DNA of 64,000 nucleotides, taken from contig DAIDHS010000011.1 in NCBI GenBank assembly GCA_027451985.1, positions 1-64,000 of the forward strand. The letters are read 5' to 3'. The notes below the pieces were generated by a model. It did no database searches and had not been told where the DNA came from. It was given only the letters and a program-made list of their open reading frames with translations. The DNA comes from Elusimicrobiota bacterium (lineage in GTDB: Bacteria > Elusimicrobiota > Elusimicrobia > UBA1565 > UBA9628). Position 1 is the first letter of the stretch; the number at the start of each line of letters is the position of its first letter. A program made the position numbers and the translations under genes. Below, piece by piece: positions 1-64,000 of this stretch.

Positions 1-973
1 TCACGGTGAGGTTGAGCGCGCCACCGACCTCCGTGCGGCTTTTGTCCAAGGAGTCAGAAATGGAAAACCGTCCGACCGCTCCGGAGAAGTTCTGGGGTTG
101 GCCGGCGCTGGGCAGCGGAAGCACGGTCAGTTTGAGCGCGTTGGTGGAAACTGTCTTCGTCTGCGTCGCGCCAAAATTCATGTTGAAGACTTGGTTGAAG
201 AAATTGGAGGAGAACGGATCGGCGCCTTGCTCCATTACCGGGCAGACGACCGAGGCGGGTCCGATGGTCAGGCGGCCGCTGTGCTCCGGGAAAAGGGCGG
301 TCTTAATCACGGACACGTCGTACATTCGGCCGCGGAACTGCGCGGTTTCCCGGCGGATGGGCGGGAGATCTTCTTCCATGAATCCAGAAAGGTCCGGCGG
401 CGTGTATTGCGGGTTTCCGGCTAGCGCGGCGGCATTGTAAAACTTCACGGTCAGAGTCGCCTGCTGGTCCACGTAGATTTCCTTTTTGTCGAGCTGAGCA
501 GTGACGAAAAAATCCGGCGCGCCGGAAACCCGCTGCGCTTGGATTTGCGAGGGCGGCGCCGCGGCCTGCTGCTGGGCTGCGTTGGGGCTTGAGCGCAGGA
601 CCTCGATGGTGATGGGACTGGTCTGAACCGTGCGGCCCTTATAGCTCAGCGTGATGGGCGGGATGATTCCTTTGCCTACGAACCGGGGCACGAGCACGTA
701 GGTGTAATCAATGGAGCTGGAAACCCGGCCGTTGATGATGGAGATGCTTTGATTGCGGCCTGAAGAGTAGACGCTGAAATCGGGGAGCGCGGGGATGCGC
801 GGATCGGGAAGAGAGCTGTCCGGCCCGTTGACGCTGACGGTCAGGGTGATTTGGCCGTTGAGCGGGACCTGGCTGCGATCCACTTGATCGTTGATGGAAA
901 TCTGCGCCCGCGCGGCGGCTGCAGTGGCCAGCAAGAGCGCCACCAGGGCCGCGATTCTTATTTTCCCCATCAT
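1..973 (-). CDS. batD: BatD-like oxygen-tolerance protein, C-terminus cut by window edge
   Basis: This gene is absent from the ORF track because it runs off the window. Reading the minus strand from the double ATG at 973 gives MMGKIRIAALVALLLATAAA, a signal peptide ending near ARA-Q. It continues open for 324 codons to base 1. The mature part is beta-rich, with the pattern of BatD/oxygen-tolerance proteins (ISINDQVDRSQVPLNGQITL; later QRVSGAPDFFVTAQLDKKEI). BatD proteins are periplasmic, membrane-anchored partners of the VWA proteins BatA and BatB. It lies 32 bases after batBC and is the last visible gene of the Bat operon. The usual C-terminal membrane segment would lie outside the window. 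Family assignment rests on sequence pattern plus strong operon context. Confidence 0.85.
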   Translation of the reverse strand, partial: MMGKIRIAALVALLLATAAAARAQISINDQVDRSQVPLNGQITLTVSVNGPDSSLPDPRIPALPDFSVYSSGRNQSISIINGRVSSSIDYTYVLVPRFVGKGIIPPITLSYKGRTVQTSPITIEVLRSSPNAAQQQAAAPPSQIQAQRVSGAPDFFVTAQLDKKEIYVDQQATLTVKFYNAAALAGNPQYTPPDLSGFMEEDLPPIRRETAQFRGRMYDVSVIKTALFPEHSGRLTIGPASVVCPVMEQGADPFSSNFFNQVFNMNFGATQTKTVSTNALKLTVLPLPSAGQPQNFSGAVGRFSISDSLDKSRTEVGGALNLTV

Positions 974-1005
974 GGCGCTATTCTATTATTTTGGGAGGCG
1001 CGCCC

Positions 1006-2700
1006 TCACCAATCCTCTCCGCTAGGCGTTCGTTCCTTAGCCTGATTCTTGAATTTATTCGCCATCGGTTTTTCCCGTTCCGCCACCGCCTGCATGATGC
1101 GCTTGGCGTCCTGAGGAGAAATTTGGTTTCGGGGGCTGGGCTTGGGCTGCTGATTTTTTTGGCCTGAGCCGCCGCTTTGCGGCTTGGGAGCGTTGTTGTG
1201 CTGGTTCTTATTGCCCGCGCCGCGCTGGTTCTGCTTCTGGTTTTTTTTCTTCGGCGGCGGGTGTTTGAGCGCGCGCAACGCCACCGCGAGGTTGTAGCGA
1301 GCGTCGGGATCTTCGGGATCGAGCACCACGGCTTTGCGGAAATCACCGACGGCCGCTTTGTAGTCGCCTGCGGCAAAATCAACGTCCCCTAGATTGTAGC
1401 TGGCGGCGGAGCGGACTTTGGGCGAAGCATTTGAATCGATCAGGGCCTCAAATGCCTTCCTGGCCTCGTCTAAATCTTCAAGTCGGAATAGCGCGTCGCC
1501 GGAATTGAATACGGGACGGATGTCATGTGGGCTTTTTGCCGCCGCCGCGGAGTAGTCGTCCAGCGCGTTTAGATAGCTTTGTTGTTGGTAGAGCTTGTTG
1601 CCGGCTCGCAAATCGCCTTCAGTGGTTGCGGCGCGCGCGCCGATTCCGGGGAGAAGGAGCAAAAAAACGAGGAACAGCTTTTCCGCGTTTTTCGCTTTCC
1701 CCCAAATGTCTCCAGTTTCGGGAATGAGGAACCCCGCCAGCAAAAGGACGAAGGCCAAAGCCAGCGGCCATTGGAAGTGGTTGCGGTAGCGATCGGTGGA
1801 AGATGAGACGCTTTGCGCTTGAGTGGTCTTAAGGATCTGCTGAGCCACGGCCGAAACCTCGCTCTGATCCGCGTTGGCCCGATAGTAGGTCCCGCCGGTC
1901 GCGGAAGCCAAGGCGGAAAGAACGTCCTCGTGCAGACGCGTGATGACGGTGTTTCCCTTGTCGTCCTTTTTGTAGCCGGTGAGGTTCCCGGAGGAGTCTT
2001 TTAAAGGGATGGGAGCGCCTTCCATGGTCCCGAAGCCGATGGCGTAGATGCGGATTCCCAATGGCGCGGCGGCCTTGGCAGCGGCCAGCGGATCGCTCTT
2101 ATGATCCCCGCCGTCGCTGAGGATGACGAGCGACTTCACTCCGGGATATTGCTGGAGTATCTGTGCGGCTTGAGTGATGGCCGGACCCATGGCGGTACCG
2201 GGCACCGGCAACATGTCCGGAGACAGGGAATCGGCGGCTTGGCGCAGGGCATCCATGTCCAAAGTCATGGGGCAAATGACGGCGGGTTCGCCTGAAAAGG
2301 TCATCAGCCCGATACGGTTTCCGGAGAGTTCGTCCAGGAGCAAGGCGAGGTCGCGCTTGGCTGCCTCCAACCTTGAAGGCGAGACATCCTGCGCGGACAT
2401 GGATAGGGAGGTATCTACGGCGATGAGAATTTGGCGGGTTCGGGATTTGCTGGCGACGAGCTCGATGCCCCACTGTGGTCCGGCCAAGGCGACGAAAATG
2501 AGCGCGAGGGCTGAAATTTGCAGCGCTGTTTTGAGCGAACGACGGGAAGCCGCTTGTTCGGGAATGAGACGCCCAAGCGTGGCCGGCGTCCCTAGGAGGG
2601 CGTTTAGGCGTCGGCGCCGGCGGCCCGCCGTCCAGGCCGCAAGCGCCGTTGCGGCAAGGGCCGGAAGCATCCATAACAGCCAGAGCGGATCTTTCCACAT
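1006..2700 (-). CDS. batB: BatB-BatC fusion: VWA domain plus TPR protein
   Basis: A 564-residue membrane protein. An N-terminal hydrophobic segment (about residues 7-25) and a second one near 58-75 precede a von Willebrand A domain. The MIDAS motif DTSLSMSAQDV lies near residue 95. A further transmembrane pair lies near residues 310-355, followed by about three TPR units (YNLGDVDFAAGDYKAAVGDF). The tail is Lys/Gln/Pro-rich and low complexity. In many bacteria BatB (VWA) and BatC (TPR) are separate genes; here one reading frame covers both. It starts 3 bases after batA stops, so it is co-translated with it. The Bat complex is linked to oxidative or envelope stress tolerance in other bacteria, but its biochemical role is unsettled. 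Confidence 0.88.
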   Translation of the reverse strand: MWKDPLWLLWMLPALAATALAAWTAGRRRRRLNALLGTPATLGRLIPEQAASRRSLKTALQISALALIFVALAGPQWGIELVASKSRTRQILIAVDTSLSMSAQDVSPSRLEAAKRDLALLLDELSGNRIGLMTFSGEPAVICPMTLDMDALRQAADSLSPDMLPVPGTAMGPAITQAAQILQQYPGVKSLVILSDGGDHKSDPLAAAKAAAPLGIRIYAIGFGTMEGAPIPLKDSSGNLTGYKKDDKGNTVITRLHEDVLSALASATGGTYYRANADQSEVSAVAQQILKTTQAQSVSSSTDRYRNHFQWPLALAFVLLLAGFLIPETGDIWGKAKNAEKLFLVFLLLLPGIGARAATTEGDLRAGNKLYQQQSYLNALDDYSAAAAKSPHDIRPVFNSGDALFRLEDLDEARKAFEALIDSNASPKVRSAASYNLGDVDFAAGDYKAAVGDFRKAVVLDPEDPDARYNLAVALRALKHPPPKKKNQKQNQRGAGNKNQHNNAPKPQSGGSGQKNQQPKPSPRNQISPQDAKRIMQAVAEREKPMANKFKNQAKERTPSGEDW

Positions 2701-2703
2701 ATT

Positions 2704-3693
2704 CTAGGGCCACCTTAGGAAGAAAACGCCGCCAAGAATCGCCTCAAGCACGAGGCAAATTGCCGCCGCGGCCGCCGGATATTGGTAGAGGTCCGACTTG
2801 ATGAGCTCGGGAGGCTGGCGGGTCTTGGATTTTTCCAGTTTGTCGATGATGTCGTAGATTTGCCTCAAGTTCTGCGAATCCGAGACGCGGTAATATCGTC
2901 CCCCGGTCATGTCCGCGATTTTGGTCAAAAGAGCGTCGTCGAGATCATCGGAGACGGTGGCCATCACTGTTCCTTCCGGGGTTTGGACTGGCGCTTCGGC
3001 CGGGCCGTGCTTGGCGCACCCGATGGTGTAAATTTTCACTCCCTGTTCCTGCGCCACCTTGGCCGCGGTGATCGGGTCGACCAAACCCGTGTTGCTGCGT
3101 CCGTCGGTCATAAGAATAATGATCTTGCTTTTCGCGGTTCCGGCTTTCAGGTGGTTAAGCGCGGAGACGATGCCGTCGCCGATGGCGGTGCCGTCCGATC
3201 CGGTCATGCCCGGATAGAGAGCGGAGATTTGGGAATCCAAAGCGGAATAATCCGAAGTCAGGGGACAGACGAGTTCAGGCGCTCCGCCGAACTGAATGGC
3301 GCCGATGAGGTCAGAAGTCCGGCGGGCGATGAAGCTGATTGCCGCCGCCTTCGCGGCCTGGATGCGAGATGGAGACAAATCGATGGCGCTCATTGAAGTC
3401 GAGGTGTCCATCGCGAGCATGATGTCGATGCCCTCGCCGGAGCCGTGTAGGCGCTCCAGGATTTTTTCCGGACGGGCCAGGGCTAGAACGATGAGAGCGA
3501 GAGCGGAGAGAATGAGCACGGGAGAGTGTAGAGCCGCGGCACGAGCCTTGAGGGATGGTCTTGCTTCAGATAGAGAGGAATTTTCAGGCAGCGGCCAAGC
3601 GGCTTCCTGCGGGCCGCTTGAGCGGAAATAAAGCCACGCGGCGGCGGCGGCGAGAATTAGGAGCAGCAAGAACAGCGGGTTTTCCAGGCTCAT
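2704..3693 (-). CDS. batA: BatA-like VWA membrane protein
   Basis: A 329-residue protein. An N-terminal hydrophobic segment (FLLLLILAAAAAWLYF) and a second near residues 55-72 lead into a VWA domain. The MIDAS motif DTSTSMSAIDLSPSRIQAAK begins near residue 94, with the supporting T of GTAIGDG and the D of LMTDGRSN. A C-terminal transmembrane segment (AAAAAICLVLEAILGGVFFL) ends it. This is the standard BatA layout of two N-terminal helices, a periplasmic metal-binding VWA domain and one C-terminal helix. Its ATG overlaps the stop of the preceding gene (3690-3693), which indicates translational coupling. BatA and BatB VWA domains are thought to interact with MoxR ATPase output. Confidence 0.9.
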   Translation of the reverse strand: MSLENPLFLLLLILAAAAAWLYFRSSGPQEAAWPLPENSSLSEARPSLKARAAALHSPVLILSALALIVLALARPEKILERLHGSGEGIDIMLAMDTSTSMSAIDLSPSRIQAAKAAAISFIARRTSDLIGAIQFGGAPELVCPLTSDYSALDSQISALYPGMTGSDGTAIGDGIVSALNHLKAGTAKSKIIILMTDGRSNTGLVDPITAAKVAQEQGVKIYTIGCAKHGPAEAPVQTPEGTVMATVSDDLDDALLTKIADMTGGRYYRVSDSQNLRQIYDIIDKLEKSKTRQPPELIKSDLYQYPAAAAAICLVLEAILGGVFFLRWP

Positions 3694-4610
3694 GCTTTTG
3701 TCCTGGTTGGTTCATGCGGCTCGTTCGGTTCGGGTTGAGGCGTCGTGTCCCTGACGATTTGGATGGCTGTCACGATGTCTGAGGGTCCCCATTCCGGATC
3801 CGGAGAAATTTTGGCGAACTTAATGAGATCGGCGCGATCAAGGACCCCCTTGGCTTTGGCCGAAAGGCCGCGGCTTGGGTCCTCCCCGCGCAGTGCGCGG
3901 GAAATCTCGGCGGTGGTCATCTGCGGCGCGGCAAAGCCGAAACGCCTCTCAAGGTAGCGCTTCAAAATGTCGGTCAGCGCGCTGTAGAAGTCCTTGTGCC
4001 GGCCCAGCTCCCATAATCCGGATTTCTGCAGTGCGCTGAGTTCCGATTCCGCGATGACCTCGGGCGGTCGCGAATCGACGGCCGGACCGATTGCGGCGCC
4101 GCCGTCCGCTTTTTTCGACAGCTTGCGATAAAGCGCGTAGCCGGCGGCGATGAGAACAGCGAGCAGGAGCCATCGCCAGAGGGGCGGCCTTGCCGCCCGC
4201 GGCGCCTTGATGTCGCGGGGCTCGGCGCCATTTGACAGAGAGGGCTCCGCCACGGTGATCGGGATCGAAGGGCTCAGGAATTGCGGCGTTCCTGTGGAAG
4301 GCGCGCAGGCCAGAGAAACGGCGATCTTTCCCACCGCGAGGGGTAAAATGCGCGCGGAAAAAGGCTGGAGGCGCTCGTTGCCCTGCACGATGGATTTTCC
4401 AAAATGGGCGTTGGTCACGGCGTAGGAAACGTCCGTTGAGATGGAAAGCTTAAAAACCAAATCTTTTGGGAAATCGGACGCGACGGTGCCGGAGATTGCA
4501 AAAGGCAGGCCCAGTTGAGCCTGCGCGGTAGACGGGTTGATGCTCCAGCGCACGTCCTGCGCCGCCGCGGGACGGCCGAGCGCGGCCAGGAGCGCGAGCG
4601 CGGCGATCAT
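3690..4610 (-). CDS. Bat-operon membrane protein, DUF4381-like
   Basis: A 306-residue protein with a signal peptide (MIAALALLAALGRPAAAQ). A beta-rich periplasmic part of about 120 residues is followed by one transmembrane helix near residues 144-162 (LWRWLLLAVLIAAGYALY). The cytoplasmic tail contains a helical region (GRHKDFYSALTDILKRYLER). The membrane helix followed by a 'FYxxLTxILKRYLExRFG' segment resembles the uncharacterised DUF4381/BatD-C-like protein found between DUF58 and VWA genes in Bat operons. Both ends overlap neighbouring genes by 4 nt. Function is unknown beyond membership of the complex. The signal peptide may instead act as a membrane anchor. Confidence 0.7.
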   Translation of the reverse strand: MIAALALLAALGRPAAAQDVRWSINPSTAQAQLGLPFAISGTVASDFPKDLVFKLSISTDVSYAVTNAHFGKSIVQGNERLQPFSARILPLAVGKIAVSLACAPSTGTPQFLSPSIPITVAEPSLSNGAEPRDIKAPRAARPPLWRWLLLAVLIAAGYALYRKLSKKADGGAAIGPAVDSRPPEVIAESELSALQKSGLWELGRHKDFYSALTDILKRYLERRFGFAAPQMTTAEISRALRGEDPSRGLSAKAKGVLDRADLIKFAKISPDPEWGPSDIVTAIQIVRDTTPQPEPNEPHEPTRTKA

Positions 4611-5491
4611 CGCCGAAGCCTCTTGGCCCGCCGGCGGAAAAACCGCACCACGGGATCGATGTAGGATGACTCGGTGTTGATCCGGATGGCGTCGAGTCCC
4701 GACTGAGTGAAGATGGCGGATAAGCGTGACAGCCGTTCCTCTTCTTTTTTGCGATAGGCGAGCAGTCCGGCTTTTTGGGAGGCATCAATGAGAAAGCGTC
4801 TGCCGGATTCGGGGTCTCGCGCACGGAGGAACGCGCCCGCGTTGGGAAGCGACGCTTCCTTGGGATCTGCGATCAGGATGGGGATGACGTCGTGCTTGAG
4901 CGCGGCCAGGCGCAAAGATTTCTCAAAGCCCGCGTCCCGGAAGTCGGAAATGAGGAAGAGGATGGCGCGCCTTTTGAGTACGCGGTTGATGGTGTCAAGC
5001 GCGGAGGCGATTTCGGTCCCTTTCCCCTTCGGCTCGTAGGCCAGGACGTCTCGGATGAGGTGCAGGACGTGCGTGCGGCCCTTTTTGGGCGGCACGTACT
5101 CCTCAACGGAATCAGTGAACAGGAAAAGGCCGACCTTGTCGTTGTTGTGCAGGGCCGAAAAGGCGAGAATGGCGGAGAGCTCCGCGGCGATTTCTTTCTT
5201 GAGGCTCTGTCCGCTGCCGAAAAATTGCGAGCCCGAAAGATCGCAGGCCACCACGGCGGTCAGTTCCCGCTCTTCTGAGTAGCGGCGGATGTGAAGGCGG
5301 CCGGTGCGCGCAGTCACGTTCCAATCGATGGAGCGTACGTCGTCGCCCGGCGCGTATTCACGCACCTCCGCGAACTCCATGCCGCGTCCCTTGAAGACGC
5401 TTAGATATTCCCCCGCGAATGTTTCCGCGACAAGCCGTCCGGTTAGGATTTCAATCCGCCGGACTTTCGCCAGGATTTCCGGAGCGATCAT
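4607..5491 (-). CDS. DUF58 domain protein of the Bat operon
   Basis: A 294-residue cytoplasmic protein. The ORF track starts at 5623, but its first 44 residues are Arg/Ser-rich shadow of moxR. I place the start at the ATG at 5491 (MIAPEILAKVRRIEILTGRL), which has an AGGAG ribosome site about 12 bases upstream. The DUF58 hallmark RGMEFAEVREYAPGDDVRSI is present near residue 35. It is followed by IDWNVTARTGRLHIRRY and a VWA-like fold (VACDLSGSQFFGSG; LFLISDFRDAGFEKSL). DUF58 proteins accompany MoxR ATPases and VWA proteins almost invariably, but their molecular job is unknown. It follows moxR after 19 bases and overlaps the next gene by 4. Confidence 0.9.
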   Translation of the reverse strand: MIAPEILAKVRRIEILTGRLVAETFAGEYLSVFKGRGMEFAEVREYAPGDDVRSIDWNVTARTGRLHIRRYSEERELTAVVACDLSGSQFFGSGQSLKKEIAAELSAILAFSALHNNDKVGLFLFTDSVEEYVPPKKGRTHVLHLIRDVLAYEPKGKGTEIASALDTINRVLKRRAILFLISDFRDAGFEKSLRLAALKHDVIPILIADPKEASLPNAGAFLRARDPESGRRFLIDASQKAGLLAYRKKEEERLSRLSAIFTQSGLDAIRINTESSYIDPVVRFFRRRAKRLRR

Positions 5492-5510
5492 TGTGGCGCG
5501 GCTCCTGGCC

Positions 5511-6503
5511 TTAGGGAACCTCCACCGCCTCGAAGAGCGAGCGGATGACGGTCTCGGAGGTGACGTTCTCCGCCTCCGCCTCGTAGCTGACCATGATGCG
5601 GTGGCGTAGCACGTCCGGTCCAATCGACTTGACGTCCTCGGGGGTGACGTAGCCGCGGCCGTTCAAGAATGCGTAGGCCTTGGCCGCCTGGGCCAGAAAG
5701 ATGGTCGCGCGGGGGCTCGCTCCGTAGGCGATGTGCGACTTGTGGGCGTCCAACCGGTAGCTCTTGGGATCGCGGGTCGCGAAAACCAAGTCCAAGATGT
5801 AGTTCTTGATCTTCTCGTCCACGTAGATTTCGGCCACGGTCTTGCGCGCCGCGACGATATCGGAGATTTTGGCGGCCTTCTCGGGCTGAGGCGTTTCCGC
5901 CGAGGTCATTCGTTCCAGAATGCTTTTCTCCTCGGTTTTGGAGGGATAGCCGACTTTGATTTTGAGCATGAAACGGTCGACTTGGGCTTCGGGCAGGGGA
6001 TAGGTTCCCTCCTGCTCAATGGGGTTTTGCGTGGCCAGCACCAGGAACGGATTGGGCAGCGGGTAGGACTCGTTACCGATGGTGACTTTTTTTTCCTGCA
6101 TGGCTTCTAGAAGCGCGCTCTGCACTTTGGCCGGGGCGCGGTTGATTTCGTCGGCCAGAACTAAATTCGCGAAGACCGGGCCCTTGCGCGGCAAAAAGTC
6201 CGAGGTTTTGGGGTTGAAGATCAAGGTTCCGGTCAAGTCCGCGGGCAGCAGGTCGGGCGTGAACTGAATGCGGGAGAAGCTCGCGTCAACGGCCTGGGCC
6301 AGGGTCTTGACCGCCAGGGTTTTCGCCAAGCCGGGAACGCCTTCAAGCAGGATGTGCCCGTCGGCCAAAAGCCCGATAAGAAGCCTTTCGACGGTTTCCT
6401 CCTGCCCGACGATGACGCGGGCCATCTCGCGCTTCAGGGCCGCGACGAAGCGGCTTTCCTGCGAGACTTTCTGATTGATTTCGGCGATTCCTAGCTGAGA
6501 CAT
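5511..6503 (-). CDS. moxR: MoxR-family AAA+ ATPase
   Basis: A 330-residue AAA+ ATPase. The Walker A region is the MoxR variant GHILLEGVPGLAKTLAVKTL near residue 50. Walker B is LVLADEINRAPAKVQSALLE, sensor 1 is LATQNPIEQEGTYPLPEAQ, and the sensor 2 and lid region is ASPRATIFLAQAAKAYAF. MoxR proteins act as chaperone-like ATPases that mature or regulate VWA-containing partners, which here are batA and batBC downstream. A strong ribosome site (AAAGGAGGAA) precedes the ATG. It is the first gene of the Bat unit proper and lies 55 bases after the HEAT-repeat gene. Confidence 0.95.
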   Translation of the reverse strand: MSQLGIAEINQKVSQESRFVAALKREMARVIVGQEETVERLLIGLLADGHILLEGVPGLAKTLAVKTLAQAVDASFSRIQFTPDLLPADLTGTLIFNPKTSDFLPRKGPVFANLVLADEINRAPAKVQSALLEAMQEKKVTIGNESYPLPNPFLVLATQNPIEQEGTYPLPEAQVDRFMLKIKVGYPSKTEEKSILERMTSAETPQPEKAAKISDIVAARKTVAEIYVDEKIKNYILDLVFATRDPKSYRLDAHKSHIAYGASPRATIFLAQAAKAYAFLNGRGYVTPEDVKSIGPDVLRHRIMVSYEAEAENVTSETVIRSLFEAVEVP

Positions 6504-6558
6504 GTCCCGATTCCTCCTTTAAGTCTTATCCGTTTCCGTACGCCCTGTGCCGCGGCTC

Positions 6559-7164
6559 CTACCATAGGCCGGCGCCGAGCTCCTGCTTCTTCTGCGCCGC
6601 CTCTTCCGCTTTGCGCTTGGCGGCTTCCTGCTCTTCCAGGATTTGCTCCTTTTCCAAATTTTGAAGCGTGGTCAATGTCTTGAGGGCTTGGAGCCTGACG
6701 CCCTCGTCGATATCGCTGAGCGCCGTGGTGACGTTGGGCGCCGCGGAGTAGTCTCCCACTTGGGCGAGGGCTTTGAGGGCCGCGATCCGGACGCTCGCGT
6801 CTGGATCGCGCAGCGCCCAAATCAGGTTTTGGGACACATCGTGGCCTTTGTGGGTGGCCAGGATCTGCTCCGCGATCTTGCCGCGGATTTCCGAGGATTC
6901 GTCGGTGCGAAGCTTTTTAAAGATGACCTGTTGCGCCTGGGTGTCGCACCAATTGGCGTCTAGAAACTCCAGGGACTGCCAGCGGACGTCCTTGTGGTCA
7001 TCGTTCGCGGCGTGGATGACTTTGGCCAAGTTGGCGTTGTCCACGATGCAAGGCGGAACGGCCGGGATGACCGGCGCGGGTGGCGGCGGCGGAGGAGGCT
7101 TCATTTCTTGGTAGCCGAAATAGCTGGCAATGGCCAGAGCGATGACGAGAAGGGCGTATTTCAT
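6559..7164 (-). CDS. membrane-anchored HEAT-repeat protein
   Basis: A 201-residue protein. An N-terminal hydrophobic helix (YALLVIALAIASYFGY) is followed by a proline run (PPPPPPPAPVIPAVPP). Next come about four HEAT-like helical repeats between residues 50 and 160, for example GHDVSQNLIWALRDPDASVR and NVTTALSDIDEGVRLQALKT. The last 40 residues are a charged Glu/Lys/Ala helix (EEQEAAKRKAEEAAQKKQEL). HEAT solenoids bind other proteins, but no partner can be named. It begins one base after the amidotransferase gene and precedes moxR, so it may be co-transcribed with both. Confidence 0.75.
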   Translation of the reverse strand: MKYALLVIALAIASYFGYQEMKPPPPPPPAPVIPAVPPCIVDNANLAKVIHAANDDHKDVRWQSLEFLDANWCDTQAQQVIFKKLRTDESSEIRGKIAEQILATHKGHDVSQNLIWALRDPDASVRIAALKALAQVGDYSAAPNVTTALSDIDEGVRLQALKTLTTLQNLEKEQILEEQEAAKRKAEEAAQKKQELGAGLW

Positions 7165-7165
7165 G

Positions 7166-8017
7166 TTAGTTCGTTTTTTTCACCCAGCGGGGCAAATCGA
7201 TCTTCCGGCGGGCGACTTCCAGTTCTCCCTTGCGGATTTCAACGGACAAAATTTCAGGTGGCCGCAGCCGCGTCCACCGGCCTGCGTCCAAGTTCTCGCT
7301 GCCGATGACGATTTTGCCGTTCCGTTCAGCGAAGCTCATGACATACCAAGGCTGCGACGGATTGCAGGCGCGCCAGCGGCTCGGCTTGGATGCGTGGCAT
7401 AAAATGTGGACGCCGTGGGCGCTGGCCGCGACGGCGTTGAGGCTCGTATAGGGCGCCGCTTTCCCCGGATGGTTGCGCTTGCACCTGGCCCAAAGCCACC
7501 AGTCCTCCGCGATGCAGGCCTTGAAGGCCGCAGCCGGGCTGCCGGTTTTTTCGAGGAACTTTAGGAACTGCCAGAAATAAACCTCGCTGTCGTTCTGGGA
7601 TCGGACGTTGCGGGCCAGCGGTCCGAGAGCTCGGGCGACTTCATCGGGAATCTGGAGGGTCCCGTTATGGGCGAAAATCCAGCGGCCGTCCGTATAGGGA
7701 TGGGTGTTGGCCTTGCTCACGAGTTTTTGAGCGGCAATTCCCCTGGGATTGGATGCGGCGCGGATGTGCCCAACGACGACCCGGGACCGCGCGCGTCCGA
7801 CCGCCGCCGTGAACGCGGTTTTTTGTCTGTAAACGGGCAAGGGGCTCTTTTCGATCGCGACCCGGCCCGAAGCGGTGAAATGCCCGATGCCCCAGCCGTC
7901 TTTCTGGAGATTCTTGGGATTGGCCCGGGCTTGTTTGAACAGCGAGCGTTCCGATGCCAGCAGGTACTCGGCGGCGGAAGCGGGATCGGGCGAAACTTGC
8001 GCAAAAAGCCGACACAT
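7166..8017 (-). CDS. class II glutamine amidotransferase, YafJ-like
   Basis: A 283-residue N-terminal-nucleophile amidotransferase. The track start (8044) would bury the nucleophile. The ATG at 8017 gives Met-Cys-Arg-Leu-Phe, so Cys2 becomes the catalytic N-terminal residue after Met removal. Family motifs follow in order: DGWGIGHF, VVGHIRAASNPRG, NTHPYTDGRWIFAHNGTL, SQNDSEVYFWQFL and VIGSENLD. The length matches stand-alone YafJ/EgtC-type proteins of about 250-290 residues. The acceptor substrate cannot be told from sequence. The HEAT gene follows after one base. A sigma70-like promoter lies upstream (8086-8115), arranged divergently with the RDD gene promoter. Confidence 0.88.
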   Translation of the reverse strand: MCRLFAQVSPDPASAAEYLLASERSLFKQARANPKNLQKDGWGIGHFTASGRVAIEKSPLPVYRQKTAFTAAVGRARSRVVVGHIRAASNPRGIAAQKLVSKANTHPYTDGRWIFAHNGTLQIPDEVARALGPLARNVRSQNDSEVYFWQFLKFLEKTGSPAAAFKACIAEDWWLWARCKRNHPGKAAPYTSLNAVAASAHGVHILCHASKPSRWRACNPSQPWYVMSFAERNGKIVIGSENLDAGRWTRLRPPEILSVEIRKGELEVARRKIDLPRWVKKTN

Positions 8018-8085
8018 ATGGCCAAAAAAATTAGAACAAATCAAAACCCGGTGTTCAAGACGTCCGGGTCGCTGCTCATGCAGGC

Positions 8086-8115
8086 ACTATACAAAAAAGG
8101 CGGAGAAATTGTCAG
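8086..8115 (-). promoter_or_regulatory. sigma70-like promoter of the amidotransferase gene
   Basis: On the minus strand CTGACA (8110-8115) and TATAGT (8086-8091) are separated by 18 bases. This predicts a leader of about 60 nt before the ATG at 8017. Its -35 element lies only 7 bases from the -35 of the divergent RDD promoter, so the two may compete for polymerase. Confidence 0.5.
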
Positions 8116-8122
8116 TCTCGCC

Positions 8123-8151
8123 TTGATTTAGGTTTTCCCGCAATCTATACT
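8123..8151 (+). promoter_or_regulatory. sigma70-like promoter of the RDD gene, predicts a leaderless mRNA
   Basis: TTGATT (8123-8128), a 17-base spacer and TATACT (8146-8151) form a good sigma70-type promoter. The ATG follows the -10 element by only 8 bases, with no room for a ribosome-binding site. The transcript would therefore begin at or within a few bases of the start codon. Confidence 0.6.
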
Positions 8152-8159
8152 AACCCTAC

Positions 8160-8972
8160 ATGCCCGAGGAACGGATTCTTGAGTTTAAGCCCGCGCGGAT
8201 CAGCGAGCGTTTCCTCGCCTACATCCTGGACCTAATTCCCTTCCTGATCGGCTATGCGTTCTGCATCCGCCGATTCCGAAGTCTCCCCCACGGCCCGGGC
8301 TTGGGTGTGCGCTTGACGCTTCTGTTCCTTGGGGCCTATTTCATTTACGAGTTCTTTGGAAACCTCTTCGGTGCGACTATCGGCAAGTGGCTCATGGGAG
8401 TGCGCGTCATCGGAACAGACGGCCGCTCTTTGGGCTTGTTCCGCAGCTTGCTGAGGGCGGCGGGCTATTTCATCAGCACTCCCTTCTTCAACCTCGGCTT
8501 CATCGTCGCCTTATTCCATCCGGAGTCCCGCGCTCTGCATGATTTGCTGGCGGGGACGACGGTCGTGGAACTTAAGCCCAAAACTCCGGCGCAGGCGACA
8601 CTGGTCTTCACGGCCGCACTGGCGCTCGTTTCCCTGATCTATGGAGGCGCTCTCTACCTATCTTCCGTGGAGCCGACGCCGGCCGATGTCGTGGCCATGC
8701 GGCAAGCCCAAGAAGCTCTTGCGGTCCTGGGCCGAATAGAGGAGTCCTACAAGGCGAGCCACGGCGCCTACACGGCTTCGCTGATGGACTTGGCCCGCGC
8801 CAGCGGAAACGTCGGAACCTTTAGGGATTCCCTGCTCAGGATGTTCAATCCCGACGATTTTGTCATTGAAGCGGACGCGGAGCACTACCGTATTCAGGCA
8901 AGGCTGAAAGGACCCTGGGCCAAGCCCGTCGCCATTGAGGGGCCGGAGCAGCCGGCCCCGGCCTCACGCTAG
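8160..8972 (+). CDS. RDD family membrane protein with pilin-like C-terminal domain
   Basis: A 270-residue protein. The RDD domain covers about residues 10-140: RISERFLAYILDLIPFLIG contains the first R and D, GKWLMGVRVIGTDGRSLGLF is the central motif, and SRALHDLLAGTTVV carries the last D. A third or fourth transmembrane segment (LVFTAALALVSLIYGGALYL, about 147-167) leads to a roughly 95-residue soluble tail. The tail is MRQAQEALAVLGRIEESYKA, then HGAYTASLMDLARASG, which resembles the helix and 'G.Y..sl..L' part of type IV pilins and pseudopilins. RDD proteins are poorly characterised, and some have been proposed as transporters. The convergent murU-like gene shares the last 4 bases. Confidence 0.8.
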   Translation: MPEERILEFKPARISERFLAYILDLIPFLIGYAFCIRRFRSLPHGPGLGVRLTLLFLGAYFIYEFFGNLFGATIGKWLMGVRVIGTDGRSLGLFRSLLRAAGYFISTPFFNLGFIVALFHPESRALHDLLAGTTVVELKPKTPAQATLVFTAALALVSLIYGGALYLSSVEPTPADVVAMRQAQEALAVLGRIEESYKASHGAYTASLMDLARASGNVGTFRDSLLRMFNPDDFVIEADAEHYRIQARLKGPWAKPVAIEGPEQPAPASR

Positions 8973-9685
8973 TCCGCAGTTTGGGCGCTCTGGCGCGCCT
9001 GTTCCAGCTTCTCGGTCGTTCCCACGTCTTGCCAATAGGCGCCGTCGCATCGGAAACCGCGCAGGTCTCCCCCCTCGGCCGCGATGCGGACGTAGGCATC
9101 GCTTAAAGAAAAGGCTCCGGTTTCCGTCATCCGTTCCAAGAGCTCCGGAGAAACGACCGAAATGCCGCAGAAGGCCAAGGCCACGGAAGCTTTGTCCGCT
9201 GGCGTGGCCCCTGCCGCATTGGGCGCTCGGCCACGCAGGCGGCCATCAGGGCCGAAGAGAAGCCGCCGGGAACTTACCCTGTTTTGGACCGCGAGCGTGG
9301 CCAAGGCGCCGCTTTGCAAGTGGCTTTGATAGAGGACGTTTAAATCTATGTCGCTCACCACGTCCACATTGTGGACGAAAAAAGGCCGGCCTTCGCCTAT
9401 GAGCGGGGCGGCCTTCTTAAGCCCGCCGCCCGTATTAAGCAGAGTCTTCTCTCGGGAAATCCGGATATCGAACCCGAAATTCTTGTGCTGGCGAAGGAAG
9501 CGCTCGATGTCATCCGCCTTGTGAAAGACGTTGACCGCGAAGCCGTCGACTCCGGCCGCGGCGAGCCGCCGCAGGACGATTTCCAGAAGCGTCTTGCTTC
9601 CGATTGTGGCCAGAGCTTTAGGCGTTTTTTGAGTCAAGGGAGCCAGACGGGTCCCCAATCCCGCAGCGAGAACCACGGCTTTCAT
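8969..9685 (-). CDS. murU: MurU-like sugar-1-phosphate nucleotidyltransferase
   Basis: A 238-residue nucleotidyltransferase beginning MKAVVLAAGLGTRLAPLTQK, with the G-x-G-T-R-L-x-P-L-T signature and PKAL following. The metal and sugar site region is PFFVHNVDVVSDIDLNVLYQ, and the end includes GAYWQDVGTTEKLEQ. Length and motifs fit the short bacterial enzymes such as MurU (MurNAc-1-phosphate uridylyltransferase) rather than RmlA or GalU. It lies 15 bases after an AmgK-like kinase. The AmgK-MurU pair in Pseudomonas recycles cell-wall MurNAc or GlcNAc directly to UDP-MurNAc. Specificity here is inferred from that pairing. ADP- or GDP-sugar formation is an alternative. Confidence 0.75.
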   Translation of the reverse strand: MKAVVLAAGLGTRLAPLTQKTPKALATIGSKTLLEIVLRRLAAAGVDGFAVNVFHKADDIERFLRQHKNFGFDIRISREKTLLNTGGGLKKAAPLIGEGRPFFVHNVDVVSDIDLNVLYQSHLQSGALATLAVQNRVSSRRLLFGPDGRLRGRAPNAAGATPADKASVALAFCGISVVSPELLERMTETGAFSLSDAYVRIAAEGGDLRGFRCDGAYWQDVGTTEKLEQARQSAQTAD

Positions 9686-9700
9686 GCCGGGATGCCCGCG

Positions 9701-11113
9701 CTACGCCTCGCCGCGGTGGGAGATTTCCACGGCGATGTCTCCCCGCCGGCGCAGGAACTCGGCCATGGTTTCGGCGCAGTAAACCGAGCGATGGCGGCCG
9801 CCGGTGCAGCCGAAGGCGACGAACAAGTCCGTGAAATTGCGGCTTTTATAGTTGTCGATGGCCCCGCTTAGGAGGGCTTTAGCATGGGAAAGAAACTTTC
9901 GCACGGCCGGCTCTTTCTTGAGGAATTCAGCGACGGGGGCGTCTTGTCCCGTCATCTTGGCGTAGCGCGGGAGCCTGCCCGGGTTTGGCAGCGCGCGGCA
10001 GTCGAACACGAAGCCGCCGCCGTGGCCGTGCTCGTCCGCGGGGACGCCGCCGCGGTAGGAAAAGCTTTGGATGCGAACCGTCAGGCCCAGGCGCGCCTCG
10101 CCGAATTGCCGCAGCCGTGAGGAGGCGACGAGCGTCTTAAAGACGCTAAGCAGTTCGGGGCAGTCGACCGGCAGAATCGTGGTGCGCAGAAGGCGTTCGA
10201 TGTTGCGGATGGCGTAGGGAATGCTCTGGAGGAAGTGAGGCTTTCTTTGGTGGAAGCCGCGCAAGCCATAGGCGCCCATGGCCTGCATGATACGGATGTA
10301 GACGTAGCCGGGGTAATAGCGCAGGAAGCTTTCCTCGCTGATACGGGCCGTTTTGCGGATTTCGTGGACATAGCGCAGCAAGAGCTCGTCGCGGAGCTCG
10401 TGCGGCAGATCGGCTTTCGCGTCATAGAGAAGCGAGGCGATGTCGTACTGAAGCGCACCCTTGCGGCCGCCTTGATAGTCGATGAAATAAGTTGAATCAT
10501 TTTTGACCATGATGTTGCGCGACTGGAAGTCCCGGTAGAGAAAAAAGCGCCGGTCCGCTCCCATGAGATATTGGATGAAGCGCCGGAAATCGTTTTCCAG
10601 GGCTTGCTCGTGAAAAGGAATCTGGGCCAAAGTTAGGAAGTAGTACTTGAAGTAATTGAGGTCCCAAAGCATGGACTGCGCGTCGAAGCTGGCGCGAGGG
10701 TAGCATAGGGAGTAATTCAAGGTTTTTCCCGCCCGAATTTGAAAGAGAGGCAGGAATTTCACTGCTTGGCGGTAGAGCCGCAGAATACTTTCGGGAATTG
10801 GCGCGCCCTCGGGCTTGGCCGAGAGAAGCGAGAATAGGGTGACGTTGCCGAGGTCCTCTTCCAGGTAGGCGCCTCCTTTGGAACTTTCCGCGTAGATTTC
10901 GGGGACGGGCAGTTTTTTTCGTCGAAAATGGCGGGTGAATCCGATGAAAGCCCGGTTCTCCTTGGTATCTTCATTAACGACGCCGATGGCAGACTTGGCT
11001 CCTCTCTTAAGTCGGAAAATCTTGCGGTCGGAGCCGTCCCCTTTGAGCATGGCGACGTCACGGGCGGGAACCCCGAACTTTTCCTGGAACAAATCCTTGA
11101 GAATATTTTCCAT
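9701..11113 (-). CDS. fusion of AmgK-like sugar kinase and RapZ C-terminal domain
   Basis: A 470-residue two-domain protein. Residues 1 to about 330 are an aminoglycoside-phosphotransferase-fold kinase. The nucleotide-loop region is MLKGDGSDRKIFRL, the catalytic loop is FFLYRDFQSRNIMVKNDSTY, and the metal-binding aspartate is in FIDYQGGRKGALQYDIASLL, as in AmgK (MurNAc/GlcNAc anomeric kinase). Residues from about 350 match the C-terminal half of RapZ: FVFDCRALPNPGRLPRY, then MTGQDAPVAEFL, then VAFGCTGGRHRSVYCAETMA. In RapZ this half binds glucosamine-6-phosphate and RNA partners. The RapZ N-terminal P-loop domain is absent. The fusion suggests an amino-sugar-sensing or amino-sugar-binding module attached to a cell-wall recycling kinase. 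It is paired with the downstream murU-like gene. Confidence 0.85.
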   Translation of the reverse strand: MENILKDLFQEKFGVPARDVAMLKGDGSDRKIFRLKRGAKSAIGVVNEDTKENRAFIGFTRHFRRKKLPVPEIYAESSKGGAYLEEDLGNVTLFSLLSAKPEGAPIPESILRLYRQAVKFLPLFQIRAGKTLNYSLCYPRASFDAQSMLWDLNYFKYYFLTLAQIPFHEQALENDFRRFIQYLMGADRRFFLYRDFQSRNIMVKNDSTYFIDYQGGRKGALQYDIASLLYDAKADLPHELRDELLLRYVHEIRKTARISEESFLRYYPGYVYIRIMQAMGAYGLRGFHQRKPHFLQSIPYAIRNIERLLRTTILPVDCPELLSVFKTLVASSRLRQFGEARLGLTVRIQSFSYRGGVPADEHGHGGGFVFDCRALPNPGRLPRYAKMTGQDAPVAEFLKKEPAVRKFLSHAKALLSGAIDNYKSRNFTDLFVAFGCTGGRHRSVYCAETMAEFLRRRGDIAVEISHRGEA

Positions 11114-11114
11114 T

Positions 11115-12734
11115 CTATTTCACCGCTTTTTGCCCGGGGAATTCCGCCAGTTCATAGGGGCCGAAAGACTCGAAAGACGCGCGGCCGGGCTTGACGAGGC
11201 TTTTAACGAATTTTATTTGAGAGTTTTTGAAGACCAGGAAAACGCGGCGGCCGGGAAGCGGGAAACGGGAGATGTCTTCAATGTAGCCGAAACGCCCGGC
11301 GTTGGCCGGATTTTTCTTGGCATAGGCGAGTTCCCCCGTCCAATTGAAAATCCGGTCGACCCAGTGGCCGGTATAAAAAGGAAGCCCATGGAAGTAGGTA
11401 TCGTAGACGTCGATTTGATCGCCGGGCTTGTATTCACGCGTGATGACCGCGGCGACGTCCTTAACGCTGAGAAAGGAGGCCGCCACATTCATCGTCCCCA
11501 AGGCCAGCCCCCAGGCCAAAAGCCCTCCGGCTCCCAGGCTCACGGCGGCCGGGAGCCCAATGCCGAAGGCCAGCAGGGAGGCGCCTGCCGCCGCAATCGT
11601 CGCATCGCCTAAGATTTGTGCCAAGAGGCTGAACTGCGCCTCGAATCCGCGGGCGGCGGGGATGAAAAATGAGGCCGCCAGCGCCGCCAGCAGCAACGCG
11701 CCCAGCCCGGAAGAGACGCGCTTAGTCCAAACCGGTAGAGGCTTTTCCGTCGCCGCAGCTCCCAGCAAAGCCAAGGTTGGAAACACGGGCAGGGCGTAGG
11801 TCGCGAGCTTGGAGTGCGAGATGGAGAAAAAAATGACAATCATCGCGACCCAGATCCAGAGCGCCGCCTCTTTCGGGCTGCTTTTCAGTGCGCGCCAACT
11901 TTTTGGAACGGCGGCCAGCACGGCTGGCGTTACGGGCAAAAGAGTGGCGGGTATGACCCAGAAGAAGAAAAACCAGGGCTGGTCGCGCTCATATTTCATG
12001 GTCAGGAAGCGCTTGAAATGTTGGTCGACAAAAAAGAAATGGAAAAAGCCCGGGTGCTGCTTTTCCATGAGAACGAACCAAGGGGCGACGATCAAGACAA
12101 AAAGCGCGATGCCCAGCGGCCGGAAAAAGACCAGCATTTTCCGCCAGGTTTCGGGATAGATCAGCGCCATGAAGAACACCCATCCCGCCGGAAAGACCAA
12201 GGCGATGAGGCCCTTGCTTAAAAACGCGAGTCCTGCGAAGGCCCATGCGGCCGGCGCGGCCCAGCGTGCGTCCTTCGGATGCAGGAGCGCGCGCAGAATC
12301 ATCGCCACCGAGCCGAACATGAAGACGGAAAGGGCCATGTCCAGCGTCATGTAGTGAGAGAGGAAAAAGTATAGAGCCGAGGCGTTTAGGAAAATAGCGG
12401 CCGTCATGCCGGTCCGCGGAGAGAACAGCCAACTCCCCAGCCAGTAAGTCAGCAAAAACCCCAAAAGAGCCAGCAGGGCCAGAGGTAAGCGGGCTGCGGC
12501 TTCGCTCACGCCAAAAACCTCGTAGGATGTCGCGGCGAGCCAGTACCACATCGGCGGCTTCTCCACGTAATCCATGTTGTCCAAATGGGGCGTGACCCAA
12601 TCATGAAGAACCAGCATCTCGCGCGGCACTTCCGCGTAGCGCGCATCGTCAACCTCGATGAGCGGGGTGCCTAGGCGCCAAAACGGGGCGGTCAATGCCG
12701 CAAAGAATAGGAAGGTGAGCCAGCGGGGTTTCAA
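11115..12734 (-). CDS. ArnT-like family 39/83 glycosyltransferase
   Basis: A 539-residue polytopic membrane protein with about 12 hydrophobic segments. The first periplasmic loop carries the ArnT/PMT-type acidic motif (IEVDDARYAEVPREMLVLHD) and YVEKPPMWYWLAATSYEVFG, which closely follow the ArnT pattern 'DEtRYAEisREM...EKP..YW'. Such enzymes use polyprenyl-phosphate sugars to glycosylate lipid A, proteins or other envelope acceptors. The soluble C-terminal region (GDQIDVYDTYFHGLPFYTGH) is periplasmic. The stop lies one base before the kinase gene, and the start overlaps the dehydrogenase gene by 4. Donor and acceptor cannot be read from sequence. Confidence 0.85.
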   Translation of the reverse strand: MKPRWLTFLFFAALTAPFWRLGTPLIEVDDARYAEVPREMLVLHDWVTPHLDNMDYVEKPPMWYWLAATSYEVFGVSEAAARLPLALLALLGFLLTYWLGSWLFSPRTGMTAAIFLNASALYFFLSHYMTLDMALSVFMFGSVAMILRALLHPKDARWAAPAAWAFAGLAFLSKGLIALVFPAGWVFFMALIYPETWRKMLVFFRPLGIALFVLIVAPWFVLMEKQHPGFFHFFFVDQHFKRFLTMKYERDQPWFFFFWVIPATLLPVTPAVLAAVPKSWRALKSSPKEAALWIWVAMIVIFFSISHSKLATYALPVFPTLALLGAAATEKPLPVWTKRVSSGLGALLLAALAASFFIPAARGFEAQFSLLAQILGDATIAAAGASLLAFGIGLPAAVSLGAGGLLAWGLALGTMNVAASFLSVKDVAAVITREYKPGDQIDVYDTYFHGLPFYTGHWVDRIFNWTGELAYAKKNPANAGRFGYIEDISRFPLPGRRVFLVFKNSQIKFVKSLVKPGRASFESFGPYELAEFPGQKAVK

Positions 12735-13762
12735 GGGATAAGGACAACCTTCCCAAACTGGTTTTTGCCGGAGAGGTACTCATGGGCGGCGCGGGCTTGG
12801 TCGAGCGGGAACGTTTTGCCTACGACCGGTTTGATGCGGCCTTCGGCCGCTAGTTTGGCGACGAGGCGCATCTCGGACTGTGTGCCCATCATGGAGCCCT
12901 GGATTCTAAGCTCGCGGCTGAACACGTAGCGGAAATCCACGGTGATTTCTGGGCCCGTGGTGGCGCCGCAAATGACGAGACGTCCTCCGGACTTTAGGCT
13001 CTTGAGCGCGGCATCGAAGACGGCTTGTCCAACGTGCTCGAAGACGATGTCCGCCATGGCCCCGTCCGTGGCACGCCGGGTTTCCTTGACGAGATCCTGC
13101 TTGGGGAGAAGAATCGCTTCATCCGCTCCGAGGGCCTTGGCTTTTTCCAGCTTGGCTTCCGATGTGGAGGCGGCCAGCACGCGGGCTCCGCAGAGTTTGG
13201 CGATCTGGATAGCGGCCACGCCCACGCCGCTGCCTGCGCCAAGGACCAAGACGCACTGCCCAGGCCCGCAACCGCCGTGCGTCATCAGCATATGCCATGC
13301 GGTCAGAAAGGTCAGCGGATAGGCGGCCGCTTCCGTGAAACTCATCGAGTCGGGAATGGGGAGCAGATAGTCTTCCGGCACGGCCAGGTACTCCGCGTAG
13401 CCTCCGGGCCCCCCGTGCGCTCCGATGACCCCGTAGCGACGGCAATGGTTGTCGCGTCCCGAGAGGCACTCTGCGCAACGACGGCAGGAACGGCCCGGGC
13501 TGACCGCGAACCTCTGTCCGACTTTGGCGGTGGAGACTCCTTCCCCCAACGCTGCGACTTCTCCCGCTACGTCGCAGCCAAGAATGTGCGGGAGCTGGAT
13601 GTGGTAAGAAGGGATTCCGCCCCGAACCCAGATGTCCAGATGGTTTAAAGCGCAGGCCTTGACCTTGAGCAGAACCTCGCCGGGACCGGGAACCGGATCC
13701 GGCGCTTCTCCCCTCTCAAGAACCTCGGGTCCTCCGAAGCGTTTGATCAAGATCGCGCGCAT
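12731..13762 (-). CDS. zinc-binding medium-chain dehydrogenase/reductase
   Basis: A 343-residue MDR-superfamily NAD(P)-dependent oxidoreductase. The structural-zinc loop is present (CRRCAECLSGRDNHCRRYG). The catalytic-zinc positions are altered: ACALNHLDIWVRGG and ILGCDVAGEV stand where zinc ADHs have CxxCxxD and GHE. This places it nearer quinone-oxidoreductase-type MDR proteins that keep the structural zinc. The Rossmann motif is VLVLGAGSGVGVAAIQIAKL. The substrate is unknown. Its 3' end overlaps the ArnT-like gene by 4 nt, so the two are coupled. Confidence 0.85.
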   Translation of the reverse strand: MRAILIKRFGGPEVLERGEAPDPVPGPGEVLLKVKACALNHLDIWVRGGIPSYHIQLPHILGCDVAGEVAALGEGVSTAKVGQRFAVSPGRSCRRCAECLSGRDNHCRRYGVIGAHGGPGGYAEYLAVPEDYLLPIPDSMSFTEAAAYPLTFLTAWHMLMTHGGCGPGQCVLVLGAGSGVGVAAIQIAKLCGARVLAASTSEAKLEKAKALGADEAILLPKQDLVKETRRATDGAMADIVFEHVGQAVFDAALKSLKSGGRLVICGATTGPEITVDFRYVFSRELRIQGSMMGTQSEMRLVAKLAAEGRIKPVVGKTFPLDQARAAHEYLSGKNQFGKVVLIP

Positions 13763-13799
13763 GGCGATCTGAGTTTACCAAAAACGCGGCGGGGATGGG

Positions 13800-15380
13800 T
13801 CAGGGCTTGCCGAGCATGTTCCGGAACGTGTTGTTGAGCATGGCAAGCATCTCGTCCTTCTCGCGCAGGGCGGCCATGAGCTTCTCCTTTTCCCGGTCCC
13901 AAGCGGCGTAGCGGGTCTGGAGTTCGTCCTTCTCCTTGAGAGCGCGGGTGAGTTGCTCGCTGCTTGCGGCAATCTGATTGCGCAGTTGCCCCATGGCCAT
14001 TTCATGGGTGAGTGTGCGTTCGGCGGCCTGGGCCAGGCGCTTTTCCACGTCCTCCACCCGTCGTTCGGCGTCCTGCTGGATTTGCCGGCTTTTCGCTGCT
14101 TGCTCGCGGCCTTTGGCGAGTTCCGAGAGAAGCGTCTTGGACATTTCGTCCTTTTGCGCGGCCAACGCGGCGTAGAGTCCTTCCTTGTCCTTGACGGATT
14201 TCTCCGCGGCTTCCAAGCGGATGGCTAGCCGGGCGTTTTCAGATTCCAGATCGGAGAGTCTCGTGCGCAGGGAATCCTGCGCGCGGCGTTCCTCATCCAA
14301 CTTTTGGTGCAGAATCATGATTTTACCGGCTAAATCCTCTTCCGAGGCTCGGCGATCCTGAGAGATCCGCGATAGGTTTTGTGATTTCTCTTTCAGCGCG
14401 TCCAGAAGTTTTAATTTCTCCTCTTCTAAGTTTCTGATGATCTCATCGCGGCTGGCGGGTGACGCGGATATGGTCTTGGAAATTTTGTCGGCGGATTCCT
14501 TGACTTGTTCCAACGCGACGGCATTGGAACGCTGGGCTTCCAGGATTTTCTGCTCCATGGCCGCAAGCCTGCTTTCGATGTCGGCTTGGCGGCGCAAGCT
14601 TTCTTCCAGGTGCTCCTGGCGGACGGCGTGGTTTTGCTCCTCCCAGGTTCTTGAGAGAGCCGCGCGCTCGTGCGCTAATTCCCCGAGGCGTTCGCGCTGG
14701 CGCTCCATCTCCAGCTGCATGACCCGCTCCCACGCGGAAATCCGATCGTTGAGTCCAGCGGCGATGCGGCCGAGTTCCTTGGCGGACTCTTCCTCTCTGC
14801 GCCGCATTTGCTCTGGAATCCCCTCAAGAGCCTTTCGACTTTCTTCCCGCCACGCCTCGATGCCGTCCTTAAGTCGATCAATCTCCGAACTGAGGGTCAA
14901 GAGCATTTTTCCGAATTCGTCCGGAACCGGGGCGGGGTTTGACGCGGGAACTATTTTGGAAGAGCCTGCGTTGGCCGCGAATGATTCGCGAATAACGCTC
15001 AGCAGGGATTGGTGCACTTCATCAAGACGCCGCTCCAGTGCGTCAACGCGGCCCTGATCGTGGGATTTCTGCTCTTGCGCTTCCCGCTCGGCCTTCTCGC
15101 GCTTGAGCTGATCCGTGACGTTTTTAAGATAAGACTCCACCTCCGTCTTGACGGCCTGCTGGCGTTTGAAAATTTGCTCCGCGGCGAAAGCCCTCTGGTG
15201 GGCGGCGGCCAAGTCTTTTTCCATTTTCTGAAGGCGCTTGCGCAGGTAGAAGTCGCCGACGCCGCCCGCAGCCGGCGAGGAGGGCTTCTTGGGAGGCGCC
15301 GAGGCTCCGGCCTGCGTCGGAGGCACGGGAGGCAGGGATTTGGGTGGCTCGGGTGGGACGGGCTTGGAATCCATCGTCAT
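13800..15380 (-). CDS. long coiled-coil protein
   Basis: A 526-residue protein with no recognised enzymatic domain. Residues 1-42 are Pro/Ala/Ser-rich (PPEPPKSLPPVPPTQAGASA). From about residue 45 to 515 it is almost continuous charged alpha-helix with heptad character (KRLQKMEKDLAAAHQRAFAA; RLSDLESENARLAIRLEAAE). There is no signal peptide or membrane segment, so it is probably cytoplasmic. It overlaps the 3' end of PorV-like barrel gene 1 by 4 nt and is probably translated from the same mRNA. A scaffolding role is possible but unproven. Confidence 0.7.
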   Translation of the reverse strand: MTMDSKPVPPEPPKSLPPVPPTQAGASAPPKKPSSPAAGGVGDFYLRKRLQKMEKDLAAAHQRAFAAEQIFKRQQAVKTEVESYLKNVTDQLKREKAEREAQEQKSHDQGRVDALERRLDEVHQSLLSVIRESFAANAGSSKIVPASNPAPVPDEFGKMLLTLSSEIDRLKDGIEAWREESRKALEGIPEQMRRREEESAKELGRIAAGLNDRISAWERVMQLEMERQRERLGELAHERAALSRTWEEQNHAVRQEHLEESLRRQADIESRLAAMEQKILEAQRSNAVALEQVKESADKISKTISASPASRDEIIRNLEEEKLKLLDALKEKSQNLSRISQDRRASEEDLAGKIMILHQKLDEERRAQDSLRTRLSDLESENARLAIRLEAAEKSVKDKEGLYAALAAQKDEMSKTLLSELAKGREQAAKSRQIQQDAERRVEDVEKRLAQAAERTLTHEMAMGQLRNQIAASSEQLTRALKEKDELQTRYAAWDREKEKLMAALREKDEMLAMLNNTFRNMLGKP

Positions 15381-16360
15381 CTCTCCTCGTATCTCTGCGA
15401 CGCGAACGCAGGCAAATTATAGCTTAGCGAAACATTGTGAACTTCTCCCAGAACTCCCTGAGGTGCGAAGGCGTAGTCAAAACTGAAGTCTCCGATGGTC
15501 AGGCCCACTCCCGCGGTCAAACAGGACGCCAAGCCTAAGCTGGTGAAGTCCTGGGAGTTGAAACCTCCCCGCAGGGCCGCCTTCATGGAATCCGTGATGG
15601 GAATGGAGTACTCGACGCCCAGCGCCCCATAAGGAACGTTTCCCGACGGCAGGTCGGCTTCCATGGCCAGAATTAGGTTTTGAAAAGGGTAGGCGTCCGC
15701 GCCGAATTTAGCTACGAAAGGCAGCGTGTTGCGAATCTGATCAAATTTTTGCCCGCTGCCCATGTTCTGCGCATCGAATGAGAAGTCGTATGGGAAGGGG
15801 CCGTTGTAGAAATGGGAAAGGATGCCGATGTCCCCGCCGAAGCCGTTGGCGGAAGAGGAGGCGTAGTCCGAGTGGATCCAGTGGCCGGCCACGCCCATGG
15901 CCATGTCCATGTTGCTGGTCGACATGTCGTCGATGGTCTGGGCCCAGCCGAAATCGAGGACGTAATCGCGGGGATTGAAGGTCCCTTCGCTGTTCCCCGC
16001 CATGTCGGTCTGCGGAATGGAGCCGATATTCTGGTAGCGCAGCCCTCCGGCCAGGACCGAGGTGTCGTTGATCCGATCGGCGATCTGCGCGGTCTGGTAA
16101 TTGATGTTCGCAACATAATCGGTGTACATCATGGAGGCTGAAAAGCGGGGTACGCGAACCAGTCCCGCCGGGTTCCAATAGAGCGCCGTGGCGTCGTTGA
16201 CGGTCGCGCTGTAGGCGCCGCCCATGGCGATGCCGCGCGCGCCAATACCGGAGGTCAGGAACTGGGAGCCCGTCGTTCCGATGGCGGCCGAGGTGAAATC
16301 GCTGGCCCGGGCCGGCGCGGCAAGGAACGCCAGGGCGGCCAAGGCGGCGCAAAGCCTCAT
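15377..16360 (-). CDS. PorV/UPF0164-like outer-membrane barrel 1
   Basis: A 327-residue protein. The signal peptide MRLCAALAALAFLAAPARAS is followed by the family hallmark near the mature N-terminus (GARGIAMGGAYSATVNDATA, then YWNPAGL). The rest alternates like beta-strands and reaches a terminal motif FSFDYAFAPQGVLGEVHNVS-LSYNL. All three barrels in this window share this 'GAR..GMGGAF...NPAGL' start and 'G.LGe.h..Sl.Y' end. PorV of the type IX secretion system has this fold and handles cargo C-terminal domains. It is coupled (4-nt overlap) to the Kelch protein upstream. Eleven residues after the usual terminal strand (PAFASQRYEER) are unusual and run into the next gene's start. Confidence 0.82.
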   Translation of the reverse strand: MRLCAALAALAFLAAPARASDFTSAAIGTTGSQFLTSGIGARGIAMGGAYSATVNDATALYWNPAGLVRVPRFSASMMYTDYVANINYQTAQIADRINDTSVLAGGLRYQNIGSIPQTDMAGNSEGTFNPRDYVLDFGWAQTIDDMSTSNMDMAMGVAGHWIHSDYASSSANGFGGDIGILSHFYNGPFPYDFSFDAQNMGSGQKFDQIRNTLPFVAKFGADAYPFQNLILAMEADLPSGNVPYGALGVEYSIPITDSMKAALRGGFNSQDFTSLGLASCLTAGVGLTIGDFSFDYAFAPQGVLGEVHNVSLSYNLPAFASQRYEER

Positions 16361-19300
16361 CGAATGACCACCACTTTGAAGATATGGCGGGACCCGGAGC
16401 CCTCGACGACCGCGAGGTAGACGCCGCTGGCTACGGGGCGCCCGGCGCGGTTGACGCCGGTCCAGACCAGCACTCCCGAGGCGTTGGCGGGCTCATCGAA
16501 GACCAGTTCGCCGTGCAGCGTGAATATCCGGATACGGGAGTCGGCGGGAACGTTGCTGAAGGTGACGTAGCCGTTGCCTCGGCTGGCGTAGAAGGGATTG
16601 GGGAAAATTTTAGCGTCGTTGGCCGCACCGCCGGGGGTCTGCTGGGCCACGACGAACTCGGAGAAATGATTCACGGTGGCGTTAATGACGTTCTGCGAGG
16701 TGTCCACGGCGCTGGCCAAGGGTACGCAGGTTCCGCTGGCGTCGACGCGCATGAGCGCGGCTTGATCGATGGAGAATGGGATGGCGGAAGGCGAATAGGT
16801 GATGCTGAGGTAGTAGGGCTTGAGCGGCTCGAAGGCAGGAGTCGTTTGGATGGTGAGTCCCGTGGAATTGACAGAGCCGGGGCATGGAGAAACGGCGAAG
16901 CTCATGGTCGAAATAAGGATGGTGACGGGCGTGTTGACCACTCCTTCGGGCGCGTTCAGAGAGACGGTCATTCCGTTGGGCAAAAGTCCCTGCATGAAAT
17001 TTGCTTCGTTGGGGTAGAGGATTCCGCCCAAGGTCCCGGCCGGAGCGCCGCCGTTGAAGGGTTCCGTGGAAACGACGTTGGAAAAGGCTGTTACTTGACC
17101 GTAGGGGTTTTCGGCCTGGACGCGGAGATAATATAGCAGCGTGCTGGACAAGCCGGTCAGAGTGTAGGAATTGCCGCGGAAGTTGGAGGAAAACGGCAAG
17201 GCGGTGAAATCGGTCGCCACGAAGTTGTCGGTCGAGTAGGTGACTTGATACGTGGTGGAGGACGAATTGGTTCCAGTCAGCCAGGACAAAGAAATGGAAG
17301 TCGGGCCGACGGAAGCCACCGTCAGGTTGCTGGGGGCGTCGGCGTAGGTCGCCGTGCTGCCCAAGCTGACATAGGATGAAAGTACGCCGTTCTGGTTGAG
17401 GGCCGCCGCCTGAGCGCTGAAAATCGCGCCCGCAGAAGGAATCCCAGTGAATGTCGCGCTGACCGCCTGGGTCGACACGGTCGCGATGACAGATCCGTTG
17501 ACCAGGACCTGCATTTGATACTGGGTGCCTGCGGGATTCCCGTTGGAGGTCCAGGCTCCGATAAAGCTGCTGTCGTTGAGGACGATGAGAGGAGGCGACA
17601 CGCCTCCGGGAACTGCGGCGAGCGTGTAACCGGTCGCGACCGCGGACAGAGGACCCTCCCCTTGCGAGGTGACGGCGCTGACTTCCACGGAACGGATTGA
17701 ATTAGTGGAGAGCCCTATATCGGCGAAGGAGGTGGCCGTGGGGGTCGCGATGACGACGGCAGGCGCCGTGGCGTTGTAAACCTTATAGTAGTTGACGGAT
17801 CCGCCCGGGCTCGTCCATGTCCACTGGATGCAGGTGGTGCCGTCGCTGGCGCAGGGCGTTCCGGCGACGCTGATGACGGAGATGGTGGTTCGGGTCGAGG
17901 CGACGTTGCTGAATCCGGAAAAGGCTCCGCCAAGCGACGCGGCTCTAACGCGGAAGTAGTAGGTGGTGTTGGGCATGAGAGGCGAGATGGTCGCCGTGCT
18001 GGCGCTCAAATTGTCGCCGATGGAAACGGGCGTGGAGAATGAAGCGGTGAAATCATCGGTCGAGTCGGATATCTCGTAAAGAGTTCCGAAGGAGTTTTGA
18101 TTGGAATTCCAGGTGAGAGTCACCGATGTCGGGGTTGCGGATGAAACTGCCAGGCCCAAAGGTTGCGCGGGCGGGGTATAAACGAGGGTCGAGGTCGATG
18201 CGGGGCCTTCTCCGGAGAGCGTATAGGGTGCGACGGTGATTTGCGCCGTGGACGATGGGGCAAGACTTGATTGAGTGAAGCTAAACGGTGAAGCGCCCGC
18301 CGCCGACACGGTCGAAAGGAAAAGGCCGCTGGTGGCGGAGTAAACGTCGAAGCCGTCCGCTGAAGGCCCGGAGCCTGCCGACCACGACCAAGTCCAAACG
18401 ATGCTGGAGGTGTAGACCGTGTCCGCCATGCCGGTCGGCGCGGCCGTGGGTTTGGGCGGGCCGGCCTGAAGAACGACGGCATTCGCGTACTGGGCGTTGG
18501 AAACAGTTCTGAGTCCGTACCACCCGTAAGGAAGCGAGTGGGCGGCGGCGGGAGACGTTACGGTGAGCGAGGAATTCATCGTCGACCAGGAAGTGTTGAC
18601 GCCGCCCCCATCGGCGTAGATGTCCGTGGTCAGATCGATGGCGAAGCCGCTGTCACCCTGCGAGGAGCTTCCGCCGGAAGAACCTAGGGCGTCAAGCACC
18701 ATCCTGGGCGCGTAAAAGGATGAGTTGAGGGGCCCGCCCCCCCCGCCGCTGGCTTCGGTGTTCCCCTCGAAGTTCTGTCCGGTAACCGTAATACCGGTCG
18801 CGCGATCAAATAGCGTCGGAGTTGCCGCGGTGATGGAAGACTGCCGCAGGCTTGAGGTCGTGCCGCTTTCAGCGTCGGGCGTCTGCGAGAAGTACATGAC
18901 CTCCGTACTAGCCAGGTCGCTTGATCCGTTAAAGCCGCCCATCACATGGACGTTGCCGTCCGGCGTCAGGATGGCAGCCTGGTAGGCTCTGGCCGCGGTG
19001 AGCGTGGTCAGATCGGTCCAGCTTTGTGTTTCCTCGCTGTAGATTTCTACGGAGTTTAAGGCCGTGTTAGAGGCCGTGATTCCTCCCGCGACCAGGACTT
19101 GACCGTTGGGCAAAAGAGTGGCTGTGTGATTGAAACGCGCCACGTTCAGAGAACTTGTCGCGGAGAAGGTTCCCGCGCCTGGATTATAAAGGTAGGCGGC
19201 CGAGGTTTCCCCGCCTCCCGTGTCTCCTCCGGCGATGAGCACTTTTCCGTCCGGCAGCAGCGTCGCGCTGTGATGGTAAAGCGGTTGCGGCAAAGAACCA

Positions 19301-21984
19301 GTAGCCGAGAAGCTGCCCGTGGCCGGGTTGTAGATTTCCGCGCTCTTGAGCGCTCCGCCGGAATTGACGCCGCCCACGAGGAGGACCGTGCCGTTTTGAA
19401 GCAGGGTCGCGGTGTCGTAGGCGCGGGCTGCCGTCATCGTGTTGGAGAGTTTTGACCAAGTGGCGGATGTTGAATAGTAAATCTCGGCGGTGTCGAGATA
19501 CTGCTTCGTGTTGCTGTCGTATCCGCCTGCGACCAGGACGGATCCGTCCGGCAGCAGCGTCGCCGTGGCGTTTTCGCGCGGAGTGTTCATGGAGGAGGTT
19601 GGAGCCCAAAGCCCTTGGGACGGGTAGTAGATTTCGGCCGCGCTCGTTGTCCCTGAACTTGTGGCGTTGGTTGTGAAGCCTCCGGCAACCAAAACGTTTC
19701 CATTGACGAGCAGCGTCGCGGTTTGAAAATCGCGCGCGGCCGTCATGGAATTGGTTGGAGAGAAGGTATTGGCATTGGGATCGTAGAGCTCCGCCCCATT
19801 AAGCACGGCATTGCCCTGCGCGCCTCCCGCGATCAAAATTTTGCCGTTGGGCAGCAGCGTGGCTGTGAAGTCGGCGCGCGCGCTGTTCATGGAGGGGCCC
19901 GCGGAAAAATTGCTGTTGACGATTTCCGCCGCGGAAAGCCCGCTCATCGTGCTCCAAGTGTTTTGCGCCGCGCAGTTACCCGACGTGCAGGTCAGGCCGC
20001 CCAGGAAAATAAGATTCCCATCGGGCAGCAAGGTCGCGGACTGGCCGTAGCGGCCGGTGAATGTGGTTGCCGTATTTTGCCGATCGCAGAATGTCCACTG
20101 ATTTTGCGAGGGGTTGTAGCATTCATTGTCGCCAAAGAACATCTCATTGATGACGACCGTTGAGACGCCGAAATTAAAAGTTGCGTTGGTCGTGTTAAAG
20201 CCGTTGAACACAGCTTCGAGGTTCCCTTTTATGGTTTGCAAATCTGTCGTTGGGAAATATGTCCCACCCATGGTCGCGGAGTTGACGGAGCCAGCCGATT
20301 GAAGGGTGACTTGGCCGGTAAGACTGGAAAATGTAACCGCAAAAGTCGCTACGCCGTTTCCTTTGCCATCGCTGGTGACGGTGGTATTGGTAGGAATGGC
20401 GCCGAGAGCGTAGCTTAGAGTTAAAGTGGAGGTGTCCGTGTTGATGGCTCCGTTGGTTAGGGTGAAGCTGCCGGCCTCGATCGTGTAGCCAACGAACTCT
20501 CCAGGCACCGTCAGCGCCATAGTGCCGCTCAGGGTTCCTCCGGTCAGGTCGCAAGGACTGTTTGATGCGTCGCAACTGTTGAAGTTGATGGTTCCGGACA
20601 TGGACGCGTCTGCTCCATTTACGGAAAGAGTCTGGATCTGATAGTAGCCTTGGCTGAAGCCTGAAAGGCTGAAATTCCCGTTTAAGATGCCGCAGTTTCC
20701 GCCGGAGCAGGTGACCGGGACGCCCGATAGGTCGGAATAGAGCCCTCCTAGGGGGTTGCTGCTCCCAGGGACAAAATACGCATGCACTGAACCGTCTCCA
20801 CTGACGATAGTGGGAGTCGAAAAAATGATTTCTCCGTTCTGAATAATACCGCTGGCTTGAACGCCCAGTTGAATATTTAAAGGAACACTCACCGAACCGC
20901 CGGTTGTCGAATCCTGGGCCACCGTCCCGTTGAATCCGTAGTCCGCGGGGTTTGCGCTGCCGGTGATGTCGCCGCCGGTAAGCGTGATGTTTTGCGCTGA
21001 GATTTGCGTGTAGGGAATGTTGCCGAAGCCGCCGAAGACTTGCACGGAGCCGTTGGGCATGAGCGTGGCGGTATGAAAAGACTTGCGTTCTTCCATCTGC
21101 GCCGCTGTCTGCATGCTGTCGCTCGCCGGATTATAGATTTCCGCGTCGGCGAGATATCCGTTGCTGCCATCGAGGTTGACGCCGTTGTACCCCCCGGTGA
21201 TAAGGACTTCTCCATTGCCCATCAAGGTCGCGGTCTGGCTCGAGCGCTCCACGTTTAAGGCATGCGCGGCCTGAAAATTATTCCCCGCTCCGGGGTTGTA
21301 GATTTCCGAGGTGACTAGATAGGGTTGAGTTGCTGCGGGGTTGAATCCTCCGGTGATGAAGACACGCCCGTCGGTCAAGAGCGTGGCGGTGTGATCGCCG
21401 CGGGCTTGGAGAAGCGTCGGACCCGCGATGAACGTCCCCACGGTTCCCGGGGTCGCCGCCGGTTGGTAGATGTCGCATTGGGCGTCGTTGTTGGCTGAGT
21501 TGCCCGAGTAGGTGGTGTCGTCGAATCCGCCGCACAGGAGCACGTCGCCAGAATAGCTGCCTGTTTCCATAAGCGTGGCTGTGTGCGCGAAGCGCGCGAC
21601 GCTCATTACGTTGCCTGCGGATGTGGTCCAATTCCCGGTCGCGGGATTGTAGATTTCTACGGTGTTTAAGACCGTTCCTAAGGCGTTGACGCCGCCCGCG
21701 ACCAGGACCGTGCCGTCAGGCAAAAGCGTGCCGGTGGCGTCGAAGCGCGCCGAATTCATGGAGTTGATGGTTTGGAATGTGCCGTCGGGCAGAAGCAATT
21801 CCGCTTCGCTGGTCGCGGTGCCGTAGCCGGTGTTGTCCGTGACGCCGCCGGCGATGAGAACCTCTCCGTTGGGCAACAGCACGGAGATGTTGCCATAGCG
21901 GGCGGCGCTTTGGGCGTGGGCGGGGAGAGAGAGAATGGCGGCGAGGCCGAAGACGGCCAAGGCTCCCAGGTTTTTCTTATGCAT
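16357..21984 (-). CDS. secreted Kelch/FN3 giant with FlgD-like C-terminal domain
   Basis: An 1875-residue protein if it starts at ATG 21984 (MHKKNLGALAVFGLAAILSL, signal peptide ending AHA-Q). The track's TTG at 22014 adds ten non-signal residues. It has about 14 Kelch-type blades of the form 'ATLLPDGTVLVAGG'. Six come before and eight after an inserted beta-rich region of about 290 residues (track residues about 338-630). Next come a galactose-oxidase-C-like domain and four or five FN3 domains. The tail is a FlgD-like Ig domain: DAKIFPNPFYASRGNGYVTF, GRPVASGVYLAVVEG, FKVVVIR. The FlgD-like tail and the following PorV-like barrel suggest export as type-IX-like cargo. Function is probably surface binding; no catalytic residues of galactose oxidase were identified. 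Confidence 0.85.
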   Translation of the reverse strand: MHKKNLGALAVFGLAAILSLPAHAQSAARYGNISVLLPNGEVLIAGGVTDNTGYGTATSEAELLLPDGTFQTINSMNSARFDATGTLLPDGTVLVAGGVNALGTVLNTVEIYNPATGNWTTSAGNVMSVARFAHTATLMETGSYSGDVLLCGGFDDTTYSGNSANNDAQCDIYQPAATPGTVGTFIAGPTLLQARGDHTATLLTDGRVFITGGFNPAATQPYLVTSEIYNPGAGNNFQAAHALNVERSSQTATLMGNGEVLITGGYNGVNLDGSNGYLADAEIYNPASDSMQTAAQMEERKSFHTATLMPNGSVQVFGGFGNIPYTQISAQNITLTGGDITGSANPADYGFNGTVAQDSTTGGSVSVPLNIQLGVQASGIIQNGEIIFSTPTIVSGDGSVHAYFVPGSSNPLGGLYSDLSGVPVTCSGGNCGILNGNFSLSGFSQGYYQIQTLSVNGADASMSGTINFNSCDASNSPCDLTGGTLSGTMALTVPGEFVGYTIEAGSFTLTNGAINTDTSTLTLSYALGAIPTNTTVTSDGKGNGVATFAVTFSSLTGQVTLQSAGSVNSATMGGTYFPTTDLQTIKGNLEAVFNGFNTTNATFNFGVSTVVINEMFFGDNECYNPSQNQWTFCDRQNTATTFTGRYGQSATLLPDGNLIFLGGLTCTSGNCAAQNTWSTMSGLSAAEIVNSNFSAGPSMNSARADFTATLLPNGKILIAGGAQGNAVLNGAELYDPNANTFSPTNSMTAARDFQTATLLVNGNVLVAGGFTTNATSSGTTSAAEIYYPSQGLWAPTSSMNTPRENATATLLPDGSVLVAGGYDSNTKQYLDTAEIYYSTSATWSKLSNTMTAARAYDTATLLQNGTVLLVGGVNSGGALKSAEIYNPATGSFSATGSLPQPLYHHSATLLPDGKVLIAGGDTGGGETSAAYLYNPGAGTFSATSSLNVARFNHTATLLPNGQVLVAGGITASNTALNSVEIYSEETQSWTDLTTLTAARAYQAAILTPDGNVHVMGGFNGSSDLASTEVMYFSQTPDAESGTTSSLRQSSITAATPTLFDRATGITVTGQNFEGNTEASGGGGGPLNSSFYAPRMVLDALGSSGGSSSQGDSGFAIDLTTDIYADGGGVNTSWSTMNSSLTVTSPAAAHSLPYGWYGLRTVSNAQYANAVVLQAGPPKPTAAPTGMADTVYTSSIVWTWSWSAGSGPSADGFDVYSATSGLFLSTVSAAGASPFSFTQSSLAPSSTAQITVAPYTLSGEGPASTSTLVYTPPAQPLGLAVSSATPTSVTLTWNSNQNSFGTLYEISDSTDDFTASFSTPVSIGDNLSASTATISPLMPNTTYYFRVRAASLGGAFSGFSNVASTRTTISVISVAGTPCASDGTTCIQWTWTSPGGSVNYYKVYNATAPAVVIATPTATSFADIGLSTNSIRSVEVSAVTSQGEGPLSAVATGYTLAAVPGGVSPPLIVLNDSSFIGAWTSNGNPAGTQYQMQVLVNGSVIATVSTQAVSATFTGIPSAGAIFSAQAAALNQNGVLSSYVSLGSTATYADAPSNLTVASVGPTSISLSWLTGTNSSSTTYQVTYSTDNFVATDFTALPFSSNFRGNSYTLTGLSSTLLYYLRVQAENPYGQVTAFSNVVSTEPFNGGAPAGTLGGILYPNEANFMQGLLPNGMTVSLNAPEGVVNTPVTILISTMSFAVSPCPGSVNSTGLTIQTTPAFEPLKPYYLSITYSPSAIPFSIDQAALMRVDASGTCVPLASAVDTSQNVINATVNHFSEFVVAQQTPGGAANDAKIFPNPFYASRGNGYVTFSNVPADSRIRIFTLHGELVFDEPANASGVLVWTGVNRAGRPVASGVYLAVVEGSGSRHIFKVVVIR

Positions 21985-22023
21985 AGACACAAGTTGCCGC
22001 GTTGCCGGAGGCAATGTGGCAAT

Positions 22024-22052
22024 AAAATAACGAAGCGGTGTTACAAAATCAA
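22024..22052 (-). promoter_or_regulatory. sigma70-like promoter of the Kelch-barrel operon
   Basis: On the minus strand TTGATT (22047-22052), a 17-base spacer and TATTTT (22024-22029) precede the Kelch gene by about 40 bases. This separates the Kelch-barrel-coiled-coil unit from the upstream sugar cluster. The -35 hexamer is the same TTGATT as in the RDD promoter. Confidence 0.55.
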
Positions 22053-22088
22053 TAACGAGGACCGCGGATAAACTGCGGAATTACGGTC

Positions 22089-22661
22089 TTATTTTGCGGG
22101 GACGATCAGGAGGGAGTCGCCGTTTTTGCGCTGAGCGTCGGCCGGGTCCAGTCTTTTTTTGCCGTTGACCAGGAAGTAATAGCGGTAGGATCCGGGCATG
22201 AGGTAGACTTTGAGAGTCCAGACGCCGTTTCTGCGGCGCATGGATTCTTTGCCCCCCTGCCGGATGAGGAAAGCCCCGGCCAGTTCGACTGAACGCGCAT
22301 GAGAAGCTCTGAGCTTGAAAACTAGGGCATGAGCTTTTTGCGGGTTCGCGGTAGAGGAGGCCTGTTTCGCGGCGGAGGCGGCAGACGGTTTGCGGGCCGA
22401 TGCTATGGATTTCCCCGCTTGGGCGGCTTTGGGCTGCGCCGGCGGATGTTGAGCCGCGGGCTTGGGCGGACGCGCTTCTGGTTTCTGACGCTGGAAAAGA
22501 ACGGGGATTGCAGGCGGCGCCTGCCAATGTTCGTAAAGCGTCGCGGCGAGCGCGCCTCCGAAGAGGATGACGAAAAAAGAATCCGCAACCAGAAGGACGG
22601 CCCAGATCTTCTGGCTGGAGAAAAAACTTTTCTTCTTAGGATCCTGTTCCACCGCGTCCAT
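22089..22661 (-). CDS. membrane-anchored glycogen-binding-like (CBM48) domain protein
   Basis: A 190-residue protein from ATG 22661 (MDAVEQDPKKKSFFSSQKIW); the track begins at an upstream TTG. A single transmembrane helix near residues 20-42 (AVLLVADSFFVILFGGALAA) is followed by a Pro/Ala/Lys linker of about 60 residues. The C-terminal domain of about 85 residues has the isoamylase-N/AMPK-type carbohydrate-binding pattern: ALVFKLRASHARSVELAGAF, GVWTLKVYLMPGSYRYYFLV, NGKKRLDPADAQ. The linker would let the domain reach into the periplasm. The ligand is unknown. It is the last gene of the sugar cluster, 23 bases after kdsC. Confidence 0.72.
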   Translation of the reverse strand: MDAVEQDPKKKSFFSSQKIWAVLLVADSFFVILFGGALAATLYEHWQAPPAIPVLFQRQKPEARPPKPAAQHPPAQPKAAQAGKSIASARKPSAASAAKQASSTANPQKAHALVFKLRASHARSVELAGAFLIRQGGKESMRRRNGVWTLKVYLMPGSYRYYFLVNGKKRLDPADAQRKNGDSLLIVPAK

Positions 22662-22684
22662 TCTAGCGAAGCCGCCGCGGGCTG

Positions 22685-23233
22685 TCAATCAAAATGAGCC
22701 AGGAGTTCTTCCCACCGCTCCTGGGCGCGCAGGAGAGTTTCGACGACTTCCCGCACCGCGCCGGCGCCGCCGAAGGCCTTCGTGACCCAGTGGGCCGCGG
22801 CTTTGACCTCGGGACGCGCGTTGGCAGGCGCCACGGCCAGGCCCACGCGCCTAAGGACCGGGAGATCCGGCAGGTCATCGCCCATGTAGAGCGTGTCGCG
22901 CAGCGAGACGCCTGATGCGCGTCCGATTTCCTCCAGCACCGCGACCTTGTCGAGACGGCCCTGGTAAATGTAAGCCGCTTGGAGCATCTCAAGGCGTTTT
23001 TGCGTTCCCGCCGATTGACGTCCACTGATGAATCCCGTTTTGACGCCCATCTGCGTCAGCCAGGTGAGCGAAATGGAGTCCTGCGAGTGCATGCCTTTAA
23101 ATTCTACTAGGCCGCCCGCGGAATCCACGAAGTGGTAGATGAGCCCGTTGGTAAGCACGCCATCAACATCCATGAGCGCGAGTTTCACGCGTTTGGCTGC
23201 CTTTCTAAGCTGGTTGCGGCTTAATTTCGGCAT
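22685..23233 (-). CDS. kdsC: 3-deoxy-D-manno-octulosonate 8-phosphate phosphatase
   Basis: A 182-residue HAD-superfamily phosphatase of the KdsC/YrbI type without a cap domain. Motif I is LALMDVDGVLTNGLIY, motif II includes GFISGRQS, and motif III/IV is MGDDLPDLPVLRRVGLAVAP. The length is typical for KdsC, which acts as a tetramer. The enzyme dephosphorylates KDO-8-phosphate to KDO for the lipopolysaccharide inner core. Some KdsC-like proteins act on other C9 sugar acids. It overlaps pgi by 13 nt, placing LPS precursor synthesis in one transcript with sugar-phosphate isomerases. Confidence 0.88.
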   Translation of the reverse strand: MPKLSRNQLRKAAKRVKLALMDVDGVLTNGLIYHFVDSAGGLVEFKGMHSQDSISLTWLTQMGVKTGFISGRQSAGTQKRLEMLQAAYIYQGRLDKVAVLEEIGRASGVSLRDTLYMGDDLPDLPVLRRVGLAVAPANARPEVKAAAHWVTKAFGGAGAVREVVETLLRAQERWEELLAHFD

Positions 23234-24855
23234 GAGGTTCTGTTCTCCTTCTTCAATTTCCGCGGGTCAAGAGCGTTGACGATGGCGGCCATGTGGTTGG
23301 CGCCGGGAGCGCCCAGGTCCAGGCGCAAGACCCGGCGGTCGGCCGCGAGCAGAGCGGCAAAATCTCCCTCCGCCTGGGCGCGGCAGACGGTTTCAAGGCC
23401 GTAGCGCCGGCGCGGCAGGGGCAGCGGGGCGGCAGGCGGCGCGATGATTTCCACGAAGAGGCCGCGGTTTTTGCCGCCCTTGTAGAACTGGCCGCCGGAG
23501 TGCAGATAGGCCGGACCGAAGTCGAGGACGGTCGCAAGCCCCGTCTTTTCGCGTAGAAGCGCGGCGAACCTTTCAAGCGCGGCCGCGTCCTTGCCCTGGG
23601 GCGCGGCGTAGGCCAACACGGCGCAGTAGTCTCCCGGGCGCCCGCGGCCGAGGTGGGCGCCCAGCGCGTTCTCCAATGGGCTGTAGCCCGTTGGACGCTC
23701 CGGAAACACGAGTTTTTTGAGCTCCGGATCGCAGAACGCAGGAATGCCGGAGGCATAGAAGTCGGGTTTGGGACCGCGGCCGCGCGGTTTCTTCGGGCCG
23801 GCACGTCCGGCGCTCTCGAGGATGCCCCGCGCGGCGACTTTGGCGGACTCGACGTCAGGCTCGCCGAACGGGTTTGCTTCCGTCAAGAACGCCGCGGCGC
23901 ACGCGGCGATTTCCCAGGTTAGGAACTCCGCAACCGCGTTGGTCGCGATGGGAACGGCGAGTTCGTCCGGCGCGGCCGCCTTTGGTGCGCCATCGCTCTC
24001 GCGTGGGACGGGTAACAGCCCGCGGCCGCCTTTGCCCAACGCCTCCGCGGTCATTTGGGAAATCCAGGGGCCGAAGCTCCGCAGGCGCGGGGGCAATTCG
24101 AGCACGAGTTTGTCGCGGCCGGTGAGCTCTCCGCACGCAAGGCGCGCGCCCAGCCTCAGCGCGGGGTTGTCATCGGCGGGAGCCCAGAGGCGTTTTTCCT
24201 GCTCTAGGGCGTCGCGCAAAAATGCGTCCACGTCCACTCCGGAAAGCGCGGCGGGCACCAGGCCGAAGGCCGTCCAAACGGAATAGCGCCCCCCCACGTC
24301 CGGCGGTGCCGTGAAGATTTTGCGGAAGGTTAGGCGCCGGGCTTTTTTTTCAAGGGACGTGCCCGGGTCCGTGATCGCAGCGAAACGGCGGCCGGCCTTG
24401 CCCGGGAAAAGCGCGTCGACGCGGTTGAAAAAATAATCCATAAGACAGCCGGACTCGACCGTGGATCCTGATTTGCTCGAAACGATGAAGAAGGTTTTTT
24501 TTAGATCAAGCGAAGCCTCAAAGTGGCGCACGGCGTCGGGGTGGATTGAGTCTAAAACCTCCAGACGGGGGAAGCTCTCATTCCGTGGGAAGCAGTCGCG
24601 GAAAACGCGGCAGGACAAAATGGAGCCGCCCATGCCCAGCACGGCGACCGCGTCCCAACCCTCGGATTTGAACTCCTCAGCGAAGGAACGCAGCGGCCCC
24701 AGGCCCGCAGCCGAGGCCGCGGGCGCCGTTACCCAACCCAGACAATTGCGGGCAAGCTCCTCGTCTTGGGTCGTCTTGCCGAAAAGAGAGGCGTCCTTGC
24801 GGCGCAGGCGCTCCAAAAAACGGCTTTCGAGGAGCGCGGAGACGCTAGCGTCCAA
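23221..24855 (-). CDS. pgi: glucose-6-phosphate isomerase, divergent type
   Basis: A 544-residue SIS-fold isomerase. The phosphate-binding motif is FFIVSSKSGSTVESGCLMDY, preceded by VAVLGMGGSILSCRVFRD. A PGI-signature-like segment is PPDVGGRYSVWTAFGLVPAA. The conserved C-terminal motif is ANPFGEPDVESAKVAARGIL. It is closer in pattern to the PGI half of transaldolase-PGI fusions (EALGKGGRGLLPVPRESDGA) than to the E. coli enzyme; no transaldolase half is attached. It interconverts glucose-6-phosphate and fructose-6-phosphate in the cytoplasm. The start overlaps rpiB by 11 nt and the end overlaps kdsC by 13 nt. Confidence 0.85.
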   Translation of the reverse strand: MDASVSALLESRFLERLRRKDASLFGKTTQDEELARNCLGWVTAPAASAAGLGPLRSFAEEFKSEGWDAVAVLGMGGSILSCRVFRDCFPRNESFPRLEVLDSIHPDAVRHFEASLDLKKTFFIVSSKSGSTVESGCLMDYFFNRVDALFPGKAGRRFAAITDPGTSLEKKARRLTFRKIFTAPPDVGGRYSVWTAFGLVPAALSGVDVDAFLRDALEQEKRLWAPADDNPALRLGARLACGELTGRDKLVLELPPRLRSFGPWISQMTAEALGKGGRGLLPVPRESDGAPKAAAPDELAVPIATNAVAEFLTWEIAACAAAFLTEANPFGEPDVESAKVAARGILESAGRAGPKKPRGRGPKPDFYASGIPAFCDPELKKLVFPERPTGYSPLENALGAHLGRGRPGDYCAVLAYAAPQGKDAAALERFAALLREKTGLATVLDFGPAYLHSGGQFYKGGKNRGLFVEIIAPPAAPLPLPRRRYGLETVCRAQAEGDFAALLAADRRVLRLDLGAPGANHMAAIVNALDPRKLKKENRTSCRN

Positions 24856-25321
24856 GTGCCTTTGCCGCAGGCCGGGAAAATTCCGCTTCGATGGCGGCGA
24901 CTTTTTTTAGGCGCCGGACATGACGCGCCGCGCCAGAAAAACGCGCTTTTATCCAGGTTCGCACGATCTCAAGCGCCAGCGCAGAACCGATGACGCGTTC
25001 TCCCAGGCACAAGATGTTAACGTTGTCATCCTCAACGCCCTGCCGCGCGGAGAAAGTGTCGTGACAGAGTCCAGCGCGCGCGCCCGGGACCTTATTGGCG
25101 GCCACGCTGGCACCCACGCCGCTGCCGCAAACCATGACTCCGCGTTCGGCCTTGCCCGTGGCCACAGCCAGCGCCACTTTGCGGGCGTAGTCCGGATAGT
25201 CCGCAGGGCGTTCGGAGCGCGTTCCGCAGTCAATGACGCGGTGCCCCGCGTCCCGAAGAAGCTTGCCGACGAGAGTTTTGAGCTTGTAGCCGGCGTGGTC
25301 GGCCCCGATGGCGATGCGCAT
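24845..25321 (-). CDS. rpiB: ribose-5-phosphate isomerase B
   Basis: A 158-residue RpiB/LacAB-family protein starting MRIAIGADHAGYKLKTLVGK, with the usual ADHAG motif. YPDYARKVA and the active-site loop GVMVCGSGVGASVAANKVPG (catalytic Cys and the anion-hole GSG) follow, then NVNILCLGERVIG. RpiB interconverts ribulose-5-phosphate and ribose-5-phosphate. The length is slightly above the usual 145-150 because of a short basic tail. It starts 9 bases after the upstream kinase gene and overlaps pgi. Confidence 0.93.
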   Translation of the reverse strand: MRIAIGADHAGYKLKTLVGKLLRDAGHRVIDCGTRSERPADYPDYARKVALAVATGKAERGVMVCGSGVGASVAANKVPGARAGLCHDTFSARQGVEDDNVNILCLGERVIGSALALEIVRTWIKARFSGAARHVRRLKKVAAIEAEFSRPAAKALGR

Positions 25322-25330
25322 GATGAGATT

Positions 25331-26173
25331 CTAGCGAGTTGGGACCCGCGGATCAATTGCGCGGCCAAGCGCCATTTGAGCCGCAGCCTCTTCGGGCCGT
25401 ATTCCGATCGGGGTCGGAACCAGCCGCAGACCGGTCGCTTTAAGCGCGCGGCAAAACTTATCGTGGAAAAGCGGGCTGCGGAAAAGTCCGCCGGTCCAGG
25501 CCACGGAAACCGGGCCGCGCCATGGCAGCTTTGTAGCGAGTTCAGCGGCGAGCGCGGCAAGATGAGCGGCAGCGCGATCTAGAAGGACGCTAGCCGCGCG
25601 ATTTTTTGGCGCCATTGAAGCGATTCGCCGCGCTAGACGGGCTGTGCGTCGCACGGTTCCCGGGCCGTGAGCTAGGACGAGTGCGGATGGGAGGCGCCCG
25701 CGCAGCTGCGGGTCTTTAAGCGCCTCTCTGCCAATCCAGAAGGCCGAGCCCTCGTCGCCTAAAAGCGCGCCCCAGCCGCCGGCGCGTTCGGTCTTTCCTT
25801 TGGCGTCTCGCGCGTAGGCGACCGATCCGGTGCCGGCCACGATGAGGATTCCTGGCCCACCGCCGAAAGCCGCGTAGTGCGCCAGTTCCACATCCGAAAG
25901 AACATGAACGCGGCGGGCGGCACCGCGCAGCGTTTTTTTGATTTTCTGTCTGGTGGCCGCGGTCCAGATGCCGGTGCCGCCGAGCACGAGGCCATCAAGC
26001 GGCCCTGCACGCCAGCGGTTCAAGAGCGCTCGCGTCGCGGCGGGGATGTCCTCCAATTTAGGCGCGGTCAGGCGCGCGCGATGGAGGACGCGGCCGTCCG
26101 GAGCAATAAGGCAGGCGCGCAATGAAGTGCCGCCAAAGTCGAGGCCAAGTCCGCCGTTACGGATTCTGGTCAA
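25331..26173 (-). CDS. BadF/BadG-type N-acetylglucosamine kinase-like protein
   Basis: A 280-residue ASKHA-fold kinase. Phosphate 1 motif is GLGLDFGGTSLRACLIAPDG, phosphate 2 is ILIVAGTGSVAYARDAKGKT, and the GlcNAc-kinase-like segment GGWGALLGDEGSAFWIGREA follows. The C-terminal adenosine motif region is SVAWTGGLFRSPLF. This order is typical of eukaryote-like GlcNAc kinases and the BadF/BadG/BcrA/BcrD ATPase family. The absence of a 4Fe-4S motif and the neighbours (pgi, rpiB, kdsC) favour sugar phosphorylation over reductase activation. It overlaps the lipoprotein gene by 17 nt. Confidence 0.82.
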   Translation of the reverse strand: MTRIRNGGLGLDFGGTSLRACLIAPDGRVLHRARLTAPKLEDIPAATRALLNRWRAGPLDGLVLGGTGIWTAATRQKIKKTLRGAARRVHVLSDVELAHYAAFGGGPGILIVAGTGSVAYARDAKGKTERAGGWGALLGDEGSAFWIGREALKDPQLRGRLPSALVLAHGPGTVRRTARLARRIASMAPKNRAASVLLDRAAAHLAALAAELATKLPWRGPVSVAWTGGLFRSPLFHDKFCRALKATGLRLVPTPIGIRPEEAAAQMALGRAIDPRVPTR

Positions 26174-26813
26174 GCGGAGTCTGCGGCTGTGCGGCCAGGG
26201 TGATGAGGATGTTTTGCAACGGATTGAGCCATGCCTGTGTGTTCTGCCTCAACTCGGAGGACACGGCCGGATTCATCATGCTTTGGATGAGGTTCTGCAC
26301 CATGGTCCGCTTGTCGGCCACATAGTCGTCAAGGGAAACGCTTAAAAGCGGACCGCGGCCCGGAAGGGCCGACGACAGCGCGACTTTTAGCACGCCCAAA
26401 ACGAGGATTCTGCCGGGTTTGGCCTTGAACTCGCCCGCATTGGCGAGCTCGAGCGGAAATGGCGTTTGGTAAGGCTGTCCATCAATGTTTGCCGTTAGGA
26501 ATTTTTTCGGCGATCCGAAAATCGTGCGTACCGACGTCAAGTGGTACACACCCGGCTGGATTTGATACAGGAAGGTCCGGCCGGCCTCCACCCGCAGGCG
26601 GTAGACGAGCCCGTCGCGGCCTTCCAGCCCGACAACGGTTTCGCCGCGCGATGTGGGGCCGTTGGGATCCTGAAAAAGGCCACCGATGATGACGGCGGCC
26701 ATGCCCGGATGAGGTTCATCCTGCGCGACGGGGAGCGTGCCCCGGCATGCCGCCAAAAACAGGAACGCGGTTACGCAAGCTGGACCGAAAATTCTTTTCA
26801 TCAAGCGCATCAT
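26157..26813 (-). CDS. predicted lipoprotein of unknown function
   Basis: A 218-residue protein from the ATG at 26813 (MMRLMKRIFGPACVTAFLFL), with a lipobox LAAC ending the signal sequence at about residue 23. The mature part is beta-rich (GETVVGLEGRDGLVYRLRVE; FLYQIQPGVYHLTSVRTIFG). It resembles carbohydrate- or ligand-binding lipoproteins but belongs to no family I can name. A helical C-terminal stretch includes RTMVQNLIQSMMNPAVSSEL. It sits between SpoIID and the kinase and is probably co-transcribed with them. Confidence 0.65.
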   Translation of the reverse strand: MMRLMKRIFGPACVTAFLFLAACRGTLPVAQDEPHPGMAAVIIGGLFQDPNGPTSRGETVVGLEGRDGLVYRLRVEAGRTFLYQIQPGVYHLTSVRTIFGSPKKFLTANIDGQPYQTPFPLELANAGEFKAKPGRILVLGVLKVALSSALPGRGPLLSVSLDDYVADKRTMVQNLIQSMMNPAVSSELRQNTQAWLNPLQNILITLAAQPQTPLDQNP

Positions 26814-26838
26814 AGAAAATCGGCGGCGGAGCGGCAAT

Positions 26839-28995
26839 TCAATACTTGAGCGTGCGAATGGTCACACCCGGAAAGTAGCTCTTGATAATGCGCGTTGCGC
26901 TTTGTCCGGCAAGAGCGCGCCCGATGGCGCCGGACTGGCATAAGCCTACGCCGTGTCCCCAGCCGCCGCCGTGAAAGATAAGATCGATGGGGCGGCCTTG
27001 GGCGTCGTAGTCGGCCTCCGTGACGAAGAGCGTGCTGCGCAAAGAGCCCAGGGCCAGCAGATATCGGATGTCGCTCTCCGAATTGATGCGCGCGTCGCGG
27101 CGCGTACCCACGGCGAGGACCGAATTCACGTTGCCGGACGGGGCGCGGCGCAGAACGATGAGGCGCCTTAAGCGCCCGATGCGGTAGTGGGCCTCGAGTC
27201 GGTTGCCGATTTCCCGGAACGAAACTACTCGTGTCCAGCGGAAATGCGATGGAGCAACATAGAGAGAAGCTCCGCAATATGCCTTGGGCCAGGAAAACAG
27301 CCATTCACGCAATGCCCAGGGCGAGTCCGGGGGCGGCGCGCCGCCCGGCATATCAGAGACGCCTTTCCAATACGGGATGTTTCCCCATCCGAAAACTCCT
27401 TTGGCGCTCTGCGTGTGGCCGCCGCAGTTAGCGGAATAGGTGACTTGGGCGAGCCGGCCTTTGTAATAGACCACTTCTCCACGCGTGGCTTTAACCACGG
27501 CTCGGGCTCGGGCGCTTTCCGCGCGCGCACCCTCATAGACCTGGCAATGCTGGCTGTCGCAGAGATCGTAGCCGTCTTTCCGGTGTGGCCTCAGGACGGC
27601 CTTGAGGTAGAGCGCCTCGGTGCGAGCCAGAATCGCTTGAGCCTTCAGGGCCTCGATGGGCGAGTCGATGGGCATTTCCGCTGCGAGCACGCCGGCGACA
27701 TAGGACTCCACGTTCACGATGTTGATGATTCGCAGGCTGCCGTGAAAAATCGAGATCTCCACGGTGCCGCGCAGCGTCTCGTTTGATAACCGTGGCCCAA
27801 CGGTGGCGGCGTCGTTGAGCACGATGACGCCATGGGCGATGGAGAGCGGTTTGATGAGAACGGGCCCGCGGAGCAGGTAGACATTGCTTCCCGCGGGCCC
27901 GCGCAGTTCCAAGCGCAGGCGTCGATGAAGCCGGCGCAGCATAAACGTCCATGTTTTTCCAGGGCTGCCGTCGAAAAGGAACTTGCCGCGGCGCTCGTCT
28001 TCAACGGTGAAGCGCGCGTTGGAGCCGACGGTTAGAATGTCGCGGGAACGTGGCCGGCCCATCGCGTCCGTGCCGATGCCTACGCGGACAAAGGGTATTC
28101 GTGGAGACTTGGCGAAAGACTTCGCCACCGTGAGCGGCATCGTGGGCGCGGGGATTCCGAGAATCTTCGCGGGGCGCAGGGTGATAAGCGGCTGGAGTCG
28201 GCGCAGCAGGCCCAAGAGGAGGCGATTGTGCGGCTCGGCATTAACGATATAGGCAACCTCGCGCCAAGCCAGGTTGTAGCGGTGTTCGGAGAGATAGATT
28301 CGCGCCAGATCCTGACGGGCTTCCTGAAAATAAGAGTCGGCGATGATGCTCTGCTTAAAGGCTTTGGCGGCGGCGTTTTTTTTATCGATCTTTTCGTAGA
28401 TTTCCGCGCGGTAATAGGGAATAAGGTTTAGAAACGGCGCTGATTTCTCGGCGTTGTCGAGGTCGCGCAAAGCGGTTCCGGGACGCGAAAGGGCATTGTC
28501 CACGCGCGCCATGCCTACCCATGCGTAGGCCTCGCCGGAATTTTTTTCAAGCGCGCGTTCGAAGCTTTCCTGCGCGGCGGCATAGCGCCGGGTCTCGAAT
28601 TGGGACCAGCCCAAGGCGGTGAGCACGTCCGAGGACGGATCGATCGCCGCGGCGCGCGAAAACCACTGCTCGGCCGATTCCGGTCTTTGGATTTCGGTAA
28701 AAATGGATCCGCCGTCTAGCCAGGGCTGTGGATTGGGGGGATCGAGTTTGGCCGCCCGACGGTAATTGTCAATAGCATCCTGGTAGCGGCCCTGGAAGTA
28801 GAGATGATTCGCCCGTGCGATGAATTTTCGAGCTTTGGAAGGGAGTGCGGCGCGAACGCAGGGAAGTGGCGCGAGAGAAGCCGCGGCGAAAATGGCGGCT
28901 CCTGCAAGCGCTCGCTGTCGGAGGTTAGAAATCGTCTCCGCCTCCGCCGGCGCAGCGGCCTCCCGCGCACGCGGAGCGCCCGCAGGGACCGACAT
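26839..28995 (-). CDS. TPR-SpoIID/LytB domain protein
   Basis: About 718 residues if started at ATG 28995; the start is uncertain. A signal-like segment (RALAGAAIFAAASLAPLPCV) lies 25-45 residues in. Roughly six TPR units follow (RYQDAIDNYRRAAKLDPPNP; RRYAAAQESFERALEKNSGE). The C-terminal SpoIID domain then contains VNVESYVAGVLAAEMPIDSP (the conserved E of the transglycosylase-like site), EALKAQAILARTEALYL, QVYEGARAES, TYSANCGGHTQSA and GGGWGHGVGLCQSGAIGRA. SpoIID proteins cleave or remodel denuded peptidoglycan, and LytB enhances an amidase. A TPR module ahead of SpoIID suggests partner recruitment in the periplasm. The first 71 bases overlap the small upstream gene. Confidence 0.85.
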   Translation of the reverse strand: MSVPAGAPRAREAAAPAEAETISNLRQRALAGAAIFAAASLAPLPCVRAALPSKARKFIARANHLYFQGRYQDAIDNYRRAAKLDPPNPQPWLDGGSIFTEIQRPESAEQWFSRAAAIDPSSDVLTALGWSQFETRRYAAAQESFERALEKNSGEAYAWVGMARVDNALSRPGTALRDLDNAEKSAPFLNLIPYYRAEIYEKIDKKNAAAKAFKQSIIADSYFQEARQDLARIYLSEHRYNLAWREVAYIVNAEPHNRLLLGLLRRLQPLITLRPAKILGIPAPTMPLTVAKSFAKSPRIPFVRVGIGTDAMGRPRSRDILTVGSNARFTVEDERRGKFLFDGSPGKTWTFMLRRLHRRLRLELRGPAGSNVYLLRGPVLIKPLSIAHGVIVLNDAATVGPRLSNETLRGTVEISIFHGSLRIINIVNVESYVAGVLAAEMPIDSPIEALKAQAILARTEALYLKAVLRPHRKDGYDLCDSQHCQVYEGARAESARARAVVKATRGEVVYYKGRLAQVTYSANCGGHTQSAKGVFGWGNIPYWKGVSDMPGGAPPPDSPWALREWLFSWPKAYCGASLYVAPSHFRWTRVVSFREIGNRLEAHYRIGRLRRLIVLRRAPSGNVNSVLAVGTRRDARINSESDIRYLLALGSLRSTLFVTEADYDAQGRPIDLIFHGGGWGHGVGLCQSGAIGRALAGQSATRIIKSYFPGVTIRTLKY

Positions 28996-29188
28996 CTTCG
29001 GCGGGCGAACTCCCGCCGTGCGAGGCAACTTTCGGTACGCGGCCGGAAATCTTGATGACCTTGCCCAGCGCGGCGTCGTAAACGTACGTGCCGGTGGCCT
29101 CGGATGCGGCATCCTTCGCTTTGGCGTCGGCGTTCTGGCGCGGTGAAATATTCTTGGTCTTGGCGGGCCTCTCGGCGGTTTTGGTCAT
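28925..29188 (-). CDS. small Gly/Cys-rich protein of unknown function
   Basis: An 87-residue protein. The ATG at 29188 has a strong ribosome site (GGGAGGT, 5 bases upstream), which favours it over the track's start at 29230. The N-terminus is Lys/Ala-rich (MTKTAERPAKTKNISPRQNA). A short conserved-looking core (GTYVYDAALGKVIKISGRVP) follows. The tail is rich in Gly and Cys (CGRSACAGGRCAGGGGDDF), which could bind metal. I do not recognise the family. It lies after the cold-shock gene's terminator and its end overlaps the SpoIID reading frame. Confidence 0.65.
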   Translation of the reverse strand: MTKTAERPAKTKNISPRQNADAKAKDAASEATGTYVYDAALGKVIKISGRVPKVASHGGSSPAEDVGPCGRSACAGGRCAGGGGDDF

Positions 29189-29237
29189 CCTACCTCCCTG
29201 GTGCGCGCGTCTTGGTGCGGCCACGAGCATTTTAGCA

Positions 29238-29273
29238 GAAAAGAAAAGCCCGCGCCGTTTGAGCGGCGCGGGC
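29238..29273 (-). terminator. intrinsic terminator of the cold-shock gene
   Basis: On the minus strand GCCCGCGCCG, a 6-base loop and CGGCGCGGGC form a perfect 10-bp stem, followed by TTTTCTTTT. It begins about 20 bases after the csp stop codon and gives a monocistronic csp transcript. Confidence 0.88.
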
Positions 29274-29293
29274 CGGTGGTTTCTCGTCCGAAA

Positions 29294-29497
29294 CTAGAGC
29301 TTCTGGACGTTCGTGGCGCGAGGTCCCTTGTCGGACTGCTCGACGCTGTACTCGACGGATTGGTTCTCCGCCAAGGTCTTGAATCCATTGCCCTGGATCG
29401 ACGTATGGTGGACAAAAAGATCCTTCGTGCCGTCATCGGGGGTGATGAAGCCGTACCCCTTCTGATCGTTGAACCACTTCACTTTACCGGTAGCCAT
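29294..29497 (-). CDS. cspA: cold-shock protein
   Basis: A 67-residue single CSD protein: [20 protein letters not shown] contains RNP1 (KGYGFI), and [10 protein letters not shown] contains RNP2 (LFVHH). It is a nucleic-acid-binding beta-barrel, typically an RNA chaperone. Length and motifs are canonical. It has its own promoter-like sequence (29570-29596), a leader of about 65 nt with a G4/C4 hairpin, and its own terminator, so it is an independent transcript. Confidence 0.96.
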
Positions 29498-29569
29498 TGT
29501 GCTTTTCTTATCCTCTCTGATACTACTGCATGTGCGTCTAACTGGGGTTTTCCCCCCTCAGTCATTTAA

Positions 29570-29596
29570 AGTATAACACGAAATCGGACAAATCAA
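29570..29596 (-). promoter_or_regulatory. probable csp promoter
   Basis: On the minus strand TTGATT (29591-29596) and TATACT (29570-29575) are separated by 15 bases, slightly short for sigma70. The hexamers match those of the RDD promoter. The leader downstream contains ACTGAGGGGGGAAAACCCCA, able to fold into a small hairpin. Confidence 0.45.
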
Positions 29597-29599
29597 GCG

Positions 29600-30010
29600 C
29601 TAAATTGGCGCGCCGGAACAAACGGCGTCCCAGAGCCGATCCGGGCCCATTACGCGCGCGCCTTCTTCCTTCGCGGCTTGGGCAAGGGCCTTGTCCCAAG
29701 TGACGACGGTCGCGCGCGTCCCGAAGTAGCGCAGGGCGCGCGCTCTTTCCAGAATGACCGAGTCGGCGCTCTCTCCGTCCGAGAACAGGACCCGCATTCC
29801 CGCCGCCTGCCGCGGCCCGAGGGGCCTAGCACCACCGTCGAAGATCACCTCCGTTTCCCAGGCATTCTGCCGTCCGGCCCAGTCCGCGATTGCGGCGACA
29901 AACTCCTCCGCTGCGGCGTCGTGTTGATCGCGGGTCTCGGGCCAGACTCCGAAAACCGCGTGCACGGCGTTGGAGCCGTCGATGAGCAGCGTTTTTGCTT
30001 GCGCGGGCAT
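29600..30010 (-). CDS. YacP-like NYN-domain protein (predicted RNase)
   Basis: A 136-residue protein with the PIN-like NYN fold. The acidic start motif is TLLIDGSNAVHAVFG. The central aspartates are in EVIFDGGARPLG and SDGESADSVILERARALRYF, and the end motif is ATVVTWDKALAQAAKEEGAR. This matches the YacP (Rae1) group of ribosome-associated or free endoribonucleases, though at 136 residues it is shorter than Rae1. It is divergent from the plus-strand operon starting at 30113. Confidence 0.82.
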   Translation of the reverse strand: MPAQAKTLLIDGSNAVHAVFGVWPETRDQHDAAAEEFVAAIADWAGRQNAWETEVIFDGGARPLGPRQAAGMRVLFSDGESADSVILERARALRYFGTRATVVTWDKALAQAAKEEGARVMGPDRLWDAVCSGAPI

Positions 30011-30112
30011 AACTATTCCACGGTACTTCTCTTATGCGCGGCTGTCAACGCCTGAGAGGATCTGCGGTTGGGTATGAGCCGGATCCGTTCTTATTGGTAG
30101 ACTATCTGCCTT

Positions 30113-31651
30113 ATGAATAGAGCCTGGAGATTATCCCGCATCTCGGCGCGCGGCGCCTGCCTGGCTGCGGCTGCGTGCTTGGCCGCCGGCCGGCTGTGGG
30201 CGGGCGCGTCCCTGCCCTTTACTGAGGAGTCGGGACTGCGCCTGAGCTCGTCCGCTGTTCAGTCCGCCGTGTCCGTGACGGCCTCCGACTGCGGCGGATC
30301 GGCCACGGCGTGCGAACGCATCTACTACATCGCGCAGAGCACTTCGACCGGCATGACCCAAGTGCTTTCGGCTTTGACCAGCGACGAATTGACGCTCAAT
30401 CCCGAATCCGGCGTGCGCCTCTCGACCGCCACGACACCCGCCCTGGACATTCAAGTCAGCTCGATTACGGGCTGTTCGGTGCTTGCTCTTTCCGGCGGCG
30501 GCTACCGCATGCTTTACTCCGTTTTAGGATCAACCGGCAGCTACCGCGTTTACTCGGCGACGTCCGCAGACGGCGTGGCCTGGGCCAACGACCCCGGTAC
30601 GCCGGTTCTCAATCCGGGCGGCGTGGTGGCGTCCCCCTCCGTGGTGAAGCTCACGGCCGGGAATCTATCGGGCGACTGGACGGCCTATTATGTGGGCAAT
30701 CAAGGTTCGGGGAATGAGATCTACGAAGCCTACTCCTCCAACCAGGGCGTGTCCTGGAACACGCCGTTTCTAGCCCTCTCCGCCGCCGCGACCCAAGTCT
30801 CGGCGGCTGTACTTACCAGCGGCTCGGTGAGGTTGGTCTACACCGCGCCGCTTTCGGGCAGCACCACGGCGACGCAGGTGTTGAGCGCCCTCTCTTCGGA
30901 TTCCAGCGGCGCGAGCTTCAGCGCCGAATCGGGCGCGCTGGTCTCCACTGCCGCGGCCGACGGTTCGCTCGGCTATCCTTTTCTTCTACGCGATCTCTCG
31001 CAAACTTACCGCTGGCGCCTTTACTACGATTTTATCCCTCTGGGCGCGGCGACGGGCACGGTTTTAAGCGCTTTGACTCAGAGTCCGGTGCCGCAATCGA
31101 TGTCCCCTTCCTCGATCTATTATACACAGGCCGGCAGCACCTTCACTATCAGCGGCGAAGTATTTTCCCCCGCGCTCAATAGCGTGGAACTGACCATGTC
31201 CGGTCAAAGCTCCATCATCGGAAGCGGTGTAAGCGTCACCAATGATAATACCATCAGCGTGTTTTTTAACACCCAGAATGCGGCGACGGGAGACTGGAGT
31301 TTGCAGGTGACTAACTCCGACGGAACAAGCGGGGTCTTGTCGGGGGCGCTGTCCATCACCGTGCCGCCGGGTTCGGTGAGCTTGACGGACAACCTCATCC
31401 GACCGCTGGAGGGAGGCAAGACCAGCGTGAAAGTCACCATCTACGCGGCCGGACCGGTGAGCCTGCGCATTTACGACTTGCGCGGCCGCCTAGTCGACGA
31501 TTTGCTCGAAGCATCCGAACCTATAGGAACCTTTACCGAGTATTGGGACGGAGTGACCTCGGACGGGCGCACGGTTGCCAGCGGCGTTTATGTGCTGCGC
31601 TCGCTGGGGCCCAACTTGAAATCCATAGATAAAATCGTGGTGATCAAATAG
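30113..31651 (+). CDS. secreted protein with FlgD-like C-terminal domain, cargo 2
   Basis: A 512-residue exported protein. The signal peptide is RGACLAAAACLAAGRLWAGA. Residues of about 45-340 repeat strand-rich units with Asp-box-like pieces (YSATSADGVAWANDPGTPVL; YSSNQGVSWNTPFLALS), suggesting a five- or six-bladed propeller like glycosidase or sialidase folds. An IPT/TIG-like domain follows (GSTFTISGEVFSPALNSVEL). The FlgD-like tail is VSLRIYDLRGRLVDD, RTVASGVYVLRSLGP and IDKIVVIK. A TAGACT box ends 9 bases before the ATG, so the mRNA may be nearly leaderless. The barrel gene follows after 2 bases. Enzymatic activity cannot be claimed. Confidence 0.78.
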   Translation: MNRAWRLSRISARGACLAAAACLAAGRLWAGASLPFTEESGLRLSSSAVQSAVSVTASDCGGSATACERIYYIAQSTSTGMTQVLSALTSDELTLNPESGVRLSTATTPALDIQVSSITGCSVLALSGGGYRMLYSVLGSTGSYRVYSATSADGVAWANDPGTPVLNPGGVVASPSVVKLTAGNLSGDWTAYYVGNQGSGNEIYEAYSSNQGVSWNTPFLALSAAATQVSAAVLTSGSVRLVYTAPLSGSTTATQVLSALSSDSSGASFSAESGALVSTAAADGSLGYPFLLRDLSQTYRWRLYYDFIPLGAATGTVLSALTQSPVPQSMSPSSIYYTQAGSTFTISGEVFSPALNSVELTMSGQSSIIGSGVSVTNDNTISVFFNTQNAATGDWSLQVTNSDGTSGVLSGALSITVPPGSVSLTDNLIRPLEGGKTSVKVTIYAAGPVSLRIYDLRGRLVDDLLEASEPIGTFTEYWDGVTSDGRTVASGVYVLRSLGPNLKSIDKIVVIK

Positions 31652-31653
31652 GG

Positions 31654-32598
31654 ATGGAGCGCTCACGCAGACATCCAGTTTGGACGGCCGGCCTTGCGGC
31701 GCTGGGCGCGCTCTGCCTTGCTCGAAGAGCCAGGGCCCAAGCCGGACTCACTGCGGCGCAGATATTGACGCGACCCTATTCCGCGCGCGCCATCGGCATG
31801 GGCGGGGCCTTCTCCGCGATTCAAGACGCGGGCCTGGATTCCTTGGGCTATAATCCCGCGGGGCCGGCCTCTTTGCGCGCGGCGGACGTCGAGACGGCCT
31901 ACTCGGCCGGCGTTTTTGGTGACAATTTCGGGTTCTTCGGCGCGGCCGTGCCGGCCGGGCCCGTGGTGCTCTCGGGCGGCTATCTTTACGACAACGCGGG
32001 CACCATCGATTTGAATCTTTCCAACGGCACGCAAGGGAATGTGACCGCCGAAGAGGATATGGTTGGCCTCTTCGGCGCGAGCGTCCCGTTGGATTGGGGA
32101 CTCTCTGTTGGCGCTGTGGGTAAATATATGCACCTGACCTTGGCTCAGCAGGCGACAGCGACCAGCTTCGCGGCCGATGCCGGCGCTTTATGGAGAACAC
32201 CTCTGAAGGGCTTAAGCGTCGGAGCCGCAGTGCAGAACATGGGGCCCGATGTCACATACGAAAAGGTCGGCGACCCTCTGCCGCTGAGCGAACGCGTCGG
32301 CGCCGCCTATCATCTGCCGTGGGCGGAATACTCTCACGGCATGTTTGATTTCATCCAAAGCTACGAGTTCGCGGCCGATCTGGTGAAAGAGCGGGATCAA
32401 ACCAGTTACGGCGCCTTGGGCGCGGAGATCGAGTCCGCATTGCTGGATTTACGCGTGGGCTACGACGTCGATGCGTCCCCACAAACCTTGAGTCTCGGCT
32501 TTGGCATCAAGGAACGCGGTTTCCGGTTTGACTACGCCATGAACCTCATGGGAGACTTGGGCGAGGTCCACCACGTTTCCGTGGGCTACCGGTTCTAA
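31654..32598 (+). CDS. PorV/UPF0164-like outer-membrane barrel 2
   Basis: A 314-residue protein with a signal peptide ending near RARAQ. The family N-terminal motif is YSARAIGMGGAFSAIQDAGL, then LGYNPAGPASLR. The C-terminal barrel end is FRFDYAMNLMGDLGEVHHVS-VGYRF, ending in Phe as expected for a BAM-recognised strand. It lies 2 bases after the FlgD-tailed protein gene, repeating the cargo-then-barrel arrangement seen at 15377-21984 and 45882-55324. Substrate transport is unproven. A lipid or hydrocarbon channel (FadL-like fold) is the main alternative. Confidence 0.8.
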   Translation: MERSRRHPVWTAGLAALGALCLARRARAQAGLTAAQILTRPYSARAIGMGGAFSAIQDAGLDSLGYNPAGPASLRAADVETAYSAGVFGDNFGFFGAAVPAGPVVLSGGYLYDNAGTIDLNLSNGTQGNVTAEEDMVGLFGASVPLDWGLSVGAVGKYMHLTLAQQATATSFAADAGALWRTPLKGLSVGAAVQNMGPDVTYEKVGDPLPLSERVGAAYHLPWAEYSHGMFDFIQSYEFAADLVKERDQTSYGALGAEIESALLDLRVGYDVDASPQTLSLGFGIKERGFRFDYAMNLMGDLGEVHHVSVGYRF

Positions 32599-32607
32599 GG
32601 AGGCAGC

Positions 32608-33186
32608 ATGCCTAAAGGCCGCATAGAAGCCTTCAGTGACGGAGTCATCGCCATCATCATCACCATTATGGTGCTAGGCTTACGCGCGCCCGCGGGAGCG
32701 GGGCTTTCTTCATTGCGCGAGGTTTTCCCCATGTTTCTGACCTATCTCCTGAGCTTCGTGTTCTTGGGTATTTATTGGAACAATCACCACCATCTCTTCC
32801 AAGCGGCCAAGCATGTGGGCGGCGGGGTGATGTGGGCCAACCTGCACCTCCTGTTCTGGCTCTCGCTTATTCCCTTCGCGACGGACTGGATGGGCGCGCA
32901 TGTCTGGGCGCGTGGGCCGGTGGCGTTCTACGGCGCGGTGCTTCTGATGGCGGCGTGCGCCTATTGGGCGCTGGCGCATTGCCTGATGAGTCGGCACGGT
33001 CCGGATTCTCTGATTGCGCGCGCCTTGGGCCGGGACTTCAAGGGGCTCATCTCGGTCATCATCTACGCAGCGGCCATTGCGGCGGCGTTCTTGGATGTGC
33101 GCCTATCTTATGCGGGCTATTTGCTGGTCGCGGTCATTTGGCTGGTGCCGGACCGGCGCATTGAGAAAATCATCGTCGCGGGCTGA
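32608..33186 (+). CDS. TMEM175-type potassium channel protein (DUF1211)
   Basis: A 192-residue membrane protein with five or six hydrophobic helices. The diagnostic first-helix motif is RIEAFSDGVIAIIITIMVLG, the FSDG signature of TMEM175 channels. FLTYLLSFVFLGIYWNNHHH follows, with the conserved HHH, then FWLSLIPFATDWMG. Bacterial homologues form tetrameric K+ leak channels. A strong ribosome site (TAAGGAGG) lies 9 bases after the PorV-like barrel stop, so it is probably co-transcribed with the cargo-barrel pair, an unexpected partner. Confidence 0.85.
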   Translation: MPKGRIEAFSDGVIAIIITIMVLGLRAPAGAGLSSLREVFPMFLTYLLSFVFLGIYWNNHHHLFQAAKHVGGGVMWANLHLLFWLSLIPFATDWMGAHVWARGPVAFYGAVLLMAACAYWALAHCLMSRHGPDSLIARALGRDFKGLISVIIYAAAIAAAFLDVRLSYAGYLLVAVIWLVPDRRIEKIIVAG

Positions 33187-33251
33187 CGGATTTTCCCGCT
33201 TACCAGGTTATTCACCTGGCGGACGTCTGGCGGACTGCTTCATCGGCCGCG

Positions 33252-33281
33252 TTGCGGAGTTCCCCGTGGATTTGCTATTCT
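33252..33281 (+). promoter_or_regulatory. promoter of the initiator tRNA gene
   Basis: TTGCGG (33252-33257), an 18-base spacer and TATTCT (33276-33281) lie directly before the tRNA. The -10 element ends 5 bases before the mature 5' end, so transcription would start at about the first tRNA base with little or no 5' leader. Confidence 0.55.
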
Positions 33282-33286
33282 CTGTA

Positions 33287-33363
33287 CGCGGGGTAGAGCA
33301 GCCCGGTAGCTCGCAAGGCTCATAACCTTGAGGTCGCTGGTTCAAATCCAGCCCCCGCAACCA
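33287..33363 (+). tRNA. initiator tRNA-fMet (CAT)
   Basis: A 77-nt cloverleaf with encoded CCA. The acceptor is CGCGGGG/CCCCGCA with the C1-A72 mismatch that marks bacterial initiators. The D arm has GAGCAGCCCGGTAGCTC and the T loop TTCAAAT. The anticodon loop is CTCATAA (anticodon CAU). The anticodon stem is CAAGG/CCTTG, so the usual three consecutive G-C pairs (29-41, 30-40, 31-39) are reduced to A-U, G-C, G-C. Its 3' half is directly repeated at 34269-34314, marking it as an integration target. Confidence 0.96.
33318..33363 (+). repeat. 46-bp direct repeat, left copy (att site in tRNA 3' half)
   Basis: From GCTCATAACC to the encoded CCA, these 46 bases are identical to 34269-34314. The copy runs from the end of the anticodon stem to the tRNA 3' end, the usual extent of a tyrosine-integrase attachment site. 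This copy completes the functional tRNA. Confidence 0.92.
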
Positions 33364-33394
33364 TTTCGGCTCGTTTCTCGACGGAGAACGCGAC

Positions 33395-33428
33395 AAAACC
33401 CTGGTCCAAAAGGCCAGGGTTTTTCTTT
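33395..33428 (+). terminator. intrinsic terminator after the tRNA (element side)
   Basis: AAAACCCTGG, a 9-base loop and CCAGGGTTTT form a 10-bp stem followed by TCTTTT. It lies inside the presumed integrated element and now terminates the tRNA transcript. Confidence 0.82.
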
Positions 33429-33472
33429 TGCGAAACCCTCGCCACACCACAAGGTTAGTTGGGGGTCAAAAC

Positions 33473-33703
33473 ATGAAAAAGACGCTCGCGTTCAAGCCTG
33501 CCGGACAATTTGAAGTAACACTAGGTTCGGCCTCGGAGGCTTTTCGGCTTCGCTGCCAGGCCCAGCATCTCTCGCCCGCCACCATCCATTGGTACAAGCA
33601 AATCCTCAAGCTCTTCGGTCGATTCCTGGAGGAATATGGCGTTACCCTCGTGCGCGACGTGACGCCCACTCTCCTGCGCGAGGTATCGGGCACGATTCAT
33701 TAA
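33473..33703 (+). pseudogene. truncated tyrosine integrase, N-terminal SAM-like domain only
   Basis: A 76-residue fragment starting MKKTLAFKPAGQFEVTLGSA, with GGGGG 9 bases upstream. The core-binding (SAM-like) signature of phage integrases is clear: LRCQAQHLSPATIHWYKQIL, then LFGRFLEEYGVTLVRDVTPT and LLREVSG. A stop follows immediately. The R-H-x-x-H-Y catalytic domain is not found in any frame before the right repeat. It lies about 110 bases from the tRNA 3' end, the expected position of the integrase gene in an integrated element. Confidence 0.75.
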
Positions 33704-33750
33704 GCGCCGTAACTCGGCCAAAGCCTTTCAAGGTCATTGCGAGCTTCGTG

Positions 33751-34122
33751 AACACGGTAAAACACGGCACCCACGGCAAGGGGTTCCTAAGCACCCGGGT
33801 CCACAGTGTTGTGATACAAGCGCTGAAGCGTGGTCCTCAACCGTCGGCTTCCGATCCCATTCACGATGCCGGACTGCTGATCAATTATGACGGCGAACTT
33901 TTCCACGCTTCTGAACTTGCGTCGAAGGCGATCTTCGCTTGGATCGCCTGCTTTGCGGATCAGCCGATGAATCCATTCAAGGACTTCGAAGCAAGGATTA
34001 AAGGGCTGAACGAGAAGACCACGGTGCTCTATGTTTATCAGCTAGAAATTCCAAAGGCCCTCGCTCAACAAGCTAAGGCAGATTCTGAGGCGCGGAAAAA
34101 TATTGGGCGGCCAGCCAAGTAA
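33751..34122 (+). CDS. unknown ORF within the element remnant
   Basis: The track ORF begins at 33589, but its first part overlaps the integrase fragment and looks non-coding. A GTG near 33751 (V-N-T-V-K-H-G-T-H-G-K-G) is a possible start, giving about 123 residues. The plausible protein part is DAGLLINYDGELFHASELAS, then FKDFEARIKGLNEKTTVLYV, and it ends NIGRPAK. I recognise no family. It may be a passenger gene of the element or the tail of a disrupted gene. Confidence 0.35.
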   Translation, partial: NTVKHGTHGKGFLSTRVHSVVIQALKRGPQPSASDPIHDAGLLINYDGELFHASELASKAIFAWIACFADQPMNPFKDFEARIKGLNEKTTVLYVYQLEIPKALAQQAKADSEARKNIGRPAK

Positions 34123-34268
34123 CCGTCTGAGCGAAAAAGGTGGCGCGCGAAAGCTGACCGTGTTATACTCTTCTCCAGGACCACTAGGTTGAGTCGTTCA
34201 ACCGAGTGATTGCGAGGCCCGGTTCTCGACGGAGAGAAGTGGTTTTCTCGTCGAGAAAAACGGGTGAA

Positions 34269-34314
34269 GCTCATAACCTTGAGGTCGCTGGTTCAAATCC
34301 AGCCCCCGCAACCA
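34269..34314 (+). repeat. 46-bp direct repeat, right copy (truncated tRNA 3' half)
   Basis: Identical to 33318-33363. It is preceded by CGGGTGAA rather than the tRNA 5' half, so it is not a functional tRNA. It is followed at once by the strong terminator at 34336, probably the original tRNA terminator displaced by integration. Confidence 0.92.
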
Positions 34315-34335
34315 GTTTTAGTCCTTAGTCTCTAC

Positions 34336-34373
34336 GAGAAACCCCCGGCCTTAAGGCCGGGGGTTTCTCTTTT
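34336..34373 (+). terminator. strong bidirectional-looking terminator
   Basis: GAGAAACCCCCGGCC, loop TTAA and GGCCGGGGGTTTCTC form a perfect 15-bp stem, followed by TTTTG on the plus strand. It lies 22 bases after the right tRNA repeat and also about 25 bases downstream of the minus-strand lipoprotein gene, so it may serve both. Confidence 0.82.
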
Positions 34374-34399
34374 GCCCTAAACCTTCCCTTCAGACAAGT

Positions 34400-34789
34400 T
34401 CAATGGCTGGCAGGCGCGGTCGAAACCGGTTTGGACGCCGCAGGCGGAGCAACCGTGCTTGGCTTGGAGTCCGTAGGTGCGGAAGCGGCGGAGGCAGGCG
34501 CACTATCCGTTTTTTGCTGCGCGAGGCGGTCCATCGCTGAGGTGATGCCGGCCTGGGCCTGAACCAGATCCGACTTTAAGTCGGAAATCAGATTCGCCAA
34601 CTGCTTTTTCGTCTCGGCCAGATCGGAAGAAAGCTTGTCGTTTTTCTGCTGGAGCTTTACGTTGTCGGCTCGGGAGGCCTGCAGGCTTTGCGCGGTTTCC
34701 TGCTGTTGGCTTTGAAGCTTGCGGTACGTGCTTAGGCGCACGCAGCCGGTCATCGGGATGAGAACTGAGAGCAGCCAAAAACGTTTCAT
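34400..34789 (-). CDS. coiled-coil lipoprotein
   Basis: A 129-residue protein, MKRFWLLSVLIPMTGCVRLS, with a probable lipobox (MTGC, slightly atypical at -3). The mature region of about residues 20-90 is heptad-rich helix (LQSQQQETAQSLQASRADNV; LSSDLAETKKQLANLISDLK), followed by an Ala/Pro/Ser tail. It recalls small Lpp- or YgdR-like envelope lipoproteins, but I cannot name a family. A ribosome site (AGAGGAGG) precedes the ATG. It follows cbpM by about 38 bases. Confidence 0.7.
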   Translation of the reverse strand: MKRFWLLSVLIPMTGCVRLSTYRKLQSQQQETAQSLQASRADNVKLQQKNDKLSSDLAETKKQLANLISDLKSDLVQAQAGITSAMDRLAQQKTDSAPASAASAPTDSKPSTVAPPAASKPVSTAPASH

Positions 34790-34826
34790 GGTTGAGCCTC
34801 CTCTAAATTTTGATTGTCCGGCTATT

Positions 34827-35120
34827 CTATAATTTCTCAGGAGGAATTCGGTCGGAGCGCAGGAAATTTAACTCGCGCTCCAACTCGTCCATGTGCTCGC
34901 GCAGTTCGAGGATGATCTCAGCCGCGAAGACGTCGACCTGGAGCGCGCTGGAAATCCGATGCAGCGTGCGCAGGCGCGCCGCATCTCCGGCGGCGATGCC
35001 GGGATCCTCGCCCAGATGCTCTTCGAAGACGATTTCCTCCTCTAGACACTGCTCCAGGAACTCGGGCTCGACGCCCATCTTGGCAGCCACGGACTCGATT
35101 CTTTCACGGGAAAGATTCAT
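34827..35120 (-). CDS. cbpM: CbpM-like DnaJ-modulator (MerR-type fold)
   Basis: A 97-residue protein beginning [20 protein letters not shown], with a helical two-part structure ([36 protein letters not shown]). It resembles CbpM, which binds the J domain of CbpA and inhibits its co-chaperone and DNA-binding activities. The gene overlaps the dnaJ-like gene by 4 nt, the standard cbpA-cbpM arrangement. Assignment depends partly on this context. Confidence 0.75.
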
Positions 35121-36088
35121 TCCTCGGTCTCCCGCAGCTGTTCGTAGAGCCGGCGCGCTTTGTCGCTCAGAGGTTCCGGAATGTCGATGCGCGCCACGGC
35201 GTAGAGGTCGCCCCGCGCGCCGCCGCCTTTGGCCAGCCCCTTCCCGGGCACGCGAAAGGTGCGCCCGGAGTGCGTGCCGGCGGGGATGCGGATGCGCACG
35301 GGACCTTCAAGCGTCGCGATGCCCGCCTCGCCGCCCAAAGCCGCGGTCGAGGGTGACAAGGTGAGCGCCGTCTCGACGTCGCTGCCCGAGACCTTAAAGC
35401 GCGGGTGAGGCAGGAGCTTGACGCGCAGGAACAAGTCTCCTGCCTCCCGCGAGCCTTGGCCCGGCGAACCCTGGCCGCGCAGGCGCAGCTTCACGCCGTC
35501 GCCCACATGCTTGGGGAGGTGCGCGGTGATGGAACGCTGGCGCTGGAGTTCCCCCACGCCGCCGCAGGACGGGCAAAAACCGCGGCCGCGCCGCCCCGCG
35601 CCGCCGCAGGCGGGGCAGACTTCCGGCACGGCGATGGAAATCCTTTTGTCGCCGCCCGCAAAGGCGTCTTCGAGCGTCAACGGCAGTTCGGCCTCGATGT
35701 CCCGCCCAGTCTCGGGTTCGGTGGCGTAGGCGTCGGAGACGCCAAAGCCTCTGCGCCCCGCGCCGCCGAAAAGCTCCTCGAAAAAATCGCTGAATCCAGA
35801 GAAGGATTCGGCGCCGCGGCGCGGGCTTGGCTCCGGGCCGGGCCGCTGATGATGCGCGCTTTCCCAGCCGGGCCCGATTTGATCGTATTTGGCGCGTTTC
35901 TCCGGGTCGGAGAGCACCTCGTAGGCCTCGTTGATTTCCTTGAACTTCTCCCCGGCCTTGGCCTTGTGGGCCTCGCCGTGAAGGTCGGGATGGTGCTCCT
36001 TGGCCAAGCGGCGGTAGGCGCGCTTGATCTCATCGGCCGAGGCGTTCTTCTTGACGCCCAAAACCGCGTAGTAGTCCTTGTAATCCAT
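35117..36088 (-). CDS. DnaJ/CbpA-like co-chaperone with half zinc finger
   Basis: A 323-residue Hsp40. The J domain (residues 1-70) has the HPD motif ([20 protein letters not shown]) and [21 protein letters not shown] Gly/Phe-rich part follows ([20 protein letters not shown]). The zinc region holds only two CxxCGGxG motifs ([16 protein letters not shown]) instead of the four of classical DnaJ. The C-terminal substrate-binding domains include [20 protein letters not shown] and [20 protein letters not shown]. It stimulates DnaK ATPase and delivers substrates. It could be called CbpA-type with a remnant finger. Confidence 0.88.
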
Positions 36089-36220
36089 GGCGCTGCGTTT
36101 GTCCCGCCTTTATTTTAGCAAGCAACGAAGCCTCCTGGCGCAAGCGCAGTACGGCCTGGACAGGTTTCCTGCGCTGCCCGTCCAGGCCGATCCTTAATTC
36201 CGCGCGCCTTCCTCGGCCGC

Positions 36221-36685
36221 CTATTCCACCTTGACGCTGATGCCGCGGCTCTTGGACGGCTCGGGCTTTGGCAAGGTCACCGTTAGCATGCCGTCCGCGT
36301 GGACGGCTTTGATCTGCTCGGGATGAATGTTCTCGGGCAGCAGGAACGACCGTTGAAAATACCCGTATTGCGTTTCGTGGCGCAGGCAGGTTTTGGTCTC
36401 CTCCTTCCTCTCCTGCTTGCGTTCGCCGGAGATGATGAGCGCACCGTTCTCAACGGATATCTTCACGTCTTCCTTTTTTACACCCGGTAGGGACGCCGTT
36501 ACGATATAGTTCTTGGCGTCCTGGTGGATGTCCACGCGCGGCGTCCAGGTCTTTGGCATGGGCATCGCGCGAACCATCGGAACTGTGGAGAAAAAGCTCT
36601 CCATCATGTCCGACAAAGTCGGGAAATCCCGAAAGGGATCCCACGTCTCGCGGCTTTCTCGCGTCTCCAACTCTTTCGTCGCCAT
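36221..36685 (-). CDS. small heat-shock protein Hsp20
   Basis: A 154-residue alpha-crystallin-domain chaperone from ATG 36685 (MATKELETRESRETWDPFRD), which has AGGAGG about 10 bases upstream. The track's upstream 52 residues are not supported. The alpha-crystallin domain includes PRVDIHQDAKNYIVTASLPG, KEDVKISVENGALIISGERK, and the terminal AVHADGMLTVTLPKPE. The C-terminal SRGISVKVE carries the I-x-V anchor motif. It holds unfolding proteins without ATP. The DnaJ-like gene lies downstream, but no CIRCE element was found. Confidence 0.93.
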   Translation of the reverse strand: MATKELETRESRETWDPFRDFPTLSDMMESFFSTVPMVRAMPMPKTWTPRVDIHQDAKNYIVTASLPGVKKEDVKISVENGALIISGERKQERKEETKTCLRHETQYGYFQRSFLLPENIHPEQIKAVHADGMLTVTLPKPEPSKSRGISVKVE

Positions 36686-36802
36686 AGTGACTCGCACCTC
36701 CTGTGCATCTTGGAATCTCGCAACGCTTGTTCCTACCCGGACCGATGCGCGCGATCCGGGGCCGGACGATCCGTTGCGATAGTGTGGGGTGAAGGCGCCG
36801 CC
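36686..36802 (+). other. region upstream of hsp20, nothing further recognised
   Basis: Apart from the hsp20 ribosome site, no ORF, convincing promoter or HrcA/CIRCE repeat is visible here. A weak GATAGT box at 36778-36783 could belong to the RNA candidate that follows. Confidence 0.3.
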
Positions 36803-36967
36803 GGAACTCCGCAGCGCAGAGAGTTCCCGCTCCGCAAACAAAAGCGGGTGGGCGTCGGGTCCGTCTCGGACCTGAGGCGTGGTGGCGGAACCGGCCAGCC
36901 TTCAGCGCGGCGAGAGCCGCGCGAAGGGCGCGGGCGGAGGGTTTAGACTCTCCGCCCGCCGATTTTT
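36803..36967 (+). ncRNA. candidate structured RNA with terminal intrinsic terminator
   Basis: There is no coding gene here. On the plus strand consecutive hairpins occur: GGAACTC...GAGTTCC (36803-36827), CGCT...AGCG within 36828-36846, TCGGGTCCG-TCT-CGGACCTGA (36855-36875), and CCTTC-A-GCGCGGC-GAGA-GCCGCGC-GAAGG (36899-36927), which has a GNRA-type GAGA loop. A 10-bp terminator stem follows (36930-36959), then GATTTTT. It matches no RNA I know (not tmRNA, SRP, RNase P or 6S by their key motifs). The 5' end is uncertain. Confidence 0.45.
36930..36967 (+). terminator. plus-strand intrinsic terminator
   Basis: GCGGGCGGAG, a 10-base loop and CTCCGCCCGC form a perfect stem, followed by CGATTTTT. 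The T-run lies only on the plus-strand side, although both flanking protein genes are on the minus strand. This is the main support for a plus-strand transcript here. Confidence 0.75.
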
Positions 36968-37018
36968 AAGGAGACGGGAAAGGAATTTGGGGCTTGCGGA
37001 TCAAGATCGGCCGCTGAA

Positions 37019-37405
37019 CTACATCTTGACCTTGAAGCGGCGGGGCGCGGAAATGGCGAACTTGCCGTTTTTCTTTTCCGCGCGGGCGGTCACCACGTGG
37101 GCGCCCGGCTTATACCCCTGCCAGTCGAACCACCAGAGGCCCAGAGACTCCCGGCAGGCCAGCCAGTCGCCGCCGTTGATGGAAACCTCCACCTTGGCGG
37201 TCTCGGGCGTGGCGACGCTGATGCGGTATGTGTAATAAGGGAAGAGCACGACTTCCGCGTCCTGGGGATAATCAACGCGGACTTCATCCGGCATTTTTCG
37301 GGCCGCAGTTCGCGCGCGCCCCGCTTTTTTTGCGGTTTTCACGGCCGCGACGGATCCTTCGCCGTTGCCGGCGGACGCCGCGCGTCGCGCTCCTTTCTTC
37401 ATCAT
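37019..37405 (-). CDS. small protein with basic N-terminus and Ig-like domain
   Basis: A 128-residue protein. Of three clustered ATGs, the one at 37405 (MMKKGARRAASAGNGEGSVA) is best spaced from the GGAGG site (8 bases). Residues 1-45 are Lys/Arg/Ala-rich and lack a signal peptide. Residues of about 50-125 form a beta-sandwich-like domain (DYPQDAEVVLFPYYTYRISV; VEVSINGGDWLACRESLGLW; GYKPGAHVVTARAEKKNGKF). The pattern resembles Ig-like or carbohydrate-binding modules that present aromatic residues. Function is unknown. Confidence 0.6.
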   Translation of the reverse strand: MMKKGARRAASAGNGEGSVAAVKTAKKAGRARTAARKMPDEVRVDYPQDAEVVLFPYYTYRISVATPETAKVEVSINGGDWLACRESLGLWWFDWQGYKPGAHVVTARAEKKNGKFAISAPRRFKVKM

Positions 37406-37455
37406 GTCCATGTCCTCCGTAATTGTCGCAACAAAATGTCCCACAAATTCGAGGG

Positions 37456-38523
37456 CTAGGCGATATTCCCCCACTCGAAAAGACCCAGGCGATCCTGCGG
37501 CCGTTGGAACGCCGCCGCGGAAAGCTGGGGCCAAGGCGCGTCCAAGCCCGAACGACGGCGGCTCAGCGTGAAGAGCGAGCTGATTTCCTCGGCCAGCGTC
37601 CCTTCGCCGCTCATGCGTCGGCCAAAGCGCGGATCCTGGAGTTGCCCTCCATGCAGAGCGCGGATTTGGCCGAGCACCTTGTCCTTGCGCTCGGGGAAGT
37701 GGCGCAGGAGCCAGTCCTCGAAGACGGCGGCGACCGCGCCCGGCAGGTGCGCTAAAATGTAGCCCGCGTGGCGCGCTCCAGCTTTGGCTGCGGCTTGCAA
37801 AATCGCCGGTATCTCATGGTCGTTTAAGCCCGGGATCACGGGAGCGACGTTGACGCCCACGGGCACGCCGGCTTGGGATAAAATCCGCACGGCCTCAAGA
37901 CGTTTTTCCGGGGTCGAAGCCCGCGGCTCCAAAAGGCGCGCCAGCCTGGCGTCGAGCGTGGTAATCGAAAGGCACGCGGTCGCGGCCTGGGCGCGCGCGA
38001 GTTCCGAAAGCACGTCCGCGTCGCGCGCGATGAGACGGTTTTTGGAGATGACCGAAACGGGGTTCTTGAATTCGTTCAAGACTTCCAGGCAGCGCCTGGT
38101 AATCTCCAGCTTGCGCTCCACGGGCTGGTAGGGGTCGGTTACGCCGCTTAAGGACAGCGTTTGCGGCCGCCAGCGAGGCGACGAGAGTTCCTTGCGCAAA
38201 AGTTCGGGCGCATCCTTCTTGACTATGATGCGGCTCTCGAAATCCAGCCCCGCCGAAAAGCCCAGATATTCGTGGAAAGGCCGGGCGTAGCAGTACGCGC
38301 AGCCGTGCTCGCAGCCGCGGTAGGGATTGAGCCCCGCGGAGAAGGGTACGTCCGGGCTGTCGTTCATTGAGATGACGCTGCGCGATGAGTCCGCGAAAAA
38401 CTGGGTTTTCGGGCTTGAACCCTCTTCGTTAAAATCCGCGTCGCGTTCGATCTCAATTCTATCGAAGCGGTTGGCAGGATTGACGGAGGCGCCGCGCCCG
38501 CGCAAGGACTCTTGGTTTTTCAT
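37456..38523 (-). CDS. PA0069-family radical SAM protein
   Basis: A 355-residue radical SAM protein. The 4Fe-4S cysteines are in LNPYRGCEHGCAYCYARPFH (CxxxCxxC) near residue 70. The TIM-barrel core has LSLSGVTDPYQPVERKLEIT and VGVNVAPVIPGLNDHEIPAI. It matches the spore photoproduct lyase-like/PA0069 (Rv2578c) group, whose reaction is not established. The conserved N-terminal leader (SLRGRGASVNPANRFDRIEI) is typical of that group. It is divergent from the universal stress protein gene. Confidence 0.87.
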   Translation of the reverse strand: MKNQESLRGRGASVNPANRFDRIEIERDADFNEEGSSPKTQFFADSSRSVISMNDSPDVPFSAGLNPYRGCEHGCAYCYARPFHEYLGFSAGLDFESRIIVKKDAPELLRKELSSPRWRPQTLSLSGVTDPYQPVERKLEITRRCLEVLNEFKNPVSVISKNRLIARDADVLSELARAQAATACLSITTLDARLARLLEPRASTPEKRLEAVRILSQAGVPVGVNVAPVIPGLNDHEIPAILQAAAKAGARHAGYILAHLPGAVAAVFEDWLLRHFPERKDKVLGQIRALHGGQLQDPRFGRRMSGEGTLAEEISSLFTLSRRRSGLDAPWPQLSAAAFQRPQDRLGLFEWGNIA

Positions 38524-38605
38524 GGCCGTGAGGGCATTTTATAAAAAGCCGGCCTCATCCGTTTGGGATCGCCGCTGCGGCCTGTTTGTTGCGGAACGAA
38601 AAGAT

Positions 38606-39472
38606 ATGAACATCCCGCACATTCCCCCTAAAAAGGTTCTCGTGCCTTTTGATTTCTCCACGGCCAGCCTCAATGCCTGGGACATGGCGCGCTCGCTTTC
38701 AGGCTCTTTGGGAGCGTCTTTGGAGGCGCTTTACGTCTACGAAATTCCCACCTACCCCGACTGCGTTCCGGTCGCCGCGCTTTCCCTGAGCGAGGAACTG
38801 CGGCGCAAACTTGTCGACGACATGCGCCGAGTGCTGGGCCAAGACGCCCGCGTGGAGGTGCGGCAAGGTTTGAGAGCCGAGAGCATCCTCGCCTTCGCGG
38901 TCGAGCGGAAAATCGATTGGATCGCGATGGGAACCCGCGGCCATGCAGGCGTCTCGCGGCTTATGTTCAGTTCCGTCGCGGAAAGCCTGGCGCGGCATTC
39001 GTCTGTGCCCATCCTGACGCTGCGCAAATCCTGGGCTCCAGTTAAGTCCATACTGGCGCCGATCAACTTCGCGCCTTATGCGCTCAAAGGCTTCTTCGCC
39101 GCGGCCGAACTCGCCCAGCGCTTGGGCGCGCGCTTCGACGTTTTGCGCGTAGCCGATGGGCGGCGCTGCGAGCCCGCGGAACGGGAGGTCTTTAACGATT
39201 TGGTCGACGAATTGCCGAAGTATTTTGCGGATAAAAAGCCGCGTTTTTTGTGCGGAACGGGCGAGCCCACGCGGCGCATCGTTTCAGCGGGGGTGGACTA
39301 CGATCTTGTCGTCCTGGTCGCGCACCGCAAGTCCATGTTCAAGGATGTAGCTCTCGGAACCACAGCAGAGCGGGTTTTGCGGCACTCCCTCACGCCCGTT
39401 TTGGCGATCCCCGATGCGGAAGAGCCGGTCACACTGCCGCGGGAGCGGCGACGGGCTTTGTTCTCGGGCTGA
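38606..39472 (+). CDS. tandem universal stress protein
   Basis: A 288-residue protein from ATG 38606 (MNIPHIPPKKVLVPFDFSTA); the track's upstream 93 residues are antisense to the radical SAM gene. It has two UspA domains. The first, residues of about 10-145, has IDWIAMGTRGHAGVSRLMFS-SVAE, close to the ATP-binding G-x2-G-x9-G-S/T pattern. The second, residues of about 150-280, has KSILAPINFAPYALKGFFAA and LVVLVAHRKSMFKDVALGTT. Usp proteins bind ATP or AMP and act in stress survival. The 3' end overlaps the convergent ManC-like gene by 44 bases. Confidence 0.88.
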   Translation: MNIPHIPPKKVLVPFDFSTASLNAWDMARSLSGSLGASLEALYVYEIPTYPDCVPVAALSLSEELRRKLVDDMRRVLGQDARVEVRQGLRAESILAFAVERKIDWIAMGTRGHAGVSRLMFSSVAESLARHSSVPILTLRKSWAPVKSILAPINFAPYALKGFFAAAELAQRLGARFDVLRVADGRRCEPAEREVFNDLVDELPKYFADKKPRFLCGTGEPTRRIVSAGVDYDLVVLVAHRKSMFKDVALGTTAERVLRHSLTPVLAIPDAEEPVTLPRERRRALFSG

Positions 39473-40385
39473 GCCCGGGCAACGCGCTTTGCGCGCCGAT
39501 GGACGAGAGCGTTTCCTGAATGCGCTCAGGCCTCCCCCAGTCCGACCAGTGCACGCCTGAAAGCGGCAGGACTATGCTCCATTCGGCCACGCGCGCCAGA
39601 AGGCCGCTCGAGAAATTAATCGCCGGCATGTCCCGGTAAACCAAATCGACGGCCTCGGGTTCTTCCTCCGTTCCAATCCATGGCCTTAGGGCGTCGAACC
39701 GGGAGATCATCCGCGGGTAAAGGATTTGCGCCATGTCCCAGAGCGCCGCGGCGCGCGCCACCACGATCATGGTATTCCAGAGCCCGCCTTGACGGCGCAA
39801 TTCCCTGGCTTCCTCCGGGGCGGGCTTCTCTCGAAAGCTTCGGACCAGGGAGGCGCGCGAGTCGGGGAGACGCGAACCGGGCGAGATCCAGCCGTAGTCC
39901 GCTTCGCAGTTCGAGGGCGCGGCTGCCAGAAGGATGATTTGTCCGGGTAGGAACTCGGCAAGCCGGAAAGCCTCGTCTAGCGCGTCCTGGAAACGCTCCT
40001 TGGGACGGATGAAGTGGTCCGAAGGCATGACGGCCACGAGCGCCTCGGGGTCTTGCGCCAGAACCGAAGTCAGGGGCAGAAACACGCCCGGCCCGGTATC
40101 GCAGCGTCTGGGCTGAGCGATAATGCGGCCGGGAGCCTTGAGCATCCGGGGCGATTGGAGGAACGGCTGGTGATGCCGGTTGACGACCGTGACGACGCGC
40201 GCGGCCCCGGCGGCCGCGGCCGCGCGATCCCAGGTGTGCTCAAGCATGGTGCGCCTTCCGGTGAAGGAGCAGTACTGCTTGGGGCGGGGCTGGCCCAGCC
40301 AGCCCTGGATGAAGGACTGCATGCGTTCCCCCTCGCCGCCGGCTAGGACGATGGCCCATCGCTGCCCCGTGCCTTCCAAGTTCAT
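39429..40385 (-). CDS. mannose-1-phosphate guanylyltransferase-like protein
   Basis: A 318-residue nucleotidyltransferase. The N-terminal signature is WAIVLAGGEGERMQSFIQGW with PRPKQYCSFTGRRTMLEHTW. Further motifs are ALVAVMPSDHFIRPKERFQD, ADYGWISPGS and SFREKPAPEEARELRRQGGL-WNT, in the order of ManC/GMP enzymes. It would make GDP-mannose or a related NDP-sugar for glycan synthesis. The usual C-terminal isomerase domain of bifunctional ManC is absent. The nucleotide preference is inferred. Confidence 0.8.
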   Translation of the reverse strand: MNLEGTGQRWAIVLAGGEGERMQSFIQGWLGQPRPKQYCSFTGRRTMLEHTWDRAAAAAGAARVVTVVNRHHQPFLQSPRMLKAPGRIIAQPRRCDTGPGVFLPLTSVLAQDPEALVAVMPSDHFIRPKERFQDALDEAFRLAEFLPGQIILLAAAPSNCEADYGWISPGSRLPDSRASLVRSFREKPAPEEARELRRQGGLWNTMIVVARAAALWDMAQILYPRMISRFDALRPWIGTEEEPEAVDLVYRDMPAINFSSGLLARVAEWSIVLPLSGVHWSDWGRPERIQETLSSIGAQSALPGLSPRTKPVAAPAAV

Positions 40386-40527
40386 GATTTCTCCCGCCGC
40401 CTTAAATCGATTGACTCCTGTCTGTCACGCAACGATTGCTCCATGTTCGCGAACGATCTTCCGCGTGCGATGGCCGAAGGCCTGGAACAAGCGTTGCGAT
40501 ACAAAATATGCCTCTAGGGAGACGCTT

Positions 40528-41109
40528 ATGCACGAGATCGGGAAGCTCTCTGTTATCGAAGCCATCCACCAGCGCCGCTCGGTGCGCGACTTCACGCCCA
40601 AGGAGGTGGAACGGGAAGCGGTGCGCAAGCTTCTGGAAGCCGCCGTCCGCGCGCCGAGCGCCTCCAACCGTCAGCCGTGGGCTTTCGCCGTCATTCAGGA
40701 CCGCGGCGTGCTGGCCGAATATTCGGCCGAAATCAAGGCGAGTTTTCCCCGTTCCTCGGAGAATGAGCGCTTTGAACTGCAGTACCGCGAGATGCTGGGG
40801 TTTCCAAATTTCAACGTCTTCTACAATGCCGGAACGCTCGTCGTCGTCTACGCGCACGGGCCGGCGCCCGGCCTGCTGGAGGAATGCTGTTTCGCGGCGG
40901 AGAACCTCATGCTGGCGGCCTGCGACTTGGGCTTGGGCACCTGCCCCATCGGCTTCGCGCGGCCGTGGTTCGATCTTCCGGCGACGAAGGCGCAATTGGG
41001 GATTCCAAGCCAGTATGAGGTCGTCCTGCCCATCGTGGTGGGCTATCCGGCGGCGCTGCCACCTGAGACCGAGCGCCGCGATCCGGAAATTCTGGTCTGG
41101 AAGCGCTAG
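40528..41109 (+). CDS. nitroreductase family protein
   Basis: A 193-residue FMN-dependent oxidoreductase from ATG 40528 (MHEIGKLSVIEAIHQRRSVR), preceded by AGGGAG. The FMN-binding start is RRSVRDFTPKEVEREAVRKL, then APSASNRQPWAFAVIQDRGV. The second FMN region is ENLMLAACDLGLGTCPIGFA, and it ends VVGYPAALPPETERRDPEIL. Such enzymes reduce nitro groups, quinones or other acceptors with NAD(P)H. The natural substrate is unknown. Its stop shares 4 bases with the convergent osmC-like gene. Confidence 0.9.
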   Translation: MHEIGKLSVIEAIHQRRSVRDFTPKEVEREAVRKLLEAAVRAPSASNRQPWAFAVIQDRGVLAEYSAEIKASFPRSSENERFELQYREMLGFPNFNVFYNAGTLVVVYAHGPAPGLLEECCFAAENLMLAACDLGLGTCPIGFARPWFDLPATKAQLGIPSQYEVVLPIVVGYPAALPPETERRDPEILVWKR

Positions 41110-41513
41110 GGGTAAACGAAGGCGATGGGCGCGGCGACGTCCGGGTGCAGGCTCTTGTGCACCGGGCAGTGCAGGGCGGCGTGCTCCAGTTTGGCGCGCT
41201 GATCCTGGGGCACGCCCGCTGGAAACGTGACCTGCACGCGCAAGGAGCCGATGCGGCGCGTGGGAGAGGACACCATCTCCTTTTCCACCTCGGCGCGCGC
41301 GCCCTTGAGTGACACGCCGTTTCTCTCGGCCACGATGGCCATGGTCGTCAGGACACAGCTGGCCAGGGCCGCGCCGACCAAATCCGTAGGAGAGAAGCGC
41401 TCGCCTTTGCCCTGGTTGTCCTTGGGAGCGTCGGTCTCAAGGTTGGAGCTTGAGGGCTCGTGAATAAGTTCGCAGTGCAGCCCGCCCGCGTACACGGCCG
41501 TTGATTTTACCAT
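41106..41513 (-). CDS. OsmC-family peroxiredoxin-like protein
   Basis: A 135-residue OsmC/YhfA-type protein. The conserved regions are GERFSPTDLVGAALASCVLT, which carries the first redox Cys, and KLEHAALHCPVHKSLHPDVA, which carries the second. OsmC proteins reduce organic hydroperoxides through this Cys pair. The two-cysteine spacing fits. It sits in a small stress cluster with Usp, nitroreductase and parvulin genes. Confidence 0.9.
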   Translation of the reverse strand: MVKSTAVYAGGLHCELIHEPSSSNLETDAPKDNQGKGERFSPTDLVGAALASCVLTTMAIVAERNGVSLKGARAEVEKEMVSSPTRRIGSLRVQVTFPAGVPQDQRAKLEHAALHCPVHKSLHPDVAAPIAFVYP

Positions 41514-41597
41514 GGCTCCATTGTCACTTTAAACGACCGGCCGCGTCAATTTGCTAGACTAAAATCCGCGTACACATTCGTCGTTTCGGAGGAATTT

Positions 41598-41876
41598 ATG
41601 GCCAAAGCCAAAGCCCGTCACATTCTGGTCAAGACAGAAGCTGAGTGCGAGAAGATTAAGAAGGAGATCGAAGGCGGAGCCGACTTCGCCGAGATGGCCA
41701 AGAAGCACTCCACCTGCCCGTCGAGCCGCCAGGGCGGCAGTCTGGGCGAGTTCGGCCCCGGTATGATGGTCCCCGAATTCGACAAGGTGGTTTTCAGCGC
41801 CGAGGTGGGCAAGGTTCAGGGTCCGGTCAAGACCCAGTTCGGCTACCACCTCATCGAAGTCACCAGCCGGGCTTAA
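41598..41876 (+). CDS. ppiC: PpiC-type parvulin peptidyl-prolyl isomerase
   Basis: A 92-residue stand-alone parvulin: MAKAKARHILVKTEAECEKI, FAEMAKKHSTCPSSRQGGSL, GEFGPGMMVPEFDKVVFSAE and KTQFGYHLIEVTSRA. It has the ARHIL start, the GGdLGeF loop and the GyHlI end, and its length matches E. coli PpiC (93). There is no signal peptide, so it is cytoplasmic. GGAGG lies 7 bases before the ATG, and a TAGACT box upstream may be its -10. Confidence 0.95.
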   Translation: MAKAKARHILVKTEAECEKIKKEIEGGADFAEMAKKHSTCPSSRQGGSLGEFGPGMMVPEFDKVVFSAEVGKVQGPVKTQFGYHLIEVTSRA

Positions 41877-41901
41877 AGACTTTATTTTTTAAGGAAGCCC
41901 A

Positions 41902-42925
41902 TCAGCCTTCAAGAGCCCGGGCCAGTGCGGCGGCCGCGCGCCGCACGCCCGCCTCGCTGACTTGTTGGTGCATAACGAAGCGAAAGACTCCCGCTTCGGG
42001 CGGAAAAACGCGCACGCCGTCTTTGTTCAGCGTGGCGATGAGTTTTTGAGGCGCTCCGCGCAGGGGCAGCGCCGCGAAGACCATATTGATTTCAGGCTCG
42101 CGCAACACTGAGACGCCGGGGATTTCCCGCAGAAGCCCGGCCAGCAACTTAGCCTTGGCGTGATCGTCTTTGAGCTTCGGACGGATTTCCTTTAAGCCCA
42201 CCAAGCCCGCCGCAGCCAGGACGCCCGCCTGACGCAGGCCGCCGCCCATGCGCTTACGGTTGGCGCGGGCGCGCTCGATGAAGTTCCGGCTCCCCAGGAG
42301 CAGGGAACCCACTGGGGCGCAAAGGCCCTTCGAAAGGCAAAAAGCGATGGAATCGGCTTGGCGCGCCATTGTTCGGGGCGCGACGCCCAGCGCTTCGCAG
42401 GCGTTGAAGAAGCGCGCGCCGTCCATGTGCACGGGAATGCCGTGCGCGCCGGCGATGCGCTTGATTTCGGCGAGAACATTAAGGGGAATGACCGTGCCCG
42501 AACTCGTGGCCTGCTCCACGCACACGAGGCCGGTGCGCGGGTAATGGATGTCGCCCGGTTCGCGCAGGCGCTCCAGGACGTCCTGCGGCAAAAGATGCGG
42601 ACTTCCCGCGCTGGTTGGCCGCAGCTGGACGCGCGAGAGAAGCGCCGCCGCGCCGGCCTCGTGCTGGATCACGTGGCTGTTTTCGGCCAGGATGACTTCG
42701 TTGCCCGAGCGGGCATGCGTTAAAATGGCGCATTGGTTGGCGAACGTTCCCGAAGGCACGAACAGGGCCGCTTCCTTTCCCAAGAGCGGCCGCGGCTCGC
42801 TCAAGTTCGTTGACCGTGGGATCTTCCCGCATCACGTCGTCTCCCACCGCGGCTTGGGCCATGGCGCGGCGCATGGCCGGCGTGGGGACGGTCACCGTGT
42901 CCGATCTGAGGTCAATGAAAGCCAT
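41902..42925 (-). pseudogene. low-specificity threonine aldolase, frameshifted
   Basis: This is a PLP-dependent aldolase split over two frames. The ATG at 42925 gives [20 protein letters not shown] and [17 protein letters not shown]. The reading then shifts to the other frame near 42780-42800, continuing [20 protein letters not shown]. The rest is intact: VHMDGARFFNACEALGVAPR, AFCLSKGLCAPVGSLLLG with the PLP lysine, and KRMGGGLRQAGVLAAAGL. Removing one base in GCGGCCGCTCTTGGG would restore a single frame of about 340 residues. This is either a real inactivating insertion or an assembly/sequencing error. Confidence 0.8.
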
Positions 42926-42979
42926 AAGGGCGAGAGTTATTATCCAAAATTTATGAAACAAATGTGACCAAAGTCGCTC

Positions 42980-43007
42980 TTGACTCTGCACGTTCCTCTG
43001 ATACACT
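42980..43007 (+). promoter_or_regulatory. sigma70-like promoter of the FecR-barrel-giant operon
   Basis: TTGACT (42980-42985), a 16-base spacer and TACACT (43002-43007) precede the FecR-domain gene, predicting a leader of about 12 nt before ATG 43026. This is the only promoter-like sequence found before the four-gene operon. Confidence 0.55.
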
Positions 43008-43025
43008 TCAGGGACGCCGCAACGC

Positions 43026-44591
43026 ATGAAAACGGATTGCATTCCGGTCCGCTGTTGGCGCAGGCCCGCGACGAGGACGTTCATCGCCGCGGGATTTCTT
43101 GCTTTTTTCTGCTCCTACGCGCGCGCTTCCGCGACCATCTCCGATTATTTCGGCAGCGTGAAAGTGCTCAAAGCGGGAACGCAGAATTGGGTCAGGGTCG
43201 ACCAGGCCCCGGCCGTTTTGGGCGTGGGGGACCAGGTCAGCACGGGATTTTTGTCGCGCGCGACCATCCTCTTCAAGGACGGCTCGAAGGTGGAGTTGAG
43301 CGGTAGTTCGTCCTTCACCCTAGACGAGACCAAGCCCGGGATCTCGCTCATGTCCCTGCTTTTGGGGGTCCTGCACGCCGAGGTGACGCACAATCCCGCG
43401 CGCAGCTTCGAGGTGCGGACCCCTACCACCGTCTGCGCGGTGCGCGGCACGAATTTTAAGATCCGGGTGATGGCCGGGGGCATGACCGTCGTTGACCTCT
43501 ACCGCGGGCTTTTGGCCGTGACCGACCACAAGGGCCAGCAGATTCTCCTGCATCCCAACCAAAGCACGCGCGTGGGATTAAAAGGTCTGCCGCGGCTGGG
43601 CGCCTTGCCGGGGCGGGCCGCCGCGCGCTTGGCTGCGGCGCGCTTCCATGCGAGCATGAAGCGCGAGATGAATTTCGAGATTTCCCGCGGGCAAATCGAG
43701 GCCATGGCCGAGCGGGATCTGAGGCTCGCCGATTACCAGCAGGGCAAGACCTTGATCGACGTCTCGGGCCACGTGGTGCGCGTCGAGCAGTACATCATGC
43801 AGCCCTCTCCCGACCAAATCAAGATGGTGGTTTTGGACAAGCGCCAGAACAGCCTCAACTATTTCTATTACTTGGGGACGTTTAACACGACGCTTCCCCC
43901 CGACATCAGCGTGGCCTTGCGCGAACTGCCGGGTACGCCGGACGCCCCTCCGCAGTACTACCTGACCGGCTACCACTCGGTCTGGTCCAACGGCACCGAT
44001 TCGCTGCAAGAGATCACCAGCGGCGGCCATTTGGTCAACCTTAATAACAACTCGAGCGGCGACACCAGCGAGGCCGTCACCACGTATTTCGATCCGCTGA
44101 CCAACTCCTATAAAACGCTTACCTCAGGTGAAGCGTTCTATTCAACGCTCTTTGACAATGAAGGCCTCTATGTGGACGGAAATTTGAAATCCGGTTGGAG
44201 CGGGAGCGGCATCGAGACGTATCACTCGGGCTACGGCTCCTATAGCCCGACGCTGGCGAGCAACACGGACCCCATCACCGGCGCGGCGCTTTCCACGTCT
44301 TTGCCCGGAGTCACGAGCAGTTCGACTTTCCCCGATCCGGGGCAAGTGCACCAGACGATTTATAATTCCTACACCGATGGAACGTTCCTTAAATTCGACA
44401 ACTACATCATCAACAACCAGGGTCAGGTCGCCTCAAACTCCGCTTTCGGATCCACCTCTGGAACAGAGTTCACGCAGAACATCTTGAACTACAACTTCGA
44501 GCAGGTCATCACGGCTTCGGAGTTCCAGGGGCGCTCAATTGATTTGGTGGTTTCGCCCAAGATTTTCGTGCAAGCTGGTTTGATCCAGTGA
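43026..44591 (+). CDS. secreted FecR-domain protein
   Basis: A 521-residue protein. A Cys/Arg-rich start and a hydrophobic stretch ([18 protein letters not shown]) act as a signal peptide. The FecR domain is at about residues 38-175: [60 protein letters not shown]. Stand-alone FecR domains of this kind, without an anti-sigma helix, occur in secreted envelope proteins. The remaining 340 residues are Asn/Ser/Tyr-rich and beta-prone with no recognised family. It overlaps the barrel gene by 4 nt (GTGA). Confidence 0.78.
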
Positions 44592-45892
44592 GGCGGGCCG
44601 CGCGGCGTTTGGTTTGCGCGGGCATGGCGCTGTGCTGTTGGTCGGCTTGGGGAGGAGCCCAAATGCTGATGAGTCCGGACATCTTGTCGCTGCCGCTGGC
44701 GGAGCCCGTCAAGCGCCTGCCGCGCGTCATTGTGAGCCCTCTCTACGACTTCCAGGTTTTGGGCGGGCAGAACTTTTACACCGGGGAGAACAGTTCCTTA
44801 TCCATGGACGCCAACGGCTTCGTCGCTCCCGCAATTAAGTTCAACGATGAGTGGTCGCTTCTCCCCTCCTTCGTGACCGCTTACAACGGCACGCGGCAAG
44901 TCGTCGACATCGTCGGCGGCGGAACCGCCTTCCAGTCCCAGTGGGACAACGAGGCCGCGGTGAAGGCCATCTATTCCCCGGACGGCAGCAAATGGCGTCT
45001 TAAGCCTTATTCGGACTTCAAGTACGAATTTTTGCAGCAGAGCACTCAGGAACAGCTGGGACAAGGCCTCTACGACTACTACCAGTGGGACGCGGGCATG
45101 TCCGCGGAGTACGTCTACCACGATCCGTTTTCCATCCGCTTCGGCGCGGATTACTACGCCGTGCACTTCCCCAACTACACGTCGCTGGAGTCCGAAGCGG
45201 CGACGCAATTCCAAGGCCAAAGCCTGGCCCGCGAGCTGGTGGGTAACTACATCCTGGACAGTCAGAACGCGCTTCTGACTGTTTCCGCCGACGCGCCCGT
45301 CAAGGGCAAGTTCATCGTTGAGGGCCAGGCCGGCCTGCTCTACGCCAATTATCCGCAGCAGCACTTGGTGAACGAGTCGGGGAGCCTGGACAGTCCCGTG
45401 AGGACGGACGTCACCAGCATCCTGGGCGCGAGCGTCAAGTATCCCCATCAAATCGAGTCCGGCGTGCGGGAGGTGATTTCTTTCGGCCTGAATTATCTCT
45501 ATGACAGCTCCAACCAAAACAGCTTCGACGCGACGCAGTCCCAGTACATTCCCTTTTTCTACAACTACGGCCAGCTGACCGTGACGCCGGGATTCGAGCT
45601 TTTGGTCGGACCGGATAAAAATCCAGTTGACTGGTCCGTTTCGGCGAGTTGGTGGTACGACCGCTATCCCCACCGTCCGATTCAGAGCGCGGACGGGACT
45701 TATCTGGGCCAGGCGCTTTACACCAACAACTGGATGATCCAGAGCAGCCTCAATTATCCCATGGCGCCGCATTTCAGCCTCGTTTTCAGCGCGCAGTACG
45801 GCCGCGGGACCAGCAACGACCGCTTCCAACAGTTTTATCAATACGCCTTTACGACCGGGACTTACATGTTCGGCGTGAGCTATGACTATTAA
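44588..45892 (+). CDS. predicted outer-membrane beta-barrel protein
   Basis: A 434-residue protein starting at a GTG that overlaps the upstream stop. The signal peptide is RLVCAGMALCCWSAWGGAQ. The mature sequence alternates aromatic strands and turns (VIVSPLYDFQVLGGQNFYTG; KWRLKPYSDFKYEFLQQSTQ; HFSLVFSAQYGRGTSNDRFQ). It ends YAFTTGTYMFGVSYDY with a C-terminal aromatic, as expected of a BAM substrate. Strand content suggests 14-18 strands. I do not recognise a named family. It is translationally coupled to the FecR gene and to the giant gene, so it may form their export or anchoring partner. Confidence 0.72.
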   Translation: MRRAARRLVCAGMALCCWSAWGGAQMLMSPDILSLPLAEPVKRLPRVIVSPLYDFQVLGGQNFYTGENSSLSMDANGFVAPAIKFNDEWSLLPSFVTAYNGTRQVVDIVGGGTAFQSQWDNEAAVKAIYSPDGSKWRLKPYSDFKYEFLQQSTQEQLGQGLYDYYQWDAGMSAEYVYHDPFSIRFGADYYAVHFPNYTSLESEAATQFQGQSLARELVGNYILDSQNALLTVSADAPVKGKFIVEGQAGLLYANYPQQHLVNESGSLDSPVRTDVTSILGASVKYPHQIESGVREVISFGLNYLYDSSNQNSFDATQSQYIPFFYNYGQLTVTPGFELLVGPDKNPVDWSVSASWWYDRYPHRPIQSADGTYLGQALYTNNWMIQSSLNYPMAPHFSLVFSAQYGRGTSNDRFQQFYQYAFTTGTYMFGVSYDY

Positions 45893-48800
45893 GGAAAGAG
45901 CCATTCAAATTGGCATTGTGGCGGCCCTGGCGTTCGTTTTTGCGCCTGCCGCTTTCGCGCTTCCTGCTTGCCCGTCGGCAGCCCTGCCTAGCTGGTGTGC
46001 CAGCGGCGAGTTCGTGGCCACTACATGCGCAGTCAGCGGCTCCACGATCTCAATCCAGGCCGCCATTAACTCTTTACCGACGATTTTGACCGGCCCGGCG
46101 TGCGTCATTATTGAAGATACCGCGACCTACAACGAATCCGTCTCCGTCTCCGGCTTCACGAACAACGGCTCGAGCATCACCATTATGGCAGACCCGGCTG
46201 ATCCAACCCCCCCCATCATCGCGCCTCCGTCTGTTGCTGCTTTCGAAATTGCGCAGGCCAGTGTCATAATCCAGGGACTGAAGATTATCCCCCCTGTTAG
46301 CATACAAGATGCAATTCTTATCTCTTCTCCTGATGTTGTTGTCGATAGCGTGTCCATTGCTGATACTGCGGGCTCCATCGCGGCTGCGGGAATTTCCTTG
46401 ACCGGTTACGACACGGTGCAAAACTTCACCGCTTCCCTGCAATCCGCTTCGGGCATTATGCTAAACGGTTCGGGCAATGTGGTTTCTGCCAGCAGTGTGA
46501 CCAATAGTTCGGCCAATAATGGCGCGCTGATTTTCGAGGCCGGCGCTTCGGGCAACCAGGTAAGCAATAGCTATTTCGCAAATTCAGGCGGCGCGACCGT
46601 CTTGATCGCCGGACCCGGAGCTAACAATAATTCCTTGAGCCAGTCGACCCTCTCTGCGAATAACAGCTCTTCCGTCGCCCTCCAGCTTTCGAGCGCGGCG
46701 CTGAATACTTTTAGCGGCGATCGCATTATTAACCCGTTGGGAGGAGCGGTCAGCTTCATTTCCGGTTCCTCGAGCAACACCATCAGCCAGAGCGTCATTC
46801 TCAGTACCAGCGCCAGCTATGCGGCGCTGTCGATAGACGCCTCCTGCCTCTCCGACACAATCCAGACAACGCAGATCTCTAATTTTTCCGGGGCCGGGGC
46901 AATCATAAATGGATCTTCGCATTCAATAACACAAAGCACCTTCACGGCCTCCTCGGGGAATTGGGCTTTGCAAATCCAAGGCAACGGCAACTCCATCGCC
47001 CAAAGCTACGTTCCCAGCCTTAGCCCCGGGATTATGATCAACGGATCTTCCAATACTGTAAGCGCGAGCGTCATTAACACGGGCGGAATGGCTCTCGAAT
47101 TGGTGTCCGCCGTTGATAGCGTCATCAGCCAAAGCACCGTGGCCAGCTCGGGTGCGGCGGGGCTCTATCTGAGCTACGCCTCCTCTACGACCGTGTCGCA
47201 ATCCTATGTCTCGGGCACCGGGGCCGCTGAAATTTTCACTTCGACTTCGACCAACATCAACGGCACGGCTCTTATCGGGACAAATTCTTCGCAGATCGCG
47301 TTCTACGTAACCAACCAAAGTTCGGGGGTGGCGTTGGCGAATGATGCGGTCTCCGGAGGCTCAGTGGGCATTAATTTTAGCTTGGGAGGTTCCGGAGTCT
47401 TGAGCCTTTCCTCGGTGTCGATTAGTGGGAGTTCCACGGGCCTTGAGATAGATTCTCAGACCCCGACCGCCATTCTCTCCGTGTCCTCCGTCACTTTCGC
47501 GTCCTTGATGCCGGGTGCGACGGCCATCGGTTTTTCAGGCGGCGTGTTCAACAGCACTTTCTCCGGCGTTAATTTCGCCGATAGCAGCGTCGCGACCAAC
47601 ATCAATGCGAGCGCCTTGGCCTCGCTGTCTTCCATCGTGATGAGCGGCAGCGTGGGCCCAAGGACCGGGCCTGGGTACGCGGATGATCCCAACCATGTGG
47701 TGGTTTGGCCCAGCCAGCCGATTTCCGCCGTCGCATACCCTGCTAACGGCGCGGCCATTAATAGTTTATCTGCCATTTCTGGAACGGCCGCGAGTCCGAC
47801 CTCGACCATTACCTCGGTTTCGGTTGCTTTGAGTTCAGGTCCAGGGTTCAACACGTGGTGGTACGGGAGCGCGTGGATACCGGGGACGTTGTCTTGGAAT
47901 TCGGCCGCTTTTACCGGCGCATCTTCCGGGACATGGGCTTGGTCCACGAGCCTCCCGACCTTTATAAGCGGCGTATCCTATCACGTCCTGGTGCAGGCAA
48001 CGGACGCGGCGGCAAGGACGCAATCGCCTGCGGCTAATTCCAGTTTCGTTTTCGACAATACTCCGCCGATCTCTTCGATCAGCGTTCCCGCCCAAGGGAG
48101 TACCGTGTCGGCGCTGGGAACCATTTCGGGAACGGCAGGCGACAGCGTTGGTGTTGCTGTCGCTTCGGTGTCGCTTAATATTCAAGATTTAAGCGCCGTG
48201 CCTTCCCTGTGCTATAACCCCGGAGCTAACAATTTCACTGCGGCGTGCCCAAATTTTTTCTCGGTCTCATCCGCTTCCGGTTCATGGTTCTATAGCGGAA
48301 CCATCCCCTGGATTTCTGGGCATAAGTACCTCATCGTGAGCAGCGCCATGGATGCCGCAAGCAACGCTCAGCAATCGTTTCCGGTCGGCACGAGTTCCAA
48401 TACGTTCACATTCAATGGTTTGGTGGTCGGGACGGTGGGCGATGGGCAGGGAACGGCATCGGTTTCTCCCGCTTCCTTTCCTGGTTGCCAGGTGCTGACG
48501 GCAACGATTTCCTACGTCGCCGGATCCTCCGGGCTTCAGTCCGGAGGCATGGTCGCCGTGAACATCCCTCCCGGCTGGAGCGGTCTGCAGGGTGAAGACG
48601 AACTCAACAACCCGCCGCTGAACCCCGGCTTCGTGCACGTCGTTTCAACTATCGGATACGGCATGCAGTTTAATCCCAGCCAAATCGGAAATGCGGTTTT
48701 AGGGACGAACTGGATGGTCTACACCGCCTCCGCGCCGCTTCCGGCCGGCGCCACGGTCCAGTTCGTGTATAGGGGTTATCCCGCGGGCGGTCCCTTGGCC

Positions 48801-51800
48801 CAGAATGCGCAGGTTTTCGCGGTGCAGGTCCAGGGTGGCCCGGGCGGGAATTTGCAGCCGATTCAGTCCCCCTCCGCAAGTTTGACGCCGGGGCCGGCTG
48901 CTAACTTGGCGTTTTATCCCAACGCTTCTTTGGCGTTGGGACCGCTGCAGAATTCGCCGACCATGTATCTGGAAGTGACCGACGCCTGCGGCATTTCCAC
49001 GGCCGCCGCTTCGGCCATCACGGCGTCGCTGTCAGGCAGCGTCAACGGCAGCCAGGATTTGGGCGCGAGCTTCTACAGCGGCGGAGCGCCTCTGGCGGGC
49101 TCTCAAATTACCATCGCGCCGGGATCGGCGCAGAGCGCCGGATTCTATTTCAACACTTCTAGCTCGTCCGCTTACGAAGATCTGCTCGCTTCGGCGACCG
49201 TATCAGGAGCGGGGATTTCTTACGCTAATCGCTATGTTCAGCTGCTTTCCTCCGGCGCTTCGATTTCGGGAGTCTCCATCGATACGGGGACCCCGGGAAG
49301 TCTTCTGAATGTTCCCCTCACCCAAAATGGATCTGTTGGCGGTGTCGCTTTCATCAATTTCAGCTTGTCCAATCCGGCCCTGAACTGGGAAGTCGTCGTC
49401 TCCAGCAATTCGACATCGTTCTCACCAAAAGTGGCCGACTTTTTCGGGGTGGGCAGCCCTGGGCGCACTTTGACTTGGAACGGGCTTAACAACATGGTCT
49501 ATCCCAATAGTTTTGTTTCGACGGGCACCTACTACGTGGAAATCATCGCCGGGGGCGGCGCTGCGGTCAATACGAGCCTATCCGTATCCGTAGGCGCGGG
49601 CGCTTCGATTTATGGAACCGTTGCAAACGGCGCGGGAGCCTCCATTTCGGTCATGGGCCCCAATGTCGGCCCCGGCAATTTCGCCCAGGCCGACACCAAC
49701 GGCAATTTCATCGTCCCAGGCTTGCAGAGCGGCGGGGTTTACAACGTCCAAATCAGCTCCATGCTGATTCTTTCGGGGGTGCCGGTCAACGTCAGCACCG
49801 GAACATCCAGCGTCACGGCCAGCGCGATGGGCACCAACATTGGGACGCTCGTCTTGCCCGTGCCCTCTTACATCGCGGTTTCGGCGACGCTGCCGCAGGC
49901 GGCTCAGAGCGAGATTTGGGGCAACGTCTCGGCCCATGACGCGAGTTATTCCAACACGGCGAATGCGGCGCTTCATTTCGCTCAGGGCAGCGCGCAGTCC
50001 GATAACGGCGCCCAGAATTTCGGCGTGACCGCCAGCACGTGGACGCAGCTTTTCCTGCCGCCCGGAACCTACGAGGTCGACGTCAACCTGCCTTCGATTA
50101 ATCTCTCGACCAGCGTGTTTAACGTCTCGTTGGCTAGCGGTTCGTCAGTCGATCTGCCGTTGTCCTTGAGCAAACAAGCGGACGTCTACGGCTACGCGTT
50201 TTTGCCGGCGGCAGCCTCCACCGGAACTTCCGTTTCCGTGCAGGCTTTTCCCGCGGGATCGTCGAGCGGGCAGGGCGGTATTTTCGGAGGAACCTTCGTG
50301 CCGCCGGGATCGTCGAGCGGGATTTACTCCCTCTTCGGCCTGTCGCCTGGAAGTTGGACCATTACGGCGCAAAGCATGGGCTACGTCGGAGTGTCAAGCG
50401 AAGTGTTCATCTCCAGCGACGCGGATGTGGGTACTGCTTCAGGCGGCGGTTTTAATTTGACCCTGAACACGGGCGGGATTATTTTCGGCACGATGACCGT
50501 TACGGGCGACAGTTCGCAGGAATCCGCCTCATCGACCTGCGGAATGTCGGGAAGCGGCTTCTGCGTCCGCGTCAATGCTTATGGCCCGGCCGCCATTTCG
50601 GGACAGGGGATTTCGGTTCATCTTGCCACCAGCACGACCCAAGCGCAAAGCACGTTTACGATTACGGGACTGCCGGACGGAGCGTACTTCCTGAAGTCCT
50701 CGCTTCCTGGTTTTGTCGGAGGAAGCCAAAACGCGGTGGTTTCGGGAGGTTCCGGGAGCGCCAATCTGGCAGTGACTGAGGCTAACGACGGTCTGACTAT
50801 TTCCGTCGATTTGCCAAGCGGAAGTTTTAATGAAGTTTCCTTAGGCTACGCCGATAATCAAGGAGACTCTAAATCTTTTGATGACATTACTCAGATTCCG
50901 GGCTTCGCGTCTTCCGGCTCCACGGCGACCGCTGTTTTCTCCGGCCTAAACCCCGGCCTCTATTCCATCGATGCATTCGATAAGGCGGACGGGATTTTCC
51001 GCCAAGTCAGCGCCGCAGTGTCCGCGGGCACGACCACGGCAGTCAACCTCGATATGTATGGGGCAACCTATTCCGTCCAAGGGTCCCTCTCTTTCTCCGG
51101 AACCCTGAGCGTGCCGGAGCCCGGCGGGTTCTCCGTGATGGTGAGCTCCGCGGCGGGCTGGATTTCCCAGGTTTCAACCGTGGCTTACTGCGTGATGGGA
51201 TCCTCCAACGGCGTCACGCTCTCGGCCGCCCAGATGCAGCTCCTTCCGGCGGGGCCCAACAACGGCGGCTTTTACGGCGGAACTCTTCAAACTCCGCCCA
51301 ACTGTTCCAACATGATGACGGGTGGATCCAATAACAACCAGGGAAACTCCAATCCCTTCCACGTGTATCTGGCGACCATCAGCGCCGATGGAAGCTTCGA
51401 TTTTTCCGGCATTCCTCCAGGACTTTACCAGTTGCGCAACAATTCCAGAATGGACTCCTCGGGCGATTCCGTTCCACAGTTCTCCCAGGTCGTGCTGGTG
51501 ACCGGACCCATCTCCGGGATTTCTTTCCCCATCGGCAGCGGTTACTCGATTTCCGGCAGCGTTCTGGCGCCGGCGCAGACGTCCTTGAGCCGCCAGGTCT
51601 TCCTGAACCTGATGGATCAAAGCAACAACTCGGTCGGCCAGCCTCTTGTTGTCTCCTTTAATAATTCCGCTTCGGCTTCGTTTTTGTTTCCCCAAGTGCC
51701 ATCTGGGAATTATCTTATCCGGCTTATGGACGGAGGCTATCCGCAGACCTACGCGGCCGCGCCTTTGGCCGTCAATGTCAATGGGCAAAGCCTCTCAGGT

Positions 51801-54362
51801 CAAGTGATCCAGCTTGTTCCCAGCGGGACCATCAAGTTCAAGCTTGCCCTTGAACAGAAGACGCCGGCTGGAAGCGATCAGTTCACCCAGATTACTCAGA
51901 ACAACGCGAATCTGCTGCCGTCTTCCTTCCAAATTCAGGCCCAAGCCGACCCGTGGTTTAATGGCGGCTATGGATCCGCTCAATTCCAAGGTGGGCAGCT
52001 TGTCTTGGACTCCAACGGCGAGGGCATGATTGCGGGTCTTCTGCCCGGAACCTACGACGTGCAGATGGCCATGCAAAACGGGCCTTCGGTGGGCAATGCC
52101 GGCTTGGTTTCTTCGAGCATTTCCGGGGTGAAGGTGACCGGAGGAGCGGTGACGGACGTGGGGACCATCAATGCCCTTTTGGGCGACCAGATTTCCGGAC
52201 GGGTCACGGACGAGAGCGGAAACCCCCTGCCCAACATCAACTTGGTCGCCCGGATTTCCCAAAGGAGCGCCGGAATCCAATTCCAGGAGCTTTCCGCCGT
52301 CACCGACGGCAACGGCTACTACGCCTTGAACGGTCTTGATCCCAACGCGCGCTATTACGACATTTATGCCGCTTACCGAGGGGATGAGGAGCATCAAGGG
52401 GAATTCCTGCCGCCCTACGAACAGAAGATCGATGAATCGGTGGACGTCAGCAGCGTGACGAACTTGAATTTTTCCCTGGCGCAGGCTCCCTACTCCGTCG
52501 GCGGGCAGGTTCTTGCCCCATCGGGTGGGCCGTCTCTCATCATTCCGTTCAACAACGGAGTAAATAACGGCGCCCAAGTCGCCCAGCCCGGAGCCGCAGT
52601 GTTCCTGCAGAAGGTCGGAGTCCCCCCGACCAGAACGCCTCTGGGCGACATCCAGTTCAATACGGACTTAAACGGCGATTTCTCCATTCCGAGCCTTGCG
52701 ACCGGAACTTACCGGATGACGATCGTTTCTCAGGGCTACTCGTCTTTCCAAGAGAACGTTCTAATTTCCTCCGCGTCTGTCAACCTCGGCTCCATCACCA
52801 TGTCGCAAGGCCCGACGCTTTCCGGAACCTTGACGACCACGAGCGGCGGCAGCCCCAGCACGAGTCAAATCCAAAACTTGATCGCGGCCACGCCGAATGT
52901 GAGCAGCGTCTTGGTAGGCTCCTTGCAGACCAACTCGCAGGCGCAGACGGTCTCGGGCTACTCCGTGAGCGGGTTCAAGCTCGGAACCGCGTATGAAATC
53001 CTGATGCTCGATTCCAATGGCAACATGGTGACTCCCCTGGAAGGTCGAGACATTGTCTTCAATTCAACCGCGCCGATGACGTTGAACATGATTTACCGCC
53101 CTTCCCCGCCGCTGGTCATGGCCAAGGCTTTCCGCCAAGGCAATGGATTCAACATTGAGTTCGACCTGAGCCAGCCTCTGCGCGACGAGACTTCCGCGGA
53201 CGATAATGCGAGCCTCATCCTCAGCACTGTCTCGGCCCAAGGAGCGCTGAGCGACGAAGCCATTTCCCAGGACCGCACGGAAGTTACGGCATTCTATACG
53301 CCCGGCATATCTGAATCGAGCTTTACTTTGCGCTTCGACGGCTACAGCAATGTGACCAACCCGGACTCTCTGGATCAGACCAACCCGCAATTCATGGCGC
53401 AGAGCACCGTCACGTTCTACACCGGCATCGGCGGCCTCAGTCAGTCCAACATCCAAAACTACATCGGCGGCGACGTCATCGCGCAGGGAGAATCTGGGCG
53501 AGTCACCCTCCCGGCCGACGCCTTCAACGTCAACGTGGCCTCCTCGGTGCAGGTGACCCTGCAGCTGGCCGAGGAGGCGCTCAATACCGGCAATCCCTCC
53601 GTGTCCGCGCTTTCTTCTCCGGGCGCGCAAAGAATAGAGTCCTTGAGCCGCTCCCCAGCATCCTATCCCTCGCAGCTCTTGGATGCGGTCGCCGCGGTGC
53701 CGCCGAGCGTCAACCCGTTGTCCTCCTTCTACAACATCTTCCTGCCCCTGGGTGTAAGCACCCTGCTTTCGAGCCCGGCCCAGCTCACTATCTCTTATTC
53801 CACCAGCGCGGCCGACCCGTCTTCCTTGAACGTCTATTGGTACAACGCTTTGGCTAACGCCTACGTGCTTCAGCAGGACGTCACCGGGGCCTCGCCCGTC
53901 ATCGACACGGTCAACCACACGATCACCATCAACGTCAGCCATTTCTCGACCTACGTCTTGTTCAACAGCAACCAGGCGCTCATCAGCAGCGGATCGGGGG
54001 CGACGGATTTTTCGGCGCACAACTTTCCCAATCCCTTCGACCTGACGGTCAAGACCGTGCAGCCGCAGCATACCGGCGGATCCTGCGGGTCGTCGTGCAG
54101 CATCCGCGGCACCATGATCGCGGTCTCCATTCCCGCGGGCATGTCCGGCGACGCTTCCATAGACATTTACAACGTCGCGGGGACCAAGGTGCGCCACATC
54201 GACTTGGGAAGCGTTTCCGGCGGCAACTACTACTACCAGAACTGGGACGGCACCAACGATGACGGGCGGGACGTAGCCAGCGGTGTCTACTTCGGCGAGC
54301 TTAAAGTGGGCGGCCAAAAAACCTTCTTCAAGATGGCCGTGATCAAGGGGTCCGGCTTATGA
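45882..54362 (+). CDS. 2826-residue secreted giant: beta-helix, CarbReg domains, FlgD-like tail
   Basis: A very large exported protein. The signal peptide is IGIVAALAFVFAPAAFA. Residues of about 60-620 form a right-handed beta-helix of short repeats (SVINTGGMALELVSAVDSVI; GAAGLYLSYASSTTVSQSYV). Two Ig-like domains follow (ISAVAYPANGAAINSLSAIS; ISSISVPAQGSTVSALGTIS), then a long array of carboxypeptidase-regulatory-like units (LLGDQISGRVTDESGNPLPN; YSVGGQVLAPSGGPSLIIPF). An HFSTYVLF module precedes the FlgD-like tail (SIDIYNVAGTKVRHIDLGSV; GRDVASGVYFGELKVGGQKT; FFKMAVIKG). It is probably a surface adhesin. The next gene is a PorV-like barrel overlapping by 4 nt. Composition is strongly Ser/Gly/Ala/Thr. 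Confidence 0.85.
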   Translation: MTIKERAIQIGIVAALAFVFAPAAFALPACPSAALPSWCASGEFVATTCAVSGSTISIQAAINSLPTILTGPACVIIEDTATYNESVSVSGFTNNGSSITIMADPADPTPPIIAPPSVAAFEIAQASVIIQGLKIIPPVSIQDAILISSPDVVVDSVSIADTAGSIAAAGISLTGYDTVQNFTASLQSASGIMLNGSGNVVSASSVTNSSANNGALIFEAGASGNQVSNSYFANSGGATVLIAGPGANNNSLSQSTLSANNSSSVALQLSSAALNTFSGDRIINPLGGAVSFISGSSSNTISQSVILSTSASYAALSIDASCLSDTIQTTQISNFSGAGAIINGSSHSITQSTFTASSGNWALQIQGNGNSIAQSYVPSLSPGIMINGSSNTVSASVINTGGMALELVSAVDSVISQSTVASSGAAGLYLSYASSTTVSQSYVSGTGAAEIFTSTSTNINGTALIGTNSSQIAFYVTNQSSGVALANDAVSGGSVGINFSLGGSGVLSLSSVSISGSSTGLEIDSQTPTAILSVSSVTFASLMPGATAIGFSGGVFNSTFSGVNFADSSVATNINASALASLSSIVMSGSVGPRTGPGYADDPNHVVVWPSQPISAVAYPANGAAINSLSAISGTAASPTSTITSVSVALSSGPGFNTWWYGSAWIPGTLSWNSAAFTGASSGTWAWSTSLPTFISGVSYHVLVQATDAAARTQSPAANSSFVFDNTPPISSISVPAQGSTVSALGTISGTAGDSVGVAVASVSLNIQDLSAVPSLCYNPGANNFTAACPNFFSVSSASGSWFYSGTIPWISGHKYLIVSSAMDAASNAQQSFPVGTSSNTFTFNGLVVGTVGDGQGTASVSPASFPGCQVLTATISYVAGSSGLQSGGMVAVNIPPGWSGLQGEDELNNPPLNPGFVHVVSTIGYGMQFNPSQIGNAVLGTNWMVYTASAPLPAGATVQFVYRGYPAGGPLAQNAQVFAVQVQGGPGGNLQPIQSPSASLTPGPAANLAFYPNASLALGPLQNSPTMYLEVTDACGISTAAASAITASLSGSVNGSQDLGASFYSGGAPLAGSQITIAPGSAQSAGFYFNTSSSSAYEDLLASATVSGAGISYANRYVQLLSSGASISGVSIDTGTPGSLLNVPLTQNGSVGGVAFINFSLSNPALNWEVVVSSNSTSFSPKVADFFGVGSPGRTLTWNGLNNMVYPNSFVSTGTYYVEIIAGGGAAVNTSLSVSVGAGASIYGTVANGAGASISVMGPNVGPGNFAQADTNGNFIVPGLQSGGVYNVQISSMLILSGVPVNVSTGTSSVTASAMGTNIGTLVLPVPSYIAVSATLPQAAQSEIWGNVSAHDASYSNTANAALHFAQGSAQSDNGAQNFGVTASTWTQLFLPPGTYEVDVNLPSINLSTSVFNVSLASGSSVDLPLSLSKQADVYGYAFLPAAASTGTSVSVQAFPAGSSSGQGGIFGGTFVPPGSSSGIYSLFGLSPGSWTITAQSMGYVGVSSEVFISSDADVGTASGGGFNLTLNTGGIIFGTMTVTGDSSQESASSTCGMSGSGFCVRVNAYGPAAISGQGISVHLATSTTQAQSTFTITGLPDGAYFLKSSLPGFVGGSQNAVVSGGSGSANLAVTEANDGLTISVDLPSGSFNEVSLGYADNQGDSKSFDDITQIPGFASSGSTATAVFSGLNPGLYSIDAFDKADGIFRQVSAAVSAGTTTAVNLDMYGATYSVQGSLSFSGTLSVPEPGGFSVMVSSAAGWISQVSTVAYCVMGSSNGVTLSAAQMQLLPAGPNNGGFYGGTLQTPPNCSNMMTGGSNNNQGNSNPFHVYLATISADGSFDFSGIPPGLYQLRNNSRMDSSGDSVPQFSQVVLVTGPISGISFPIGSGYSISGSVLAPAQTSLSRQVFLNLMDQSNNSVGQPLVVSFNNSASASFLFPQVPSGNYLIRLMDGGYPQTYAAAPLAVNVNGQSLSGQVIQLVPSGTIKFKLALEQKTPAGSDQFTQITQNNANLLPSSFQIQAQADPWFNGGYGSAQFQGGQLVLDSNGEGMIAGLLPGTYDVQMAMQNGPSVGNAGLVSSSISGVKVTGGAVTDVGTINALLGDQISGRVTDESGNPLPNINLVARISQRSAGIQFQELSAVTDGNGYYALNGLDPNARYYDIYAAYRGDEEHQGEFLPPYEQKIDESVDVSSVTNLNFSLAQAPYSVGGQVLAPSGGPSLIIPFNNGVNNGAQVAQPGAAVFLQKVGVPPTRTPLGDIQFNTDLNGDFSIPSLATGTYRMTIVSQGYSSFQENVLISSASVNLGSITMSQGPTLSGTLTTTSGGSPSTSQIQNLIAATPNVSSVLVGSLQTNSQAQTVSGYSVSGFKLGTAYEILMLDSNGNMVTPLEGRDIVFNSTAPMTLNMIYRPSPPLVMAKAFRQGNGFNIEFDLSQPLRDETSADDNASLILSTVSAQGALSDEAISQDRTEVTAFYTPGISESSFTLRFDGYSNVTNPDSLDQTNPQFMAQSTVTFYTGIGGLSQSNIQNYIGGDVIAQGESGRVTLPADAFNVNVASSVQVTLQLAEEALNTGNPSVSALSSPGAQRIESLSRSPASYPSQLLDAVAAVPPSVNPLSSFYNIFLPLGVSTLLSSPAQLTISYSTSAADPSSLNVYWYNALANAYVLQQDVTGASPVIDTVNHTITINVSHFSTYVLFNSNQALISSGSGATDFSAHNFPNPFDLTVKTVQPQHTGGSCGSSCSIRGTMIAVSIPAGMSGDASIDIYNVAGTKVRHIDLGSVSGGNYYYQNWDGTNDDGRDVASGVYFGELKVGGQKTFFKMAVIKGSGL

Positions 54363-55324
54363 AGCGGCGCCTGAGCCCGGTTTGGCCGGCGGCGTTTGCC
54401 CTGGCCTGCTCATGCGCCTGCGCGTGGGGGTTCGGCACGTCCCAGAAAGGAACCAGCGGCGCGCAGTTCCTTGAGATTGAGCCGGGCGCGCGCCCTTCGG
54501 GCATGGCGGGCGCTTTTGCGGGCTTGGCCGATGACGTCAACTCGGTCTATTATAATCCCGCGGGCCTTGGAGCCATCAAGAGCGTGCAGGCGGAAGGAAT
54601 GGAAGATGAGTACTTCCAGGGCGCCAACTACGATTTTGGGGCGCTGGCCGTGCCGCTCTTGTCCTGGGACAAGAAATCCTCGGCGCCGAAGAACGAATAC
54701 GGAACGCTGGGCGCGGCGGTCTACAACCTTTCGGTAGGCAGCATCCAGGGCTACAGCGCCAATGAGACTCCAACGGGAAATTTCGCCTCGCAGGACTTCG
54801 CCTACGCGCTCAGCTACGGATACGAAATTCCCCATGCGGGGATTTCCCTGGGCGCGACGGAGAAATACATCACCTCCAATCTCGACGGCTACGGGGCGTC
54901 CAGCTATGCGGCGGACATGGGCGCGCTCTACCGCTGGGGCGATCAATTCTCCGCTGGCGGCGGCGTGAGAAACCTGGGGCCCAAGTACGGTTTCGCCGGA
55001 CAGGGCGACCCCTTGCCCATGGCGTGGTATGCGGGCGCTGCGTGGAGAATTATACCCCAGTGGCTGGTGACCGCGGAGCTCGATCTGCCCAGGGACAACG
55101 GCGCGTCTTACGCCCTGGGGACCGAGTACGCGATGATGTTCACGGAGAACCTCGGGGCCTCTTTGCGCGCGGGTTACGCCAGCCGGAACACGGATGCTGG
55201 CGGGTTTTCAGGCGCGACCTTCGGCGCGGGCTTGAAGTACTCGAACTTCGGCTTCGACTTCGCCTTCGTACCTTTCGGCGATCTGGGCGACACCTACCTT
55301 TACTCCCTCACCGTCGGATTCTAA
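54359..55324 (+). CDS. PorV/UPF0164-like outer-membrane barrel 3
   Basis: A 321-residue protein whose ATG overlaps the giant's TGA. The signal peptide is WPAAFALACSCACAWGFG. The family start is GAQFLEIEPGARPSGMAGAF, then VYYNPAGLGAI, the classic PorV pattern. The end is FGFDFAFVPFGDLGDTYLYS-LTVGF with terminal Phe. The third cargo-barrel pair of the window ends here. In this copy the cargo gene is the 2826-residue giant, and it is co-translated with the barrel. Confidence 0.86.
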   Translation: MKRRLSPVWPAAFALACSCACAWGFGTSQKGTSGAQFLEIEPGARPSGMAGAFAGLADDVNSVYYNPAGLGAIKSVQAEGMEDEYFQGANYDFGALAVPLLSWDKKSSAPKNEYGTLGAAVYNLSVGSIQGYSANETPTGNFASQDFAYALSYGYEIPHAGISLGATEKYITSNLDGYGASSYAADMGALYRWGDQFSAGGGVRNLGPKYGFAGQGDPLPMAWYAGAAWRIIPQWLVTAELDLPRDNGASYALGTEYAMMFTENLGASLRAGYASRNTDAGGFSGATFGAGLKYSNFGFDFAFVPFGDLGDTYLYSLTVGF

Positions 55325-55366
55325 AAGCGCTCCGGCGGACTCGAATAAGGTAAAATAGCCCGGGGC

Positions 55367-56674
55367 ATGGATAAGTCTTCCGCTTATAAGCGTTACCTCG
55401 AACCTCTCGTTCAAGATGTTTCCAATTTCGTTCTCAACCTAACCACCCACCAGCAGCTCATTTTCTCGGGTGTTTTGGTCGGCGGCATGGCGGGTTTGGC
55501 TGCTTTTTTGTTTGAGGAGCTCACCGATCTGGCCGCGTCGGTCAGCCTGGACCATCTCCAGCACTTGAATTGGATGTGGCGCTCCGCCGGCCTGATTTTT
55601 TTCCCAGCCTTTGGCGCGTTTTTAGCCGCCCGCCTGATTCACTTTCTGTGCCAGGAAGCTCACGGCCACGGCGTTAACGAGGTTTACAAGGCGATTAAAG
55701 AAGAGGACGGACGCATTCGCGGGAGAGTGGCGGTGGTCAAGCTCCTGTCCTCGGCCTTGACCATCGGCTTTGGCGGCAGCGCGGGCCCCGAGGGCCCCGT
55801 CATCCAGATTGGCGCCTCGGTTGGCTCCTGGATCGGGCAAAAGTTCGACGTGTCCACGCACAACTTGAAAATGCTGGCGGCTTCGGGCGCGGCGGCGGGC
55901 TTGGCCGTGTCGTTCGGGGTTCCTTTGGCCGCGGTGTTCTTCACGATGGAAGTGCTCTTGAAGGATTTCGCCAACGAGTCCTTCCCGGCCGTGGTCATCG
56001 CCTCGGTTTCCGGCGTGGTCACGGCCAGCGTCTTCATGACCAATGCGCCGGTTCGTCCGGCGCTCTTTTACTCGTGGCATGGTCCGCTGGACTTAATCAT
56101 GTACGCCCTTTTAGGCTTGGCCTGCGCGCCGTTCGGCGTGCTCTATATGCGCTGTTTGAACTCCGTGGAGCATTTCATGGAGAGCGATCGGCGCATGCCC
56201 GAATGGTTCAAACCCGCGCTGGGCGGCATCATCGTGGGAATCATCGCCTTATTCCTCCCGAGAATCATGGGTACGGGCCGGGACACCATAAACGCCGCTT
56301 TGCAGGGCCAGATGCTGGGCTGGAGAACTGGCGCCTTGACGCTGGGCAAAATCGTTGCTACTTCGGCGACGCTGGGCTCGGGTGGCTCGGGCGGCGCTTT
56401 TACGCCCGCGCTATTCATCGGCGCCACGGCCGGATCCGCCTGGGCGCTGCTGCTGCACTCCTGGCTGGGCGCATCGACCACGCTGGCCGGGGGTTTCGCC
56501 ATCGTGGGGATGGCCGCGGTCGTCACCTCATCCTATCAGGCCCCGGTGACCGCCATCGTGCTCGCGCTTGAGATGTCCCGCGACTACAATATTTTGATGC
56601 CGGTGATGCTGGCCTGCGTGGTCGCTCATCTGACCACCCGCGCGCACAAGGCCACGCCGGTCATCGAACAATAG
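55367..56674 (+). CDS. ClC-family chloride channel or exchanger
   Basis: A 435-residue membrane protein with the ClC core. The gating region is TIGFGGSAGPEGPVIQIGAS, where the E of GPEGP corresponds to the external gating glutamate. MLAASGAAAGLAVSFGVPLA is next. The third selectivity region is ATLGSGGSGGAFTPALFIGA (GxFxP), then VGMAAVVTSSYQAPVTAIVL. There is no CBS domain. The gating glutamate fits either a Cl-/H+ exchanger or a channel; the internal proton glutamate could not be located. A TAAAAT box 12 bases before the ATG may be its -10. Confidence 0.9.
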   Translation: MDKSSAYKRYLEPLVQDVSNFVLNLTTHQQLIFSGVLVGGMAGLAAFLFEELTDLAASVSLDHLQHLNWMWRSAGLIFFPAFGAFLAARLIHFLCQEAHGHGVNEVYKAIKEEDGRIRGRVAVVKLLSSALTIGFGGSAGPEGPVIQIGASVGSWIGQKFDVSTHNLKMLAASGAAAGLAVSFGVPLAAVFFTMEVLLKDFANESFPAVVIASVSGVVTASVFMTNAPVRPALFYSWHGPLDLIMYALLGLACAPFGVLYMRCLNSVEHFMESDRRMPEWFKPALGGIIVGIIALFLPRIMGTGRDTINAALQGQMLGWRTGALTLGKIVATSATLGSGGSGGAFTPALFIGATAGSAWALLLHSWLGASTTLAGGFAIVGMAAVVTSSYQAPVTAIVLALEMSRDYNILMPVMLACVVAHLTTRAHKATPVIEQ

Positions 56675-56686
56675 GCGCGGGCGGCC

Positions 56687-57910
56687 ATGGCGATTTTACG
56701 CATCGCGGCCGTGCTCATTACCCTTACCGCGGTCCTGAGCTACCTCAACTCCCGTTATCTGCGGCTTCCTCCCACTATCGGGATGATGCTCATTTCCCTG
56801 GCCGCGTGTCTTGCGATGATCGTGTCCGTGCATTTCGGCGTGGTTTCCCGGGTGTTGGTCCACGCTTTATTGGATCGCATCAACTTCAAGCAGACTTTTA
56901 CCCAGGGGATGCTCAGCTTCCTGCTGTTCGCCGGAGCCATGCATACGGATGTCGGAGAGCTGCGGATAAACGGCCCTCTCATCGGCGTCCTAGCGACTTT
57001 TGGAGTGGTTATCTCGGCGCTCTTCATCGGCACGACCGTCTACTGGATTTTGGCCGTCTTCGGAGCGCCGTGTCCTTACGCGGCCTGTCTGCTTTTTGGC
57101 GTCGTCATCTCCCCCACCGATCCGGTCGCGGTCCTGGGCATTTTAAAGGACGTCGGCGTGCCGAAAAAGCTGCGCACGGTGGTTTCCGCGGAATCCCTGT
57201 TCAACGACGGCGTCGGCATCGTCGCCTTTTTCGTGCTCTATCCCCTGGTCGCGGGAGGCGATGGTCCGGGCCCGGCGGGCGTCTTTAAGCTCTTTCTGAT
57301 TCACGTCGCGGGGGGCGCGGCTTTGGGCGCGGCCTTGGGATGGGTGGCGTCTTTGATGATTGACTCCATCGATGATGTGCTCACGCAGTCCTTGATCACC
57401 ATTGCTTTGGCCAGCGGCGGCTACGCCTTGGCCGCGGCCCTGGGAACTTCCGGGCCCATCGCCATCGTCGTCGCGGGGCTCTTCGTCTCCGGGCGCTGGC
57501 CGGAAGCTGGCGAGGCCCACCACGTCCTGCCGGTCTTCTGGGATCTGCTTGACTCCGTCTTGAACGCCGTCTTGTTCGTCATGATCGGCATCGAGGTGGC
57601 GGCGGTTTCGCTGCGGCTACTGCCGCTCGTCGTTGGGGCGCTCACCGTGCCCCTGGCGCTCGCGGCGCGCTGGGCCAGCGTCGAGGCGTCCGCCGCGTTT
57701 TCCTTGTCCCGGCACCGCCTCCGAGACGGCGTGCGCGACATTCTCGTTTGGGGCGGGCTGCGCGGCGGCGTGGCCGTAGCCCTGGCCCTGTCTTTGCCGG
57801 AGAGCCCGCAGAAGGACCTGTGGGTCACGGCGACTTACGTCGTCGTTGCTTTTTCCATCCTCGTGCAGGGAACCACCATCGGCCCCCTGGCCCGGCGCCG
57901 GGCCCTTTAG
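56687..57910 (+). CDS. CPA1-type Na+/H+ antiporter (NhaP-like)
   Basis: A 407-residue protein with about 12 transmembrane helices. The ion-site motifs are LLFGVVISPTDPVAVLGILK (TD of helix 4) and RTVVSAESLFNDGVGIVAFF (ND of helix 5), characteristic of NhaP/CPA1. AGAMHTDVGELRINGPLIGV and GGLRGGVAVALALSLPESPQ are also conserved. There is no cytoplasmic RCK domain. It follows the ClC gene by 12 bases, so the pair may act together in ion or pH homeostasis. Its stop shares bases with the convergent ABC permease gene. Confidence 0.92.
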   Translation: MAILRIAAVLITLTAVLSYLNSRYLRLPPTIGMMLISLAACLAMIVSVHFGVVSRVLVHALLDRINFKQTFTQGMLSFLLFAGAMHTDVGELRINGPLIGVLATFGVVISALFIGTTVYWILAVFGAPCPYAACLLFGVVISPTDPVAVLGILKDVGVPKKLRTVVSAESLFNDGVGIVAFFVLYPLVAGGDGPGPAGVFKLFLIHVAGGAALGAALGWVASLMIDSIDDVLTQSLITIALASGGYALAAALGTSGPIAIVVAGLFVSGRWPEAGEAHHVLPVFWDLLDSVLNAVLFVMIGIEVAAVSLRLLPLVVGALTVPLALAARWASVEASAAFSLSRHRLRDGVRDILVWGGLRGGVAVALALSLPESPQKDLWVTATYVVVAFSILVQGTTIGPLARRRAL

Positions 57911-59019
57911 CTCAAAGTCGTCCGGAAGCGCCTAAAGCTGGCCGCGGCGCTGACGGCCGCCAAAATCAGAAGGACGCCGATGTGCCAGGCGGAGGCTTGC
58001 AGGCCCCCGCCCTTGAGCATGATGTTGCGCAGCAGGCTCAGATAGTGGGCCAGCGGATCGATGAAGGAGAGCCACTGCACCGCGGCCGGCATGTTCTCAA
58101 TGGGGAAGATGAGCCCCGAGAACATGATGGCCGGGAACATGAAGAGAAAGCTCGCCATGCTGGCCTGCTGCTGGTTCTGGCAGTAGGTGGAGATGAGCGT
58201 TCCCATCGCCACCGTGGTGCAGACGAAGGCCACGGTGGCGGCGATGAGGGCAAGGATAGAGCCGCGCAAAGGCACGTGGAAGACGAGCATGGCAATCGCC
58301 AGCAGGAGAGGCAGGTTGGTCATGCCGATGAGCACGTAGGGCAGGGTCTTGCCGAAAATGACCTCGGACTTGGAGACGGGAGCGGAGATGAGCATCTCGA
58401 AAGTGCCCATCTCCTTTTCGCGCACGATGCCGATGTTTGCCAGGATGAGCGTCGTGAGCACCATGAGCATGGTCATGACGCCCGGCACCATGAAGATGGC
58501 GGTGTCGAGCGAAGGGTTGAAGAGCACGCGGACGTCGAACTTGATGGGCGGCGGCCGCGGCGTGAGGCCCAAGTCGTCGGCCAGCGTCTGGGCGACGATG
58601 GCCTTCATGTAGCTTTCCACGGATTGGGCCTGGGTCACGTTCGTGGCGTTGACCAAGATCTGCAGCTGCGCATCCCCGCGCCCGAGCGCGCGGGTGAATC
58701 CCCCTTCCGGCGGCACCAGCACCGCGTCCGCATCGCCGGAGCGCACGAGTTCGAAGGGATCCTGGGCCGTTTCTCCCGAGGCGCGGGCGGGAATGAACCA
58801 CCCCCCGCCGATGGCGTGCTCGTAGATGTCCCGCACCAGGTAGTCGTTCGCGCCGAAAAACGCCGCCAAGCGGATGTTCTTGACCTCGTTGGAAATGGCC
58901 ACGCCGAAGAGGGTCATCTCCACGATGGGCGCGGCGAAGAGGATGTACTTCATGCGCGGATCGCGCAGGGCCTGGATGAGCTCCTTTTTGATGAAGCCCA
59001 GAAGCGTCTTGTTCATCAT
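57907..59019 (-). CDS. ABC-2 type permease (second), drug-efflux type
   Basis: A 370-residue permease from ATG 59019 (ATGA overlap with the first permease); the track's longer N-terminus is a shadow. An N-terminal helix (YILFAAPIVEMTLFGVAI) is followed by an extracytoplasmic domain of about 150 residues. Five C-terminal helices then include the ABC-2 signature region VPGVMTMLMVLTTLILANIG, REKEMGTFEMLISAPVSKSE and FLFMFPAIMFSGLIFPIENM-P. This is the layout of YbhS/YbhR-like exporters. It is the last gene of the six-gene efflux operon. Confidence 0.92.
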   Translation of the reverse strand: MMNKTLLGFIKKELIQALRDPRMKYILFAAPIVEMTLFGVAISNEVKNIRLAAFFGANDYLVRDIYEHAIGGGWFIPARASGETAQDPFELVRSGDADAVLVPPEGGFTRALGRGDAQLQILVNATNVTQAQSVESYMKAIVAQTLADDLGLTPRPPPIKFDVRVLFNPSLDTAIFMVPGVMTMLMVLTTLILANIGIVREKEMGTFEMLISAPVSKSEVIFGKTLPYVLIGMTNLPLLLAIAMLVFHVPLRGSILALIAATVAFVCTTVAMGTLISTYCQNQQQASMASFLFMFPAIMFSGLIFPIENMPAAVQWLSFIDPLAHYLSLLRNIMLKGGGLQASAWHIGVLLILAAVSAAASFRRFRTTLS

Positions 59020-60128
59020 TCGAGCGTCCTCTTGAACTTGTGCGCGGCCAAGGCCGTCATCGCGAGGCAGGAGAGGCTTAAGGCCGCGAAAGGCACGGCG
59101 AGCTCTAGAAACGACGAGCCTTCCAGGAAGCAATGGCGCGAGATGACCATGAACCAGCGGGCCGGCAGCAGCATGGTGAAGTACCAGAAGAACTTCGGCA
59201 TGCTGGCGATGGGAAAGACGAAGCCGGAGAGGATGACCGAGGGCATCATGCCGGTCAGCATGGAGAGCTGCATGGCCAGGGTCTGCTGTTTGGAGGCGAT
59301 GGAGATAAAGAGGCCCTGGGCCAGGTAGGTCAATAAAAAAATAAGGCAGCCCAAGCCGAAAACCCAAAGGTGCCCGCGGAAGGGCACGCCGAAAGCCGCG
59401 CGCGCGATGATGTAAACGAAGACCACGGCCAGCGCGCCCAAGGAGGCGTAGGGCAGGGCCTTGCCCACGATGATCTCGATAGGCTCCACCGGCGTCGAGA
59501 GCAGGAGCTCCATTGAGCCGTTTTCCCACTCCCGCGCCACGGTCATGGCTGTGAGGAAAATCGACAAAATGGCCATAATGACGACCACCACGCCCGGGAT
59601 GATGAACCAGCGGCTGTTGAGTTCCGGGTTGAACAAAAAGCGCGTGCGTAGGTCGTAGGGCGGCCGCATATCCGCGCCGGCGATGCGCTCGGAGGCCAAG
59701 GTTTGGATGGTGTTGACGTACTGGGAAACCGGGACGACCGTCGAGTTGTCCGCGCCGTCCAAGAGAACCTGCGCCTCGGCGGTCCGGCCGCTCCAGAGAT
59801 TCTTCTCGAACTGCGGCGGGATGATGAGGGCCGCGCGGGCGCGCTCGGCCACCAAGTCGTCAAGGGCCTGGCCGGGCGAGAAGTCCCGCCGCACGCGGAA
59901 ATAGCCGGAGCTGGAGAACGTGTCGATGAGCCGGCGGGAAGCCTGGGTCTGATCCGAGTCGCTGACCGCCAGTTTGACATTTTTGACGTTGAAGTCGATG
60001 GCGACGCCATAAATGACGACCATCACCAGGGGCATCACCAGCGCCAGGCTCATGGTGAACGGATCGCGCCGGATGTGGAACCACTCCTTGCGCGCCATGG
60101 CCGCGGCCCGCGACCAGACGAAGTTCAT
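59016..60128 (-). CDS. ABC-2 type permease (first), drug-efflux type
   Basis: A 370-residue permease, the same length as its partner. It starts AAAMARKEWFHIRRDPFTMS, with first helix LALVMPLVMVVIYGVAIDFN. The large extracytoplasmic domain includes AQVLLDGADNSTVVPVSQYV. C-terminal helices carry IIPGVVVVIMAILSIFLTAM, REWENGSMELLLSTPVEPIE and SVILSGFVFPIASMPKFFWY. The two permeases are paralogous and probably form the heterodimeric channel of a YbhFSR-type exporter. Both ends overlap neighbours by 4 nt. Confidence 0.92.
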   Translation of the reverse strand: MNFVWSRAAAMARKEWFHIRRDPFTMSLALVMPLVMVVIYGVAIDFNVKNVKLAVSDSDQTQASRRLIDTFSSSGYFRVRRDFSPGQALDDLVAERARAALIIPPQFEKNLWSGRTAEAQVLLDGADNSTVVPVSQYVNTIQTLASERIAGADMRPPYDLRTRFLFNPELNSRWFIIPGVVVVIMAILSIFLTAMTVAREWENGSMELLLSTPVEPIEIIVGKALPYASLGALAVVFVYIIARAAFGVPFRGHLWVFGLGCLIFLLTYLAQGLFISIASKQQTLAMQLSMLTGMMPSVILSGFVFPIASMPKFFWYFTMLLPARWFMVISRHCFLEGSSFLELAVPFAALSLSCLAMTALAAHKFKRTLE

Positions 60129-61048
60129 GGCCGGTCCTCCACCATGCGGATGAAGACGTCCTCCAGGCTCGGCGCGATGGTCCGAATGCGGAAAGTCTTT
60201 TCCAGCTCGGGCCGCCAGTGCCGCCAGGCTTCGGCGTTTGCCGCCGCGGCGTGGAACCGGTGGCCGTAGGGCTCAAAGAAGGCGAAAGCCTCGTGGTTTT
60301 GAAACGCTGTCATCCGGGAGAAGCTCAACTCCTCGATGGGCTCGAACTCGAAGACCTGCTCCGGGAAAGCCGCGGCCTTGAGCCCGGCCGGGCTGTCCAT
60401 GGCGACCAGCTTGCCCTCGCGCATGAGCGCGATGCGGCCGCACTGTTCGGCTTCGTCCATGTAGTGCGTCGTCACGAAGACCGTCTTGCCGCTTTCGGCC
60501 ACCCGGCGGATAAGCGCCCAGAAGCGCTCGCGCCCGGCCGGAGTGACTCCGGCGGTCGGCTCGTCCAGGAAGACGACCTCCGGGTCGTGGAGCAGGGCCG
60601 CGGCCAGGGAGACCTGCTGCTTGGTGCCGCCGGAGAGCTCATGGACGAAGGCGCCGAGGCCTTTTTTGAAGGAGATGAGTTCCAGAATCTCTTGCCGGCG
60701 CTTGGCGTAGTACGCCGCATCGAGCTTGCGCAGGCTCGCGATGAAGTCGAGATTTTCCTTGACCGTCAAATCGTTGTAGAGGGTGAACTTCTGCGACATG
60801 TAGCCGACCTTGGCCTTGATGGCGTTTTCCCCGTCTTCGTAGCCGGTTCCGGCCACGCGGACGCGGCCCTCGGTGGGCGGCAGCACGCCGCAAAGGACGC
60901 GGATGGTCGTGGTCTTGCCCGCGCCGTTGGCTCCCAGAAAGCCGAAGATTTCGCCGCGGCCCACCGTGAAGGTGACGCGGTCGACCGCGGTGAAATCGCC
61001 GTAGCGCACGACCAAATCGCGCGCCTCGACCACCGTCTCGTCGTTCAT
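60125..61048 (-). CDS. ABC transporter ATPase (second), efflux
   Basis: A 307-residue ATPase. Walker A is FGFLGANGAGKTTTIRVLCG, the signature is GAFVHELSGGTKQQVSLAAA, Walker B is PEVVFLDEPTAGVTPAGRER, and the H-loop is VFVTTHYMDEAEQCGRIALM. A C-terminal extension of about 80 residues is like those of drug and lipid exporter ATPases. All catalytic motifs are intact, unlike the first ATPase. In E. coli YbhF the two ATPase halves are one polypeptide; here they are separate, overlapping by 4 nt. Confidence 0.93.
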   Translation of the reverse strand: MNDETVVEARDLVVRYGDFTAVDRVTFTVGRGEIFGFLGANGAGKTTTIRVLCGVLPPTEGRVRVAGTGYEDGENAIKAKVGYMSQKFTLYNDLTVKENLDFIASLRKLDAAYYAKRRQEILELISFKKGLGAFVHELSGGTKQQVSLAAALLHDPEVVFLDEPTAGVTPAGRERFWALIRRVAESGKTVFVTTHYMDEAEQCGRIALMREGKLVAMDSPAGLKAAAFPEQVFEFEPIEELSFSRMTAFQNHEAFAFFEPYGHRFHAAAANAEAWRHWRPELEKTFRIRTIAPSLEDVFIRMVEDRP

Positions 61049-61782
61049 GGGCCCCCTAAGGCCGCGCGGCGCAGGAACAATTCGTCGAAGCTGCGCGCTT
61101 TTTGCTCCTGAAGAAGAGTCCTGGGCTCGCCCGAGGCCAGCAACAGCCCGGCTTCGAAGAGATGAACCTTGGAGCAGCGCTCGGCCTCGTCCATGTAGGC
61201 GGTCGTGGCCAGGATGAGGATGTGCTCGTCCAACAGGCGGTAGAGCAGGGTCCAGAGCTCCCTCCGGCTGATCGGGTCGACTCCCGTGGTGGGCTCGTCC
61301 AAGATCATGACCCGCGGGGAGCGCAGCAAGGCGCAGATGAGCCCGAGCTTCTTGTACATCCCCCCCGAGAGCTGTCCGGCCGGACGGCGGACGAACTCGG
61401 CGAGCCTGGCGACTTCAAGCAGTTCCTCCCGCTTGCGCTTGTAGTCTGGGGGCGCGATGCCGTAGAGGTCGCGGAAGAATTCCAGGTGCTCGTCCACGGA
61501 AAGATCGGGATACAGGCTCTGGGTCTGCGGCATGTAGGAGATTTTGGGGCGCAGATCCGCGAAGGAAATGTCCCGCCCGCCTTCGCGGTACGAAATGGAA
61601 CCTTCGTCCGGACGCATCAGGCCCAGCACGATGCGCAGCAAGGTCGTCTTGCCCGATCCCTCGGGGCCGATGATGCCGTGCATCCGTCCCGCCTCGAACT
61701 CGGCGGAGACGCCGTGCAGGGCCTGGAATGCGCGGAAGGACTTTTTGACGCCGGCGACCGAAATGGAGATGGGTTCGCTCAT
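61045..61782 (-). CDS. ABC transporter ATPase (first), degenerate H-loop
   Basis: A 245-residue ATPase. Walker A is MHGIIGPEGSGKTTLLRIVL, the Q-loop region is ISYMPQTQSLYPDLSVDEHL, the signature is GQLSGGMYKKLGLICALLRS, and Walker B is RVMILDEPTTGVDPISRREL. The switch segment reads ILILATTAYMDEAERCSKVH, so the expected His of TTHYMDEAE is Ala. This suggests one weak and one full ATP site in the transporter. It follows the adaptor gene with a 4-nt overlap. Confidence 0.92.
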   Translation of the reverse strand: MSEPISISVAGVKKSFRAFQALHGVSAEFEAGRMHGIIGPEGSGKTTLLRIVLGLMRPDEGSISYREGGRDISFADLRPKISYMPQTQSLYPDLSVDEHLEFFRDLYGIAPPDYKRKREELLEVARLAEFVRRPAGQLSGGMYKKLGLICALLRSPRVMILDEPTTGVDPISRRELWTLLYRLLDEHILILATTAYMDEAERCSKVHLFEAGLLLASGEPRTLLQEQKARSFDELFLRRAALGGP

Positions 61783-62513
61783 TGGGGAAGCGCGACCTCG
61801 ATGGTCATGCCGGGCTTGAGAATTTCCCGGTCGTTGGAGCCCAAGAAGCTCACTTTCACGCCGAAGACCAGGCGCTCGCGCTCGGCCCGGGTCTGGACGT
61901 TCTTGGGCGTGAATTCCGCCTCGTCGTTGATTTTGAGGATGTGCCCTTCAAAGGGCCGCATGCCCATTTCCGGAAGATAGCCGATGAGCCTTTCTCCCGG
62001 GTGCAGGCTCGCCACCAGGGGCTGGGGCACGTAGATGTAGGCCCAGATGTCCTTGATGTTCGCCAGAGTCAGGAGCTTGGTGCCGGGTCCGACGAGCTCC
62101 CCGGGCTCGTGGTAGCGGCTTAAAACCGTCCCGTTGATGGGCGAACGGATGGCGCACCAGCTCAGATGCACGTCCGAATCCTCCTTGCGGTTGCGGATTT
62201 GGTCCATGGTGTCCGGCGAGATGGTCCCGTTCTTGAAGAGCCTAAGGCCGCGCCGATAGTTGATGTCCGCCAGATCCGCCGCCACTTTGACGTCGTCGCA
62301 GAGCAGGCGCACGACCACCTCGCCCTGGGTCACCCGGTCGCCTTCCTGCGGCACGACCTCCGCGATGGGCGAGGACAGCCGGGACGAGAGGTCGACGTTG
62401 GTGGCCTCCAAGGTGCCGGCGTAGAGAAAGGGCGAGCGAAAAAAGACGAGCTTCACGGCGACGCCGAGAACGGCGGCCGCGGCCGCGGCGGCGATTAAAA
62501 TCTTCTTGTTCAT
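61779..62513 (-). CDS. HlyD-type periplasmic adaptor, short form
   Basis: A 244-residue membrane-fusion protein. An N-terminal anchor (ILIAAAAAAAVLGVAVKLVF) is followed by a half lipoyl domain (GTLEATNVDLSSRLSSPIAE; VVPQEGDRVTQGEVVVRLLC), then a short helical hairpin (ADINYRRGLRLFKNGTISPD) and the second lipoyl half (WCAIRSPINGTVLSRYHEPG). The beta-barrel domain includes DIWAYIYVPQPLVASLHPGE. The hairpin is much shorter than in AcrA or MacA. It links the ABC permeases to the TolC-like channel encoded upstream. Confidence 0.9.
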   Translation of the reverse strand: MNKKILIAAAAAAAVLGVAVKLVFFRSPFLYAGTLEATNVDLSSRLSSPIAEVVPQEGDRVTQGEVVVRLLCDDVKVAADLADINYRRGLRLFKNGTISPDTMDQIRNRKEDSDVHLSWCAIRSPINGTVLSRYHEPGELVGPGTKLLTLANIKDIWAYIYVPQPLVASLHPGERLIGYLPEMGMRPFEGHILKINDEAEFTPKNVQTRAERERLVFGVKVSFLGSNDREILKPGMTIEVALPQ

Positions 62514-63895
62514 GGGGTCTCCTTGGCGGACGAAAGGCTCGCCAGCGTGGCGAGCTGGATGAGCTCCTGGGTCTTGGTCTGGGCGGATCCGATTTGGGCC
62601 TGCAGGGCGTTTAAGTCCGCGGTCTCGACGTCGAGGATGGTCGATCCGCCGCTTTTATAAGACGAGTAGCGCAGCTCGGCGATTTGCGAAGTGTCCTTGA
62701 CCGACTCGCGGTCGAGCGTCTCGATGTCGCTGAGCGCGGCGTACTCGTCCTTGGCCTTGCGCCAGTCGCGCGCCAAATCGTCGTAAGCCGCCGCTTCCTG
62801 GGCCAGGCTCGCCGCGGCCAAGTCCTTCTGCGCCGCCGCCAGGCGCCGGGTGCGCCCGAACTCGAAGAGCGGGACGCTGGCGCTGACGCCGGCCGTATTC
62901 TGCCAGACGCTTTCCAGGAGCGGCATGTTCGGGTACATGTAGTCGGACTTGTAGAGGAGAGCAAAGCGCGGCCAGAGCTGGTCTGAAAGACTGCGGGACG
63001 CCAGCGTCTGCGCCCGGGCCTGGCGGGCATAGACCGCAAGCCCGGGATAAGCTTCGTCCATGGGAGCCTCGGCCGCGAGCTTGAAGGCGGCTTCCACGGA
63101 CCCGAGCGGCTCCAAATTGACGACGAGCGTCGGCGGGCTGATCTCCGGCGGAGAGGAATTCGCGATGCGTGCGTCCAAGGGAGCGGAGGCGTCGAGCTCC
63201 TGATTGCGCCCGGTTTGGGCGAAGAGCGTGCGCAAGGCCGCGGAGGCCTGGACTTGGGCGGCCCGGAAGTCGCGCAGGCGCTCGACGACCTGTTCCTGGG
63301 CCGTCAGCGAGTCGATGCGGCTGGCCGCGCCCGCGCGGAAGCGGCTTTCGATGTCCTGGTCCTGGGCCTGGGCCAGCTTGAGGGAATCGGCGAGCGAGCG
63401 CTCCTGCTCGAGCGCCAACTGGACCTGGAAATAGTCGAGGCGCGTCATGAGCAGCACTTGTCTGCGCACGAGGTCGCGCTGGGCTTCCTGGGACGAAGCC
63501 AGCGCTTTTTGGCTGCGCCAGGCGTTTAAGAGCGTGCCTTGATCCCAGAGCGTATAGGAAACCGTCGGACCGACCGAATAGCTGTCGTGGGAGCCGAACT
63601 GGAAGGACGAAAGTCCGGGGGCCAAAGACAATCTGGGCACGATGGTTTGGTATTGATAAGCGGCTTGAAGGGATATCTGTGGCACGAGAAGGGCGAACTG
63701 GGCGTCGACTTGGGCCGTGGCTGCGGCCAGGCCGCTTTGGGCGGCCTTCAGGGCGGGCGAATGGCTTAAGGCTTCGCTCTCGGCTTGGGCCAGCGTGAGG
63801 GAGAGCTCCGGCGGGGCGGCCGCGGCGGCTGAGGGCGCGGCAATAAAAAAAATTGCGGCAAAAATTAAAGTGCGCGCGTCTGATTCCTTCGCCAT
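62510..63895 (-). CDS. TolC-like outer-membrane efflux channel
   Basis: A 461-residue OEP-family protein. The signal peptide is LIFAAIFFIAAPSAAAAAP. Paired OEP repeats follow: LSLTLAQAESEALSHSPALK, QKALASSQEAQRDLVRRQVL and RKDEYAALSDIETLDRESV-KDTSQIAELRYSS. The tail contains ILDVETADLNALQAQIGSAQ. It is the first gene of the operon, followed in order by adaptor, two ATPases and two permeases, a complete tripartite exporter. The exported substrate is unknown. A promoter-like pair lies 18-46 bases upstream. Confidence 0.92.
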   Translation of the reverse strand: MAKESDARTLIFAAIFFIAAPSAAAAAPPELSLTLAQAESEALSHSPALKAAQSGLAAATAQVDAQFALLVPQISLQAAYQYQTIVPRLSLAPGLSSFQFGSHDSYSVGPTVSYTLWDQGTLLNAWRSQKALASSQEAQRDLVRRQVLLMTRLDYFQVQLALEQERSLADSLKLAQAQDQDIESRFRAGAASRIDSLTAQEQVVERLRDFRAAQVQASAALRTLFAQTGRNQELDASAPLDARIANSSPPEISPPTLVVNLEPLGSVEAAFKLAAEAPMDEAYPGLAVYARQARAQTLASRSLSDQLWPRFALLYKSDYMYPNMPLLESVWQNTAGVSASVPLFEFGRTRRLAAAQKDLAAASLAQEAAAYDDLARDWRKAKDEYAALSDIETLDRESVKDTSQIAELRYSSYKSGGSTILDVETADLNALQAQIGSAQTKTQELIQLATLASLSSAKETP

Positions 63896-63912
63896 GAGCG
63901 TTCTGGATGCGT

Positions 63913-63941
63913 AAAATAACTAATAGCAACGCTCCGGCCAA
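63913..63941 (-). promoter_or_regulatory. sigma70-like promoter of the efflux operon
   Basis: On the minus strand TTGGCC (63936-63941), a 17-base spacer and TATTTT (63913-63918) precede the TolC-like gene. Predicted leader is about 10 nt. No ribosome site is obvious before the ATG. Confidence 0.45.
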
Positions 63942-63965
63942 ACGCGAGGCGAATCGGGGCGGCTT

Positions 63966-64000
63966 TTAACGCGCTCTGCCGCCGTCGAAGAGGGCGATGC
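63966..64000 (-). CDS. possible C-terminal end of an upstream gene, cut by window edge
   Basis: A minus-strand frame ending TAA at 63966-63968 reads ...IALFDGGRAR. It would be the tail of a gene lying outside the window, upstream of the efflux operon, where a TetR-type regulator is common in related loci. Eleven codons are too few to identify it. Confidence 0.2.
   Translation of the reverse strand, partial: IALFDGGRAR

Follow-up and report, generated by a model that had tools for sequence, protein, structure and literature searches.

The question raised by this locus is what a unit of four overlapping genes, coding for a FecR protein, an outer-membrane barrel, a giant protein and a second, PorV-like barrel (here genes A to D, Table 1), makes for its host and which of its products carry or hold the giant. 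The genes lie within a 64,000-nucleotide stretch (the window) of an Elusimicrobiota bacterium genome of 2.4 Mb in 107 contigs. The open reading frame positions and the three overlapping junctions (GTGA, 11 nt and ATGA) are exactly those of the original prediction, and all four products possess signal-peptide-like N-termini, as judged by eye from the translations. The neighbours of the operon are a threonine aldolase-like gene and a CLC channel, with a Pfam search showing the cassette proper to consist of A to D alone. A consensus scan for internal promoters and terminators was uninformative, giving 11 promoter-like matches against 4.0 expected, scattered on both strands, and a count of terminators not above chance.

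Table 1. Coordinates of the A-B-C-D cassette in the window, and loci of related cassettes
Feature	Position or loci	Strand	Details
Gene A, secreted FecR protein	43026..44591	+	521 aa; signal peptide, FecR domain, long helix, new C-terminal beta domain
FecR domain of A	43230..43508	+	PF04773, E 4e-17, 62.8 bits against a cut-off of 24
A-B junction, GTGA stop/start overlap	44588..44591	+	4 nt; many relatives likewise show an NTGA overlap of 4 nt
Gene B, 16-strand outer-membrane barrel	44588..45892	+	434 aa, GTG start, C-terminal aromatic (SYDY)
B-C junction overlap	45882-45892	+	11 nt
Gene C, giant cargo	45882..54362	+	2826 aa; signal peptide, beta-helix, Ig-like part, CarboxypepD_reg repeats, FlgD-type CTD
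Right-handed beta-helix of C	46341..46796	+	residues 154-305, PF13229
FlgD/CHU_C-type sorting-domain-like CTD of C	54015..54359	+	NFPNPFD...VASGVY...FKMAVIKGSGL
C-D junction, ATGA stop/start overlap	54359..54362	+	4 nt; recurs in relatives
Gene D, PorV/PorQ-family barrel	54359..55324	+	321 aa; putative shuttle dedicated to C
Complete cassettes, same family or order	L039, L040, L044, L047, L049, L051, L055, L059, L061, L065		
Complete cassettes, other families of class and phylum	L100, L101, L103, L110, L111, L115, L116, L118		
Cassettes with a cNMP-binding gene	L059 5478-5930, L061 13208-13666, L063, L065, L047, L049, L051, L053, L054, L057, L076, L106		

The upstream neighbour, the threonine aldolase-like gene, is itself split over two frames on the reverse strand (41902-43084; N-terminus in the open reading frame 42479-43084, body in 41902-42804), while the corresponding place in a sister species holds a single 340-aa open reading frame (L008 25-1047). 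The split gene is either a pseudogene or an assembly error.

The search for homologues of A and B covered 37 genomes, and that for B was extended to 248 Elusimicrobiota genomes, 91 of which were found to possess it. Neighbourhoods were scored with HMMs built from A, B, the C-terminal domain (CTD) of C, and D. Gene A lies directly upstream of B at 47 of the 58 sampled B loci with sufficient upstream sequence, and the complete A-B-C-D order is present at 19 loci, namely the window and 18 others; many of the loci counted as incomplete are ones in which the sequence stops inside the giant, at a contig end or at the end of the retrieved region. Chance adjacency of the cassette genes is negligible. 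Scattering of the four genes in relatives, the outcome set against the original prediction, was not what was found, the order being intact across families at all 19 loci. The 4-nt A/B and C/D overlaps were also found again in the cassettes of relatives. In several of these (e.g. G010, G029, and G032) the cassettes stand in tandem, D of one being followed directly by A-B of the next. A genome pattern scan with a 9-row alignment of the barrel returned 13 loci with relatives of B, all labelled as Elusimicrobia MAGs, and a tree of B resolves two well-supported paralogue clades within the order, the window B belonging to one of them.

Phylum-wide synteny, the retention of the coupling overlaps and the correlation of distance matrices together are strong evidence that A-B-C-D is a single unit, as had been proposed. 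Across the 19 complete cassettes the pairwise distances of A and B (r 0.915) and of C and D (0.816) are better correlated than those of the other pairs (0.64-0.79), with shared descent lifting all of these values; since A-B and C-D are the best correlated, they appear as two partner pairs within one inherited unit, and the values fit two interacting pairs inside it. The layout had been described as an unfamiliar one, but it is no one-off, as it recurs across the phylum and is ancient. No paper on the A-B-C-D layout was found in the literature searched, and in those portions of the literature that were examined, Elusimicrobiota and type IX secretion (T9SS) occur together only as brief mentions or among the cited references.

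The giant C possesses right-handed beta-helix, CarboxypepD_reg and FlgD_ig domains. At its tail FlgD_ig scores above its cut-off while CHU_C and Por_Secre_tail fall under theirs, and among solved structures the CTD matches FlgD best (E 3e-4), with a weak match to PorU (0.24). The pattern of the CTD alignment, NFPNPF...G(T)...W(D)G...VASG(V)Y...KMA(V)IK, is presumably that of FlgD/T9SS type A tails. In addition, the CTD end of the PorU family model matches the C protein of a relative. The giants were seen to have two endings, ...KMA(V/L)IK or ...KMAVIKGSGL (KGSRL in L053), on comparison of the window C terminus (54348-54359) with the upstream giants of L044, L047, L049, L053, L059, L061, L063, and L065 and with L074. 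The window giant ends in GSGL, although IK is the usual giant ending among the cassettes with which the window barrel clusters. Related genomes also hold open frames of 13,000-14,000 codons that bear a CTD, e.g. G012:C43, G027:C8, and G022:C26.

Gene D belongs to the PorV/PorQ family (NF033709, 141 bits against a cut-off of 90) but falls below the PorV equivalog cut-off, and the single PDB match of its family profile is to 6h3i_F, the PorV of the SprA translocon complex (E 4e-26). One SprA-like protein is encoded in the genome (contig C8, 22122-28298, reverse strand). Its match to TIGR04189 (E 1.8e-41, 141.5 bits) is under the curated equivalog cut-off of 200, and a profile of 12 SprA-like sequences matches solved SprA only in the PDB (E 5e-26). 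SprA-like proteins are present in 35 of 37 relatives and in 211 of the 248 phylum genomes, with PorV-family proteins in 215; the genomes without either are mostly small and of one genus. An SprA-like protein is also found in 90 of the 91 B-carrying genomes, a count that ignores phylogeny. With regard to the remaining T9SS components, searches of 37 genomes gave no match for GldL/GldM, the search having had no positive control, and the catalytic part of PorU was absent from the same 37, NF033707 matching at its CTD end only (about 950-1095) and never above cut-off.

At least five other CTD proteins in the genome have a PorV-family gene directly downstream, two of them within the window, so that a cargo with its own shuttle is a local rule. 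The two in the window are a kelch/fn3 protein of 1885 aa whose tail is T9SS type A-like (TIGR04183 above cut-off) and which shares a 4-nt overlap with its PorV-family gene (15377-22014, reverse strand), and a 512-aa FlgD-tailed protein followed directly by such a gene (30113-32598, forward strand).

From these homologies the best reading of C and D is as a cargo and its dedicated shuttle in a putative divergent type IX-like export route, and by analogy an SprA-type export of C is likely. By membership the route would be T9SS-like rather than a T9SS, homologues of the translocon and the shuttle being present while the catalytic part of the PorU sortase was not found. It resembles the T9SS of Bacteroidota in the putative Sec signal and C-terminal Ig-like CTD of C, in the PorV-family D and in the genomic SprA-like translocon. 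It differs in that the SprA-like protein is very divergent, PorU catalytic part and GldL/GldM were not found (the latter search, as mentioned, without positive control), and several PorV-family genes each sit beside their own cargo instead of one general PorV. T9SS genes have been stated to be absent outside the FCB phyla (PMC11285876), and Elusimicrobiota lies outside the phyla for which T9SS is reported there, which makes its SprA-like/PorV-like pair noteworthy. Our verdict is that the cassette is a real and ancient variant of the cargo-plus-shuttle arrangement, beyond those phyla. The unit is not self-contained as originally supposed, as the CTD of C and the presence of D imply an SprA-like translocon encoded elsewhere in the genome. 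Of the two barrels, one of which was suggested to export or anchor the giant, the one best placed to deliver it is the PorV-like D and not B.

The nearest parallel is found in Flavobacterium johnsoniae, where operons encode a type B cargo, a cognate SprF-like barrel shuttle and a PorE-like periplasmic partner, forming complexes thought to be static and anchored at the surface (PMC12618676, PMC9143113). There too the barrel shuttle comes after the cargo it serves, and a gene for a periplasmic partner belongs to the operon. In the Elusimicrobiota cassette, the CTD is of the FlgD/type A-like kind and the shuttle of the PorV family, while a FecR protein without a peptidoglycan-binding domain stands in the place of PorE and there is an extra, unrelated barrel. 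The OmpA_C-like, peptidoglycan-binding domain that marks a PorE-like anchor in the periplasmic partner was not found in A, where FecR was the only domain recovered.

This extra barrel, B, represents a new family, with no match in Pfam or NCBIfam and no sequence relatives in the PDB. Its AlphaFold2 model is a barrel of 16 long strands (pLDDT 85, pTM 0.79). Assignment to a known barrel family by fold was unsuccessful, as only generic porin, AlgE, PgaA, BcsC, and FadL matches were obtained (TM 0.3-0.5). A distant relationship to PorV/FadL was rejected on profile-profile comparison (probability 1.4%), and membership of the PorP/SprF family was likewise rejected, B having no Pfam or NCBIfam match and being unrelated by profile to the PorV-family D.

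In gene A, FecR is the sole Pfam match, and in the predicted structure FecR is joined by a helix of 38 residues and, at the C-terminus, a beta domain without a PDB match. A domain search found no LysM, OmpA_C or other peptidoglycan-binding domain, which leaves its proposed role as a wall- or glycan-linked base unsupported; A is more likely a periplasmic protein docking on a barrel. The N-terminal 63 columns of the FecR domain resemble 5ix9, the domain by which an antifreeze protein is anchored to the cell surface (Foldseek probability 1.00, TM 0.69 on the target, 33% identity), and 5ix9 is also the top PDB profile match for FecR, at E-values of just 0.06 and 0.03. This resemblance is taken as a lead only.

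Our preferred reading, to which we would give a probability of about 55%, is that the four genes form a cassette devoted to the production, export and seating of a single giant surface protein, with A and B docked as its outer-membrane base. The idea of a surface-protein assembly unit stays the best one. In this scheme C would be made with a Sec signal peptide and would pass through the outer membrane by its FlgD-type CTD via the genome-encoded SprA-like translocon. By homology with T9SS, D would then receive C as its own PorV-like shuttle, deliver it and hold it at the surface. Soluble periplasmic A would dock on barrel B from the periplasmic side, and together they may form the outer-membrane base for C, most likely as a static anchor and possibly as a gate or sensor. 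A and B look like a co-evolving partner module, second to C-D, and probably help to assemble, hold or control the giant; whether as anchor, gate or sensor, their role for C is one that we infer.

Sensing is a serious rival to anchoring given the A-B pair found beside a CHASE2 kinase and the cNMP-binding genes of 12 cassettes, although on balance we consider it improbable. Here A-B would be a surface sensor, with the barrel detecting either a ligand or what state the giant is in, FecR relaying this, and a cytoplasmic cyclic-nucleotide/CHASE2-type circuit tuning expression of the cassette. FecR domains pass barrel signals in known cell-surface signalling systems, and in a fold search the FecR part of the A model matches the anti-sigma regulators 4m0n and PupR 6ovk. 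A second, divergent A-B pair in the genome (contig C2, about 15252-18122; L004 12253-15123) adjoins a Crp-like regulator, DUF4384 and a CHASE2-Ser/Thr kinase, and operons of LysM-FecR with a CHASE2 kinase are on record in Burkholderia (PMC5192318). A stand-alone cNMP-binding protein of about 150 aa, with no obvious signal peptide, is encoded between B and C in the cassettes of 12 relatives, but the window cassette is without one. The likeness to the FecR/PupR and LysM-FecR systems extends to a periplasmic FecR domain with an outer-membrane barrel and to the divergent paralogue beside a CHASE2 kinase. Against this, the cassette lacks a sigma factor, an anti-sigma part, a TonB receptor and a LysM domain, and A carries a unique C-terminal beta domain. 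A Pfam search of A-D and two flanking genes gave no ECF sigma factor or TonB-dependent receptor, and Pfam and NCBIfam no TonB-receptor plug or signalling domain in B.

It is rather less probable again that A-B works on its own as a porin or export pair whose substrate is something else (e.g. a glycan), only co-transcribed with an independent C-D. A-B pairs without a visible giant do occur (L004, L075), so that the pair is not confined to giants, as do C-D pairs without A-B, and the fold matches of B to porin, AlgE, PgaA and BcsC barrels are of this kind; but the four-gene order has long been kept across families of the phylum and copied whole into tandem cassettes, and no glycan synthesis gene was seen within the cassette.

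Giant adhesins of the RTX type, such as LapA and MpIBP, have a retention module, and their plug is part of the adhesin itself. That the N-terminal half of FecR plugs barrel B like such an anchoring region in an export pore, with A-B holding or releasing the giant, is very unlikely: both systems have a giant surface protein and A partly resembles the fold of 5ix9, but at the E-values given above and over only part of the domain, which may reflect a common fold, while type I secretion/RTX features were not found here and the FecR protein is a separate gene.

Beyond the cassette as an assembly and seating unit, a broader proposal can be put forward tentatively, at odds clearly below even. Elusimicrobiota may possess a phylum-wide, reduced type IX-like export system, with SprA-like and PorV-like proteins but neither the motor nor the sortase of Bacteroidota. 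The FecR-barrel pair may then be a previously unknown outer-membrane device that both seats and controls giant cargo, with cyclic nucleotides governing it in many relatives. If the route is real, the combination of SprA-like protein (211 of 248 genomes), PorV-like shuttles and cargo with a CTD would carry this principle of export into a further phylum, and such export may work without the known motor or sortase. The conserved FecR-barrel pair is itself an outer-membrane module, so far uncharacterised, with ties to giant surface proteins.
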